A stretch of 44,175 nt of DNA. Origin: a virus. The position numbers were made by a program, and so were the translations under genes. Within the stretch, counting starts at the first letter, position 1, and each line of letters opens with the position of its first letter. The stretch is taken from IMG/VR virus record IMGVR_UViG_3300017971_000108, positions 1 to 44,175 of that record. The stretch is one strand, 5' to 3'. The notes beneath the pieces were generated by a model. It worked only from the letters and a program-made list of their open reading frames with translations. It did not search any database and was not told the origin of the DNA. Shown one piece after another: positions 1 to 44,175 of the stretch.

Positions 1-123
1 ATACACGCTCGAGCGGCCACAGGACCCTCGATTCCCTTCTCGAAGAGATCGAACCGGAACGGGAACTCGCCGCCAGTCGCGGTGGCGACATAGATCGCGT
101 CATCCATGTAGATGCCGACGCGC
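1..123. repeat. Terminal direct repeat, left copy (contig overlap)
   Basis: Bases 1-123 are identical to 44053-44175. The repeat lies inside a protein-coding frame that continues correctly when the two copies are merged, giving a 44,052-bp unit. A circular assembly of a permuted, headful-packaged genome explains this better than a true terminal repeat, which would more usually sit outside a tail gene. Confidence 0.95.
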
Positions 124-776
124 CGGTTGCCGATCGACTCCATCGCCACGATGTCGCCGTTGGCGTCGAGGAGGTACTGCTGTTGGACCGTACCGTTGTA
201 CCCGCTATCGGGGTTCCGATACTCGGACACGTCGACGGACTGCGCCGAGGGGCTTGCGCCGCCGATGATGTTGCCCAAGAGCACACGGTTGAAAGCGACC
301 GCCATACACGCGCACTCTGGCGGTGTTCCACCGACATCCTCGATCGTTGCGGTGACGCCGTCCCACTTCTTCGGCTCGTCGATGCCGTTGGTGAACAGCA
401 CTACGCGCTCGCCGCCGTAATTCATGGTGCGGATCGCCAGCGGCGATGACGTGGTGCCGGTCAGCGGCGTCCCGCCGGTCTTGTCGTCCCACTGTTCGGT
501 GCTCTTGTTCCAGTGGTAGAACCCTGCCGTCGTCACCATTACGATCCGGCCATTCTCGTCGTCGTGGTCGTACTGGAAGAGCGCGAGCGGGACCTCGCTC
601 ACAGTGTCGGTGCCGGTCTTTGTCAGTCCCGGCCTGGTGATGAGTCGCCGGTCGCGGCGAATCCAATTGAGCGCATCCCGAGCCTCACCTTCGGACAGGT
701 CGAAGTAATCACGATCGCGCCGCACCCCTTCAGAGCACGGCAGGATCATCGACGACGGTGAGGTGTTTGGGCTCAT
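1..776 (-). CDS. Beta-propeller-like tail nozzle protein, N-terminal part (gene crosses the contig ends)
   Basis: This is the first 258 or so codons of a 520-aa protein whose remainder is at 43266-44052. The ATG at 776 overlaps the stop of the upstream jelly-roll gene (ATGA). After an N-terminal arm, short beta-rich repeats follow: RIVMVTTAGFYHW, RVVLFTNGIDEPKKW, CACMAVAFNRVLLGNI, RRVGIYMDDAIYVA. Such repeats are typical of propeller-fold nozzle or hub proteins of short-tailed phages. Position after the adaptor and before tail and fibre genes fits a distal tail-tube component. The assignment rests on repeat pattern and synteny, not on a recognised family signature. Confidence 0.7.
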   Translation of the reverse strand, partial: MSPNTSPSSMILPCSEGVRRDRDYFDLSEGEARDALNWIRRDRRLITRPGLTKTGTDTVSEVPLALFQYDHDDENGRIVMVTTAGFYHWNKSTEQWDDKTGGTPLTGTTSSPLAIRTMNYGGERVVLFTNGIDEPKKWDGVTATIEDVGGTPPECACMAVAFNRVLLGNIIGGASPSAQSVDVSEYRNPDSGYNGTVQQQYLLDANGDIVAMESIGNRRVGIYMDDAIYVATATGGEFPFRFDLFEKGIEGPVAARAC

Positions 777-1534
777 CGGATGCGTTCCACGACCATGTTG
801 AAGTTGGTCAGCGAGTAGCTCTGCTCGGACGCGAGCAACCATTCGATGTAATCGTCCTCGTCCAGCTCGGCGTAATACTCGTTGGCGAAAGAGAGTTGCG
901 GATCGCTCGAGCCAAGCTCCCAGTAATTCGATCGGCCCGACTCATAAATGTTCGAGCCGTTCACCTTGAAGGCCGAGTACGAGTACCCATTGAGCGTTTG
1001 GCCGCTGACGTTCGCGTAGGCATACGCGGTGATTCGGTAGTAGCCGTCCTCGGGAACCGTAACCCTGGTCGGATAGGTCCCGACCACGAACATATCGGAA
1101 ACATCCTCGACAACCGCCGTCTCCCACGTCACGATGACCGACGCGGATGTGACGCTTTGCGGGGAGTCTCGATTCACATGGCAGATACACCCGATCGGCA
1201 GCCGACCGTGAAACTCCCACGTAGCGGAATCCTCGGACCCGTTGTTGTAGTACAGGTTGAGGTTTCCGTCGATCGCCTGGATGAGCCACTCTTTGCTGTT
1301 GGTGATGTCACGCAGACGAACGCCGTTCGAGCCAGGCGTGGAGTTGCCCCGGCAGCGTACCGGCAGACCGAACTGACACTTCGCGGTCATGCCGAGGCCT
1401 ACGGAGATCGTCGAGGCGAATGGGATGCCCGTGATGAGCTTTATCGCCGCCTCGAGGTTGTTGATGTCAGGCCCCCCGGACACGGCCATCGCGCTATTCC
1501 AGCGGGCGGCAAGCAGTTGGTCAGCGGCTCCCAT
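773..1534 (-). CDS. Virion protein with C1q/TNF-like jelly-roll C-terminus
   Basis: The protein has 253 aa. The ATG at 1534 was chosen for the GAGGAGGAA ribosome site just upstream; the open frame extends further back but over the adaptor gene. The N-terminal half (NLEAAIKLITGIPFAS) is unassigned. The C-terminal 130 residues have the strand pattern of trimeric C1q-like domains, with motifs such as TRVTVPEDGYYRITAYAYA and SAFKVNG, which commonly mediate trimerisation or carbohydrate contact in phage fibres and head or neck decorations. It sits between the adaptor and the nozzle gene, so a neck or tail accessory role is likely. Its end overlaps the next start by 4 bases, which indicates translational coupling. 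Confidence 0.6.
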   Translation of the reverse strand: MGAADQLLAARWNSAMAVSGGPDINNLEAAIKLITGIPFASTISVGLGMTAKCQFGLPVRCRGNSTPGSNGVRLRDITNSKEWLIQAIDGNLNLYYNNGSEDSATWEFHGRLPIGCICHVNRDSPQSVTSASVIVTWETAVVEDVSDMFVVGTYPTRVTVPEDGYYRITAYAYANVSGQTLNGYSYSAFKVNGSNIYESGRSNYWELGSSDPQLSFANEYYAELDEDDYIEWLLASEQSYSLTNFNMVVERIR

Positions 1535-1535
1535 C

Positions 1536-2204
1536 TCATTCCTCCTCGTAAACAGGTGTGATCGTGCCCGGCGTGTTTGAAACGACACGGCCAGGCGGTG
1601 TTTTCGCGGTACGGTAGAGCACTCGAGCGTTCTCGATCGCATCCGCGGCGCGGTTCTTCCATTCGTTGTGCTTGGTTTCCGGCACGGTTTGGTGCTCGCC
1701 CGACGTGACGAGCGTTTGCCACATGATCGTTTCCCACAGCTCGTCGAGCATGTCGTCGGTGGCACCAAGGCCGAGATCATCGGGGAGCTTGTGGCCGGCC
1801 CGGTAGATGGTGATGATTTCGCTCGGGATGAGTCCGAGAAGCATCTGATTGCCCCACTGAACTGCGCCGGTCACGGTGCCCTCGAGGGTTCGGTCAGGGA
1901 ATCGCTTGTAGAAGCGTTTGATGTTGCTGTACCACTCGAGCGCCTTCCGGTTGTCGTCGTCGTCGATGTAGTAGAGGTCGGAGAAGGACATCCACCCGGT
2001 TGGAAGATCGTAGGCCCTGGTGCTGGCGACGGTGTTCATCGAGTCCTCGAACTCGGAGAACCGCAGCTTCGGCCCCCGGCAGATCGTTCGTCGCGCCATG
2101 TTGATCCAGAGGAGCGCCTCGGCGTTCGTGATCGCGTCCTCGTTATCCGGGTCGGAGATGCCGTGCCATCCCTTGATGTAGCCGATCAGGGTGGTGGTGT
2201 CCAT
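1536..2204 (-). CDS. Head-tail adaptor protein
   Basis: The protein has 222 aa and starts at 2204 behind GAGGAGT. An N-terminal helical segment (TNAEALLWINMARRTIC) is followed by a mixed region (RAYDLPTGWMSFSDLYYID) and a long C-terminal helix with ELWETIMWQTLVT. This fits the adaptor proteins of podoviruses that dock beneath the portal. It lies between capsid genes and tail genes, the usual place for an adaptor. Only the fold pattern and order support the call. Confidence 0.6.
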   Translation of the reverse strand: MDTTTLIGYIKGWHGISDPDNEDAITNAEALLWINMARRTICRGPKLRFSEFEDSMNTVASTRAYDLPTGWMSFSDLYYIDDDDNRKALEWYSNIKRFYKRFPDRTLEGTVTGAVQWGNQMLLGLIPSEIITIYRAGHKLPDDLGLGATDDMLDELWETIMWQTLVTSGEHQTVPETKHNEWKNRAADAIENARVLYRTAKTPPGRVVSNTPGTITPVYEEE

Positions 2205-2207
2205 CGT

Positions 2208-2924
2208 TTACTCCTCGGTCGATTCCTGGCCGTGGAAATAGTTGTAGACGTGCGCCCGGAGGTGCTTGGCCGACGCCATGACCGCCGTGGTGTTGGGGAT
2301 CTTGAATTTCCTGGCGATCTTCATAAGGTCGTCATGCTTCATGCGGTGGATCTCGGTCTTGCCTGGTGCGTCCGGTGGTGCATCCGGGCTTTTCGGTGGC
2401 GGTGCGCTCGCCAGCGGCTCGAGCTTCGCCTCGACGAGATCGGCCACCTCTGCGGGCGGCAGGCTCGTGTCGATCTCCATTTCCTCGAGGATCGCGTCGA
2501 TGTCGGCTCCCTTGTCGAACCCTGCGCCCAACATGGCGAACCGGATGCGCTGCTCGGGCGTGAGCTTGTTCGGGTCGGGTTGCTCGTCGACGACAGCTTC
2601 GGAGGCCTCCTGGTCGCCCTCTTTCGCAGCGAGCCGCACCTCGCCCTCGAGCGGGTTCACATGGACAGGCCGGATCGCGGCCTTTTTGTCGGCCTCGAGC
2701 GCGTCCAGATGCTCCTGCATCGTCGGAGGCGGTGGTGCGACCTCTTCACGGGATTCGGCCTCGGCGGCCAGGTGGATGATGACCCCGAACTTCTCCGAGG
2801 CTTCGATCCCGGCCTGTTTCTCTTCGTCGTCGGTGATGAACAGGCCGTTCTGGAATTGCTTCTTCCCGCCGTGCCCGAACATATTCAGCTTCGGCCTGGT
2901 CGGGCACTCGTATCGTTTCCACAT
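2208..2924 (-). CDS. Unrecognised acidic head-region protein with SAP/Rho-N-like tail
   Basis: The protein has 238 aa and starts at 2924 with AAAGGAG six bases upstream. The N-terminus (MWKRYECPTRPKLNMFGHGG) is followed by a long Glu/Pro/Ala-rich middle (about 70-190). A C-terminal helical module, HDDLMKIARKFKI then ASAKHLRAHVYNYF, resembles small SAP or Rho-N-type nucleic-acid-binding helices. Genes in this slot, just after the major capsid gene, are often minor head or head-completion proteins. A structured C-terminus that could touch DNA at the portal vertex would fit, but this is speculation. Confidence 0.5.
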   Translation of the reverse strand: MWKRYECPTRPKLNMFGHGGKKQFQNGLFITDDEEKQAGIEASEKFGVIIHLAAEAESREEVAPPPPTMQEHLDALEADKKAAIRPVHVNPLEGEVRLAAKEGDQEASEAVVDEQPDPNKLTPEQRIRFAMLGAGFDKGADIDAILEEMEIDTSLPPAEVADLVEAKLEPLASAPPPKSPDAPPDAPGKTEIHRMKHDDLMKIARKFKIPNTTAVMASAKHLRAHVYNYFHGQESTEE

Positions 2925-2948
2925 GAGTCGCTCCTTTCGGGTAAAGGA

Positions 2949-2972
2949 GGCCGGGGGCCGAAGCCCCCGACC
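2949..2972 (-). terminator. Hairpin after the major capsid gene
   Basis: On the minus strand a GC stem, CGGGGGC-TTCG-GCCCCCG, closes on a very stable UUCG tetraloop, but the downstream tract is only TCCTTTA. It lies between the capsid stop (2985) and the next start (2924). It probably acts as a partial terminator or as a 3'-end stabiliser for the capsid mRNA, giving more capsid transcript than downstream transcript. Confidence 0.65.
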
Positions 2973-2984
2973 ACAGTTGAAAGA

Positions 2985-4163
2985 TTAGGCCGAGAAGCCC
3001 GAGAAGTTTTCCCACACAGCATGGGTTTCCTCGAGGTCCCATTCCCATCCACCCTCACCGAGATACTCGGAAACCTCGCCGTCCCGGCCGTCCTTGACGG
3101 CGTTCGGGATGAGCTTGGTGTCAGAGTCGCGGAGAGGCCGGTAGCGAACGTTCTTGGTATCGACGATCAGCGCCCAATCCGAGTAGTCCTCGGAATCGGT
3201 GAGAAGCTCGTGCTGCTTCACCATCAGGGTGCCAAACGGCGAGAGAATCCGCATCACGTTCATGCCCCACATCTTCGTGTTGGCATCGACCTGGAACGAG
3301 CTGTTCGACAGGACGAAGTGCATGAGAGTGAGCAACGCCTGGTCGCCCATCAGACACAGCTTCGTGTTCGATCCGTACCGCATGGCGATACGCAGCGCAT
3401 CCAGGAAGTCCAGGAGATCGAAGCTCCCGCCGAAGTCGGTGCCGCTCGTGGTGCAGAAGTGAAGCATCCCGCCCGTGGTTCGTTCCGGCAGACCATCGGA
3501 GCCGGTTCCCTCGTAGGGGACGCCCCAAATGCCCGCGCTCTCGATGTCGATCATGTGATCCTCGAGGGCATCGTGGAGCATTTCCTTGGTCGGGCCTTCC
3601 TTCGCATACCGCAGAGAGGTTTTCTTCGCGGTACGGGACAGGCTGATGACGTTGCGGAAAATCTCGGTGTAGTTTTCCACCCACGTCGGGGTCCGGTAGT
3701 TGCCTCGCGGCGGGGTCGCGTTCTCCTCGTGCCGGGTGGTCACGAGAATCCAGTTGTCCGCAGCGTTCACGGCCGCCGACGTGCTGCCGACGTTGGAACC
3801 GCGAATCACGGAGAGATCGGTGTAGGGCGATACCGGATCGGCGTCGACCCATACAACCTCTTGGGTGCGGGTGTTGCGGAGCACATGACCGGCCCGCAGC
3901 GGTTTCAGCGGCGTGGTGCCGGTGAATACGATCGTGGTAGCGGACGAGGTGGCGGCGGCAGAGGCGAACACCATCTGCCGGATGCCTTTCTCGCCCCAAT
4001 GGAAGTTGGGCGCATCCGTCTCCTCGGTTTTCGCCAGGCCCATGAGCATGGTGAGAACCGCTTTCGCGTTCGGTCGGAGACGGAGAAGCGTGGTGCGCCA
4101 ATTCTCGGGATAGTCGTCTGCCGACCAATCCCCGGTCCCTACGATTCCGGGAAGAACTGACAT
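2985..4163 (-). CDS. Major capsid protein, SU10/DUF5309-like HK97 fold
   Basis: The protein has 392 aa and starts at 4163 behind GAGGAGT. The N-terminus (LPGIVGTGDWSADDYPENWR, then LRPNAKAVLTMLMGL) and the central stretch TWVENYTEIFRNVISLSRTAKKT match the DUF5309 family of SU10-type capsid proteins. A P-domain-like section with NTKLCLMGDQALLTLMHFV and a C-terminal VKQHELLTDSEDYSDWALIVD, where the end of the shell fold is expected, support this. The gene follows an acidic scaffold gene and is followed by a strong hairpin, as expected for the most abundant virion protein. No N-terminal prohead-protease domain is visible, so the separate scaffold should guide assembly. Confidence 0.85.
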   Translation of the reverse strand: MSVLPGIVGTGDWSADDYPENWRTTLLRLRPNAKAVLTMLMGLAKTEETDAPNFHWGEKGIRQMVFASAAATSSATTIVFTGTTPLKPLRAGHVLRNTRTQEVVWVDADPVSPYTDLSVIRGSNVGSTSAAVNAADNWILVTTRHEENATPPRGNYRTPTWVENYTEIFRNVISLSRTAKKTSLRYAKEGPTKEMLHDALEDHMIDIESAGIWGVPYEGTGSDGLPERTTGGMLHFCTTSGTDFGGSFDLLDFLDALRIAMRYGSNTKLCLMGDQALLTLMHFVLSNSSFQVDANTKMWGMNVMRILSPFGTLMVKQHELLTDSEDYSDWALIVDTKNVRYRPLRDSDTKLIPNAVKDGRDGEVSEYLGEGGWEWDLEETHAVWENFSGFSA

Positions 4164-4199
4164 TGTTCGACTCCTCTCGGTTCAGAGAGGATCTACAGG

Positions 4200-5324
4200 C
4201 TACTCGAGGAGTTTTCGCATCATGTCCTTCTGCGGGTCGCCAGTCGATTGAGTGTTCGGTGGTTGGACTGGAGCTCCAGATCCACCTGACGCGCCCCTGG
4301 AGCGGCGTAGGCTGCCTTCCTTGCGCTTTCGCTGAGTCTCGCTCGCCTTCCGTTCCAGAGCCGTGAACATATCGTTGTTGAAGGCCCGCCACTGGCCCGC
4401 CAGGAAATCTTCCTCGAAGATTCTCGACGGGTCGATGTTCAGTTCTCTCAAATGCCCATAGAATCGCTCTCGGTTCTTTGGATCATTGAGAGGCTCGAAC
4501 CCTTGCCCGCGTTCTGCCACCGCGTCGAGGGTGGTGTTGAGCTTGGTAAAGAACGCCTCCATCTCAGCCTCTTCACGCGCCCGGTCGGTGTTCTTGGCTA
4601 CCTCCTCGAGCTTCGCCAGGGCCGGAACCCCAACGAACTCGATCAGCGCCATCGTCGTCGCCAAACGCGGAAACGCTTCGGCCAGCTCGCCATCCTCGCC
4701 GTAGTAGCCGACCTTTTTCAGCTCTTCGACGAGTGGTGCGAACTTCTCGAGGTACTCAGGCTCGGTGAGCTTGGCGATGTCAGCCACGCTTTCCTGCTGA
4801 GTCTCTGGCGGTCTTTCGGGGAGCGTTGTCCCATCGGCCGGCTCCGCGGCAATCCCGGCGTTCGCCATCTGCTCGTATGCCCGCTCCAGGGCTTTCGCCT
4901 GGTTCGGGTACTTCGCTGCGGTGATCCGCATGGCCTCGAGCGCCTCGTAAAGCTCTGGAGTAACCTCTTGGGAGAATCGCTGTCCCTTGTGCTCGAACTC
5001 GAACGTTCTGCTTTCGGGTTCGTCGCCTCCCGGCTTCTCGGCCGGTTCGTCGGTCGGCTCGGCGTCACTCGGGGGAGGGGTCGGCTCATCTGGCTCCGCG
5101 TCCTCTGCCTTCGACTCACCGGGGTCGGTGTCGGCCTCATCGGCATCGGGCGCAGGAGCGTCATCGACAAGCTCCCGCATCATCTCGAGCTGTTCCTCAT
5201 CCGTTTCGACGATGGTTTCTCCAGAGCTGTCAGACGGGTCTATCGTCGTCTGCACCTCTGGCTCGGCGTCCGTCTGCTGGCTCGGAGCTTCGGCAGCGTC
5301 GCCTGGTTTTTCTTCGTCAGTCAT
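4200..5324 (-). CDS. Capsid scaffolding protein
   Basis: The protein has 374 aa and starts at 5324. The first 130 residues are extremely acidic and rich in Glu, Asp, Pro and Ser (for example DAPAPDADEADTDPGESKAE). Helical segments follow (LYEALEAMRITAAKYPNQAK, and ELKKVGYYGEDGELAEAFPR), and the protein ends in a basic tail followed by KDMMRKLLE. An acidic, helical, low-complexity protein directly upstream of the capsid gene is characteristic of scaffolds, with the C-terminal basic helix binding the capsid subunit. It has no protease signature. The leader between 5324 and 5428 is about 100 bases and can form a hairpin. Confidence 0.8.
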   Translation of the reverse strand: MTDEEKPGDAAEAPSQQTDAEPEVQTTIDPSDSSGETIVETDEEQLEMMRELVDDAPAPDADEADTDPGESKAEDAEPDEPTPPPSDAEPTDEPAEKPGGDEPESRTFEFEHKGQRFSQEVTPELYEALEAMRITAAKYPNQAKALERAYEQMANAGIAAEPADGTTLPERPPETQQESVADIAKLTEPEYLEKFAPLVEELKKVGYYGEDGELAEAFPRLATTMALIEFVGVPALAKLEEVAKNTDRAREEAEMEAFFTKLNTTLDAVAERGQGFEPLNDPKNRERFYGHLRELNIDPSRIFEEDFLAGQWRAFNNDMFTALERKASETQRKRKEGSLRRSRGASGGSGAPVQPPNTQSTGDPQKDMMRKLLE

Positions 5325-5427
5325 CGGGTTGACCTTTCACTGGTGACTCCGGGGATCGCACCCGGTAGGCCGAACGCCCTTACCGCCCGGATAGCCACAA
5401 CGGTTCCTGCGGCGGCAGCGATAGGGT

Positions 5428-5835
5428 TCATTGGAGTGGTCTGCCTGTCTCGTCGAAGAACTTCGCCAGCTCATCGACGGCGTCCTGGTCGCCCTTCTCG
5501 GCGGCCTTGATTGATTTCAGAATGTCCTGCTCTCGCTCTTTCAGCTTCTCGAACTCCTCGATCGTCGCTTGCGGTGACACCAGCTCGAGCGCGATCGTGT
5601 GCGCTTTCGCCAGATGCCAGATCGCACCATGCGGTCCCATGTTGCTGTGATAGGCGAGCACCTGGTCGACGAGGGCCTGAACCTTCGGGGACAGCTCGGG
5701 GCCGCCAGCGGCCTCTCGCGCCTCGTCGTACTTCGGTTGCAACGCTTTGATCTTGTCCCGCGTCCGCTCGAGGGTCTTTTCGGCCATCTCCTTGATGCGG
5801 GCCTCTGCAATGCTCATTGCTTCTGCGTCGGGCAC
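5428..5835 (-). CDS. Small helical protein downstream of portal, function unknown
   Basis: The protein has 135 aa. The GTG at 5835 is preferred because AGGAGG lies six bases upstream; a TTG at 5841 would overlap the portal stop. The sequence is almost entirely helical and charged (EARIKEMAEKTLERTRDKIKAL, about 10-35; TIEEFEKLKEREQDILKSIK, about 95-115) and ends in AVDELAKFFDETGRPLQ. No family is recognised. Its place between portal and scaffold suggests a head-assembly or portal-associated role. Confidence 0.65.
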   Translation of the reverse strand: MPDAEAMSIAEARIKEMAEKTLERTRDKIKALQPKYDEAREAAGGPELSPKVQALVDQVLAYHSNMGPHGAIWHLAKAHTIALELVSPQATIEEFEKLKEREQDILKSIKAAEKGDQDAVDELAKFFDETGRPLQ

Positions 5836-5837
5836 TC

Positions 5838-7886
5838 TCAACCTCCTATCGGGACGATGTCTCCTGCCTGGACGCCTTGGGCGATCGCCTCGTCCGGCAT
5901 CACACCAGGCGGTTGCTGCTGGATGACCTCGAGGAGATCATCGACGTTGTGGAACCCAAGGTTCTTGGCCCACATCTTGAGCGCCTGGTGGTAGTTGAAC
6001 TGGACGACCGAGCCATCAGCGAGCGGCATTTGACCGTTGAGCTGTGGGATCGGTCCCACAACGGAAAGAAGCCTCTCCACCGAATCGGCCTGGCGGGCCG
6101 GGTCCGGTGGTGAGCTGCCGTCGATCGGCACGTAGTCGTAATTCCCCCAAATGTCGTCGCGTCGGATCTGCGCGATCTCGCTGCCGAACTCCTTCTGGTA
6201 GTCACCGACGACACGAACGTAACGGTCCATCGTGAGGTACTGCTGGAGGTTGGCGATCAGCATTTCGACGAGAGGCGCGATCGCCTGTTCGTCGAGCACC
6301 TTCGCAGTCGCGGCCACCCGCGCCGAGCTGGATGCCATGATCGCGTTGACCTCTCCGAGCGTTCGTTTGTCCTCGGTCGGCATCCCCTGTTGGGGATCGT
6401 TGGCCGCCAGGAGGCGCATACCGAACTCGTAAATCCACTGTGCGCTCTCGAGGTGGCCCCTGGTAGCGTCCGGCCAGAGGAGCTGCTGGAAGGCCGAGCC
6501 GAGGTTCATCTGGTTGTTAAGGACCCGCTGCGCCACCTCGTCAGTCACTCTGATGTGACCGCCAGGCGTCGGATAGAGAATGTCCTCGATCATCACGAGG
6601 TCCTCGTGAACCAGGCCCGCGTTGTGGAGAGCTTTGTTCAGGTGCTCGGAGTAGGTGGCGTAGTTGAAGTCGATGATGCGCTGGACGCCGTCTGCCAGCT
6701 CGGCCGATCCGGGGTTGTAGACGGTGTGTTGGTCCGGCTGAGACTCGCCGCAGACGTAAGGCATTTTGCCGTGGTCGTGATCCAGCTCCCACGCGCCGAT
6801 GATGACGGCCTCGTTCGCCACGACGAACTGCCAGAGCGTCGCCTCCTCGGATGTGTCGATGCTGTGGTCCTTCGGGATGCACCGCCAGGTGAGCCAGTCG
6901 AGCTTGAAAGAACCGGGATCGCCAGCGAAGAGACGGGTGTGCGTTCGATCGGCCGGCTTCTCGTTGACGCTGGCCTCGCCCTCGGCCGCCTTGCCCTCTG
7001 CGATCGTCTTGGCTTGCTGGAGGTTGAAGAACAGGCCGCCGCCTGGCGCTTCGCGCCGCATCGACCACAGGTACGTCCACACGTCGTAGTCGGTATGGCC
7101 GCAGAACTCCATCTTGTCGGGGTTCCAGACCTTCGCTCGAGGGTCGGTAATCATCAGGGTCGGGTCGATGCACCGAACCAGGTTGTACTCGCGTTTCAGG
7201 CCGAACTCTTTGGTTGCCTCGAACAGCTCGGGCTTCGCCATCTGTGCTCGAGGAAAGAAGAGCCGGGCGGCCTCTGGCTCGAACCCCTGCTCTGCCATGT
7301 ACTCCACGAAGCCCTCTTCGCCCTTGAATACCGGGGCCTGGAGCTTGTGGCCGAACTCACGCTCCCACGCGCTGTAGAACCACCCCTGGCCGTAACGGTC
7401 GGCATCTCGGAAGAACGTGTTCGATCCGACCAGGAACCTCGAGGCGCGGAGATCGTACTCGATGTTCATTTCGGTCGCGTGAGCGGAGCGCACGTCCGAG
7501 CCTTCGGTGGGGCTGAGTTGGATCATGGGGTTGCGGGCACCTATGATCGAAAGGAACTGCGCTCGCCGCACGTCGAGCATCGCCGCCGTCACCGGAACAA
7601 CGATCGCTCGATCGAAGGGCATCTCGACCTGGTTGGCCGACCTGGTCCCATCGGCCAACTTCGCCATCGCCTTCAGGTCGATGAACCCTCGCAGTCGTTT
7701 GTCGATCTCTGCCCACACCGATTTCCTCGTGGCGAGGAACTGGTCAGAGAGTCGACGCATTTCGTTGAGTTTGGTGAGAAGCTGACCGTGGAGGTCCGAA
7801 CCGTAAGCAAGACGAACCGCTATGTCTTGGTCGAGGGCCTCGACTGACGTTGCGGCGGGCGGTTGCCCTTCAATTTCAGTCGCCAA
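5838..7886 (-). CDS. Portal protein
   Basis: The protein has 682 aa if started from the TTG at 7886, which has GGGAGA about seven bases upstream. An in-frame GTG at 7937 lacks a ribosome site. The length, the early helical stem-like region (LLTKLNEMRRLSDQFLATRK), motifs such as VEMPFDRAIVVPVTAAMLDVRR and ANDPQQGMPTEDKRTLGEVN, and the position after the terminase genes and before scaffold and capsid fit a podovirus portal. The dodecamer would form the DNA channel and dock terminase and then the adaptor. The NKALHNAGLVHEDLVMI and LLWPDATRGHLESA segments resemble the helical crown-side region. A hairpin and an inverted repeat lie upstream. Confidence 0.8.
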   Translation of the reverse strand: MATEIEGQPPAATSVEALDQDIAVRLAYGSDLHGQLLTKLNEMRRLSDQFLATRKSVWAEIDKRLRGFIDLKAMAKLADGTRSANQVEMPFDRAIVVPVTAAMLDVRRAQFLSIIGARNPMIQLSPTEGSDVRSAHATEMNIEYDLRASRFLVGSNTFFRDADRYGQGWFYSAWEREFGHKLQAPVFKGEEGFVEYMAEQGFEPEAARLFFPRAQMAKPELFEATKEFGLKREYNLVRCIDPTLMITDPRAKVWNPDKMEFCGHTDYDVWTYLWSMRREAPGGGLFFNLQQAKTIAEGKAAEGEASVNEKPADRTHTRLFAGDPGSFKLDWLTWRCIPKDHSIDTSEEATLWQFVVANEAVIIGAWELDHDHGKMPYVCGESQPDQHTVYNPGSAELADGVQRIIDFNYATYSEHLNKALHNAGLVHEDLVMIEDILYPTPGGHIRVTDEVAQRVLNNQMNLGSAFQQLLWPDATRGHLESAQWIYEFGMRLLAANDPQQGMPTEDKRTLGEVNAIMASSSARVAATAKVLDEQAIAPLVEMLIANLQQYLTMDRYVRVVGDYQKEFGSEIAQIRRDDIWGNYDYVPIDGSSPPDPARQADSVERLLSVVGPIPQLNGQMPLADGSVVQFNYHQALKMWAKNLGFHNVDDLLEVIQQQPPGVMPDEAIAQGVQAGDIVPIGG

Positions 7887-7921
7887 TGGGAATCTCCCTC
7901 GATCCGAGAATACCACATGAA

Positions 7922-7956
7922 TGACGTTGAGCGTCACACGTTGCCGCTGAACGTCA
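7922..7956. promoter_or_regulatory. Imperfect 12-bp inverted repeat upstream of the portal gene
   Basis: TGACGTTGAGCG (7922-7933) and CGCTGAACGTCA (7945-7956) are inverted copies with one mismatch, separated by 11 bases. They lie immediately 5' of the portal reading frame and next to a terminator-like hairpin. This could be an operator for a late promoter or a hairpin in the portal leader mRNA; no clear -35/-10 pair was found. Confidence 0.5.
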
Positions 7957-7957
7957 C

Positions 7958-7990
7958 AAAAATGGCCGCCGTGGGCATGAATCCACGGCG
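7958..7990 (-). terminator. Terminator-like hairpin between the Acb2-like gene and portal
   Basis: On the minus strand CGCCGTGG and CCACGGCG (7983-7990 and 7967-7974) form an 8-bp stem with an 8-base loop. A short T-run follows four bases later (7958-7962). The T-tract is short and offset, so termination may be partial. It would separate the packaging and anti-defence genes from the head genes. Confidence 0.55.
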
Positions 7991-8044
7991 ACCTGCTCGA
8001 AGCCCCGGATAGAGGGCCGGAAGGAGCGCGATCAGCTTACCACG

Positions 8045-8317
8045 CTACTCGTTCCTGGCGATGCTGGCGTTCGCCCACATCACCGTCTCCTCGAGCTTTG
8101 TGAGCGCCAAACTGCGTTCCCTTGAGGGTGGACATGAGCGCGTGATCTGCTCCGCAAATCTCTTGGCGGTGTCCCGAATGTCGACGTACCTCTTCGGCTG
8201 ACCGGCCTTCGGCGGGTAGTAGGTGAATCGTTTGTCGATGTCGAGCTGCTGTTCTGGCTCGATTCCATAGCTTCGGTCGCCTCCCTGAACGCTCTCGCCA
8301 TTTCCTGCATTTCCCAT
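8045..8317 (-). CDS. acb2: Acb2-like cyclic-nucleotide sponge (anti-CBASS)
   Basis: The protein has 90 aa and starts at 8317 behind GGAGAGGAG. The core FTYYPPKAGQPKRYVDIRD (about 31-49), then an amphipathic helix, then SLALTKLEETVMWANASIAR (about 69-88) is the hallmark of the Acb2/Tad1-hairpin family (DUF7681). These small phage proteins form helical hexamers that sequester cyclic di- and trinucleotides. They thereby block CBASS effectors that sense such signals. The N-terminal 30 residues are variable. It lies between the terminase nuclease gene and the portal gene. The call rests on close motif match; which nucleotides this protein binds cannot be told from sequence. Confidence 0.88.
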   Translation of the reverse strand: MGNAGNGESVQGGDRSYGIEPEQQLDIDKRFTYYPPKAGQPKRYVDIRDTAKRFAEQITRSCPPSRERSLALTKLEETVMWANASIARNE

Positions 8318-8329
8318 TCTCCTCTCCTT

Positions 8330-9262
8330 TCACAGTCGTCCGAGTTTCTTTCCTTTGTGAAGGTCCGCTCTCTTCTGGCGCCCTCTCTCTCTCTTGCGTA
8401 GCAGCGCGGCGAGCTGCGACACAGGCCGACAGACTGCCATCATGTAGCCCAGGCCGCTCGAGGCGTGGGACAGAAGGTGTTTCGGATCTTCGATGTCGGT
8501 GACTTGCTTCTCTTTCTTTCCGCTGGCGTCGTAGATGACCTCGAGGAGATCCGCGATCGTGTAGTGACACTTCGCACGGTTGAGGACGAGGATCGGCTCG
8601 CCCTCGATGCCGGTGAGCGCGGCATTGATCGAATCCATGCGGAGCTTCGGCGGGGGATTCGACGGCGGGACGTGGAACGTCACCGATGACGGGTAGCCCG
8701 AGAACCCGATCCGCATGAGATCGTAGGCGCTTTCGTTCTCGGCCCCGTAGCCCGCATTGTTGCCGCTGGCGTCTCCGTACACCTCGACGCCGCCCGGATG
8801 GGCCGGGTACTCCATGCGGAAGGCCGCCACCATCTTTGGGATCGTCGCGTCCTCTCGGAGCCTGGCGATCTCATCGAAGCCGTAGAAACGCCCGTGGATC
8901 TGCTGTACGAGCGGCCACGCCTTGATCGCAACGTTGAAGTCGCAGCACAGCTTGATCGGCCTCATGGGGTCGTAGGGCGTCTCGTAGCGGGTGTTGACCT
9001 CCCACCGAAAGGCCGGATAACAGCGAACGCCGGACACCAGCTCCATGTTGATGTCCATTTCGCGTTCCCAATCGGTGCTCGTCTTGTGGGGGTTGTCTCC
9101 GAAGTAGATGCGCTTCTGCTCGGCCACCCACGCGGGCGTCGAGGCGTCGAACATCGTGTAGTGGACGGGCATGATGGCCCACCCTGCCGGGTGGTCGATG
9201 ATGAACGATCGCTGGCCCTTCTCTCGAGGCCGGACCTTGTCCACCCACCTGGCGGTGCTCAC
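8330..9262 (-). CDS. terL: Terminase large subunit, C-terminal nuclease half (split gene)
   Basis: The protein has 310 aa. The GTG at 9262 overlaps the previous stop (GTGA). The first 80 residues look like the linker that follows the ATPase in normal terminases: AIMPVHYTMFDASTPAWVAEQ, then WEREMDINMELVSGVRCYPAF. An RNase H-fold nuclease follows, with LCCDFNV (first metal Asp), VEVYGDASGNN (second) and HLLSHASSGLGYMM near the C-terminus (third acidic/His region), then a basic tail. It cuts genome concatemers during packaging. The ATPase half is a separate gene at 10702-11394 with five small genes between, so the two must assemble in trans or the gene was split by insertion. Confidence 0.85.
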   Translation of the reverse strand: MSTARWVDKVRPREKGQRSFIIDHPAGWAIMPVHYTMFDASTPAWVAEQKRIYFGDNPHKTSTDWEREMDINMELVSGVRCYPAFRWEVNTRYETPYDPMRPIKLCCDFNVAIKAWPLVQQIHGRFYGFDEIARLREDATIPKMVAAFRMEYPAHPGGVEVYGDASGNNAGYGAENESAYDLMRIGFSGYPSSVTFHVPPSNPPPKLRMDSINAALTGIEGEPILVLNRAKCHYTIADLLEVIYDASGKKEKQVTDIEDPKHLLSHASSGLGYMMAVCRPVSQLAALLRKRERGRQKRADLHKGKKLGRL

Positions 9263-9432
9263 TTGCGCCTCTTCTTCGTCGCCTTCGCCACCGCCGCGTT
9301 GGCTATGCGGATCGCAGCGCCTTCGTCGTGCTCCATGAGCGCACGGTTGGCCGTGTCGGCCCACAGCTCCCGGAGCCTCGAGGTGGTGGCCTTCTTCGTG
9401 TGCTTCTTCGCATCACCTGGCGACCAGGGCAT
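9259..9432 (-). CDS. Small basic phage protein, paralogue A
   Basis: The protein has 57 aa and begins at the ATG at 9432, with GGAGGTGAG just upstream. The motif PGDAKKHTKKATTSRLREL, then WADTANRAL, then DEGAAIRIANAAV and a Lys/Arg-rich tail matches a small protein family widespread in phages, whose function is not established. It is a clear paralogue of the next gene (PADACKHTPAAETTKLKEFW, WAREANKR, NEDMAIGLANIAV). The stop overlaps the GTG of the terminase nuclease gene, so it is probably translated in coupling with it. Confidence 0.75.
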   Translation of the reverse strand: MPWSPGDAKKHTKKATTSRLRELWADTANRALMEHDEGAAIRIANAAVAKATKKRRK

Positions 9433-9435
9433 GAC

Positions 9436-9621
9436 TCACCTCCGTTTCCTCTTCGTTCGTCGGATCTGTTTGTTGACGGCGATGTTCGCCAGGCCGATCG
9501 CCATGTCCTCGTTGAAGCCCTGACTGACTCTCTTGTTTGCTTCTCGTGCCCAAAACTCTTTGAGCTTCGTCGTCTCCGCGGCGGGCGTGTGTTTGCAGGC
9601 GTCGGCCGGTTGGAATTTCAC
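9436..9621 (-). CDS. Small basic phage protein, paralogue B
   Basis: The protein has 61 aa from the GTG at 9621. That start overlaps the upstream stop (GTGA), has GGAG eight bases before it, and aligns exactly with the start of paralogue A; an ATG at 9636 is also possible. Conserved positions are the PxDAxKHT motif at the N-terminus, a central W-A-x-x-A-N, and the A-I-x-x-A-N-x-A-V helix followed by a strongly basic tail. The two copies in tandem differ at roughly half their positions, so the duplication is old or one copy was acquired separately. Confidence 0.7.
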   Translation of the reverse strand: MKFQPADACKHTPAAETTKLKEFWAREANKRVSQGFNEDMAIGLANIAVNKQIRRTKRKRR

Positions 9622-10244
9622 AGCTTCACTCCGCATTGGTGGCAGAATCGCGGCCTGGATCGCTCGAGGCCCATCGGCACGGTCGGACAGACCTGTTTCA
9701 TTACGTCGCTCTCGCACAGCTCTTCGATCGGATTCTTGTGCGGGTGCTCCTCGTGCATGAGCGGGCCGGGGCCGTGAAGGGTGCCGAACGGCGTATCGAC
9801 ATCCCCTCGGATGTGAGCCTGGAGCCTGCGGGCGACCGTCTCGAGCTTCACCTGGTCGTTGTCGATGCTCTTCTGTATTCGGGTCACCTGGTCCGCGAGA
9901 TCCATCCATAGACGTTGCTCGCTTGTCACCAGCTCGTGTAGCGCCTCAGCGTGGCTTCTGCTGCCGCTCTGCTCTCCATTCTTCCAGCTCTCGAGGTTGT
10001 CCACGCGCCGCTTGACCTCGTTGAAGCAGGTGTTGTCGGGCGTGTTCCCCTCGAGGCGTCGGACCTTTCTCTCGAAGCAACCGTGGGTCGCTGCGAGCCA
10101 CCTACAGAGCTGCCTCACGGCCCTGGCAATCACGTTCGGGTTGACAGTGTCGCTCGTGTTCAGCGCAGCCTGGAGGGCGTTGCCGCAAGCCTCTGGCGTC
10201 ATTTGGGTGGGGTCGTGCTTCGGTCGAGGTGATTCACTACACAT
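9618..10244 (-). CDS. Coiled-coil protein with a C-terminal zinc-like pair, unknown function
   Basis: The protein has 208 aa and starts at the ATG at 10244 behind AAAGGAG. It is mostly helical (NPNVIARAVRQLCRWLAATHG, about 35-55; RRVDNLESWKNGEQSG, about 80-95; LADQVTRIQKSIDNDQVKLE, about 115-135) and ends with RPRFCHQCGVKL, a single CxxC. Three earlier cysteines near the N-terminus and middle could complete a metal site. No family is recognised. It is one of five genes inserted between the two terminase halves. Confidence 0.6.
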   Translation of the reverse strand: MCSESPRPKHDPTQMTPEACGNALQAALNTSDTVNPNVIARAVRQLCRWLAATHGCFERKVRRLEGNTPDNTCFNEVKRRVDNLESWKNGEQSGSRSHAEALHELVTSEQRLWMDLADQVTRIQKSIDNDQVKLETVARRLQAHIRGDVDTPFGTLHGPGPLMHEEHPHKNPIEELCESDVMKQVCPTVPMGLERSRPRFCHQCGVKL

Positions 10245-10256
10245 GGGCACTCCTTT

Positions 10257-10481
10257 CTATCTGAAACCTCCGTGCTGGCTTTTGTACTCGGTCTTGGCTT
10301 GCTCGAGGGCCTTGCCGGGTTTCCAGCCCTGCGACACCAGGAATCGAGCCCTGCGGGCGATAGCGCGTCGTGCCAGCACCTTGACGGCGCGCTTGCACTC
10401 GGCCTCTGTCATCTCCTGTTTGATGAACTTCTTCGTTCCAGCCGTAGCGGCCAGGCTTTGCAGTCTCTTGAAGAGCTTCAA
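10257..10481 (-). CDS. Small basic helical protein, TTG start
   Basis: The protein has 74 aa. The likely start is the TTG at 10481, overlapping the upstream stop (TTGA), with AAGGA about eleven bases before it; no ATG lies nearby in frame. The sequence is strongly basic (CKRAVKVLARRAIARRARFL) with a Trp-containing segment, SQGWKPGKALEQAKTEYKSQ. It could bind nucleic acid, but no family is recognised. Confidence 0.5.
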   Translation of the reverse strand: MKLFKRLQSLAATAGTKKFIKQEMTEAECKRAVKVLARRAIARRARFLVSQGWKPGKALEQAKTEYKSQHGGFR

Positions 10482-10705
10482 TGCACACCATTCCTTTCGG
10501 CCAGGCCGAAGAGCACGATCGCGGCGGCCACCTCCTCGCGGTGCTCCGATAGCCTGGTGGTGAACTCGTCGAGCGCCGCCTGGCTGAGATCCTCGCTCCG
10601 GGCGTAGGTTTCCAGCTCGTCACCGCGCAGTTTGATCCAGATGCCGCGCTCGGTGGCCTCGTCGAGAAGCTCGACGGCCTCGGGGATGATGCGAGCGACG
10701 ATCAT
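10478..10705 (-). CDS. TubC N-terminal docking-domain-like small protein
   Basis: The protein has 75 aa and starts at 10705, overlapping the end of the terminase ATPase gene by 4 bases (ATGA). The pattern ELLDEATERGIWIKLRGDEL, then DLSQAALDEFTTRLSEHREE with hydrophobic spacing, resembles the small TubC-N-like fold seen in phage proteins and at primase N-termini. There it acts as an interaction module. No catalytic residues are present. It is coupled to terminase translation and may modulate it; this is inference. Confidence 0.55.
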   Translation of the reverse strand: MIVARIIPEAVELLDEATERGIWIKLRGDELETYARSEDLSQAALDEFTTRLSEHREEVAAAIVLFGLAERNGVH

Positions 10706-11394
10706 GTGAACTTCGTGAACCCTACCTCTCTACACAGTGACGCGATCGCGCCCGAGGGGCCGTTGCTCGAGCTGGCGAGCACGATCTGAACATCCTTGTC
10801 CGGTTCCATGAGCGGCTTGGCTGCCGCCATCGCCTCGTGGGCGTGGGGTTGGAACTCCGACTCGTCGAGGAAGATCCTGGTGATGGTGTAGGTCCGCACC
10901 GCGTCACCGCCTTCTTTCACTCCCTGGATGGTGGACTGCGTGTGCTTGTACTTCATCCTGATCGTTTGGCCGCTCTGGCCCTTCCAGCTATCGAACGGTC
11001 GCCGTATCAGCGGCTCGGCCAGGTTCTCCTCAATGAATCGGCATCGCTCGTGAACGACGAACGCCGCCTTCTCGACGTTCAGCGATTGGATCATGTTCAG
11101 GTGGTGACTGCGATACCTGGCGTCCCACACCCAAAAGGCCGAGACGGTCCAGGTAATGAATCGTCGGCGGCTCTTCGGGAAGAGCAACAGCTTCTCGGTG
11201 TTCAGGGCGTGAACCACCTCGTCGACAATCTGCTCGTCCATCCAGGGCCGGATGCCACCGCTCGCCTCGTCCACGGTGCGGACCTGGTCGCGCATCCACC
11301 TGGCCGGGGAATGGCGATACACGAGGTCGAGACGCTCGAGGCGCTCGGTGATCTCGATGTAGTCCTTCTCTTCGATGCGCCGTTCGACGCCCAT
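10702..11394 (-). CDS. terL: Terminase large subunit, N-terminal ATPase half (split gene)
   Basis: The protein has 230 aa. The ATG at 11394 shares a base with the small-terminase stop (TGATG). The motor motifs are visible: a divergent Walker A region, LFPKSRRRFITW (about 76-87), Walker B TRIFLDESEF (about 170-179) and a coupling motif, IVLASSSNGPSG (about 206-217). The protein stops soon after the coupling motif (GFTKFT), exactly where a normal terminase continues into its linker and nuclease. Those parts are encoded at 8330-9262. The lack of a classical GKT/S is shared with several podovirus terminases of the KSRQ type. Confidence 0.82.
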   Translation of the reverse strand: MGVERRIEEKDYIEITERLERLDLVYRHSPARWMRDQVRTVDEASGGIRPWMDEQIVDEVVHALNTEKLLLFPKSRRRFITWTVSAFWVWDARYRSHHLNMIQSLNVEKAAFVVHERCRFIEENLAEPLIRRPFDSWKGQSGQTIRMKYKHTQSTIQGVKEGGDAVRTYTITRIFLDESEFQPHAHEAMAAAKPLMEPDKDVQIVLASSSNGPSGAIASLCREVGFTKFT

Positions 11395-11960
11395 CACTCC
11401 TCGCGCTGCTCCCGCAGCCGGTCCAGGGCCTCGAGCACCTCCGCGGGCGTGGCCGACATGACATTGAGAAGTATCGGTGGAATCTTCGACGGGTCGAACG
11501 CCAGGGCCTCGTCCTCCCACAGCTTGAGACGCCGGCCAAGTAGCTCTCGCGCCTGGTGGGCGTCGTAGAGCTCCAGCTCGCGAGAGTCTTTCGTGTCCTT
11601 CACCTTCTTGATGAGATGCGAGATCCCAAGCTCCTTTGCCTTGCGGAGCATCCTCGGGACGTTCGGCTCCTCGTAAACCTCTGCGAAGTCGCCCATGTCG
11701 CTGGTCGCCACATCGAACTCTCGAGCGATGATCTGCTCGGTTCGCACCTCCATGTCCCTCATGCGCTCGTCGATGAGGGCGCGAACCTCAACATTCGCTA
11801 ACAATCGGCTCCCTTCTACTTCCGGCTTCGCATATCCGGCCTGGCGGGCGGCCTGTGTTGCATTGAGGTATGAATTGCGAACCCTCCCATCCGTGAATCT
11901 TTCCGCGGTTCCCGAGAGGTACGCTTCGACGAAAGCGCGACGTTTTGCGGTGAGTGCCAT
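11394..11960 (-). CDS. terS: Terminase small subunit
   Basis: The protein has 188 aa from the ATG at 11960; the frame also allows an ATG at 11975, and neither has a strong ribosome site. The N-terminus has the small-terminase HTH pattern: LTAKRRAFVEAYL, then NATQAARQAGYAKP (about 40-55) and LLANVEVRALIDERM. A central oligomerisation helix and the C-terminal MSATPAEVLEALDRLREQRE follow. It recognises the packaging site and regulates the large subunit. It is the first leftward gene, facing the plus-strand cassette across a shared regulatory region. Confidence 0.82.
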   Translation of the reverse strand: MALTAKRRAFVEAYLSGTAERFTDGRVRNSYLNATQAARQAGYAKPEVEGSRLLANVEVRALIDERMRDMEVRTEQIIAREFDVATSDMGDFAEVYEEPNVPRMLRKAKELGISHLIKKVKDTKDSRELELYDAHQARELLGRRLKLWEDEALAFDPSKIPPILLNVMSATPAEVLEALDRLREQREE

Positions 11961-11991
11961 GAGTCGATCATACACCCCGGACAGATTCAGA

Positions 11992-12021
11992 GTGGTTGCT
12001 TGCTTGCATTATTGCAACCAC
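11992..12021. promoter_or_regulatory. 8-bp inverted repeat, candidate operator
   Basis: GTGGTTGC (11992-11999) and GCAACCAC (12014-12021) are perfect inverted copies with a 14-base spacer. They lie in the only divergent intergenic region, between the small terminase and the plus-strand cassette, and overlap the -35 to spacer part of the candidate promoter. This is a suitable site for a repressor or activator, perhaps the RHH protein encoded at 13236-13418. Confidence 0.55.
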
Positions 12022-12032
12022 GGCATTACATT
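12004..12032 (+). promoter_or_regulatory. Sigma70-like promoter for the plus-strand cassette
   Basis: TTGCAT (12004-12009) is followed after exactly 17 bases by TACATT (12027-12032). A strong GAAAGGAGG ribosome site and the first plus-strand ATG (12054) lie just downstream. It overlaps the inverted repeat at 11992-12021. The sequence match is moderate; placement is what makes it convincing. Confidence 0.5.
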
Positions 12033-12053
12033 GGTTCCGAAAGGAGGTTCCGA

Positions 12054-12252
12054 AATGGCACACGGGAACCGAAAGCGAAAGGCGTCGGATGGTGTTCGGA
12101 GATCCAAATGCGAGGGCAAGATCAAGCTCAGGGAGTACCTCGAGGCCGAGGCGAAGTCGCTGGCTGCGACGGGCGTCCCTGTCCTTACGATCGTGCGGAA
12201 GCTCGACGAGCTGGCCCTCAAGTACCTCGAGGAATCGCAGGGGAGGCTCTGA
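12054..12252 (+). CDS. Small protein, Spo0E-like pattern, first gene of the plus-strand cassette
   Basis: The protein has 65 aa. The ATG at 12054 follows GAAAGGAGGTTCC; the longer open frame upstream would run back across the promoter region. The N-terminus is basic (HGNRKRKASDGVRRSKCEG). A helical pair follows: LREYLEAEAKSLAATG and PVLTIVRKLDELALKYLEES. The spacing of the two helices and the K-L-D-E-L-x-x-K-Y-L end resemble Spo0E-type small helical proteins, but the match is weak. It ends in a TGATG overlap with the next gene. Confidence 0.6.
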
Positions 12253-12533
12253 TGGCGACACCGCTGAAAGCTCCGGGCGATCGGATCATGGCGGCGGTCT
12301 GCGACTGCTGCGGCGCTCACGCGCATGAGTATCCGTTCGAGGTGTTCCAGGTCTGCGCTCGTTGCGGGCGCGGGACGTACTACGCGAAGCCGGTGACGGT
12401 GGCCGAACACCAGGCGATGCTGCCCTCGAGCATCGACCCGTTCACCGCGTTGCGCGAGGACGAGCCTGACGAGTTTGATCTCCCGTTCCTCGAGGACGGG
12501 TTCTACCAGGAGGGAGAGTCGTACTATGCTTGA
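12252..12533 (+). CDS. Zinc-ribbon protein
   Basis: The protein has 93 aa, and its ATG shares a base with the upstream stop. CDCCGAHAHEYPFEV, then QVCARCGRGTYY, forms two CxxC knuckles (about 17-20 and 33-36), a zinc ribbon. The C-terminal half is acidic (FTALREDEPDEFDLPFLEDG). Small ribbons of this kind often bind nucleic acid or host transcription proteins; the actual role is unknown. Confidence 0.7.
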   Translation: MATPLKAPGDRIMAAVCDCCGAHAHEYPFEVFQVCARCGRGTYYAKPVTVAEHQAMLPSSIDPFTALREDEPDEFDLPFLEDGFYQEGESYYA

Positions 12534-12792
12534 TGCTTCTGACTACACGCCCGAGCGCACCCGCGAGATCCACACCGCTGCCGCAGCCTCGAAGCTCGTC
12601 GGTCGCACCATCGTCGGGTTCGCCTACATGAAGGCGGTCGACACCGGCTTCTACCACGATGCGCCGATCCTCGAACTCGACAACGGCGATTTCCTGCTCA
12701 TCCAGAGCGACGACGAAGGCAACGACGCGGGTTCGATCCGGCTCATCAGCGTGGCGGGACCAAACACATCCATGACGATCCCCCGGATCTGA
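12526..12792 (+). CDS. Unrecognised small beta-rich protein
   Basis: The protein has 88 aa. The ATG at 12526 overlaps the preceding stop by 8 bases and has AGGAGGGAG upstream. After a helical start (REIHTAAAASKLVGRTIVGF) it is beta-rich and acidic (ILELDNGDFLLIQSDDEGND, then GSIRLISVAG). No known motif is seen. A terminator follows directly, so the first three plus-strand genes form their own transcript unit. Confidence 0.6.
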   Translation: MLDASDYTPERTREIHTAAAASKLVGRTIVGFAYMKAVDTGFYHDAPILELDNGDFLLIQSDDEGNDAGSIRLISVAGPNTSMTIPRI

Positions 12793-12804
12793 ATATCAAC
12801 CGGA

Positions 12805-12836
12805 CCCCTCGCCAATCGCGGCGGGGGGTTCTTTTT
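12805..12836 (+). terminator. Rho-independent terminator within the plus-strand cassette
   Basis: CCCCTCGCC (12805-12813) pairs with GGCGGGGGG (12820-12828) as a 9-bp stem with a 6-base loop, followed by TTCTTTTT. It lies between the stop at 12792 and the AAAGGAGG site of the next gene. Read-through would feed the rest of the cassette. Confidence 0.85.
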
Positions 12837-12853
12837 GCCTGAAAGGAGGTTCG

Positions 12854-13060
12854 ATGCACTACGACGAGGATTTTGACCTGATCGACGGGGTTGGCTTTGC
12901 CGATCCTGGCGGCGAGTCGGCGCTGCGAGCGGAGACGCCCGACAACCCGCGGAACCTTCCCTGCCCGAACTGTGGTCGTCCCAACATGCTCACGCCGATC
13001 GACCGGCAGCGTGGCTACCAATGCGACATCTGCGCCCGCGAAACCGAGATGGGGTTCTGA
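12854..13060 (+). CDS. Small zinc-ribbon protein
   Basis: The protein has 68 aa and starts after GAAAGGAGG. An acidic N-terminus (HYDEDFDLIDGVGFADPGGE) precedes PCPNCGRPNMLTP and YQCDICARETEMGF, two CxxC pairs that should bind one zinc. The stop overlaps the start of the membrane protein gene that follows (TGATG). Confidence 0.7.
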   Translation: MHYDEDFDLIDGVGFADPGGESALRAETPDNPRNLPCPNCGRPNMLTPIDRQRGYQCDICARETEMGF

Positions 13061-13236
13061 TGCGTAGCCCCGAGATGCTCGTCGGCGTCCTGGTGATGAT
13101 CGCCACGTTCCTGCTCGTCCTGGTGGCCTCTCCCCACAGCTTCGCCCTCGCATGGGCCGAAGGGTGGATCGCGGCCATCATCTCTTTCATCGTGTACGGG
13201 TGCGTCCTGTGGCGCACCAAGGAAAGGAGGTATTGA
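13060..13236 (+). CDS. Small membrane protein
   Basis: The protein has 58 aa. Two hydrophobic segments are visible: LVGVLVMIATFLLVLVAS (about 7-24) and WIAAIISFIVYGCVLW (about 36-51), separated by a short loop with His and Glu. A basic C-terminus (RTKERRY) predicts a cytoplasmic tail. The topology is like a small holin or superinfection-exclusion protein. It lies among regulatory genes, not in the lysis cassette, so exclusion or host-membrane modulation is as likely as lysis. Confidence 0.6.
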   Translation: MRSPEMLVGVLVMIATFLLVLVASPHSFALAWAEGWIAAIISFIVYGCVLWRTKERRY

Positions 13237-13418
13237 TGCCCAACCGTTACCGGCGTCCCACCGTGGGCGTCACCGTGCGTCTCGGCGTGGAGACGCGGGA
13301 GCTGCTCGACCAGGTCGCCAAGGCCAGGCGGCTCTCTCTCGCGGCCACGATCGAGCAACTCGTCATCGAGGAGTCGAACCGTCTCGGCCCACCGAAGAAG
13401 AAACGAGATCGCCAATGA
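13236..13418 (+). CDS. Ribbon-helix-helix DNA-binding protein
   Basis: The protein has 60 aa and starts at 13236 behind GAAAGGAGG, overlapping the previous stop. The strand RPTVGVTVRLGVETRELLDQ followed by KARRLSLAATIEQLVIEESN is the classic RHH pattern: a beta strand, then two helices with the S-x-x-x-T-I-E-x-L turn. It is probably a dimeric repressor or activator. The inverted repeat at 11992-12021 is the nearest candidate target. Confidence 0.75.
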   Translation: MPNRYRRPTVGVTVRLGVETRELLDQVAKARRLSLAATIEQLVIEESNRLGPPKKKRDRQ

Positions 13419-13903
13419 ATGATTTCCTGACGGTCCATTCACCTGGCGATGTCGTCATTACGTGCGAGAAGCACGGCTACTCGAAGCCCGGCCGCTGCCC
13501 GTGGTGCCGCGTCGACGAACTCGAGATCGAGAACAATCGACTCTCGAATCGCCTTCAACAATTCGTTCACCAGGCGAAGCTCCCTGGTTTCGACGATACC
13601 GCTCGAGGCTACGTCGGAACCCCTCACGCCAAGACATCGACGAGCGTAGATGGTGCGAAGCTGATTCGGCCTCGAGCTGATTCGATCCGTCGCCAGATAT
13701 GGGAGCTGATGTACAGCGCGGGCGATCATGGCCTCACGCCGTTCGAGGCCGCCGCCGAACTCGGCCTCGCCACCAATACGGCCGGACCTCGCTTCCCGGA
13801 GCTGCGAGCGATGGGCAAGGCCATGAAAACAGACCTCACGCGAGAGACGTACAACGGCGGCCAATCGAGGGTCCATGTGGCGATCGGAGAGGGCTATGAG
13901 TAA
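13415..13903 (+). CDS. Winged-helix-like protein with N-terminal zinc knuckle
   Basis: The protein has 162 aa and overlaps the RHH gene by 4 bases (ATGA). The N-terminus contains CEKHGYSKPGRCPWC (about 17-31), probably a C-H-C-C zinc site. A short coiled coil follows (LEIENNRLSNRLQQF). The C-terminal half, SIRRQIWELMYSAGDHGLTP then EAAAELGLATNTAGPRFPEL, looks like a winged helix of the type used by phage regulators that sense host genes. A DNA-binding regulatory role is likely. Confidence 0.6.
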   Translation: MNDFLTVHSPGDVVITCEKHGYSKPGRCPWCRVDELEIENNRLSNRLQQFVHQAKLPGFDDTARGYVGTPHAKTSTSVDGAKLIRPRADSIRRQIWELMYSAGDHGLTPFEAAAELGLATNTAGPRFPELRAMGKAMKTDLTRETYNGGQSRVHVAIGEGYE

Positions 13904-14126
13904 ATGCCGCCACTGTGACCAAATGCTGTTTTTCGCCACCATGCCGACCGGCAAGAAGCTCCCGTGCGAGGCCCCACCGATCAAGACCTGGACGAGCGGC
14001 GATGACACAGTCCTGGTCGTCAACGTCCACAACCAGGCGGTGCTGATTCCTGCGAACTCGCCCGTGAGAGTGTTCAAGGAACATTGGTCGAGCTGCCCTG
14101 GCGCGAACACAGAGAGGCGGCGGTGA
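13896..14126 (+). CDS. Small Cys-containing protein, unknown function
   Basis: The protein has 76 aa and starts at 13896, overlapping the previous gene by 8 bases. An N-terminal CRHCDQMLFFATMPTGKKLP, followed by PCEAPP, and a late Cys near the end (SSCPGANTERRR) could form a split zinc site. The centre is beta-rich (TVLVVNVHNQAVLIP). The layout resembles small phage proteins that recognise metabolite or nucleotide-like ligands, but no family was identified. It ends in a TGATG overlap. Confidence 0.55.
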   Translation: MSKCRHCDQMLFFATMPTGKKLPCEAPPIKTWTSGDDTVLVVNVHNQAVLIPANSPVRVFKEHWSSCPGANTERRR

Positions 14127-14584
14127 TGGATCATCTCCAGCTCATCGCGGATCGGCCCCTGGCATCAAAAGAACCTTGTGTCGTTTGTGGCCGCACCACG
14201 GAGGAACCGCTTGTCGAGTGGTTCGTCTCCACGGTCGACGGCTCTCTTACCTGTGCTACTTGCGCCCTGGCGCTCGAGCGAATCGAAACGGAGGTTTCTA
14301 TGCGACGACAGACCATCATTCTCGCCGGTCCCTACAACCCGGCAACCCTCAACGCCCTGCTTCCCCTGGTGACGTATGCTTTCGATCGTCTCCTCGGCCA
14401 CCTCGAGGGTGACGGCTCTCGGATGGTGACGCTGAAACAGGTTCAGACGATCGCTCGCGGCGTCTGCGTCGAGTACGGTGCGGAGCATCTCACCGACAAC
14501 GTCATCTCGGCCGTGAACGCCTCGATCGACTCCATGCTCGGCGGGGCCGTGACCGACTCAGAGCCGGTAGGGAGCGGCGAGTGA
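14126..14584 (+). CDS. Unrecognised protein with N-terminal zinc knuckle
   Basis: The protein has 152 aa. CVVCGRTTEEPLVEWF and LTCATCALALERIE (about 18-21 and 41-44) form a two-knuckle zinc module. A mostly helical C-terminal domain follows (ALLPLVTYAFDRLLGHLEG, then TLKQVQTIARGVCVEYG). Start and stop both overlap neighbours by one or four bases, so the cassette is translated as a coupled series. No function is recognised. Confidence 0.6.
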   Translation: MDHLQLIADRPLASKEPCVVCGRTTEEPLVEWFVSTVDGSLTCATCALALERIETEVSMRRQTIILAGPYNPATLNALLPLVTYAFDRLLGHLEGDGSRMVTLKQVQTIARGVCVEYGAEHLTDNVISAVNASIDSMLGGAVTDSEPVGSGE

Positions 14585-14763
14585 TGGAAGAGAACCCCAC
14601 CGTCAAGGCCGGTTCTCGCTGCCATCGCTGCGGTACGCTCGTCCCTACCCTCTGGACCTACTGTGAACCCTGCCGCAAGGCTATCGCCGTCGAGGACCCT
14701 CACGAGGCCAGGGAAGAGCTGTCATGGCGATGGGAGATCGACGAGAACAGGAGGCGAAGCTGA
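14584..14763 (+). CDS. Small zinc-ribbon protein upstream of RusA
   Basis: The protein has 59 aa. The ATG at 14584 overlaps the preceding stop. SRCHRCGTLVPTLWTYCEPC has CxxC and CxxC pairs (about 13-16 and 27-30), so a zinc ribbon is expected, followed by an acidic/basic helix (DPHEAREELSWRWEIDENRR). The stop overlaps the RusA start (TGATG). Confidence 0.65.
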   Translation: MEENPTVKAGSRCHRCGTLVPTLWTYCEPCRKAIAVEDPHEAREELSWRWEIDENRRRS

Positions 14764-15242
14764 TGCTGACATTCATGGACGGCGCGAATCTGAACGGACA
14801 CGTCGGCGCGATCTTCTTCGTGCGCGGCATCCCCAAGACCAAGGGATCGTTCCGCACCTTCAAAAGCGGTGGCGTCCGGCCCGACAACCCCGACTCGATC
14901 GAATGGCAGGAGCGCATCTCCCGCGAGGCGTCTGTGAACTGGCCGCCGCTCGAGCCGAGCAAGGGACCGATCGCCGTGAAATTCACGTTCTTCTTCAAGC
15001 GCCCGAAGTCGCACTACGGCACGGGCCGCAATGAAGGGACGCTCAAGAAGTCGGCCCCGCCGTACCCGATCTCGAAGGGCCGCAATGATCTGGACAAGCT
15101 CGTGCGCTGTGCCCTGGACGCCATGACCGAGATCGTCTACGAGGACGACGCCCAGGTGTGCAAGCTCGGGGAAACCGATAAGGTGTTCACCGACGACACT
15201 CAACCCCTCTCGGGGGTCCTCGTCGGGATCCGCACTCTCTAG
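14763..15242 (+). CDS. rusA: RusA-like Holliday-junction resolvase
   Basis: The protein has 159 aa. The ATG at 14763 overlaps the previous stop. The opening FFVRGIPKTKGSFRTF and the catalytic block KGRNDLDKLVRCALDAMT followed by VYEDDAQVCKL are the RusA family signature, with the D-x-D-K and E-D-D acidic residues that bind magnesium and the nearby lysines. The enzyme cuts four-way junctions and resolves recombination or replication intermediates before packaging. It closes the plus-strand cassette, ahead of a bidirectional terminator, and complements the leftward nuclease and annealing genes. Confidence 0.88.
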   Translation: MLTFMDGANLNGHVGAIFFVRGIPKTKGSFRTFKSGGVRPDNPDSIEWQERISREASVNWPPLEPSKGPIAVKFTFFFKRPKSHYGTGRNEGTLKKSAPPYPISKGRNDLDKLVRCALDAMTEIVYEDDAQVCKLGETDKVFTDDTQPLSGVLVGIRTL

Positions 15243-15296
15243 CGTCGTATCGCCACCTGGAACATATCGTTAACCCCATCTGATGTGGAGCGGGAC

Positions 15297-15330
15297 AAAA
15301 AGCCCCCCGGACCAGGCCGGGGGGTTTTTA
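15297..15330. terminator. Bidirectional Rho-independent terminator
   Basis: AAAAAG, stem CCCCCCGG (15303-15310), a 6-base loop, stem CCGGGGGG (15317-15324), then TTTTT. The A-tract on one side and the T-tract on the other allow termination in both directions. It sits between the convergent RusA and decoration-like genes. Confidence 0.92.
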
Positions 15331-15345
15331 CTGTCTGAGAAGAGA

Positions 15346-15813
15346 TCAACTCGGGTCGATGTACCCGATGAAGATTTCGGCGTCCAGCTCCGCGAAGTCG
15401 TCGGAGCCGAGCGTGTAGGCGATGGTGGTCGCCGCAGCGCAGACGTGGCCCTCGGGCACGTAGTCGCCACCGCTCTCGTCCACCTTCAACAGAGCGCCCA
15501 CGGTCGCAGAGCCATCTGCCAGGGTCGGCAGGATGGTGCCAGTGGCGGCCACGGAGAGGCCGTCAATGAAGCCGTCCTCGTCGCCGCCGCTCACGCCCAC
15601 GTCGATCGTCTTGGTGCCGCCCGTCGCCTCGGCGGTGTTCACCTTGACGAACGCGCCGATGATGATCGAGCCAGCGGGGATGATGAGCGTCGTGTCGTTC
15701 GACGTGGCAGCCGCCACGATCGGAGCGCGAACGCTTTTGTATACGGGGAAGAAAAGACCGGCGAGGTTTTTCTTCCACTCGCGGAATCCGGTGAGTTTCG
15801 GGTTCAGATCCAT
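15346..15813 (-). CDS. Virion decoration-like protein
   Basis: The protein has 155 aa and starts at 15813 behind GGAGGG. The N-terminal part is short and basic (PKLTGFREWKKNLAGLFF). The remainder is beta-rich with Gly/Thr/Ala repeats (TTLIIPAGSIIIGAFVKVNT, TIDVGVSGGDEDGFIDGLSV, then AELDAEIFIGYIDPS). This resembles phage surface proteins with a jelly-roll or Ig-like fold. It is the last gene of the leftward decoration/fibre group. Confidence 0.5.
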   Translation of the reverse strand: MDLNPKLTGFREWKKNLAGLFFPVYKSVRAPIVAAATSNDTTLIIPAGSIIIGAFVKVNTAEATGGTKTIDVGVSGGDEDGFIDGLSVAATGTILPTLADGSATVGALLKVDESGGDYVPEGHVCAAATTIAYTLGSDDFAELDAEIFIGYIDPS

Positions 15814-15844
15814 TTTGTCCCTCCAATGGACTGTTGGTTGACGT

Positions 15845-16423
15845 TCAGCTTCCGACGCCCGCTACCGTTGCGCCTCCTCTCACCCGCTGCGACCCATAGC
15901 AGCGGTGTACCCATTCGACGGCCATGTTCATTCGCATCAGGTCGTCGGGGTTTCGCTCCTGGTAGATGTGCGTTTGCCCGAAGTGAGCAAACCGGAAAAT
16001 GCTGTGGAGCTCCATCGCCCACCAGTATGGGAGCGAGGGTTGCATCTGGATCTTGACCAGGCCCGCGCCGGGGAAGAACACGATCGGCCGGTGGTCGTCG
16101 TCGACGGGGCCGATAACGAGGTAAATCTTGTCGACCGGGATCGGCCTCGGCGGTTCCTCGAGCACATACACTTCGTTGAAGGCCGACCAGGCCACCAGGT
16201 AGATCGAGCGCAATCGGCCGGCCCACTCGTCCACCGTCGTCTGAGGCGTCTCTACGGTCGCGTGAACGCTCGGGAAGTTGGGCAGTCTCGTTACCGGGGG
16301 GTTGGGCTCGAGGCGCGTGAGGGCCTTCCTGCGTCGATGCTGGACCCACATATAGACCGTCCCTGCGACGATGGCTCCGAGACACGCCCACCCGAGCCAG
16401 TCGAGAGAGGCCGCAAGGGTCAC
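15845..16423 (-). CDS. Membrane-anchored protein in the fibre region, unknown
   Basis: The protein has 192 aa. The GTG at 16423 overlaps the upstream stop (GTGA). A single N-terminal membrane segment (LGWACLGAIVAGTVYMWV, about 10-27) is followed by RRRKALTR, predicting N-out, C-in topology. A soluble domain with IPVDKIYLVIGPVDDDHRPI and a late helical part, RFAHFGQTHIYQERNPDDLM, follows. No catalytic family is recognised. Confidence 0.55.
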   Translation of the reverse strand: MTLAASLDWLGWACLGAIVAGTVYMWVQHRRRKALTRLEPNPPVTRLPNFPSVHATVETPQTTVDEWAGRLRSIYLVAWSAFNEVYVLEEPPRPIPVDKIYLVIGPVDDDHRPIVFFPGAGLVKIQMQPSLPYWWAMELHSIFRFAHFGQTHIYQERNPDDLMRMNMAVEWVHRCYGSQRVRGGATVAGVGS

Positions 16424-16962
16424 GACACGAAATTCCTCAACGCGACGGCGAACTCCCGCGCCGTGCCTTCCGGGTTCGCCGTGCGCCAGTTGTCGAGCGC
16501 CGCTGTGACCTGGTCCTGGTGCTCGGCAGGAGTGACCGCGATGAGGCCGTCACGGACCTTGTCCCATACCTCCTCTTTGATCGGGTCGTCGGGCCGCATG
16601 TCCTTCATGGCGGCGGGCAGCGAGTCGTAGTCGTCCGGGTCGATGGTGTTGATGGCGTAGACCACGATCTGCGGGTGAGCTTCCACATCTGCAATGATCG
16701 TGTGATCGCAGTTATAGCCGGTGAGCTGATGCGGTGGGTACTTCGGCGGTACTGCACGAGAGTAGCCATGAACCGGCGGCTGAAGCCCTTCAGTTGTTAC
16801 CGTCCGGGTCTGCTCTACGCCGGTAAACTTCTGACGCTGGAGGTCATTCCCCCTTCTGTAGAAGTCTACCGGATCGCCGTCAGCCCAGGCAGAGTATTCA
16901 TGTGGAAACTCATCCATCGGCTCCAGGTCGTAGGTTGCGAAGATTGCGATTTCACAGAGCAT
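16420..16962 (-). CDS. Unrecognised protein next to the tail fibre gene
   Basis: The protein has 180 aa and starts at 16962 after GAGGTGAAAG. The N-terminus is beta-rich and aromatic (MLCEIAIFATYDLEPMDEFP). A C-terminal helical section (IKEEVWDKVRDGLIAVTPAE, then QVTAALDNWRTANPEG) follows. Its place directly after a large fibre gene is where chaperones or fibre-associated proteins are often found, but there is no sequence proof. Confidence 0.5.
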   Translation of the reverse strand: MLCEIAIFATYDLEPMDEFPHEYSAWADGDPVDFYRRGNDLQRQKFTGVEQTRTVTTEGLQPPVHGYSRAVPPKYPPHQLTGYNCDHTIIADVEAHPQIVVYAINTIDPDDYDSLPAAMKDMRPDDPIKEEVWDKVRDGLIAVTPAEHQDQVTAALDNWRTANPEGTAREFAVALRNFVS

Positions 16963-16970
16963 CTTTCACC

Positions 16971-19481
16971 TCACAGTTTGAAGGGCATTTGCGGATCGTA
17001 GGGCCAAAACTCAGCAGACGGGATAGCTCCACCACTTCCCTCTAAGGTTGAAAGCTTCCATCCTGTCTCGGTGGTAAAACCGGCTGAGTTGCTAGATCCC
17101 TCAGAAGTGCCATTCACAAAAAATTCGACGGATGTTCCATTTACCATGAGCATGACATCATCACCGTCAGAAACCGTTCCGGATCCCATGCTAATCAAAA
17201 AGTTGGGAGCACCATCAACTATGTTGTAGACATAGGCCGCCCCCGACGAGGCTGTTTGCATCATCATGTAGTTGGTAGCATCCTGGATGCGGAAGAACAT
17301 TCGCGTTCCCGATACGCTTACAGTCCCTGTTTGATGATCTCGCCAAACAATCACGCAGTCCGAAGGGCAATCTCCAATATCGTCGACTTGTGGGCAGATA
17401 GCGTGGTCAACCGCCACGCCGAGGGCAGGATAGGGGTGCGTCGTCAATTCGATGTCGTTGGTGGCGAGGTTGTGACTAACATTTCCTTGCGCGACATTAT
17501 TGTTTCCATCGTTTGTTACTGTTCCGCTCACAGCTAAGATGTTGTTGTAATACAACGCAACCTCGGACCCTTCGGCCACTATCACAAAATCTATCCATGT
17601 GCCATCCAGCGCCGCTAGGTTGATCGAACCAACGGTTTGTAAGTCACCATCAACAATGTTTCTCAGATAGACATAGCCGTTTGACCACATTTCGGCATAG
17701 AACCGATTACTGCCGTCAGTGTACCGACCCTCGAAATATGTTTTCTGTCCAAGCTCCATTGTGTAGCCGAACCTCATCTCGAAGTCAGCCTCACAATCAA
17801 ATTGAGTCGGACTCGCCGGAGTACTCTCCGAATCCGTCACCTCCGCGAAGTCCCGATCCCACTTCGAGGACAGGTCGAGGAGAGCGATGCGGCGGTAGCA
17901 ATTCAGCAGGTTGTAGTTGCTGATCGCCGGAAATTGATTGACTCCGATCTCGGCGGCATCATGCGGGAGGCCAAACTTCCAACTCTTGCCGGTGTCGAAG
18001 TCGAGATAGTGATAGCCGTGCGTGTCACTCCTCTGCATCACGATGAAGGATCGTTGGGTATTACCCGCGAAATTATCAACCATGCTGTTGCCATAAGAAT
18101 TATGGCAAATAACTGGAACCCCAAAACGGTAATTAGCACCAATGACGGCTCCGCTCGTCGCGTTGTCAAAGCCAACTCGATGAGTGGTGTTGCCTGCGCT
18201 GAAAGAGTCCAACGTGGCGAGCATGGCATCGGTGGCATCAATGTCGAGTGCAGAACCATCTGTATCGGTCCAGCTAATCCTCGGATCGTCGCTCGCCGGC
18301 GGCTCTGAAACAGCAAGTATCAGACCGTTCCCTTTTGGATTAGACTCGCAGATGATGACCGTTCCGTCGGTCACGTTGCTCTCGTAGTGTGCTCCTCCGG
18401 TTTGACCCTCGAGCCAGTCGTTCGTCGCCTCCCCACAAAACTCATCGTCGATGTAGACCTTGTGGCTGTCGTCGACAAACTCCAAGCGCACCCGATACCG
18501 TTCGGTATCGGTCAGGAAACCGGACGTCTTGGCTGTCAGGATCTTCTGAGGCGTGCCACCCTCTCGTTTGTAGAGCTCGACCTGGCCGCCCGTGCCGCAA
18601 TAGAGGTAGTAGTGGTTGGAACCGTTTTGATAGCGATATTTCGGGGTGACGTACTTCCCTGTTTCGTAGGTGAAGTGACACTCGAGAAACCCGTTCGCGG
18701 GGCAATCAAAAGTCCGCGTGGTTTGTACGGGCGGGAGGTCTCCACCTCCCATGTCGCCGCACCAAATCGTTCCTTGAGTGTCTTTGCCCACATTGATCCG
18801 AGCACCCCCGTCCTTCGTCAGCCGCCAGTGGGGACGGTGGGCCATCATCGGGTAGTCGGTCTCTTGGCCGACCGGGCGGGGCTTCTCGTCGGGCTGGTCG
18901 CCGAGGATTACTTGGGCGTTGCGAAAATAGGTGTAGTCGCCAACGTCCGCGCTACCGGGTCCATTCACCACACGAATTTCCGTAGCCCAACCTTTAGCGT
19001 CTCCACCAATGCGTATTTTCGTCCATTCGGTTGTGGAAAGATTACTAACGTCCTGAACCCCGCCACCCCCTATCGAGCCGGGGCCACTAAGAACTTCGGC
19101 ATCTCCGGCTTGATATGCGCCATCAATTTTGAGTCCAACCGATGTTGAATCCTCGGTGCCTTTCAAAACCTCCACAACATAGGAAATACGACCAGCCCAT
19201 TCGGGAAACCAGTTATTCAGGTATTGCCAACACCATGAACTGGCCCCACCCGACTCAACCTTGAATTTCCCGCTGCCTTCGTCAGTCACGGTACAGTTGT
19301 TGTGCGTCCAGTAGCTCGTGTTTGTCCAGTCGTCAGCCGCCTTGAGCAGATTCTCGGAGCCGATCTGGTCGTAGTCGAACTCGTCGAGGAAGGTGGCATA
19401 CTTCTCGATCCCCGGCCCACCGAGTAGGCCGCCGAGATGAAGAGCTGCCGCGGAGTGCCGCACTCTCGAGCTGCGTACCAT
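16971..19481 (-). CDS. Tail fibre or spike with repeated lectin-like domains
   Basis: The protein has 836 aa and starts at 19481. It contains at least three repeats of a concanavalin/LamG-like sandwich, seen in recurring blocks such as FLECHFTYETGKYVTPKYRY, then YRVRLEFVDDSHKVYIDDEF; FEMRFGYTMELGQKTYFEGR, then WIDFVIVAEGSEVALYYNN; and TRMFFRIQDATNYMMMQTAS, then DVMLMVNGTSVEFFVNGTSE. Such modules bind glycans, so host-receptor recognition is the likely role. From about 17.0 to 18.4 kb the DNA is clearly richer in A and T than its neighbours, which suggests exchange with another phage. Confidence 0.65.
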   Translation of the reverse strand: MVRSSRVRHSAAALHLGGLLGGPGIEKYATFLDEFDYDQIGSENLLKAADDWTNTSYWTHNNCTVTDEGSGKFKVESGGASSWCWQYLNNWFPEWAGRISYVVEVLKGTEDSTSVGLKIDGAYQAGDAEVLSGPGSIGGGGVQDVSNLSTTEWTKIRIGGDAKGWATEIRVVNGPGSADVGDYTYFRNAQVILGDQPDEKPRPVGQETDYPMMAHRPHWRLTKDGGARINVGKDTQGTIWCGDMGGGDLPPVQTTRTFDCPANGFLECHFTYETGKYVTPKYRYQNGSNHYYLYCGTGGQVELYKREGGTPQKILTAKTSGFLTDTERYRVRLEFVDDSHKVYIDDEFCGEATNDWLEGQTGGAHYESNVTDGTVIICESNPKGNGLILAVSEPPASDDPRISWTDTDGSALDIDATDAMLATLDSFSAGNTTHRVGFDNATSGAVIGANYRFGVPVICHNSYGNSMVDNFAGNTQRSFIVMQRSDTHGYHYLDFDTGKSWKFGLPHDAAEIGVNQFPAISNYNLLNCYRRIALLDLSSKWDRDFAEVTDSESTPASPTQFDCEADFEMRFGYTMELGQKTYFEGRYTDGSNRFYAEMWSNGYVYLRNIVDGDLQTVGSINLAALDGTWIDFVIVAEGSEVALYYNNILAVSGTVTNDGNNNVAQGNVSHNLATNDIELTTHPYPALGVAVDHAICPQVDDIGDCPSDCVIVWRDHQTGTVSVSGTRMFFRIQDATNYMMMQTASSGAAYVYNIVDGAPNFLISMGSGTVSDGDDVMLMVNGTSVEFFVNGTSEGSSNSAGFTTETGWKLSTLEGSGGAIPSAEFWPYDPQMPFKL

Positions 19482-19491
19482 GACAGCCCCC

Positions 19492-19842
19492 CTACGTGCG
19501 GATCGACATGGGCGTGATGACCTTCGCGCCGCTTTGGTTCACGGACGCGCCAGCGTCCGTTTCCGCATTGACGCGGACACGCCGTTGCCGCACCAGGGTT
19601 TCGAGGCCGTCCGCGACGCCGGCCGAAGCCGACACGCTGAACTTCACCTCGGTCCCGTCCACCGTCACGTCGTAGAAATCCGCGTCATCGTCATCGACGC
19701 TCATCGGATCTGCCGACGCCTGGAGTTGGAGTTTGGTGGTGGTGGCGGTCATGGTGGGTGCGATGCAACTGACGATGGCCTCGAGGCCGAACCAGATGGA
19801 GTTGCTCGCGCTCTCGCCGTCAGGAATAGTCCACTCGCTCAT
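19492..19842 (-). CDS. Small virion-associated protein, decoration-like
   Basis: The protein has 116 aa and starts at 19842 after AGGAGGACC. It is beta-rich (TTTKLQLQASADPMSVDDDD, then DFYDVTVDGTEVKFSVSASA) and ends TPMSIRT. It is the first gene of the leftward surface-protein group, after the terminator at 19879-19904. Decoration or fibre-base function is plausible, not proven. Confidence 0.5.
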   Translation of the reverse strand: MSEWTIPDGESASNSIWFGLEAIVSCIAPTMTATTTKLQLQASADPMSVDDDDADFYDVTVDGTEVKFSVSASAGVADGLETLVRQRRVRVNAETDAGASVNQSGAKVITPMSIRT

Positions 19843-19878
19843 CGCTTGGTCCTCCTGGTGCTACGAGCATACCACACG

Positions 19879-19904
19879 AAAAAGCGGGGACCGCAGCCCC
19901 CGCC
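19879..19904 (-). terminator. Rho-independent terminator after the exonuclease gene
   Basis: On the minus strand GCGGGG, a short loop, CCCCGC and then TTTTT form a 6-bp GC stem with a T-tract. It closes the recombination operon, whose last stop is at 19929, and separates it from the surface-protein group. Confidence 0.85.
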
Positions 19905-19928
19905 ATTATCTCGTTCATTGAAGCAGAA

Positions 19929-20564
19929 TCATCCTGCGAGCTGCGCCTCCCACAGAATCGGGTCCGGGTGGCGCATGGTCAACACTCGATCCGCGTCCTT
20001 TGGCGACATCAGGATGCCGTGCTCCCGGACCTGGTCGAACAGGTTGACCGTGAGCCTCACGTCCTCGAGGCAGTAGTCCACCACCGCGCCGATCTCGCCG
20101 CGCTGCCACTGGACAGGAGCGTGAGCGCCGTGGCCGGTCTTTTTCAGCCCGAGGTTGATCTCGGCGGTGGCGTCCAGGCCGTAGCCGCCGTGGGTTGCCG
20201 GTGCGAAGCTCGTCGGGTCGAGTCCCGCGGCCCGCCACATCTCGGCCAGGAGGTCGTAGCTCCAGGCGTCGATGTCGCGCCGGATCTCGATGCCGAGCGC
20301 GGCCCGGATCGTCTTGTTGTCGAACCCGATGTTGTTGAAGCCGACCAGGAACTCGCGCTCTTCCATGAGCGCGGCGAAGTCCTCGAAGTTGTCCCGCATG
20401 AACGTCCGGTAGCGGTTGGTGACGTAATCGAACGCGCAGATCACGCTGATTCCCATGTTCGCGTGGTCCCGCCACCCGTCACAGTATTCGATCCCCTCGA
20501 GCCGCTCCTCGTTGCGGCCCTGGATCGCCTTCTCGATCTCGATGTCATAAACGAGAGCATCCAC
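19929..20564 (-). CDS. DEDDy-type 3'-5' exonuclease (RNase H-like fold)
   Basis: The protein has 211 aa. The start is the GTG at 20564, with AAAGGAGA seven bases upstream. Motif I is VYDIEI (D and E, about 6-8), motif II FLVGFNNIGFDN (about 72-83), and motif III YCLEDVRLTV (Y-x3-D, about 165-174), the DEDDy arrangement of proofreading-type exonucleases without a polymerase domain. The likely role is trimming of DNA ends or recombination intermediates. It is the last gene of the leftward recombination operon and follows the repeat array at 20662-20706. Confidence 0.8.
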   Translation of the reverse strand: MDALVYDIEIEKAIQGRNEERLEGIEYCDGWRDHANMGISVICAFDYVTNRYRTFMRDNFEDFAALMEEREFLVGFNNIGFDNKTIRAALGIEIRRDIDAWSYDLLAEMWRAAGLDPTSFAPATHGGYGLDATAEINLGLKKTGHGAHAPVQWQRGEIGAVVDYCLEDVRLTVNLFDQVREHGILMSPKDADRVLTMRHPDPILWEAQLAG

Positions 20565-20609
20565 GGAAAATCTCCTTTCGTCGTCGTCGTCGTCCTCTAC
20601 GACTACTAT

Positions 20610-20629
20610 GTAATTCCTTTAGGAATTAC
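20610..20629. repeat. AT-rich 8-bp palindrome near the iteron array
   Basis: GTAATTCC and GGAATTAC flank TTTA as perfect inverted copies, in a patch that is unusually AT-rich for this genome (about 20605-20645). It lies 33 bases from a tandem repeat array. It could be a melting element of an origin or a regulator site for the exonuclease gene downstream. Confidence 0.6.
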
Positions 20630-20661
20630 TAATAATATGTGTAGGACCCGCGAAAACGCCG

Positions 20662-20706
20662 CTTTTCCGCAGCGTTTCCACAGGTTTTCCACAGGGTTTT
20701 CCACAG
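20662..20706. repeat. Four tandem DnaA-box-like repeats, candidate origin
   Basis: Four copies of an 11-bp unit occur in a row on the plus strand: cttttccgcag (20662), cgtttccacag (20673), gttttccacag (20684) and gttttccacag (20696). The spacing is 11, 11 and 12 bases, about one helical turn. The core TTTTCCACA differs from a DnaA box (TTATCCACA) by one base. With the adjacent AT-rich palindrome this has the layout of an iteron-type replication origin. No phage polymerase or initiator is recognised, so recruiting host DnaA would make sense. Confidence 0.65.
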
Positions 20707-20715
20707 GCCAGCCCG

Positions 20716-22239
20716 TTACACCTTCCGACAGACGTTGCAGACGTGGCCCTTCAGCCCGCCCTCGAATTTCACGAACGCCCAAAACGAGCGCAGATGCCCG
20801 CAACGAGCGCATTGCAGCATCCCCTGGTCGTCCGACTCTCGCACCGCGGGCTCGATGCCCTCGCCGGCGCAAAGCTCGCAAACACCACCGTCAGGGCCAT
20901 CGCCGTAGCCCTTACAACCCGAACACTGTGGAAAATCCACCTCTGCGGGCTTCGGCTCCTCGGCGTCGTCGGTTTCTGCCTGGTTTTCTTCAGGGTTTGC
21001 GGGTGTCTCTTCGGGTTCCGAAATACACGGGTTCGTGGACGCATCATCCCACGTCGCAGTCTCAGGGGATTCTGAGGCGATTTCCGGGGGGACCCCTGCC
21101 GCGGCGTCCAAAGCCTTCTCGGCGTCCTCGTCGGTCGTCTCGTCGATCGGCAGTCGCCGCTGATAGCGAGCTTCGTCACGAGCGCGGAGCATCCCCTCGA
21201 TGCTGTTCTCAATCTCCTTGATGCGCTCGTTGAACTCGGCGGTGGTCTGCTTCTTGTCCTCCTTGACGGCGAACAGCAAACGGCAGAGCCGCTCCAGCTC
21301 GTCTTGCCCGCCCGCCGCCTGGACGAACTCGCTCACTTTCTCGTCCACGGCAGCGAACTGCTCTTCTCGTTCCTCGTCCAGCTCGATCGTCGACGTGGTC
21401 GGCTCGATCGGCTCGAGGTCCTCCTCGGCGTCCTGGCTCTCGGTCTGCCAGGCCGGATGGTTTTCCTCGAGGTACGACGAGCTGCCGAAGGTCGAATACC
21501 TGGTGAGCACGTACACCTTTCGGGAGAGCTTCATGCGGGCATGGTGGAAGTAGCCGTAGAGTGGGTTGTACTCGCGCTCGGCCACCTCCTCGATCGTCGC
21601 CGGTTCGACGCCGATGTTATGGTCTCGAAATTCCTTCAACGGCCTGGTGTTGTATCCCGAGATCGCTACCACCTGGTCGTCCTCGTTGCGGTGAACGAGG
21701 GTCGGCACGAACGGACCCTCGTTGCGCTCGGAGCCTTCGCGGTCGATGAGGGTGACGTTGGTGATGTGATCGACCTTGCCCTCGTGCAGAGTGGCGATCG
21801 GCGTCACCATCTTCGCCAGGGCCTCGAGGCCGCCATCCTTGACCGGGTCCGGGCAGAGCCAGGTGGACGAATCGGCATCAGGGTCAGGCTCGAGCGCCGC
21901 CTGGACCTCCTCTTTCGTCGGCGGTCGCGGGTCCGGCTCCGTCCGCTCGAGCGCCACCTGGTAGTTGGAACAATTCAAGATGTCGCCGTGGAGCTCCGAT
22001 GCACGATCGCCCAAATCGGGGTCGGCGGTGGCGATCGCAGAGATGATCTCCACCAGCTCCGGGGCCGGTATGCCGGTGTAGGGCCTCCACACCTGGCCGT
22101 TGGCGGTCGGCACGACCCCCACGACCGGCTCGAGGCCCGCAGCGACCATCAGCGCGGCGAACTCGTTGGTGTACTTCTCGACCACCTTGGAACGCTCGAA
22201 ATCGTTCGTGGCGGCCTTCATTTCCTCGAGGTATGTCAT
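20716..22239 (-). CDS. Large acidic protein with C-terminal zinc fingers, replication-region
   Basis: The protein has 507 aa from the ATG at 22239, with AAAGGAAG upstream. The first 260 residues are globular (KYTNEFAALMVAAGLEPVVG, HARMKLSRKVYVLTRYSTFG). Coiled coil and acidic linkers follow (about 300-430). The C-terminus has three cysteine clusters: CSGCKGYGDGPDGGVCELC, then LQCARCGHLRSF and HVCNVC. The first cluster resembles a DnaJ-type knuckle. No known family was recognised for the globular part. The stop lies beside the iteron-like array, so an initiator or replication-accessory role is possible. Confidence 0.55.
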   Translation of the reverse strand: MTYLEEMKAATNDFERSKVVEKYTNEFAALMVAAGLEPVVGVVPTANGQVWRPYTGIPAPELVEIISAIATADPDLGDRASELHGDILNCSNYQVALERTEPDPRPPTKEEVQAALEPDPDADSSTWLCPDPVKDGGLEALAKMVTPIATLHEGKVDHITNVTLIDREGSERNEGPFVPTLVHRNEDDQVVAISGYNTRPLKEFRDHNIGVEPATIEEVAEREYNPLYGYFHHARMKLSRKVYVLTRYSTFGSSSYLEENHPAWQTESQDAEEDLEPIEPTTSTIELDEEREEQFAAVDEKVSEFVQAAGGQDELERLCRLLFAVKEDKKQTTAEFNERIKEIENSIEGMLRARDEARYQRRLPIDETTDEDAEKALDAAAGVPPEIASESPETATWDDASTNPCISEPEETPANPEENQAETDDAEEPKPAEVDFPQCSGCKGYGDGPDGGVCELCAGEGIEPAVRESDDQGMLQCARCGHLRSFWAFVKFEGGLKGHVCNVCRKV

Positions 22240-22257
22240 GGGCACTCTTCCTTTCTG

Positions 22258-22908
22258 TTAGCTGAACGATTGATCTTCCTGCTGCCAAGCGCGAATACCG
22301 ACCTCCTCCGGGTCGAACTTGATACCGCCACGGGCGAGCGATACCGCCTTCTGTGCTTGAAAGGCTACCAGCTCGGCGGGCACCTTGTCGTCGATGATCG
22401 CCTGGCACAAGAGCTTGATGTCCACCAGCTCGGCCTTCCAGGTCTTGCGCCCCACCGTTTTGCCGAAGCTCCCTCGAGCGACGTTCGACGGCGCGGGCGG
22501 TGCGACCTCCTTGATTGCCGGTTCTTCTGGCGGGGCCTGGCCCGCCGCCTCGGCCTCTTTGGCGGCCCGTCGCCGCTCGGCCTCCTCGGCTGCGATGCGC
22601 TTCTTCTCGGCCTCGGCCGCCCGGATCTGCTCGAGCTTCCAGTCTGCGACCCTCCGCTTGAGATGATCGAGGGCGTTGTCCAGAGACTTGAGGATCGGGT
22701 TGTAGGTGTCCTGGATCTTGGTGAGCGCCTGGCGGTGCTCTTCGCCCTCGGCCTTTCTCACGGCGTCGATTTCCCTTCGGAGATCGCTGATCGCCTTCCC
22801 GAGATCGGCCACCTGGCCCTCGTTGGCCTCGCTCACCTTCGCAACCATGCCCGCGGCGTTGCAGAAGTCGAGCGCCTCACCTTCATAGTTTCGTTGCGGT
22901 GCTCCCAT
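22258..22908 (-). CDS. Coiled-coil protein of the recombination operon
   Basis: The protein has 216 aa. The ATG at 22908 has GGAG close upstream; a GTG at 22914 would overlap the upstream stop. A long coiled coil covers about residues 30-125 (QVADLGKAISDLRREIDAVR, then EAEKKRIAAEEAERRRAAKE). A short C-terminal domain follows (ELVDIKLLCQAIIDDKVPAE) that ends IKFDPEEVGIRAWQQEDQSF. Proteins of this build accompany phage nuclease/annealing pairs, though their function is unsettled; a DNA-end or single-strand binding scaffold is possible. Confidence 0.55.
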   Translation of the reverse strand: MGAPQRNYEGEALDFCNAAGMVAKVSEANEGQVADLGKAISDLRREIDAVRKAEGEEHRQALTKIQDTYNPILKSLDNALDHLKRRVADWKLEQIRAAEAEKKRIAAEEAERRRAAKEAEAAGQAPPEEPAIKEVAPPAPSNVARGSFGKTVGRKTWKAELVDIKLLCQAIIDDKVPAELVAFQAQKAVSLARGGIKFDPEEVGIRAWQQEDQSFS

Positions 22909-22910
22909 GT

Positions 22911-23885
22911 TCACTCTCCTCTCTCGGTCTTGATCGACCAGTAGTGACGCCCGCCACGGGTTTCCAGCTCCACCGTGTAGGTATCGGTTATCAGAACTCG
23001 AGACGTTCCATCTTCCGGCCAGGCGTCCGTCTCGTCGAGCATCTTCTTCACCGCAGTCCTCGAGGACTGGTATGCCTTGCCGTTCTCCTCGAGCGTGTCC
23101 ACCTCTCCGAGCATCGTGTCCAGATGATCGCTGCTCATCTTGATCGCGTCACCGAGGCCGGTGAGGCTCGCCGCGGTCGGGCAGATATGCGCCCAATCGC
23201 AGCGGGCGCAGTAGAGAGGATCGTAAGTCAGCGCCGGGGCCTGGCGGTTGAGGGTGAGGTATCCGTTGACGCGAGCGATGCGCCGATAGGCCACCGCAAG
23301 ATGCTCGTTGAACTCTTCCAGCTCGAGGACGATGAATTTCGGTTGCCCGGTGAGCTTGTTGATGAGCGCGAACAGGCCGATGTCGTCCTCGGCCTCGTGA
23401 ACGTAGAACGCGAGCTGATGCGGCCACTTCCGCATCCACGGGCGCGAGCTGGCGAGCATGTCCTCGATCGAGTTGACGCTCGACCAGGCGGCATCGTTCA
23501 GTCCCTTGATCTCGGCCAGGACCCCATGCCGCCGTTTCAGGGCTTCCGGTGCCAGGTCGTCGGCCTTGCGAATCCTGCCGTCACAGCGGCCCCGGATGTT
23601 TAGGTCCTCGTTGACGTAGAGGCGCTGTTCCTCGAGGATCTCGAACCCGGCAGCGCGGAGGCGGTCTTTCGCATACGCCTCATAGTGGTTGCCGAGATCG
23701 AAGATGCACATAAGGGCCTCGTCGGGCGTGGTCGCGTCCTGCCACCTCGCCCGCGTGGCCCACAGATAGAAGAGGCACGGGTGGCCGATGTTCGACGCCC
23801 AGGTGCCGCGTGGCTCCTCTGGCGCCCATCGTTCCTCCTCGAGCCTTTTGATCCACGACTCGCGGAGGTATTCAGCCAGAGACAT
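22911..23885 (-). CDS. Cas4/AddB-like PD-(D/E)XK nuclease with Fe-S cysteines
   Basis: The protein has 324 aa and starts at 23885, overlapping the upstream gene by 14 bases. Visible motifs in order are GHPCLFYLW (N-terminal Cys), FDLGNHYEAYAKDRLR (GxxxE helix), IRGRCDGRI (catalytic Asp), VLAEIKGLN (ExK) and CARCDWAHICP (C-terminal cysteines). One N-terminal and three C-terminal Cys match the Fe-S cluster layout of Cas4 and AddB-type nucleases. It probably resects double-strand ends for annealing-based recombination together with the next upstream gene product. The C-terminal 100 residues are a separate domain (SRTAVKKMLDETDAWPEDGT). Confidence 0.8.
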   Translation of the reverse strand: MSLAEYLRESWIKRLEEERWAPEEPRGTWASNIGHPCLFYLWATRARWQDATTPDEALMCIFDLGNHYEAYAKDRLRAAGFEILEEQRLYVNEDLNIRGRCDGRIRKADDLAPEALKRRHGVLAEIKGLNDAAWSSVNSIEDMLASSRPWMRKWPHQLAFYVHEAEDDIGLFALINKLTGQPKFIVLELEEFNEHLAVAYRRIARVNGYLTLNRQAPALTYDPLYCARCDWAHICPTAASLTGLGDAIKMSSDHLDTMLGEVDTLEENGKAYQSSRTAVKKMLDETDAWPEDGTSRVLITDTYTVELETRGGRHYWSIKTERGE

Positions 23886-24840
23886 CGGGCACCAGCTCTT
23901 CCGTGACGCCGATCAAGTCGAGGTTCGAGATCAACCGCCTGGCGCTCGGGTTGTCCTCGAGCAACCAGCGATAGCTCCCGTCCTTGTTCCACCAGGCCCC
24001 CGCCGCCTTGAGTGCGCTTTTCTTCTGCTCGAACCCTTCCATGTCCTTGTCGAGCTTCACGGCCAGAGTCGGGCGTTCGATCTTGAAGTCCTCGGCGGCC
24101 TGTTGCTGCTTCCGCGCCCCGGCGTACTTGTTGTCCTGGAACCCGATCGCCTTGTTCTTGATCCAGGCCACGTCAAGGCCCGCCACCTCGAGCCATCCCC
24201 ATTCCGGTTGCTCGAGGCCGATCGCCTTCCGAATCGCGCCGCCCGCCCAATTGGTCGCCGCGGCCTTGACCACATCGCCAGGGCACGGCTCGATTTTGCC
24301 GCCCTTGGTGAAGAACCCCTCGTTCGAGAACCGAGCACCTGTGACCTGGTGCCACAGCGGCGAGAACATCAGGCATCGCGCCCGACCGTGGAAGTAGGCA
24401 CCCCAAAACTCTTTTTGTGTGCCCTGGTTGTAGATGATGATTTCCGGGGTTTCGGAGCGTTGGAGATCGACGCGCATCGGGTCGCGCAGTTTCAGGGCTC
24501 CCGCGCCAGTGAGATACGGCGAAACGTCCTCGGGAGCGTCAGAGTCGCGCTTGTGAACGGTCCAGTCGTACCTGGTAGTCAGTGAGATCGCGTGAATCCG
24601 AAGATCCTGGATCATGTTGATTTTCTCTTTGACCAGCTCGTGCGCCTTGCGGAGTTGGTCGAGGGTGGGCAGATCGGAGATCCCGCCCTTGATGCCGACC
24701 TCGCGGAGCTTGATCGGCCCGGCCGGCACTATCCCCGAAGGCGTGTCGATGATGACCTCTGCCTCTTCGGGTTCCGGCTCGGCCTCGAGTCGTTCGAGGT
24801 CCACGTAGTCGTGGTCCTCCTGGATTTCGGGTTGTGCCAT
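23872..24840 (-). CDS. Recombination-associated protein, possible annealase partner
   Basis: The protein has 322 aa. The ATG at 24840 was chosen for AAAGGAGGAATG upstream. The body matches a phage family commonly found beside Cas4-like nucleases: YLTGAGALKLRDPMRV (about 95-110), then RFSNEGFFTKGGKIEPCPGD and VVKAAATNWAGGAIRKAIGL (about 180-215). The C-terminal part, KKSALKAAGAWWNKDGSYRW, looks like the small DUF5710-type module. A role as a single-strand annealing or recombination mediator is inferred from the neighbour; the protein has no RecT or Erf signature that can be read directly. Confidence 0.55.
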   Translation of the reverse strand: MAQPEIQEDHDYVDLERLEAEPEPEEAEVIIDTPSGIVPAGPIKLREVGIKGGISDLPTLDQLRKAHELVKEKINMIQDLRIHAISLTTRYDWTVHKRDSDAPEDVSPYLTGAGALKLRDPMRVDLQRSETPEIIIYNQGTQKEFWGAYFHGRARCLMFSPLWHQVTGARFSNEGFFTKGGKIEPCPGDVVKAAATNWAGGAIRKAIGLEQPEWGWLEVAGLDVAWIKNKAIGFQDNKYAGARKQQQAAEDFKIERPTLAVKLDKDMEGFEQKKSALKAAGAWWNKDGSYRWLLEDNPSARRLISNLDLIGVTEELVPDVSG

Positions 24841-24841
24841 T

Positions 24842-25081
24842 TCATTCCTCCTTTCGTGTTTGGTTGACAGCGACCAGCGCGAGCGGCGCGGGACCTGGCT
24901 TCTTCGAGCGTCGAGGGGAGAGCGTGAACTCTGCTCCACGCTGCCGGACGACCTCGCGCATGATCGCCTGGCAGAGCCGCTCGGTTCGGTTGAGAGCCTT
25001 CGCCAGCTCTTTTGCGGTCACGCCCCCGTGGCGAATCGCCAGGGCCGCCGCCATCGTCCCGTGCTTCTTGGAAAATCTCAT
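24842..25081 (-). CDS. Small HTH protein, first gene of the recombination operon
   Basis: The protein has 79 aa from the ATG at 25081, with AAAGGAGGTGCC upstream. The centre (AAALAIRHGGVTAKELAKAL, then NRTERLCQAIMREVVRQRG) has the spacing of a winged or tri-helical HTH. The C-terminus is basic and Pro-rich (SPRRSKKPGPAPLALVAV). As the first gene behind two direct repeats (25103-25133) it is a likely autoregulator. Confidence 0.6.
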   Translation of the reverse strand: MRFSKKHGTMAAALAIRHGGVTAKELAKALNRTERLCQAIMREVVRQRGAEFTLSPRRSKKPGPAPLALVAVNQTRKEE

Positions 25082-25102
25082 AGGCACCTCCTTTCGAGTT
25101 TT

Positions 25103-25133
25103 GGTTCGCAATTCTACCACGCGGTTCGCAATT
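25103..25133 (-). promoter_or_regulatory. Paired 11-bp direct repeats, candidate operator
   Basis: AATTGCGAACC occurs twice on the minus strand (25133-25123 and 25113-25103), 20 bases apart start to start, with TAGAAT between. A terminator lies just upstream and the HTH gene just downstream, so transcription of the recombination operon should begin here. A clear -35 is missing, which would suit an activated promoter. Confidence 0.55.
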
Positions 25134-25159
25134 AAAAAAGAGCCCCCCGCAGGAGGCTC
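25134..25159 (-). terminator. Rho-independent terminator after the lysis cassette
   Basis: On the minus strand GAGCCTCC-TGCG-GGGGGCTC forms an 8-bp stem (one G-U) with a 4-base loop and is followed by TTTTTT. It ends the leftward transcript from the virion and lysis genes. Confidence 0.92.
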
Positions 25160-25217
25160 AGAAAGGAGGTTCCCGTGGTGGGATGGCACACCCACCCGGT
25201 CGCCAGAAATGAGTATA

Positions 25218-25418
25218 TCAGTCGTTGTCGGGGATGCCGAACGCCTCGCGCACCTTCTTGCAGATCGGCAGCACGATCGCGTCATCGAGCGTGGTGCCCG
25301 ACTTCTCGACAGCGTTCTCGACGAAGTCGAGCAACGTGTCCGCGAACTCTTTGAGCTGATCTTCGCTCAGGAAGGTGAGCACCGCCTTCAAAAGCAACTC
25401 GATCAATGTCTGTTTCAT
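25218..25418 (-). CDS. Small conserved-type protein at the end of the lysis cassette
   Basis: The protein has 66 aa and starts at 25418 behind AGGAGGAAGCG. An amphipathic N-terminal helix (KQTLIELLLKAVLTFLSEDQ) precedes helical and acidic segments and the end DDAIVLPICKKVREAFGIPD. Similar small proteins are found near phage lysis genes, with no known role. The first 20 residues could insert in or lie on the membrane. Confidence 0.6.
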   Translation of the reverse strand: MKQTLIELLLKAVLTFLSEDQLKEFADTLLDFVENAVEKSGTTLDDAIVLPICKKVREAFGIPDND

Positions 25419-25606
25419 CGCTTCCTCCTATTCACGAGCCACCCTGCAAATTTGAGAAGTCTCTCGATCCTTCTCTGAGTGGCCTCTTTCATTCGCGTCA
25501 TGTAGCGGGGCCTCACCTGCCGGTTGTAGTGCCGCTCGAACGCCTCGCGGTACTCCTCGATCGTCAGGCGCTCATTCAATCTTCTTCGCGCTTTCCGTTC
25601 ACACAT
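25415..25606 (-). CDS. Small very basic protein
   Basis: The protein has 63 aa from the ATG at 25606 (GGAG about ten bases upstream); a longer frame to 25639 lacks a ribosome site. It has very many Arg residues (CERKARRRLNERLTIEEYRE, then RRIERLLKFAGWLVNRRKR). The C-terminal amphipathic helix with Trp could bind membrane or nucleic acid. It overlaps the secreted-protein gene upstream by about 30 bases. Confidence 0.5.
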   Translation of the reverse strand: MCERKARRRLNERLTIEEYREAFERHYNRQVRPRYMTRMKEATQRRIERLLKFAGWLVNRRKR

Positions 25607-26010
25607 CGCTCGATCTCTCCAGTTGTCGGCTCGCACCAACAGTCCATGAGCGGCGTTTCAGGAAACTCCGGGTCGTCGATCCACTTCGAGTACCAGCGAA
25701 TCCGGTTGGCGTGGGGTTGCATGTTCTTGGCCTCGAAGCGGAGCACGTCGGCCACGTCGGCCCACGGGATGATCTGCTCGTTCGAGACTGTCTCGCTTGA
25801 GTAATTCACGACGATGCGGACGATCGTTTCCTCTCGAGCACCGACCACGAAAAGCGAGCGAACCATCGGCGTACACTCGGACGCCTCGATGTAGCAGGGC
25901 GTTCCCCACGGGGTTTCGGTCGGCCCGCACTCCTCGTTACCTTCTTGGGCCGCAGCGACGCTACACAGACAGGCCACCGCCAGCAACGTCAGGGTCAGGA
26001 ATCGTTTCAT
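25576..26010 (-). CDS. Secreted cysteine-rich protein in the lysis cassette
   Basis: The protein has 144 aa and starts at 26010 behind AAAGGAGG. A clear signal peptide (KRFLTLTLLAVACLCSVAAA) is followed by a mature part with six Cys, suggesting three disulfides in the periplasm. The site AVAC near residue 14 is a weak lipobox, so a lipoprotein anchor is possible. Position after holin-like and peptidase genes allows an outer-membrane spanin-like role, but the length and fold are not typical. Confidence 0.55.
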   Translation of the reverse strand: MKRFLTLTLLAVACLCSVAAAQEGNEECGPTETPWGTPCYIEASECTPMVRSLFVVGAREETIVRIVVNYSSETVSNEQIIPWADVADVLRFEAKNMQPHANRIRWYSKWIDDPEFPETPLMDCWCEPTTGEIERCVNGKREED

Positions 26011-26455
26011 TTGAACCTCCTTTCAGTATCGCGGGGTCGATAAACACCTCGCAATGTACATGATTCTTCATGTGCCTGGAATAGCGGCGCGAGATGTTCT
26101 GTGCCAGGCCCACGATGTCGCCTGCGGTGACGAAGTCGCCTTCTGCCACCTGGGGAGACACGTAGAGGAGGCGCACGATAGCCTTTTTGTTGTGGGTGAT
26201 GATCTCGATGAGACGATAGCTGAGATCGTCGTCGTAACAGTGGCCGATGCGCTTGACTCTGCCGGTGACTGGCGACGGCACAGGCTCATCGACAAAGAAC
26301 TCGTAGTCGATGCCGTAGTGAGGCCGAAGGCCCCTCGAGGCTGCGAACTTCCCATCGCCCTCGCTGTCCGATCGGACCTTGCGGCCCGTCATATCAAACG
26401 ACACTTCATCCAGGGCTCGGCTCGTCAATGAAACGGCTTCGTTTCCCCTTGGCAT
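25961..26455 (-). CDS. M23-family peptidase (endolysin candidate)
   Basis: The protein has 164 aa. The ATG at 26455 has AAGGGAG upstream; the open frame before it overlaps the holin-like gene. LRPHYGIDYEFF gives the H-x3-D zinc ligands, and KNHVHCEVFIDP gives the H-x-H pair, the LytM/M23 signature. SPVTGRVKRIG and AEGDFVTAGDIVG fit the surrounding beta fold. It should cut peptide cross-links of peptidoglycan. There is no signal peptide, so it would depend on the holin-like protein encoded just upstream. Confidence 0.82.
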   Translation of the reverse strand: MPRGNEAVSLTSRALDEVSFDMTGRKVRSDSEGDGKFAASRGLRPHYGIDYEFFVDEPVPSPVTGRVKRIGHCYDDDLSYRLIEIITHNKKAIVRLLYVSPQVAEGDFVTAGDIVGLAQNISRRYSRHMKNHVHCEVFIDPAILKGGSNETIPDPDVAGGGLSV

Positions 26456-26840
26456 CGTCGTCTCCCTTCTTCTCTCCTGCTGGCGGCCTGGAAGCAATCC
26501 TTTCAAGAACGCGCAAAGACTTCTGCTGGAGGGTGACGGATTCCGATGTCTTGTCGATGATCTTTTGGAGTAGGGCATCTTGCATTTGACTCCTCTTCCA
26601 TTGTTCGACGCCGTCAATCGGCCCGCTTCTCTTTTCGATGAGAGCCACCTCGGCCTCGAGGCGCTCGATCGTTTGATTGAGCGAGTGGATTCTATTCGGA
26701 CAGTCGACAACGATTTTCTCCGATGACAGCTTTTGACCCGGCCATATCCGTTTCAGGAACTCGAAGAGCCCAAGGACCACACCGAACATCAGCGCGGCCG
26801 CGCCCGCTGTACCGGGGTCGATCCCCGATCCTTCTATCAT
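26406..26840 (-). CDS. Holin-like protein: one membrane helix plus coiled coil
   Basis: The protein has 144 aa and starts at 26840, overlapping the giant gene stop (ATGA). A single N-terminal membrane segment (AGAAALMFGVVLGLFEFLKR, about 11-30) is followed by a coiled coil (SLNQTIERLEAEVALIEKRS, then LLQKIIDKTSESVTLQQKSL) and a charged, Pro-containing tail. Topology and position before the M23 peptidase suggest a holin or an inner-membrane spanin. The end of the gene overlaps the peptidase start. Confidence 0.6.
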   Translation of the reverse strand: MIEGSGIDPGTAGAAALMFGVVLGLFEFLKRIWPGQKLSSEKIVVDCPNRIHSLNQTIERLEAEVALIEKRSGPIDGVEQWKRSQMQDALLQKIIDKTSESVTLQQKSLRVLERIASRPPAGEKKGDDDAKGKRSRFIDEPSPG

Positions 26841-29800
26841 TGCGTACTCCCTCCATAGACTTTCTCATACCAACGGATGCCCTCCTTGATCTCTTCGACC
26901 TCCTCGGGCGTCAGGGATTTGACGAACGCCTCTTTCTTGGCTTTCGACATCGACCCGAGCGGGTGCTGCCTGGCGATGCTCTGTGCGTATCCCTCGGCCT
27001 TCCCTCCAAGCTCAACGTACTTCTTCAACCAGGCGTCGGCGGCCTCTTGGTCGCCCCACATGAGAGCCTTCCGGTGGTAGTAAAGCGCATTGCCCCTTTC
27101 TGTGGGCGTGATTGACGGCATCTCGTCACCGAACTTCTTCTGCCACTTCACGACCAGGTCGCGGGCGTGCCAGTAGGCGGCCTCGCCGGGGTCGGTGCGG
27201 TAGAAGAGAACGGCGTCCATCAGATCGGTCAGGTTGCCGAGCGGCCCCGGAGCCTCAGACTTCGGGCGTTTCGGTATCGGCTTGCTCGTCAGTCGAGACA
27301 CCTTTCGCACCAGCCAGTCCATCGACACGGTGCGAGCCAGGTGCTCCATGCGGTTCCTGATCGGGCGCGTCCGCAGTTTCCAGGATTTGCCCTCCTCGAA
27401 GAAGCTCGGGAATGAACCGCGCCCGAGCACCAGCTCGAAGGTGGTTTTCGAGAACGGCTCCCACGACTGGATGAGGCGGTTGATCGGCGCTTTCCCGGCC
27501 TCGCTGATGATGTCGAGCGCGTCCTTTTTGCCCTTCACCCAATCCGCGATGTCCTGTGGGTAATCCTCGAGGCCGAACCACTCGAGCGCATCGGCCAGCG
27601 CCCCCTCGAACCTTACCGACCGGATCGTGCCGTCCGCACGGTGGCCGAGAATGAGGTGGAGCTGGCGACGGTTCTTGTTGATCTTCTTGTCCTCGTCCGG
27701 GAACATCAGGCGATTCCACAGCGCCACCGCGCCGTAGAGGATGTTGACCTTGAGCGCGAAGAGCGCCGCCTTCTTGGCGACCGCCCCGGCTCCGACCAAA
27801 CCGCCTCGAGCGCGGCCCCCGCCGCGGCCCTCGTGCGGGAGGTTCTTCATCAAGCGCACATAGCGCGGCGCGTTGATCTCGAGCCAGGAGTAAAACGGCA
27901 AAAGGTGACTGCGGAGCCATTGGCCGGCGGCTGAGATGTTGCCGTAGTCGCCCACCAGCTCGCGGGCGAGCTTCGCCGCCCTCTCGTTCACGTCCTCGAT
28001 CGCATCTATCTGCATCCGATTCGAGGCCGCATACACCTTGTCGCCCGCCGCAACACGCTCCTGGAAGTAGCGATAGGCGGCCAGGCGCAGGATGTTCTCG
28101 CGCCAGGTGGTGAGGTTCTTGATGCCGTGCCAGTACCCCTCTGCCGCCTTTTGGAAGGCGTTCGGGTTGTTGGTGTCGACCAGGGCCCGGAACGCGCCCG
28201 TCCTTTTGATGTCGGGAATCTCGTAGATGGTGAGGCCGGAATCGACCACACCGAGCTTCATGGCGTCCTGAATCTCCTTCGACACCGTGCGGCCCGCCCG
28301 GCCCTGGACCTGGTATTTCCAGAGATCGTCGGCGGCCTTTGCGAAGCCCTTCAATATCCGGGGGTCGTAGGCGAGCACGATGTCCAGGTCGCCGCTCATG
28401 TTGTTGAAGTTGTATTTGACGGCTCGCAGCGGGTTCAGGAGGACCCACTGTTTCCAGCTCGAGAGCAACCACCTCGCAACGTCCTCGACCTGGCCCTCGT
28501 CTCGAGGCCCCCAATTGTCGAGAGTCGCGGCCAGGCCCTCGGGGATGACCCACGTTTCTCGCGGGCCGCCGACGATGAGCATGTCGCGCACGTCCTCTTC
28601 CTGGAGGAGCTTTTCGCCAGCGAGGACCTGGTCGAGCACCTTGTCGCTGATCGTGTGGCCGAAGAAGAAGTGATGCCCTTCCTGCGGTTGCCAGGTGGTG
28701 ACTCCGGGGATGTCCTTCGCCAGCGTCCTCCAGGTGGCATACCGGCGTCCGAGGGTGCCTTTGATGAACTGCTCGCGCTCTCTGATGTTCTTGAAGATCG
28801 ACAGCGCCATGATCGGGCCTGGGTTCTCCTCGATGTCGGCGTCGGGTTGCGCGGCCAGCTCCGAAAGGAAGTGGAACCACTGAGGATGATCGAAGATGAA
28901 CGTGCCGCCGCCCTCGCCCTCGGATTCCTCCTCAGACCACGCGAGGTAGGCGTCTGCAAGCTCTTCGGTGAGATGCTCCCACCCCGGAACGAAGAGGCTG
29001 CGCTCGGCGGCCAGCTTGCCGAGGCGCTGTGTTGCTATGGCGATCCTCGAGCGGTAGTACCAGGTCGGGTGCTGCATCGGCTCCAGCTCCCAATGCTCGA
29101 GCGCCTCCGACCACGACAGGCCGAGGTCCTCGGCCCACTTCTGCTCGGCCAGGAGGTTGTTACGCTGCTTCGCCTGCTGTTTCAGCTCGGGCACGATGTC
29201 GTGAATCTCTTTCAGGCGCTCGAGGGTTTCGACCTTGGCGATCTGCGCCATCGCCTGAGCGAGATACTCGAACTCGGCCTCGTGATACGCCAGGTTGAAG
29301 TCGGAGCCGCCAGCACGTTTGCGCTGGAAGCTCTTTTTCCGCATGTGGACATCGACGCCCGCCGTGGCTCCGAGCGGGAACTGCGTTTTCGCGTTCAGGT
29401 GCTCGAGGACCTGGCGGTGGTAGTAGCGCGGATCGGACAGCACCTCTGGCCGCAGAATCCCGAGGTTAACGAGCTTCCGGGTGAGCTGCCTCTGGAGCGT
29501 CTGACGGCGCTGGACAGCGGCGAGCACGTCGGGGTTGTTCTCTACCAGGCCGCGAATCCTCGCATAGTCGGCCTCAATGTCGCGTTCCGGGTCGTAGGCT
29601 TCACCGAGCGATCGGTGGGAGTATCCGAACGGAAGCTCGGAGCGACCCTCGTACAGACCGTCCTCAACGTCCTTGATGATGTCTCCGAGCGCCAGGTAGT
29701 CGGTGAAGAGGATCATGCGCTCAGTGTCGAGGCCTTCGGTGATGTTGCGGATCATGTCGTAGGCGACCGCCCGCCCGAACTGCGGAGCGGCCCGGTACTG

Positions 29801-32800
29801 GCGCAGGATGTCGGTCGTGACCGCCATCGTGGCCGATTCGTCCGGGTTCAGATACTCGAATGAGCTGCGAAACGACCGCTTCAAATCGTTGGCCGCCTTG
29901 AGTGCTTTCTCCCTCGTCGTCTCTTCGATCGCCCCCCGCCTGGCTGCCGCTTTGCGTTCCTCGATTCCTGGGATCTGATGGCGCAACTCTGGCGGCACGA
30001 AGATCGGATCGAGCCTTGGAGCTCTACGTGCAGTAAACGGCTCGGCCAGGCGCGAAATGAGGCCGCCGAGCGGGTCGATCATGGCGTAGAAGTCGGTGGT
30101 GTTGTCGGTGAGATCGCCGTCGTCGTCGACGCCGCGCTCCCTCGGATTGGAAACGTCTGTGATGGTTTGCCCGGCGATGACCTTGTCGATGATCTTGGGG
30201 CCTTGCGCCGGATCGGTGGGCACGAAGAAACGGTTCTTGTACCCGCTCGGGCGCTCGAGCAACACGCCCATCTTCCGCAGCGGGTCGTTCCAGGCGTAGT
30301 CAGGGCCGATGATCTCGACGCGCTCTTCGCCGTGAACCATGCGCCTGGCGAACTTCCACCCATTCGCCAGCTCGACCTCGTAGTTGTCCTTGAGCACCTG
30401 GTCGAAAATCTGCTGCGCCGTCAGATCGACCTTCTTTTGGCCTGCCCCGAGCTTCTTGAGGGTCGGCCTCAGCGCGCCTTCGCGGATCATTCGGCCGAGA
30501 TGGACCCGGCCATCATCTGTTCTGATTCTGCGGATCTCGGTACGCAGGGTGTCCGGGAACCGATCCCATATCGGCAACAGAGCGCCAGTGACCAGGTGGA
30601 GATCCTGCTCGTCGAACTCTGGCACCTCTCGAGCTTGGGCGTTCCATGCCGCCTCGGCCTCTTTGCCGGTCAGCTCCTCCCAATTCTTTCCGAGAAATGC
30701 GTTCTGTGGGCGCAGGTGGCTCTTTCGATCTGGCCCCATCACGCGGTATTGAGCAAAGACGTTTCCGGTCCTTCTTTCGGTCGCCTGGCGCGAGGCGACA
30801 GCCGCCCACACCTTTTTGCTTTTCGCGTTTCTGAAAAATCGCGGGCCGCCCACCAGGCTCGTGACGTTCGGGACCTCGTCAAACGGGATCGCGTTGTTCC
30901 GCTTTTTGAAGATGATGTGGACGTAACGGCTCTGCGCCGCGCCCTCGTCGTACACGAGCTGCTCGTCCTCGACTCGAGCGCCATCGTGCAGGATCGTTTC
31001 GGTGCCGACATCGTAGGTGCCGCTGGCTTTCGCGTCGGCCACCGCCATCTCGTATTCAGACATGAACCCATCGAAAACGATGTTCTGCTGCTCGAGCGGC
31101 AGCGCCAGGACGCGATTCATAAACTTCGGCACGTCCGGCATTGAACCTTCGGCCCGCAGCCCGCCCTCTGGCGTCAGGAGGTTGAGGCCGGTGATGTCCA
31201 TGAACTCATCCAGGCCGATCGGCGCGTTCGGATCGCGGAGCGATCGGAAATAGGCGTTGAGCGCAGGTTGCGCCCAATCCGTCTCGAGGTTGTCCATCTC
31301 GGAGTAAAGCTCCTGACCCGATGCTTCCCTCGAGCCTTTGGTCAGAGCGCCGAGCTGCTGGAGCCGCCTGGCGACGGTGGATACGAACCGCTTCTCGCCC
31401 GCGAGGTTCGTCTCGGTGAGAATCCAGACGGGCGGTTGCGCCTGGCCCGAGCGGTGGGTGCGCCCGAGCGCCTGGATAGCCTGGTCGGCCCGCCATCCCG
31501 CCTCGAGCACGTAATGACGCCGAAGCGCCTGGTTCTTCGCCTCGAGCGAGGCGTGATAGCTGTGGCCGGTCCCGCCCGCGTCCATCGAGAACACGAGGAT
31601 CTTCTTTTTTCCAGCCATGAAGGCGTTGCGGTCGGCGGTCGCGTGGCGGGCGCTGCGCTTCTCGATGTGCCACCGTTTCTTGACCTCGTCGTAGACGCGC
31701 CGTTTCGAGCGCCCCGTGACCTCGGCCACGTTCTTCGGCCCGAAGTGATTGACGATCTGATCGAGCGGCAGCTCGGGCATCTTCATGCCGCCGAGCTTGT
31801 CGAGGAGCGCGTCTCGCAGCGCCACGGCCTCGGGGTCGAGCACCGCCTGGCCGGTGTCGGGGTCGAGCACCTCGCGGGTCTGCGTGTTGCCCTCCTCGTC
31901 CTCATACTCCTCGTACTTCTTCACGGGGAACGCAGACTCGAGGTAGTGCATCACAATGCCCATCGAGTCGATCTCGATGTCCTGGATCTCGTCCTGGCTG
32001 AGATTCTGCGCGAGCGCCCGATCGAGCGCGGCCTCGCCCGTGTGCTTCACCTGGATCACTGGAGAATGACCGGCCTCGAGGTCCCGCTCCATCGCCTTGA
32101 TGATGGTCGGGGCCTTCAACGAGGCCAGGAACGTATTGAAGAATCGCTGCTGATCGCCGTAGAACCTGGATTTTGCGCTTCGGGCCGCCTGGCTCGTGCG
32201 CTGATTTCCGTACTCGTCCTCTGTCACCTGGCCGGTGGCGAGAAGCGCCTTCTCGACGTTGTTGAAGATGATGCGCCACGCCTCGGCCACGGTGTCGTAC
32301 ATCTGCCGTTGCTCGGCGGTCAGCTCGTGGGTGAGGCGTTCGTACTCCACGTCGAGCACGAGGTTGCGGGCGATGTAGAGGCCGAGCCTCTTCATGTCCT
32401 GGGCGACGATCTCCATAGCGGAGAGGCCGCCTTTCACCATCTCGTTGACGAAGTCCTCCCTCGAGGCGAACGGTGTGCCAGGACCCCACAGGCCGAGTCG
32501 AGCACCGAAGGCCAGGTTGCGGATCTCGGTCGCGCCGGTTGCGGAGGCGTAGAGCACTCGAGCGTCCGGTACGGCGTTCTGGAGCTTCCACCCCGCCATG
32601 CCGCGTTTCGATGGCGGCCTGGTGCCGATGTTCATGCGCTCGGCCATCGAGTTGCCCATGAGGTGAGCTTCGTCAAACGCGATCACGCCGTCGAAGTCCT
32701 CACCGAGCCACTCGAGCACCTGGTCGAGCCGTGACACGTCGTTTTCGTCGCCCTTGCCCTGCCGGTTGCTCACCAGCGTCGCGTAGGTGAGGTAGAGGAT

Positions 32801-35800
32801 TCCTTCCTTCCGTTTGATCTCCTCACCGAGCTTTGGCACCTTGAACATCGCGCTCGTGGGGAACCCCATCGAGCCAAGCTCTTCACGGAAGTCGTCCCAC
32901 AGCTTCGAGTCGGGCGAGAGCACCACCGCCTTCTTCCGGCCCTGGTGCCAGTTGTCGAGGATGACGCCGCCGATCACGCGGGTTTTGCCGACGCCAGTAC
33001 CGTCACCGACAAAGAAGCCTTTTCGGGTTTCGCCATCCGGGAGCATTTCGGAGTGAGCCGCCCCGGCATAGACGATCGGCTCGAGCTGCGCCTCGGAGAT
33101 CGCGCCGGACTCGATGACCTTCTTCGGAATGGCGAGCGCATACTCGACCTCCGGGAGATCAATCGAACCCATGATGAGCGACTCGGAAAGCGGTGTTGGG
33201 TGAGGTTTCGATCCGCGTACCGTGAGCGTTGGAGTGAACGGCGAGAAGATGTCGCCCTGGTCCTGCTCTTTCGGATCACCGATCTTGTCGAGGCGATCGA
33301 CCCTTAGAGACTCATCCCCGCGGTCTTGTACCCGTTGTCCTGTTGAATCAGGCCGTCGTGCAGTTCCTCGGCCAGCGCGCTCGCCAGCTCCACCGGGCTC
33401 GCCTGGTTCAGTTCCCTCGACGACATCGGTATCTCCCACGGCGGTCTCGTCGACAGTTGCAGGACGCTGAACACCTCCTGCGGACTCTTCGCCTCCAGTA
33501 GCAGGAGATACTCCAGTAGGAGATCCTTCCGTTCCGGCATCGGTCCCTCCCACTCGTCCTGGAGGAGTAGCAGCAACGTCAACATCGACAGTTGGTTCTT
33601 CGGCCTCGGCTGCCCCAACTTCTTCAACGCCCGCGCCGACGCCTTCTCCAGCGGGTGATTCCGGTACTTGAGTGGGATGCCGCCGTTCATTTCTGACCTC
33701 CCTTAGAATATCGGTCAGTTCTTCGAGATTCGCAACCTCTTTCGACACTGGAGACTTACCGATGAGGACCTGTTGCCCTTCCGGCAGCTTGTCGATGATG
33801 AGGATGCGGGTGTGGAAATTCGTGCCGTGGGTGGCGTAGACGCTGCCCGGAACGCGCACATTCGCTTTCAGGTCGCCCCCGGCCTCTTTGATCTTCTTGA
33901 AGTCGGCCCGGTAGCCTGGGGATTCATGGTGCGCCCCACCGTTCGGCCCGGCGTTGCCGAGGCCGCCACCGACGATCGCCACCACGCGCCCGTTTTCCGG
34001 CAGGAGCTTCACGGCCTGGAGCACATGCCGCATCCCGACGTGAATCTGGCGCTTGCCCTTCTTTTTCACGTCCCTCGAGAACGGAGGATTCATCACCACC
34101 ACGGTCGGGTTCTCCCCGGCCTTGGACATGAACGCCTGGAGGTGGTCGGCGTCGTAGGGATAAACGGCGTCCACGTCGCGGATCGCGCCGAGGAGTGTTC
34201 GCCTTCCCGCGTCGATCTCGTTTCCGATGACCCTGGCGGGGTTGTAGGCGAAGGCTTGAGCGATGATGTTGCCGGTGCCGGCCGATGGCTCGAGCACGAT
34301 GTCGTTCTCCGAGATGTTCGCCAACCAGGCAACGACCGCCGCATAGCTCGGCGGGGTCGAAAACTGCTGGAGATCGGATCGCTTCTCAGACCTGGCCGGT
34401 TGTTTCGGCAGCTTCTTGGTTTTCTCGTCGAGGCGGCGAACGACCTTGCTCAAGTCGGCGGCGCTTTCGATTCCTGCAAACCTCGCCCCGGCGTTGTTGA
34501 AGGCCGCCTCGAGCACGTCGTAAACGTCCGACTCCTGGTAGGCCACCTCGGCCCTGGTCCCGCCGTAAACCTCGTCAGCGATCTCGAATATCCGCTCGCT
34601 CGTCAACGGGCGCAGCGGCTCCCCGGTTGCTCCAAGCTCGTCCTGAAGCCGTTTCATCAGCTCGATGTCCTGTGCCTCGCGCCCTGATGGGGCTGGCGCA
34701 GGCTCCGCAGGGGCCTCCTCTGCGGGTTCGCTAATCTCCGGGGTTTCCACCGCCTCGGCCTCTGGCGCAGTCTCAGCGGCTTCTGTGGGCGCTCCGACAG
34801 TTTCTTCGATGGCGTCGACCACCTTCTCCAGAAGCTCGAGGTAGGCAGCTCGGACAGCTTTCGGCGGCTTTTCCTTGCGCTCGAGGAGTGAGAACCAGTT
34901 GTTGATCTTGCTGCGGATCTCCTCGAGCTTTTGCCGGTTGCCTATGGCGTCCGCGATTTGCTTCTCGAAGTTGGCAACGGCCGGTGGCAACGTAACGCCC
35001 TCGGTGGCCTTTTTCCGCGCCTCGCGTTCCTCGCGCCGCGTGATGACCGCATGAGCCGCTGCCGATGAGTCTCGTATTTCTCGTGCCAGCTCGAGGTCGA
35101 TCTTTCGGCCCTTGTAGCGTTTTTCGATGACCGCGTCCTCGGGGATCGTGTCGCCGCCGTAGAAATAGCGAGCGGCGTCCACCATGTCTTGCAGATTCTT
35201 GTCGTAGGCGTTGTAAAACGGCGTGTCCTCGATTTCGTAGTCGCGCTTGTACGGTGGCTCTTTCGCTTTCTTCTTGCCTTTTATCGAGTCGGGCAGCTTC
35301 GCTTGTGCTCGAGCCTTTTGCAGTCGTTTCGTGAGATCGCCGTATCGCCCTTGTGCGCCCTCCTTGGCCGTGCCCTCTTCTACCCTGTCCCACCAGTCGT
35401 TGATCGCCTTGAGGAGCTGATCGAACGCCACCAGGTCGCTCGGGCGCTTCTCCACCTGGGCGATGACGCGGTCGAGGGCACCGTCCCACCGATCAAGCTC
35501 ATCGGTGATTTTGAGGAGATCGGCCCCTGCCGGTGACAGCTCAGGCTCTTCTGCCGCCTCGGCCTTTTTGTAGTGACCGAAAACAGTCGTGAGGATCTTC
35601 TCAATCGCGGTGTCCTTCGACCAGGCGTTTGGACCCGCGCCGCCTTTTTCGGTCGTGACGTTCCCTTCGGCCTCGCGGTAAAACCACCCGTTCGGCCCCT
35701 CGTGGATCGAAAACGTGCGGCCGAGCGCCGTCGTAGTCGAACCATTCTCTTCGAGCTGGCGTCTCATGCCCTCGGGCGTTTTCGCTTCCTCGACGGCCCG

Positions 35801-38800
35801 CGAATCGGGATGGGCCTTCATCGGTGGCCGGTCGTGCCGCAGCCGCTTGAGGTTCATCCGAGCTTGAAGGTTGGGCTCGAGATCGTAAAGCAGTTTGTCC
35901 TCGCGCCGCTCGTAAGCAAGCTCGACCTGTTTCTGCGTCCAGACATCGGCCTCCCGCGCCTCGTCCCTGATCGCATCCAGGTCCTCGAGGGTTTCTGCCT
36001 GGCTCATTCGCTTGGCGATCTCAGCGCCCGTGACCTTCTTTTTCGCCGTCTCCTTCACGCGCTCGAGGAACGGGAGCGGCTTGTTCGCCCTGGCCTCCTT
36101 GCCCTCGTAGGCGTCTCGAGCGATTTGGATGATCTTGCGTTCTCCGAGCTGCTGGAGGAGGTCACCGACCGTCGTGCCGATGTCGCTTTCGAGCTGGCCC
36201 TCCTTAGTGTTGCGTTTCACCGCATCATCGAAAAGGATCTGGTAGACCTCCTCGACGAACTCCTCGCGCTCATCCTCGTCGCGGAGAATCTCATCCTCTC
36301 GACCGACGATCGCATCGGCCCACAGGCGCGTGAGCGTGTTCGTGGCCTCCTCGGTCGGTCTGTAGGTGGCGTTTGGCCCGGCAACGAATCCGCGCTCTCT
36401 GGCCGGTGCGGCCTTCTCTGCCTCGCCAGGCACAGCGATGTTGAACGCACGTCGTATCGCATCGACGAGCTTCTTTCCTTTAATTGTGAACTCAACGTCG
36501 TCAGGTCCGCGAACCGAAATCGAAACAGACTTGCCGGAACCTCGGTGGTCCGCGAAGTAGCCCTCTGGCCCGCCAGCTCGCACGATGTTGGTACCGCCGT
36601 AGCCTGTGATGCCGGTCCCATATCCCTTGGCGGCGTACTCGGCTATCTCGGCGTTTGTGCGGGGGGTCTTGGCCCACTCCTCGATTTTCTCTGTTTGGTT
36701 TTGAACCAGCGAGAACATCGAGCGAACGGCGTAGACCTCGAGCTGCTCCCGTGACGGTGCCTCTACTTCTTCTTCTGCCTCGGCTTCACGCGCACCTTCA
36801 TCTTCCCGTTCGGGTTCAGCTTCTTCATCCGGTTCAGCCACTCCAGCGTCGTCTCGCCCGGTTGTTGGTTCAGGCTCGACGCCCCGAGCTTCGGCCGCCG
36901 CTTCGCGCCGCGCCCCTTTGCCCTCTTTGTCCCGGTAGAGCGCCGCGTCAGCTTCTTCAAGAGTGTTGCCAATGCCATAGGAGGCTCCAATATACCCGGT
37001 CGCCGTCGAACCGTCCTCGTTTTCTACCTCGATTTCGATGTTTTCGATCTCGTTGCGAATGAACTCGGCCAAATCCTCGAGCACCCCGACTTGGTTCGTG
37101 CCCAAGACGGCGAACTCATCACCGCCGCGTCGGAATCCCTCGAAGCCATCGGCTCTGTCGAGCGCCTCCGAAATGATCTCCCCGACCTGGCGCAACGCCT
37201 CGTCGCCCGCGGCGTGGCCTAGACTGTCATTCAGCTCCTTGAAGTCGTCCAGGTCGAGATACAGGTGCCGAGAGCCTGTCGGTGCCTCGTCGACGGCCCG
37301 TTGGTGCGCTCCCTGGTTTCGCAGTCCGGTCAGTGTGTCCGTCTCGCCGCGCCGCTGAATCTCCTCTGCGAACGCTTCGGCCTCGTCCATGCGGCCAGAG
37401 CGCATGAGCTGTTTCAGCCTGGCGGCCTCGTCTCCTCGGATGCCAGGCGGGATTGTAGGGCGGCCGGGTTTCCGGCGATCGGTAGGTTTTTCCTCGCTCT
37501 TGGTTTTGAGGACGGCATCACCATGCGAGAGATCCACCGCGTCGAGGCCGGTCCCGGCCTTAGCTGTGTCAGAGACGGGTTCCTTGAGCTGGACGCGACC
37601 GAGCGCCTCCTCTCGTGTCAGGAACTCGCCTGTGTTGTGGTCATAGAACCCAAGCTCCACATCCTCATCGACGGGAGCCTGGTGAATAGCCCCGGTTCTC
37701 ACCACCTCGCCCGTGTCCTGGAACCTGTGAGCCGCCTCGAGGCCGGTCGGTCCCGGCTCGAACTCTGGCGCGGCCTCTTCTTCCTCCTCGAGCGGAAACG
37801 CCTTTTCTGCGGCCTGGGCCGCTTCCTCGAAGGTGTCGAACTCCCCGATGATCTCGCCTTGATTGGTGGTTGCGGCGAACCTGTTCGGTTTGCCGTCGAT
37901 CTCCACCTCGACGATAGCCGCTTTCCCATCATCGAGGAACGCCTCCGGTTCGCCGGGCATCGCGCCAGGATCGGCGGTCCACCTCGGGCCTGGAGGCCGA
38001 CGCGGAAGGGCCTCACCACTCGGCTCTACCTCGGCCGGTTCCGTGGGCGGCATCTCCTCGATCGGCGGCACGGTCGGCCCGCCTGTGACCTCTGGCGATG
38101 ATCCGAGCGGTGGCACCTGGCGCTGCTCGAGCGTCGAGCGAATGATGTCCTGGATGCCTCGAGCGGGGATCTGCGGCGCGGCCATCTCTCGGGCGATCGC
38201 CTGTTGCCTTTGAAGCTCGAGGAATTTCTGCCTCACGACCTCTTGAGACAACACGCGGGGGTCCGCGACCATGTCGCCACCACCGAAGGCCCCCATGATC
38301 GGCGCGATGACTCCTGCCGCCGCTGCTGCACCAATGGCCTCGGGCTGCGTCTGTTTGATGACGCGCATCCCCTCTTCCCAATCGCTCGCGGTGAACTTTG
38401 CCCGGTTGGCCGCTGCGAACTCTGTGGCGAGGGCCTCGACGATCTCCTGCGCGTACTCGGTGGGCATCTCCTGGCCCATTTGTGTGCCGATCGACTTCAT
38501 GCGGTTGCCGACCCACCTCACGGCATCGTCGCCCATTGAGGTGCGGCGCAACCACGACATGATCGGCGCGGCCTCGAGGGCGCCAGCGACCACGCCGCCG
38601 GTCACAGCGGTATACGGGTCGACCTGGCCCTCGTCGGCCATCTGCTGCTGCGCGATGATCCCGGTCTCCATCGCCATCGCGGTGGGCGCGACGGCTCCGG
38701 GTCCTGCAATCGTTCCGGTTCCCACCAGGCCCAAGATGATGGGGGCCTGTTCACCGAACACGTTGACGACCCACGAGGTCATGTCCTCGGGCGTTTTGAT

Positions 38801-39454
38801 GTCGAACACCGATCGCGGTCCCTCGAGCGGCACGGTGCTCGCCACATCGGCGGCCCGTTGTGACGCTTCGTAGAACTGCTGCGCTGCCGGGTCGAAGCTC
38901 GGGTGGAGATCGGCCAGCACACCAGCGGCGGCAGGAACGAAGCCGCCAGCTCGAGCGAACCCTGCCTCGAGCGCACGAGCGGCGGGAGCGCGATCGCCAG
39001 CGGCGAGGTCCTCGTAGCCAGAGGCCGCCATTTGCAGACCGCGGCTCGGGGCCGAGATGATGTCCCCGAGCTTCTGAGCGTAGGCTGCCGGGTCCGCGAT
39101 CGCCTCGGTGATCTGATCCCACGTCAGGGATTTCGCCAGGTGGCCGAGGTACTCGTCGGGCTTCTCGAAGAAACCGCCGAGGGTTGGCGCGGGAGCGGGG
39201 GTGACGCCCGATTTCGCCCGATCGAGTCCGGTGAGTGCCCCTTGCGCCGCTGTGACGCGACCGAACTCCGAAACGGGCGGCACCACCCGCTGCCCACTCA
39301 CTTCTTCCGTATATTTGTCGATCGCCTGCTGGATGACATGATCGGGCGTACCCTTCTCAAACTCGAGGATGTCCACGGTCCCATCGGGCCGAACGTATTC
39401 GATCTCCTCGAACTCCCGGTTGAGCGGAGAGCTTGGCAGGCGTGGTTCGGGCAT
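26837..39454 (-). CDS. Giant polyvalent virion protein: GGDEF, DNA methylase and Strawberry-notch helicase
   Basis: The protein has about 4,205 aa. The ATG at 39454 is preferred; a GTG at 39472 overlaps the upstream stop without a ribosome site. Order: an N-terminal motif EYVRPDGTVDILEFEKGT; hydrophobic segments (about 235-400) that could enter membranes; a complete GGDEF domain (about 703-841, with DLDDFKELND and RRGGDEF, the latter at 775-781); polar linkers; a methylase-like fold (about 1690-1910, with LEPSAGTGN and NPPF at 1789); and a Strawberry-notch-type SF2 helicase (Walker A GDGTGVGKT near 2150, DEAH near 2261, QALGRTHRSGQ near 2661). The C-terminal third resembles large ejected polyvalent proteins. 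Injection with DNA and early anti-host action are inferred from this family. Confidence 0.85.
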   Translation of the reverse strand: MPEPRLPSSPLNREFEEIEYVRPDGTVDILEFEKGTPDHVIQQAIDKYTEEVSGQRVVPPVSEFGRVTAAQGALTGLDRAKSGVTPAPAPTLGGFFEKPDEYLGHLAKSLTWDQITEAIADPAAYAQKLGDIISAPSRGLQMAASGYEDLAAGDRAPAARALEAGFARAGGFVPAAAGVLADLHPSFDPAAQQFYEASQRAADVASTVPLEGPRSVFDIKTPEDMTSWVVNVFGEQAPIILGLVGTGTIAGPGAVAPTAMAMETGIIAQQQMADEGQVDPYTAVTGGVVAGALEAAPIMSWLRRTSMGDDAVRWVGNRMKSIGTQMGQEMPTEYAQEIVEALATEFAAANRAKFTASDWEEGMRVIKQTQPEAIGAAAAAGVIAPIMGAFGGGDMVADPRVLSQEVVRQKFLELQRQQAIAREMAAPQIPARGIQDIIRSTLEQRQVPPLGSSPEVTGGPTVPPIEEMPPTEPAEVEPSGEALPRRPPGPRWTADPGAMPGEPEAFLDDGKAAIVEVEIDGKPNRFAATTNQGEIIGEFDTFEEAAQAAEKAFPLEEEEEAAPEFEPGPTGLEAAHRFQDTGEVVRTGAIHQAPVDEDVELGFYDHNTGEFLTREEALGRVQLKEPVSDTAKAGTGLDAVDLSHGDAVLKTKSEEKPTDRRKPGRPTIPPGIRGDEAARLKQLMRSGRMDEAEAFAEEIQRRGETDTLTGLRNQGAHQRAVDEAPTGSRHLYLDLDDFKELNDSLGHAAGDEALRQVGEIISEALDRADGFEGFRRGGDEFAVLGTNQVGVLEDLAEFIRNEIENIEIEVENEDGSTATGYIGASYGIGNTLEEADAALYRDKEGKGARREAAAEARGVEPEPTTGRDDAGVAEPDEEAEPEREDEGAREAEAEEEVEAPSREQLEVYAVRSMFSLVQNQTEKIEEWAKTPRTNAEIAEYAAKGYGTGITGYGGTNIVRAGGPEGYFADHRGSGKSVSISVRGPDDVEFTIKGKKLVDAIRRAFNIAVPGEAEKAAPARERGFVAGPNATYRPTEEATNTLTRLWADAIVGREDEILRDEDEREEFVEEVYQILFDDAVKRNTKEGQLESDIGTTVGDLLQQLGERKIIQIARDAYEGKEARANKPLPFLERVKETAKKKVTGAEIAKRMSQAETLEDLDAIRDEAREADVWTQKQVELAYERREDKLLYDLEPNLQARMNLKRLRHDRPPMKAHPDSRAVEEAKTPEGMRRQLEENGSTTTALGRTFSIHEGPNGWFYREAEGNVTTEKGGAGPNAWSKDTAIEKILTTVFGHYKKAEAAEEPELSPAGADLLKITDELDRWDGALDRVIAQVEKRPSDLVAFDQLLKAINDWWDRVEEGTAKEGAQGRYGDLTKRLQKARAQAKLPDSIKGKKKAKEPPYKRDYEIEDTPFYNAYDKNLQDMVDAARYFYGGDTIPEDAVIEKRYKGRKIDLELAREIRDSSAAAHAVITRREEREARKKATEGVTLPPAVANFEKQIADAIGNRQKLEEIRSKINNWFSLLERKEKPPKAVRAAYLELLEKVVDAIEETVGAPTEAAETAPEAEAVETPEISEPAEEAPAEPAPAPSGREAQDIELMKRLQDELGATGEPLRPLTSERIFEIADEVYGGTRAEVAYQESDVYDVLEAAFNNAGARFAGIESAADLSKVVRRLDEKTKKLPKQPARSEKRSDLQQFSTPPSYAAVVAWLANISENDIVLEPSAGTGNIIAQAFAYNPARVIGNEIDAGRRTLLGAIRDVDAVYPYDADHLQAFMSKAGENPTVVVMNPPFSRDVKKKGKRQIHVGMRHVLQAVKLLPENGRVVAIVGGGLGNAGPNGGAHHESPGYRADFKKIKEAGGDLKANVRVPGSVYATHGTNFHTRILIIDKLPEGQQVLIGKSPVSKEVANLEELTDILREVRNERRHPTQVPESPAGEGVGAGVEEVGAAEAEEPTVDVDVAATPPGRVGGTDAGTEGSPTGVSPATGGEESAGGVQRPATVDETAVGDTDVVEGTEPGEPGGAGERAGRGTARRPDSTGQRVQDRGDESLRVDRLDKIGDPKEQDQGDIFSPFTPTLTVRGSKPHPTPLSESLIMGSIDLPEVEYALAIPKKVIESGAISEAQLEPIVYAGAAHSEMLPDGETRKGFFVGDGTGVGKTRVIGGVILDNWHQGRKKAVVLSPDSKLWDDFREELGSMGFPTSAMFKVPKLGEEIKRKEGILYLTYATLVSNRQGKGDENDVSRLDQVLEWLGEDFDGVIAFDEAHLMGNSMAERMNIGTRPPSKRGMAGWKLQNAVPDARVLYASATGATEIRNLAFGARLGLWGPGTPFASREDFVNEMVKGGLSAMEIVAQDMKRLGLYIARNLVLDVEYERLTHELTAEQRQMYDTVAEAWRIIFNNVEKALLATGQVTEDEYGNQRTSQAARSAKSRFYGDQQRFFNTFLASLKAPTIIKAMERDLEAGHSPVIQVKHTGEAALDRALAQNLSQDEIQDIEIDSMGIVMHYLESAFPVKKYEEYEDEEGNTQTREVLDPDTGQAVLDPEAVALRDALLDKLGGMKMPELPLDQIVNHFGPKNVAEVTGRSKRRVYDEVKKRWHIEKRSARHATADRNAFMAGKKKILVFSMDAGGTGHSYHASLEAKNQALRRHYVLEAGWRADQAIQALGRTHRSGQAQPPVWILTETNLAGEKRFVSTVARRLQQLGALTKGSREASGQELYSEMDNLETDWAQPALNAYFRSLRDPNAPIGLDEFMDITGLNLLTPEGGLRAEGSMPDVPKFMNRVLALPLEQQNIVFDGFMSEYEMAVADAKASGTYDVGTETILHDGARVEDEQLVYDEGAAQSRYVHIIFKKRNNAIPFDEVPNVTSLVGGPRFFRNAKSKKVWAAVASRQATERRTGNVFAQYRVMGPDRKSHLRPQNAFLGKNWEELTGKEAEAAWNAQAREVPEFDEQDLHLVTGALLPIWDRFPDTLRTEIRRIRTDDGRVHLGRMIREGALRPTLKKLGAGQKKVDLTAQQIFDQVLKDNYEVELANGWKFARRMVHGEERVEIIGPDYAWNDPLRKMGVLLERPSGYKNRFFVPTDPAQGPKIIDKVIAGQTITDVSNPRERGVDDDGDLTDNTTDFYAMIDPLGGLISRLAEPFTARRAPRLDPIFVPPELRHQIPGIEERKAAARRGAIEETTREKALKAANDLKRSFRSSFEYLNPDESATMAVTTDILRQYRAAPQFGRAVAYDMIRNITEGLDTERMILFTDYLALGDIIKDVEDGLYEGRSELPFGYSHRSLGEAYDPERDIEADYARIRGLVENNPDVLAAVQRRQTLQRQLTRKLVNLGILRPEVLSDPRYYHRQVLEHLNAKTQFPLGATAGVDVHMRKKSFQRKRAGGSDFNLAYHEAEFEYLAQAMAQIAKVETLERLKEIHDIVPELKQQAKQRNNLLAEQKWAEDLGLSWSEALEHWELEPMQHPTWYYRSRIAIATQRLGKLAAERSLFVPGWEHLTEELADAYLAWSEEESEGEGGGTFIFDHPQWFHFLSELAAQPDADIEENPGPIMALSIFKNIREREQFIKGTLGRRYATWRTLAKDIPGVTTWQPQEGHHFFFGHTISDKVLDQVLAGEKLLQEEDVRDMLIVGGPRETWVIPEGLAATLDNWGPRDEGQVEDVARWLLSSWKQWVLLNPLRAVKYNFNNMSGDLDIVLAYDPRILKGFAKAADDLWKYQVQGRAGRTVSKEIQDAMKLGVVDSGLTIYEIPDIKRTGAFRALVDTNNPNAFQKAAEGYWHGIKNLTTWRENILRLAAYRYFQERVAAGDKVYAASNRMQIDAIEDVNERAAKLARELVGDYGNISAAGQWLRSHLLPFYSWLEINAPRYVRLMKNLPHEGRGGGRARGGLVGAGAVAKKAALFALKVNILYGAVALWNRLMFPDEDKKINKNRRQLHLILGHRADGTIRSVRFEGALADALEWFGLEDYPQDIADWVKGKKDALDIISEAGKAPINRLIQSWEPFSKTTFELVLGRGSFPSFFEEGKSWKLRTRPIRNRMEHLARTVSMDWLVRKVSRLTSKPIPKRPKSEAPGPLGNLTDLMDAVLFYRTDPGEAAYWHARDLVVKWQKKFGDEMPSITPTERGNALYYHRKALMWGDQEAADAWLKKYVELGGKAEGYAQSIARQHPLGSMSKAKKEAFVKSLTPEEVEEIKEGIRWYEKVYGGSTQ
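33304..33690 (-). CDS. Overprinted gene B nested in the giant gene (linker after methylase)
   Basis: The protein has 128 aa, read in the frame whose first base is the giant frame's second. AAGGGAGG lies exactly six bases before the ATG at 33690. The product is a well-mixed helical protein (HPLEKASARALKKLGQPRPK, then LSMLTLLLLLQDEWEG and KDLLLEYLLLLEAKSPQEVF), unlike a random shadow. Counting by hand, about 85% of its codons end in G or C, while the overlapping giant frame falls to about 40% and gives only Gly/Glu/Thr/Val-rich low complexity. Function is unknown; the Leu-rich core suggests protein interaction. Confidence 0.68.
   Translation of the reverse strand: MNGGIPLKYRNHPLEKASARALKKLGQPRPKNQLSMLTLLLLLQDEWEGPMPERKDLLLEYLLLLEAKSPQEVFSVLQLSTRPPWEIPMSSRELNQASPVELASALAEELHDGLIQQDNGYKTAGMSL
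36763..36978 (-). CDS. Overprinted gene A nested in the giant gene (linker after GGDEF)
   Basis: The protein has 71 aa. The ATG at 36978 has GGAG six bases upstream. It uses the same relative frame as nested gene B. The product is strongly basic: LATLLKKLTRRSTGTKRAKG, then NQQPGETTLEWLNRMKKLNP and a terminal VRVKPRQKKK. Almost 90% of codons end in G or C by hand count, whereas the giant frame there is about half and encodes an acidic Glu/Ala linker. The first 25 codons overlap the end of the GGDEF domain. A nucleic-acid-binding role is possible. Confidence 0.55.
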   Translation of the reverse strand: MALATLLKKLTRRSTGTKRAKGRGAKRRPKLGASSLNQQPGETTLEWLNRMKKLNPNGKMKVRVKPRQKKK

Positions 39455-39462
39455 GGTTTCGC

Positions 39463-40659
39463 CTATTCCCACTGACCAGTCGCGGCGTTGTACCTACGCC
39501 TGGTCGGCGTCGGTGTCGGTGCGGGCGTTGGTGACGTTGGTGTGTGCGAGACGGCAGCGTTACCGAGCGACGGGTTCGCGGTCTGCCCGGTGACGCCGCT
39601 CTCGAGCATCGACATGAGCGAGGACTGCATTTGCCGGAAGCTCGTGAGCTTCTCCTGGATCGCTACCGCCTGGCCCTCGTCCGCGAACTTGGCCTGGAGC
39701 TCCAGGTCGCCCAATGTGCTGTTGACCGAGTCGAGGAGTTGCGCCACCTCTTTCACATCGAGCTTCTGGCCCTGCTCGTACTGCGCCTTGAAAATCTCGT
39801 GCTTCTCTTCGGCCATCTCGAGCGCCCGCTGCGATCTGGCGTTGTCGGTCGCCATGTTCGCCGCTGCTCGAGCGTCGGCGCGTTCGGCTCTTTCTGAGGC
39901 AGTCTCTTGTAGCTCGAGGCCCCGGTCGGCCCTTTCCGCGCCTCTGCGAGCCAGGCCGAGCTGCTCCTCGGCTCTCGCATCACTTTTTGACCGCCAACTC
40001 TGTGTGTCCTCGTAACGCTCGGCGTCGAGGGTCTTGCTTTCCTCGTAACGCTCCTCCGAGGTTTCGCGGGCCTCCTCCCGTGCTCTGATCTGTTCCATCT
40101 GCATCGGCGTGATCGCGCCCGCTGCCGCCATCCTGGCGAGGTACTCGTCTCGCGTCATGGCCTTTTTCTCTGCCGGTGCGGCCTTTTTCGAGAGGAGGGT
40201 CGAAATCTTGTTCGGTGACAGCTCCGCGCCCGCTGTCATCGACGGTTCGGGCTTGCCGTAGGTTTCGGCCAGCGATCGGCCACCGCCGCCGAGGCCGAGT
40301 CCAGGCGTCTCTCGCCCTTCCTTGAACATCATGTCGGTGCCGAGGGTGAACTTCCCGCCCTCATTGCCGAACGCAGGATCTCCCGCGTTGGCCGGCGTCT
40401 CGACCTTCGAGCCTGCCCCGCCCCCGTAGTAGTCGGCCATCAGCTCCGAGAGCTTCTTCTGCCGCCGACCCTCTTTCAACATGCTCCAGGCCCCGAGGCC
40501 GGTGCGGACACCGACAGCGGCCAGGGGAGAGCCAGAGGCCAGAACGCCAAGACCGATCGGGACGCCGATGTTTTTCAGTACGTCGAGAGCCTTGCTTCCA
40601 CCGCCGCCGCCAACCGCGCCGCCAGCTCCCGCTCCAGCTCCACCACCGCCTTGCGCCAT
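39463..40659 (-). CDS. Coiled-coil internal virion protein candidate
   Basis: The protein has 398 aa. The ATG at 40659 shares a base with the upstream stop (TGATG). A Gly/Ala-rich N-terminus with a hydrophobic stretch (VPIGLGVLASGSPLAAVGVR) leads to a long charged coiled coil (about 190-330; EEARETSEERYEESKTLDAE). It ends with a Pro/Thr stretch and RRRYNAATGQWE. Its place just upstream of the giant gene, and the build, fit proteins ejected with the genome. No enzymatic motif is seen. Confidence 0.6.
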   Translation of the reverse strand: MAQGGGGAGAGAGGAVGGGGGSKALDVLKNIGVPIGLGVLASGSPLAAVGVRTGLGAWSMLKEGRRQKKLSELMADYYGGGAGSKVETPANAGDPAFGNEGGKFTLGTDMMFKEGRETPGLGLGGGGRSLAETYGKPEPSMTAGAELSPNKISTLLSKKAAPAEKKAMTRDEYLARMAAAGAITPMQMEQIRAREEARETSEERYEESKTLDAERYEDTQSWRSKSDARAEEQLGLARRGAERADRGLELQETASERAERADARAAANMATDNARSQRALEMAEEKHEIFKAQYEQGQKLDVKEVAQLLDSVNSTLGDLELQAKFADEGQAVAIQEKLTSFRQMQSSLMSMLESGVTGQTANPSLGNAAVSHTPTSPTPAPTPTPTRRRYNAATGQWE

Positions 40660-41072
40660 CACGCACCCCCCCACAGCTTTTGCGCCCACGCCATGTATTC
40701 AGGGCTTTGCCAGGCTGCGCTCTGATTCTTCTGATACCCGGCCATACTCCCGGCCTTCGCCTCTTCCATCGCCTGCCTCTGTGGCGCGGCCATCATGTTG
40801 TAGGCGTCCATTCCGTAGCCGACAGGCCCCATGACGCCGCTGGCTTTTTCGCTGCCGCTCTTGAGCCATTCCCAAATCGGGAGACTGCCGCCGCTGCCGG
40901 GCTTCTTTTCTCCACCCGCGCCACCGCCGCCTCCACCACCTCCACCGCCCCAACCACCGTAGTAGCTCGAGCCTGGGAGTCTGCCCGAGCCACCGCCCGC
41001 GCCGCCGCTCTTCGCGCTGTTTTGATCCTGGTTTCTCGGGGTGACTGTGATCTCATCGTAGAAAGTTGTCAT
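40659..41072 (-). CDS. Gly-rich virion protein
   Basis: The protein has 137 aa. The N-terminal 60 residues include a run of glycines (about 40-52). The rest is helical with aromatic residues (LPIWEWLKSGSEKASGVMGP, YNMMAAPQRQAMEEAKAG) and ends AWAQKLWGGA. The sequence style matches the neighbouring virion proteins and suggests an internal or tail-tip protein. Confidence 0.55.
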   Translation of the reverse strand: MTTFYDEITVTPRNQDQNSAKSGGAGGGSGRLPGSSYYGGWGGGGGGGGGGAGGEKKPGSGGSLPIWEWLKSGSEKASGVMGPVGYGMDAYNMMAAPQRQAMEEAKAGSMAGYQKNQSAAWQSPEYMAWAQKLWGGA

Positions 41073-41081
41073 GTCGGCCCC

Positions 41082-42104
41082 CTAGAACTTGTTCTGCCGG
41101 GTGGTCGTGGTCGACCCCATCGTGGCTGGCAACAGCGAGGCCAGCGGCCCGAGGTTGATGCGCTCGGATGCTCCGATGAGTCGTTGCCGCTCGCGTTCCT
41201 GGGCGTCCATCTCGGCCTGTGTGATCGCTCGGCCTTCCCTGCCCTGCGCCGATGCCGCCTGGATCGCTGCGAAGCGCCTGGCGTCCGTGTCGCGTCCCTG
41301 CTGGCCGAATCCCTGTCCTGCGGCGATGAGCCGATCCGCATCGCCGGATTCGATGTCTAGGCCCTTGAAGATCGTCGGCATGAGATAGGACGCCTTGGCC
41401 TTCGCCAGAGCGACATTCTCAGCCGTCCCGGCGTCCTGTCCGGTGAGCGCGGCCTGGTTGAGCACCGAGGGCCGAATCGACTCCTCGAACACGCTCAGGG
41501 CCTCCTGGAGCGCGGGCATGTCCTTGAGGCTTTTGCCTGACACGCCCTCGGATGCCTTCGTGTAGGCCGCCGTGGCCTTGAGAGCATCGCCCGATCGTTC
41601 ACCAGCTCCCGGAATCCGGCCAGCGGCCCAATCCTCGAGGGCCGACGAACCCGCGACCTGGGCGGGGTTCCACGCATACGCGCCTTGATCTGGCCGCCAG
41701 GTGGTGTCGGAGCCTTCGGGAATCCACCAATTCGACGGGGTTGCATCGGGCTGCGAGCCAGTGCCGCCAGGCGACACCCTGCGACCGCCGCGCCGCATCC
41801 TCGTGGTGCCGTCGCCAGTCAACGACGGATCTGGCAGCGCCGTGGTTTCCTTCGATACGCGAGAACCACTTCGCCGCCGACCGCCACCACCGCCGCCACC
41901 GCCGCCACCGCCGCCCCCGGTGCCTCCCGAGCCGCCGCCTCCTCCGAAGAGCGGGAGCTGCGACATCCCACCGAGAGCGTTCTGAACGACCTGGGTGTAG
42001 TACGGCTTCCACTCTGCCGGGATCTCGGACGAGGTGGTTGAGGTGCCACCGCCGCCCATCCCGTGACAGGCGAAACGCTCTGCAAGCTGGATCATCTTTC
42101 TCAT
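41082..42104 (-). CDS. Tail or internal virion protein with Gly-rich linker
   Basis: The protein has 340 aa. The ATG at 42104 overlaps the acetyltransferase stop (ATGA). Near the N-terminus IPAEWKPYYTQVVQNALGGM is followed by a Gly-rich stretch (about 55-80). The rest is helical (SLKDMPALQEALSVFEESIR; TAENVALAKAKASYLMPTIF) and ends with a Thr/Arg-rich tail, TTTTRQNKF. The pattern is shared with other podovirus proteins encoded before the ejected giant protein; no enzyme signature is visible. Confidence 0.55.
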   Translation of the reverse strand: MRKMIQLAERFACHGMGGGGTSTTSSEIPAEWKPYYTQVVQNALGGMSQLPLFGGGGGSGGTGGGGGGGGGGGGGRRRSGSRVSKETTALPDPSLTGDGTTRMRRGGRRVSPGGTGSQPDATPSNWWIPEGSDTTWRPDQGAYAWNPAQVAGSSALEDWAAGRIPGAGERSGDALKATAAYTKASEGVSGKSLKDMPALQEALSVFEESIRPSVLNQAALTGQDAGTAENVALAKAKASYLMPTIFKGLDIESGDADRLIAAGQGFGQQGRDTDARRFAAIQAASAQGREGRAITQAEMDAQERERQRLIGASERINLGPLASLLPATMGSTTTTRQNKF

Positions 42105-42583
42105 GGGTCAATCCTCCGTGAAAGCACAAGGTTGCGGACATCAAAGCCGCCGTATCGCGGAAGCCGGTAGAGACGAGCGTGGGACTGCGAATAGGCCGAA
42201 ACGAGGATCTCGTGACACCCGTGGCCCGCTGCCCATTCCTCGATCTCGGCAAATCCCTGTTCGACCAGGTCGCCCCAATGGAACCCGCGATCGAGTGCGA
42301 AGAATCCAATCCAGCATTGGCGACGGTTTTCGTAGCCCACGTCGATGCGGGCGATGATGTGGCCGTGAACCTCGGTTTCGTTCACGGCGACGATAAAGAG
42401 GTAGCGAGCCACGTCGGGATCGTGGCAGAACGACTCGACCAGGTGCTCACCAAGCTCGCGTCCGTCCGTCTCCGCGTTCGGGTCGGCCTGGCAGGCCGCC
42501 GTGACGCGCTCGAGGGCCGGTTCGAGCCACTCTGACGATCCTGGGACCGTCTTGTGGAGCTTTACCATCGTCAACTCGCTCAT
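42101..42583 (-). CDS. GNAT-family acetyltransferase
   Basis: The protein has 160 aa. The ATG at 42583 overlaps the upstream stop (ATGA). The strand-helix order fits GNAT: RYLFIVAVNETEVHGHIIAR (beta4 region), then FALDRGFHWGDLVEQGFAEI, HEILVSAYSQSHARLYRLPR and YGGFDVRNLVLSRR. The usual Q/R-x-x-G-x-G/A coenzyme-A loop is not well conserved (GFHWGDLVEQG). The substrate is unknown; genes of this kind within phage tail clusters may modify virion or host proteins. Confidence 0.65.
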   Translation of the reverse strand: MSELTMVKLHKTVPGSSEWLEPALERVTAACQADPNAETDGRELGEHLVESFCHDPDVARYLFIVAVNETEVHGHIIARIDVGYENRRQCWIGFFALDRGFHWGDLVEQGFAEIEEWAAGHGCHEILVSAYSQSHARLYRLPRYGGFDVRNLVLSRRIDP

Positions 42584-43266
42584 TCCCAAGCTCCGATCAC
42601 CTGCATGAGCTGGCGGTAGATTTCGTAAAAGACCTGGTCGATGTTCCCGTAGGTGATCGCTGGAGCCACAGTCACATCGTCAAAGAAGGCGTGGACGCCC
42701 CCGCCGGCCCCTACAGGACTCCAGAGGATGACGTGGGTGGCGTTCGCTCCAGGCGTGAACGACGCTGTCACGAGCGTCCAGGTGGCCGCGGTTACGCCCG
42801 TCGAGGTGGCCGCGATCGGGCTCGATCCTCCCGAATCATAAATCTGATAGAAGCCCGCGTTGCTGCCGTCGCCCTTTGTCCAGAACTGAACGATGTGGGT
42901 GCCCGAAAGGGTTCCGAGGTTCTGACCGACTCGAGAGCGATCGCCCACAGCGGGCGCGCTGAGTTTCACGCTCTGGAAGCCAGAATATCCCTCACGCTCG
43001 ATGGTGGCCACACCGTTGACGGTGAGAGTTTCGTACCAGCTCACCAGGTCGCCGGTTGCCGATTCCTCGAAGCCTGGATCGCTCACGGTGTTGAGGCCCG
43101 AAGCGCCGATGCCGAGGTTCCCGCCCACCAGGCCGTCAATCTCCTCGATGCGCTCGGCCAGCTCCTTGTCGCGGTCTGCGAGCGCCTCGAAAATCTCGCG
43201 CTCCCGATCCGTCTCCGGTCGCGGGAGGATGATCTGCGACGACAGGGAGGGATTGTCTACAGTCAT
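42580..43266 (-). CDS. Tail protein with carbohydrate-binding-like C-terminal domain
   Basis: The protein has 228 aa. The ATG at 43266 shares a base with the nozzle stop (TGATG). An N-terminal helix (ETDREREIFEALADRDKELA) is followed by a beta-sandwich with carbohydrate-binding-module pattern (NTVSDPGFEESATGDLVSWY, then ATWTLVTASFTPGANATHVI and FFDDVTVAPA). The C-terminus is helical (IDQVFYEIYRQLMQVIGAWE). The layout fits a tail-tip or adsorption protein, with the helix for attachment to the nozzle. Confidence 0.65.
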   Translation of the reverse strand: MTVDNPSLSSQIILPRPETDREREIFEALADRDKELAERIEEIDGLVGGNLGIGASGLNTVSDPGFEESATGDLVSWYETLTVNGVATIEREGYSGFQSVKLSAPAVGDRSRVGQNLGTLSGTHIVQFWTKGDGSNAGFYQIYDSGGSSPIAATSTGVTAATWTLVTASFTPGANATHVILWSPVGAGGGVHAFFDDVTVAPAITYGNIDQVFYEIYRQLMQVIGAWE

Positions 43267-44175
43267 CAGTCACCTATCGGGTCGGCAACGACCTGGGTTC
43301 CACGCCACTCGACACGCGCCGTGGCATCTCCTGAATAGCGAAGAGAGAACATCGAGCCACGAAGCCGGTGATGCGTCTCGCGCCGGTTGCGTCCGGCAGC
43401 GAGGGACAACGTGATGGCTTTCGCAGTCTCGAGGGTCCTGTCCTCTCCGAACTGCGAAGCCCCGAACTGCACGTCGATTTCTTGATCGCTCGCGGTCGGC
43501 TCGATGAGATGGTTCGCGTACCGGATGACGGCGGCCTGGCGGGGATCGCCCGCAGGCTTGATCCCGGTTTCGATGTAGTGGGTGATGGCCTCTCCAGCAT
43601 CATCGTCACCGATCATCTCGTAGAGCTGCCCGTCCTCGTCGACACAGATCATTTGATTCTTGAGCGTTTCAAAAGAGCTGTAGGCTACCGGGTGCTCGGA
43701 GTATGCGCCGACCACGTCGGCATAGGCGATGCCTCCGACCAGGCGGGCGAAGATCCCGGCGCTCACTGGAATGTCCCACCGCATCGGCCAGAGCGAGAGA
43801 TCGCTCATCTTGAGGATGAAACCGCCGTAGAGGTCGTCCGACCCGACCGTGACGTAGTGGACGTGCAGCTCGTCGAGGATCGGATCATAGGCGAGCCAGG
43901 ATCGGTGTCGCTCGTCCAGGTGCATCGTGTTGCGGACGAAGGCGTGAATACGATCGTCGTTCTGGTCGCGCTGGATGACATTCAGGGCCGAGCCGTTGAA
44001 GGCCCGCAGCGTGGCATCTCGAGCGAGGTAGATGTGTCCCATCGGCGTCGGGATACACGCTCGAGCGGCCACAGGACCCTCGATTCCCTTCTCGAAGAGA
44101 TCGAACCGGAACGGGAACTCGCCGCCAGTCGCGGTGGCGACATAGATCGCGTCATCCATGTAGATGCCGACGCGC
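43266..44175 (-). CDS. Beta-propeller-like tail nozzle protein, C-terminal part (continues at 1-776)
   Basis: This is the remainder of the 520-aa nozzle gene, with 44053-44175 duplicating 1-123. Beta repeats continue: HIYLARDATLRAFNGSALNV, RSWLAYDPILDELHVHYVT, YGGFILKMSDLSLWPMRW, then QLYEMIGDDDAGEAITHYIE. The last 60 residues (LETAKAITLSLAAGRNRRET) form a separate beta region. The join was checked by frame: 776 plus 787 bases make 521 codons including the stop. Confidence 0.7.
   Translation of the reverse strand, partial: RVGIYMDDAIYVATATGGEFPFRFDLFEKGIEGPVAARACIPTPMGHIYLARDATLRAFNGSALNVIQRDQNDDRIHAFVRNTMHLDERHRSWLAYDPILDELHVHYVTVGSDDLYGGFILKMSDLSLWPMRWDIPVSAGIFARLVGGIAYADVVGAYSEHPVAYSSFETLKNQMICVDEDGQLYEMIGDDDAGEAITHYIETGIKPAGDPRQAAVIRYANHLIEPTASDQEIDVQFGASQFGEDRTLETAKAITLSLAAGRNRRETHHRLRGSMFSLRYSGDATARVEWRGTQVVADPIGD
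44053..44175. repeat. Terminal direct repeat, right copy (contig overlap)
   Basis: This is an exact copy of bases 1-123. Removing one copy restores the single open nozzle gene and gives the 44,052-bp circular unit. Confidence 0.95.

Follow-up and report, generated by a model that had tools for sequence, protein, structure and literature searches.

Cyclic di-GMP governs the bacterial switch between swimming and biofilm formation, controls pili and flagella, which serve as phage receptors, and feeds some defence pathways. The viral DNA analysed here, a stretch of 44,175 nucleotides referred to below as the window, encodes a GGDEF (diguanylate cyclase) domain within a single protein of more than four thousand residues. 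This raises the question of whether the domain is a working cyclase and, if so, at which moment of the infection it would act.

The phage genome and its giant gene

The first and last 123 bases of the window are identical, so that the window represents a complete genome closing circularly at 44,052 bp. Its record is listed as linear and without end repeats, yet the direct terminal repeat is exact. An open reading frame (ORF) of about 580 residues spans the joined ends of the closed genome. The following features were located, the minus strand being that of the giant gene:

1-123, no strand: direct terminal repeat, left copy, identical to 44053-44175
2985-4163, minus strand: major head protein
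5838-7937, minus strand: portal or head-tail adaptor
8330-9364, minus strand: terminase large subunit (weak match)
11394-11975, minus strand: terminase small subunit
22258-23885, minus strand: recombination exonucleases, a Cas4-type gene (phrog_1990) adjoining a RecE-like gene (phrog_10477)
26837-39472, minus strand: giant ORF of 4,211 uninterrupted codons, a polyvalent DarB-like protein (PHROG, PADLOC and Pfam domains)
39463-40689, minus strand: Gly/Ala-rich ORF of 408 residues, sharing 10 bases with the start of the giant
41082-42104, minus strand: ORF of 340 residues, matching in position only the DNA ejection protein gene of relatives
44053-44175, no strand: direct terminal repeat, right copy, identical to 1-123

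On the closed circle, the head-tail block finishes with the giant gene. The window comprises the whole genome (44 kb) of a tailed phage, whose structural module has the giant gene as its last member. Elsewhere in the genome, the Cas4-type and RecE-like exonuclease genes make up a recombination module. In the cluster upstream of the giant, positions 42101-42589 give a weak match to a GNAT acetyltransferase (E = 0.004), below the Pfam cut-off.

Counted from a GTG at 39472, the giant protein has 4,211 residues; counted from an in-frame ATG at 39454 it has 4,205, the length given in the original prediction. Four domains were delimited in it, all encoded on the minus strand:

36917-37342, minus strand: GGDEF (diguanylate cyclase) domain, residues 711-852 (PF00990, AlphaFold model and fold matches)
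33773-34468, minus strand: DNA adenine methyltransferase domain, residues ~1669-1900 (PHROG 799 and 6263; PADLOC mad2, E = 1.1e-9)
32291-33205, minus strand: AAA_34, Strawberry-notch-type SF2 ATPase lobe, residues 2090-2394 (PF13872, E = 1e-100)
30998-31768, minus strand: Helicase_C_4, Strawberry notch C-terminal domain, residues 2569-2825 (PF13871, E = 3.1e-81)

The methyltransferase carries the motifs LEPSAGTGNI at residue 1727 and NPPF at 1795. AAA_34, with its Walker A motif GDGTGVGKT at 2156 and DEAH at 2267, and Helicase_C_4 constitute the two lobes of one Strawberry-notch SF2 ATPase. The dyad typical of DarB-like proteins, an N6-adenine methyltransferase with an SNF2-related SF2 ATPase immediately after it, is present here. 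Because this methyltransferase and helicase share one ORF with the GGDEF domain, the giant qualifies as a polyvalent protein, i.e. a phage-encoded protein with at least two unrelated enzymatic domains, here the GGDEF domain, the adenine methyltransferase and the Strawberry-notch ATPase. In the giant protein, no LPD domain reached E ≤ 0.1 in the Pfam search, and neither an ART nor a peptidase domain was detected there. Among annotated phages, no megablast match to the helicase part was found.

The GGDEF domain

The giant ORF matches PF00990 far beyond chance. The protein search gave 72.9 bits (cut-off 23.8; E = 3.3e-20) over profile positions 3-158 of 161, and the genome search placed the match at 36917-37342 with E = 1.2e-23. 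The best matches of a single genome scan resemble cellular cyclases. The motifs follow one another as DTLTGLRN (residues 712-719), DLDDFKELNDSLGHAAGD (740-757), FRRGGDEF (780-787), SYGIGN (831-836) and ADAALY (841-846). A complete GGDEF domain with its motifs in order and its metal and substrate residues present had been proposed, and the full-length profile match bears this out. We take D740, K745, N748, D757, GGDEF 783-787 and K849 to be the equivalents of PleD D327, K332, N335, D344, GGDEF and K442, respectively. In the family alignment, the functional positions map as follows:

37253-37255, minus strand: Asp740, metal-binding (equivalent of PleD D327)
37202-37231, minus strand: Asn748 to Asp757, guanine-binding (equivalents of PleD N335 and D344)
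37127-37153, minus strand: place of the RxxD inhibition site, where the motif is absent
37112-37126, minus strand: GGDEF signature loop, residues 783-787, with the first G kept in the window
36926-36928, minus strand: Lys849, phosphate-contacting (equivalent of PleD K442)

The inhibition site had been described as altered, which agrees with the alignment: at the canonical positions relative to GG, Ala stands at -9 and Phe at -6. RxxD sites are found in some cyclases only and do not define GGDEF domains. After ALYRDK, the Arg/Lys pattern of the window lacks one residue compared with the usual KxxGR/KGR and the final helix is atypical, which leaves the equivalent of PleD R446 uncertain. Asp757, at the position of PleD D344 that bears on GTP selectivity, and Asn748 are both as in c-di-GMP enzymes, and this pattern of residues favours c-di-GMP over cGAMP as the putative product.

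The domain was modelled with AlphaFold2 from an alignment of the window's sequence with 31 viral and 11 bacterial relatives. The model has a mean pLDDT of 95.0 and a pTM of 0.86, and its closest solved structures are WspR, DgcB, PleD with c-di-GMP, SadC and DosC (E ~1e-12 to 1e-11). A sequence profile of the same alignment recovers the same solved cyclases. A structure model compared with PleD had accompanied the original prediction as a proposed check; the AlphaFold2 model has PleD among its best structural matches, and the window's domain is confidently predicted to adopt an active-like cyclase fold. Among predicted viral structures, the matches include a 1,143-residue entry, gp350 of phage G, the SP-15 diguanylate cyclase and the GGDEF protein of Bordetella phage CN1.

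Relatives in other viruses

Relatives of the giant were sought through its helicase region and through the GGDEF family alignment. The helicase-region scan matched nine viral contigs. A GGDEF domain is present in one of these nine and therefore appears to be optional in giants of the helicase type; of the remaining eight contigs, at least L002 ends before that region. L002 is the closest relative (~76% identical over the C-terminal 2,429 residues). Among viral contigs, no close relative covering the window's GGDEF domain or N-terminus was found. The contig among the nine that has the GGDEF domain, the independent L009, encodes a 3,864-residue ORF with the order GGDEF, methyltransferase and Strawberry-notch ATPase seen in the window.

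The GGDEF family alignment matched 68 viral contigs, in 51 of which the domain lies inside an ORF of more than 1,200 residues (~46 once near-identical pairs are removed). Fourteen of these giants were scanned with Pfam. All had the GGDEF domain, accompanied by RadC (6), InPase (6), LPD38 (4), ART-PolyVal (4), LPD1 (3) or the Strawberry-notch helicase (2). Since RadC, InPase, ART-PolyVal, LPD38 and LPD1 are hallmark domains of polyvalent proteins, the scanned giants belong to that class.

Cyclases release pyrophosphate, and an inorganic pyrophosphatase could pull their reaction. InPase was found in 13/52 GGDEF giants (among them L028, L030, L033, L034, L035, L037, L041, L054, L063 and L069), often within 250 residues of the GGDEF domain. 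A functional pairing of the two domains was considered and dropped, as InPase is very common in phage giants (at least 600 stretches) and no enrichment can be demonstrated. Conversely, among the matches listed, 3 of 80 InPase ORFs carry a GGDEF domain, the query being one of the three.

A careful tree was built from 52 rows (28 viral, 23 bacterial and the window). One branch (99/95) separates off the viral rows and another (100/98) the bacterial rows. The window's domain sits on the branch between them, and a larger quick tree agrees at a weak node (77). Given this placement between viral and bacterial rows, the domain either diverged early in the viral line or was captured separately; it appears to branch beside the viral clade rather than inside it. 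Most of the ~46 non-redundant contigs with GGDEF giants form this viral clade, which usually reads SGDEF and bears the signature D[AV]DSLKW[VI]ND...YHxSGDEF, in place of which the window reads DLDDFKELND...FRRGGDEF. Its members also include free-standing proteins, namely gp44 of phage YuA and those of many other Pseudomonas phages and of Bordetella phages CN1, CN2, FP1 and MW2.

Conservation of the catalytic site and loss of the brake

Residues were counted over 62 alignable sequences of the viral family. The equivalents of PleD D327, K332, N335, G343 and K442, as well as the D and E of GGDEF, are invariant (62/62). The position of PleD D344 is Asp in 56 sequences, Asn in 5 and Thr in 1. The first G of GGDEF, kept in the window, is Ser in 48 of the 62, and the preceding Arg is His in 43. 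SGDEF enzymes can be active, as ECA3270 is reported to be, although VCA0965 lost its activity when mutated to SGDEF (cited in PMC3974145).

The RxxD motif is present in 3 of 65 viral rows vs 18 of 40 bacterial homologues, and two of the three viral rows that bear it are bacterial-type rows in the larger quick tree. The dN/dS ratios of close viral pairs, where estimable, range from 0.10 to 0.35; these values concern relatives rather than the window's own copy. The relatives of the window's domain are under purifying selection. In receptor-type GGDEF domains the active site has usually decayed, and RxxD may persist. The invariant core residues, the near disappearance of RxxD and the low dN/dS describe the opposite case, a preserved catalytic site that has lost its brake.

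Comparison with known systems

The occurrence of GGDEF domains in polyvalent proteins was described by Iyer et al. (2017), who called them 'not very widespread' (PMC5512222). In that work, injected polyvalent enzymes were proposed to make cyclic nucleotides as signals, which were suggested to disturb host (nucleotide) responses or to be activated against rivals (Iyer et al. 2017; PMC5512222). The window's protein belongs to the kind described there, and the central idea is already published (PMC5512222). As far as the open-access literature shows, three elements are new: the number of viral carriers, the SGDEF clade joining the giants with YuA gp44, and catalytic conservation contrasted with RxxD loss.

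The closest published case by description is the prophage protein WP_004096050.1 of Acetonema longum, which, like the window's giant, combines a GGDEF domain, a SWI2/SNF2 ATPase and an adenine methyltransferase (PMC5512222). The Acetonema protein also has zincin and ART domains, whereas the window has a Strawberry-notch ATPase and offers a complete 44-kb phage genome. Strawberry-notch ATPases are known from polyvalent proteins, as are methyltransferase-helicase dyads, for which DarB is the archetype (PMC5512222). DarB of phage P1, a virion-borne anti-restriction protein (PMC5512222), is likewise a large phage protein in which an N6-adenine methyltransferase precedes an SNF2-related SF2 ATPase. 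The window's giant differs from it by its Strawberry-notch version of the ATPase, a 700-residue N-terminal extension and the GGDEF domain. P1 DarB is about half the size of the window's giant and, to our knowledge, carries no GGDEF domain.

Bacterial cyclases such as PleD, WspR and DgcB are regulated by receiver or sensor domains, PleD and WspR also through RxxD. The window's domain has the fold and all core catalytic residues in common with these three enzymes; in contrast to them it has no RxxD and no recognised sensor. YuA gp44 and the Bordetella CN1 protein (Mesyanzhinovviridae) are phage-encoded GGDEF proteins like that of the window, which branches next to their clade. Unlike the window's domain, they are free-standing, of about 150 residues, and usually read SGDEF.

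Probable delivery with the DNA and rival readings

In several relatives, virion genes adjoin the giants. A DNA ejection protein (phrog_4287) is encoded just upstream of the GGDEF giant in L028 and L030, and an internal virion protein (phrog_511) just upstream of the giant in L033 and L050, which have the GGDEF domain, and in L006, which lacks it. The succession of ORFs in the window (340 residues, 408 residues, giant) is similar, and the 408-residue ORF corresponds in position to the gene that precedes the giants in relatives. The DarB analogy and the gene order in relatives make delivery likely: the giant is probably carried in the head and leaves it together with the phage DNA.

The giant protein would enter the cell with the phage DNA. 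There, the methyltransferase and the Strawberry-notch ATPase would most likely modify the incoming DNA or track along it, in a DarB-like anti-restriction role. The GGDEF domain, free of feedback, would convert host GTP to c-di-GMP as infection begins. The most probable benefit would be an altered cell state, with loss of motility or pili, matrix production and possibly exclusion of later phages, or else a disturbed nucleotide-based defence. This explanation, a packaged and ejected giant whose working, feedback-free cyclase makes c-di-GMP at the start of infection and changes the host's state or defence, is the best we can offer, and we put it at an even chance. Several points count against it. 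GGDEF enzymes need to form dimers, and a protein of this size may not dimerise through this domain. The 340- and 408-residue ORFs upstream of the giant have no homology to ejection proteins in phmmer and hhalign comparisons. The domain is optional among helicase-type giants, lies between viral and bacterial cyclases in the tree and ends in an atypical helix, and the search of viral contigs gave no close relative covering it from which selection on this copy could be measured.

It was essentially this interpretation, an injected enzyme acting at the first moment of infection, that the original prediction put forward. It is supported in part, by a complete GGDEF domain with all core catalytic residues, a confidently predicted cyclase fold, the missing RxxD, a giant of a class believed to be injected and, in relatives, a position in the ejection cluster; catalysis, packaging, ejection and host effect of the window's giant are what we infer from them.

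The cyclase could also be active but act after its synthesis in the infected cell, late or in the lysogen, as a conversion factor or a late regulator. YuA gp44 and the CN1 homologue are encoded ahead of the terminase genes in a non-structural region, outside the virion module, as would suit such a role, and in some strains lysogens of Bordetella phage LK3, whose GGDEF gene is free-standing, show 2-4 times more biofilm, the cause not being shown (PMC8471281). We nevertheless regard late action of the giant as unlikely, for it ends the structural module, giants of relatives adjoin ejection genes and the DarB-like partners would be most useful on DNA that is just entering the cell.

A non-enzymatic function, as a nucleotide-binding module or structural spacer comparable to degenerate GGDEF receptors, would fit the optional presence of the domain, the atypical C-terminal helix of the window, the D344 to N replacements (5/62 relatives) and the prevalence of SGDEF. 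The invariance of D327, K332, N335, DE and K442 combined with the loss of RxxD is the reverse of the receptor type, and together with purifying selection in relatives and the confident active-like predicted fold it renders this function rather improbable.

Another possibility is a different product, such as 3',3'-cGAMP, another dinucleotide or a linear molecule, serving as decoy or competitor for nucleotide-activated defence effectors. This would accord with the interference with host nucleotide responses proposed by Iyer et al. (PMC5512222) and with the Asn or Thr found at D344 in 6/62 relatives. The window itself has Asp757 at the GTP-selectivity position along with Asn748, as c-di-GMP enzymes do. 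We know of no defence target for such a decoy, and we give a different product little credence.

Finally, mis-assembly of a bacterial GGDEF domain into a phage contig, to which the position outside the viral clade might point, was rejected as exceedingly improbable in view of the single 4,211-codon frame, the base composition, phage-like throughout the domain (by codon position it equals that of the rest of the gene, GC3 being slightly lower), the closure by an exact 123-bp repeat and the same domain order in the independent contig L009.

Scope among phages and free-standing relatives

If the ejected-cyclase explanation is true, a brake-free enzyme arriving with the DNA would let the phage set the c-di-GMP switch before any phage gene is expressed. 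With ~46 non-redundant viral contigs, GGDEF giants are far commoner than the 'not very widespread' of 2017 suggested (PMC5512222). As a tentative generalisation, possible rather than probable, many tailed-phage lineages may have evolved their own branch of unregulated cyclases, delivered by the virion in giants, with a pulse of c-di-GMP at DNA entry as a common strategy. A direct test in laboratory strains is feasible, since these ~46 contigs are complemented by cultured phages (YuA, Bordetella) with free-standing homologues.

The YuA GGDEF gene lies directly upstream of an anti-restriction gene, and an anti-restriction neighbour also accompanies the free-standing gene in L075 (Pfam) and CN1 (annotation). 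It is absent in the more distant members sampled; a general link between free-standing GGDEF genes and anti-restriction was therefore rejected, the shared neighbourhood probably reflecting shared descent. Other neighbours were observed after free-standing viral GGDEF genes: a RyR-domain gene in L080 (11049-11561; Pfam E = 1.2e-10) and a gene for a sigma-70-family factor in L085 (10575-11189).
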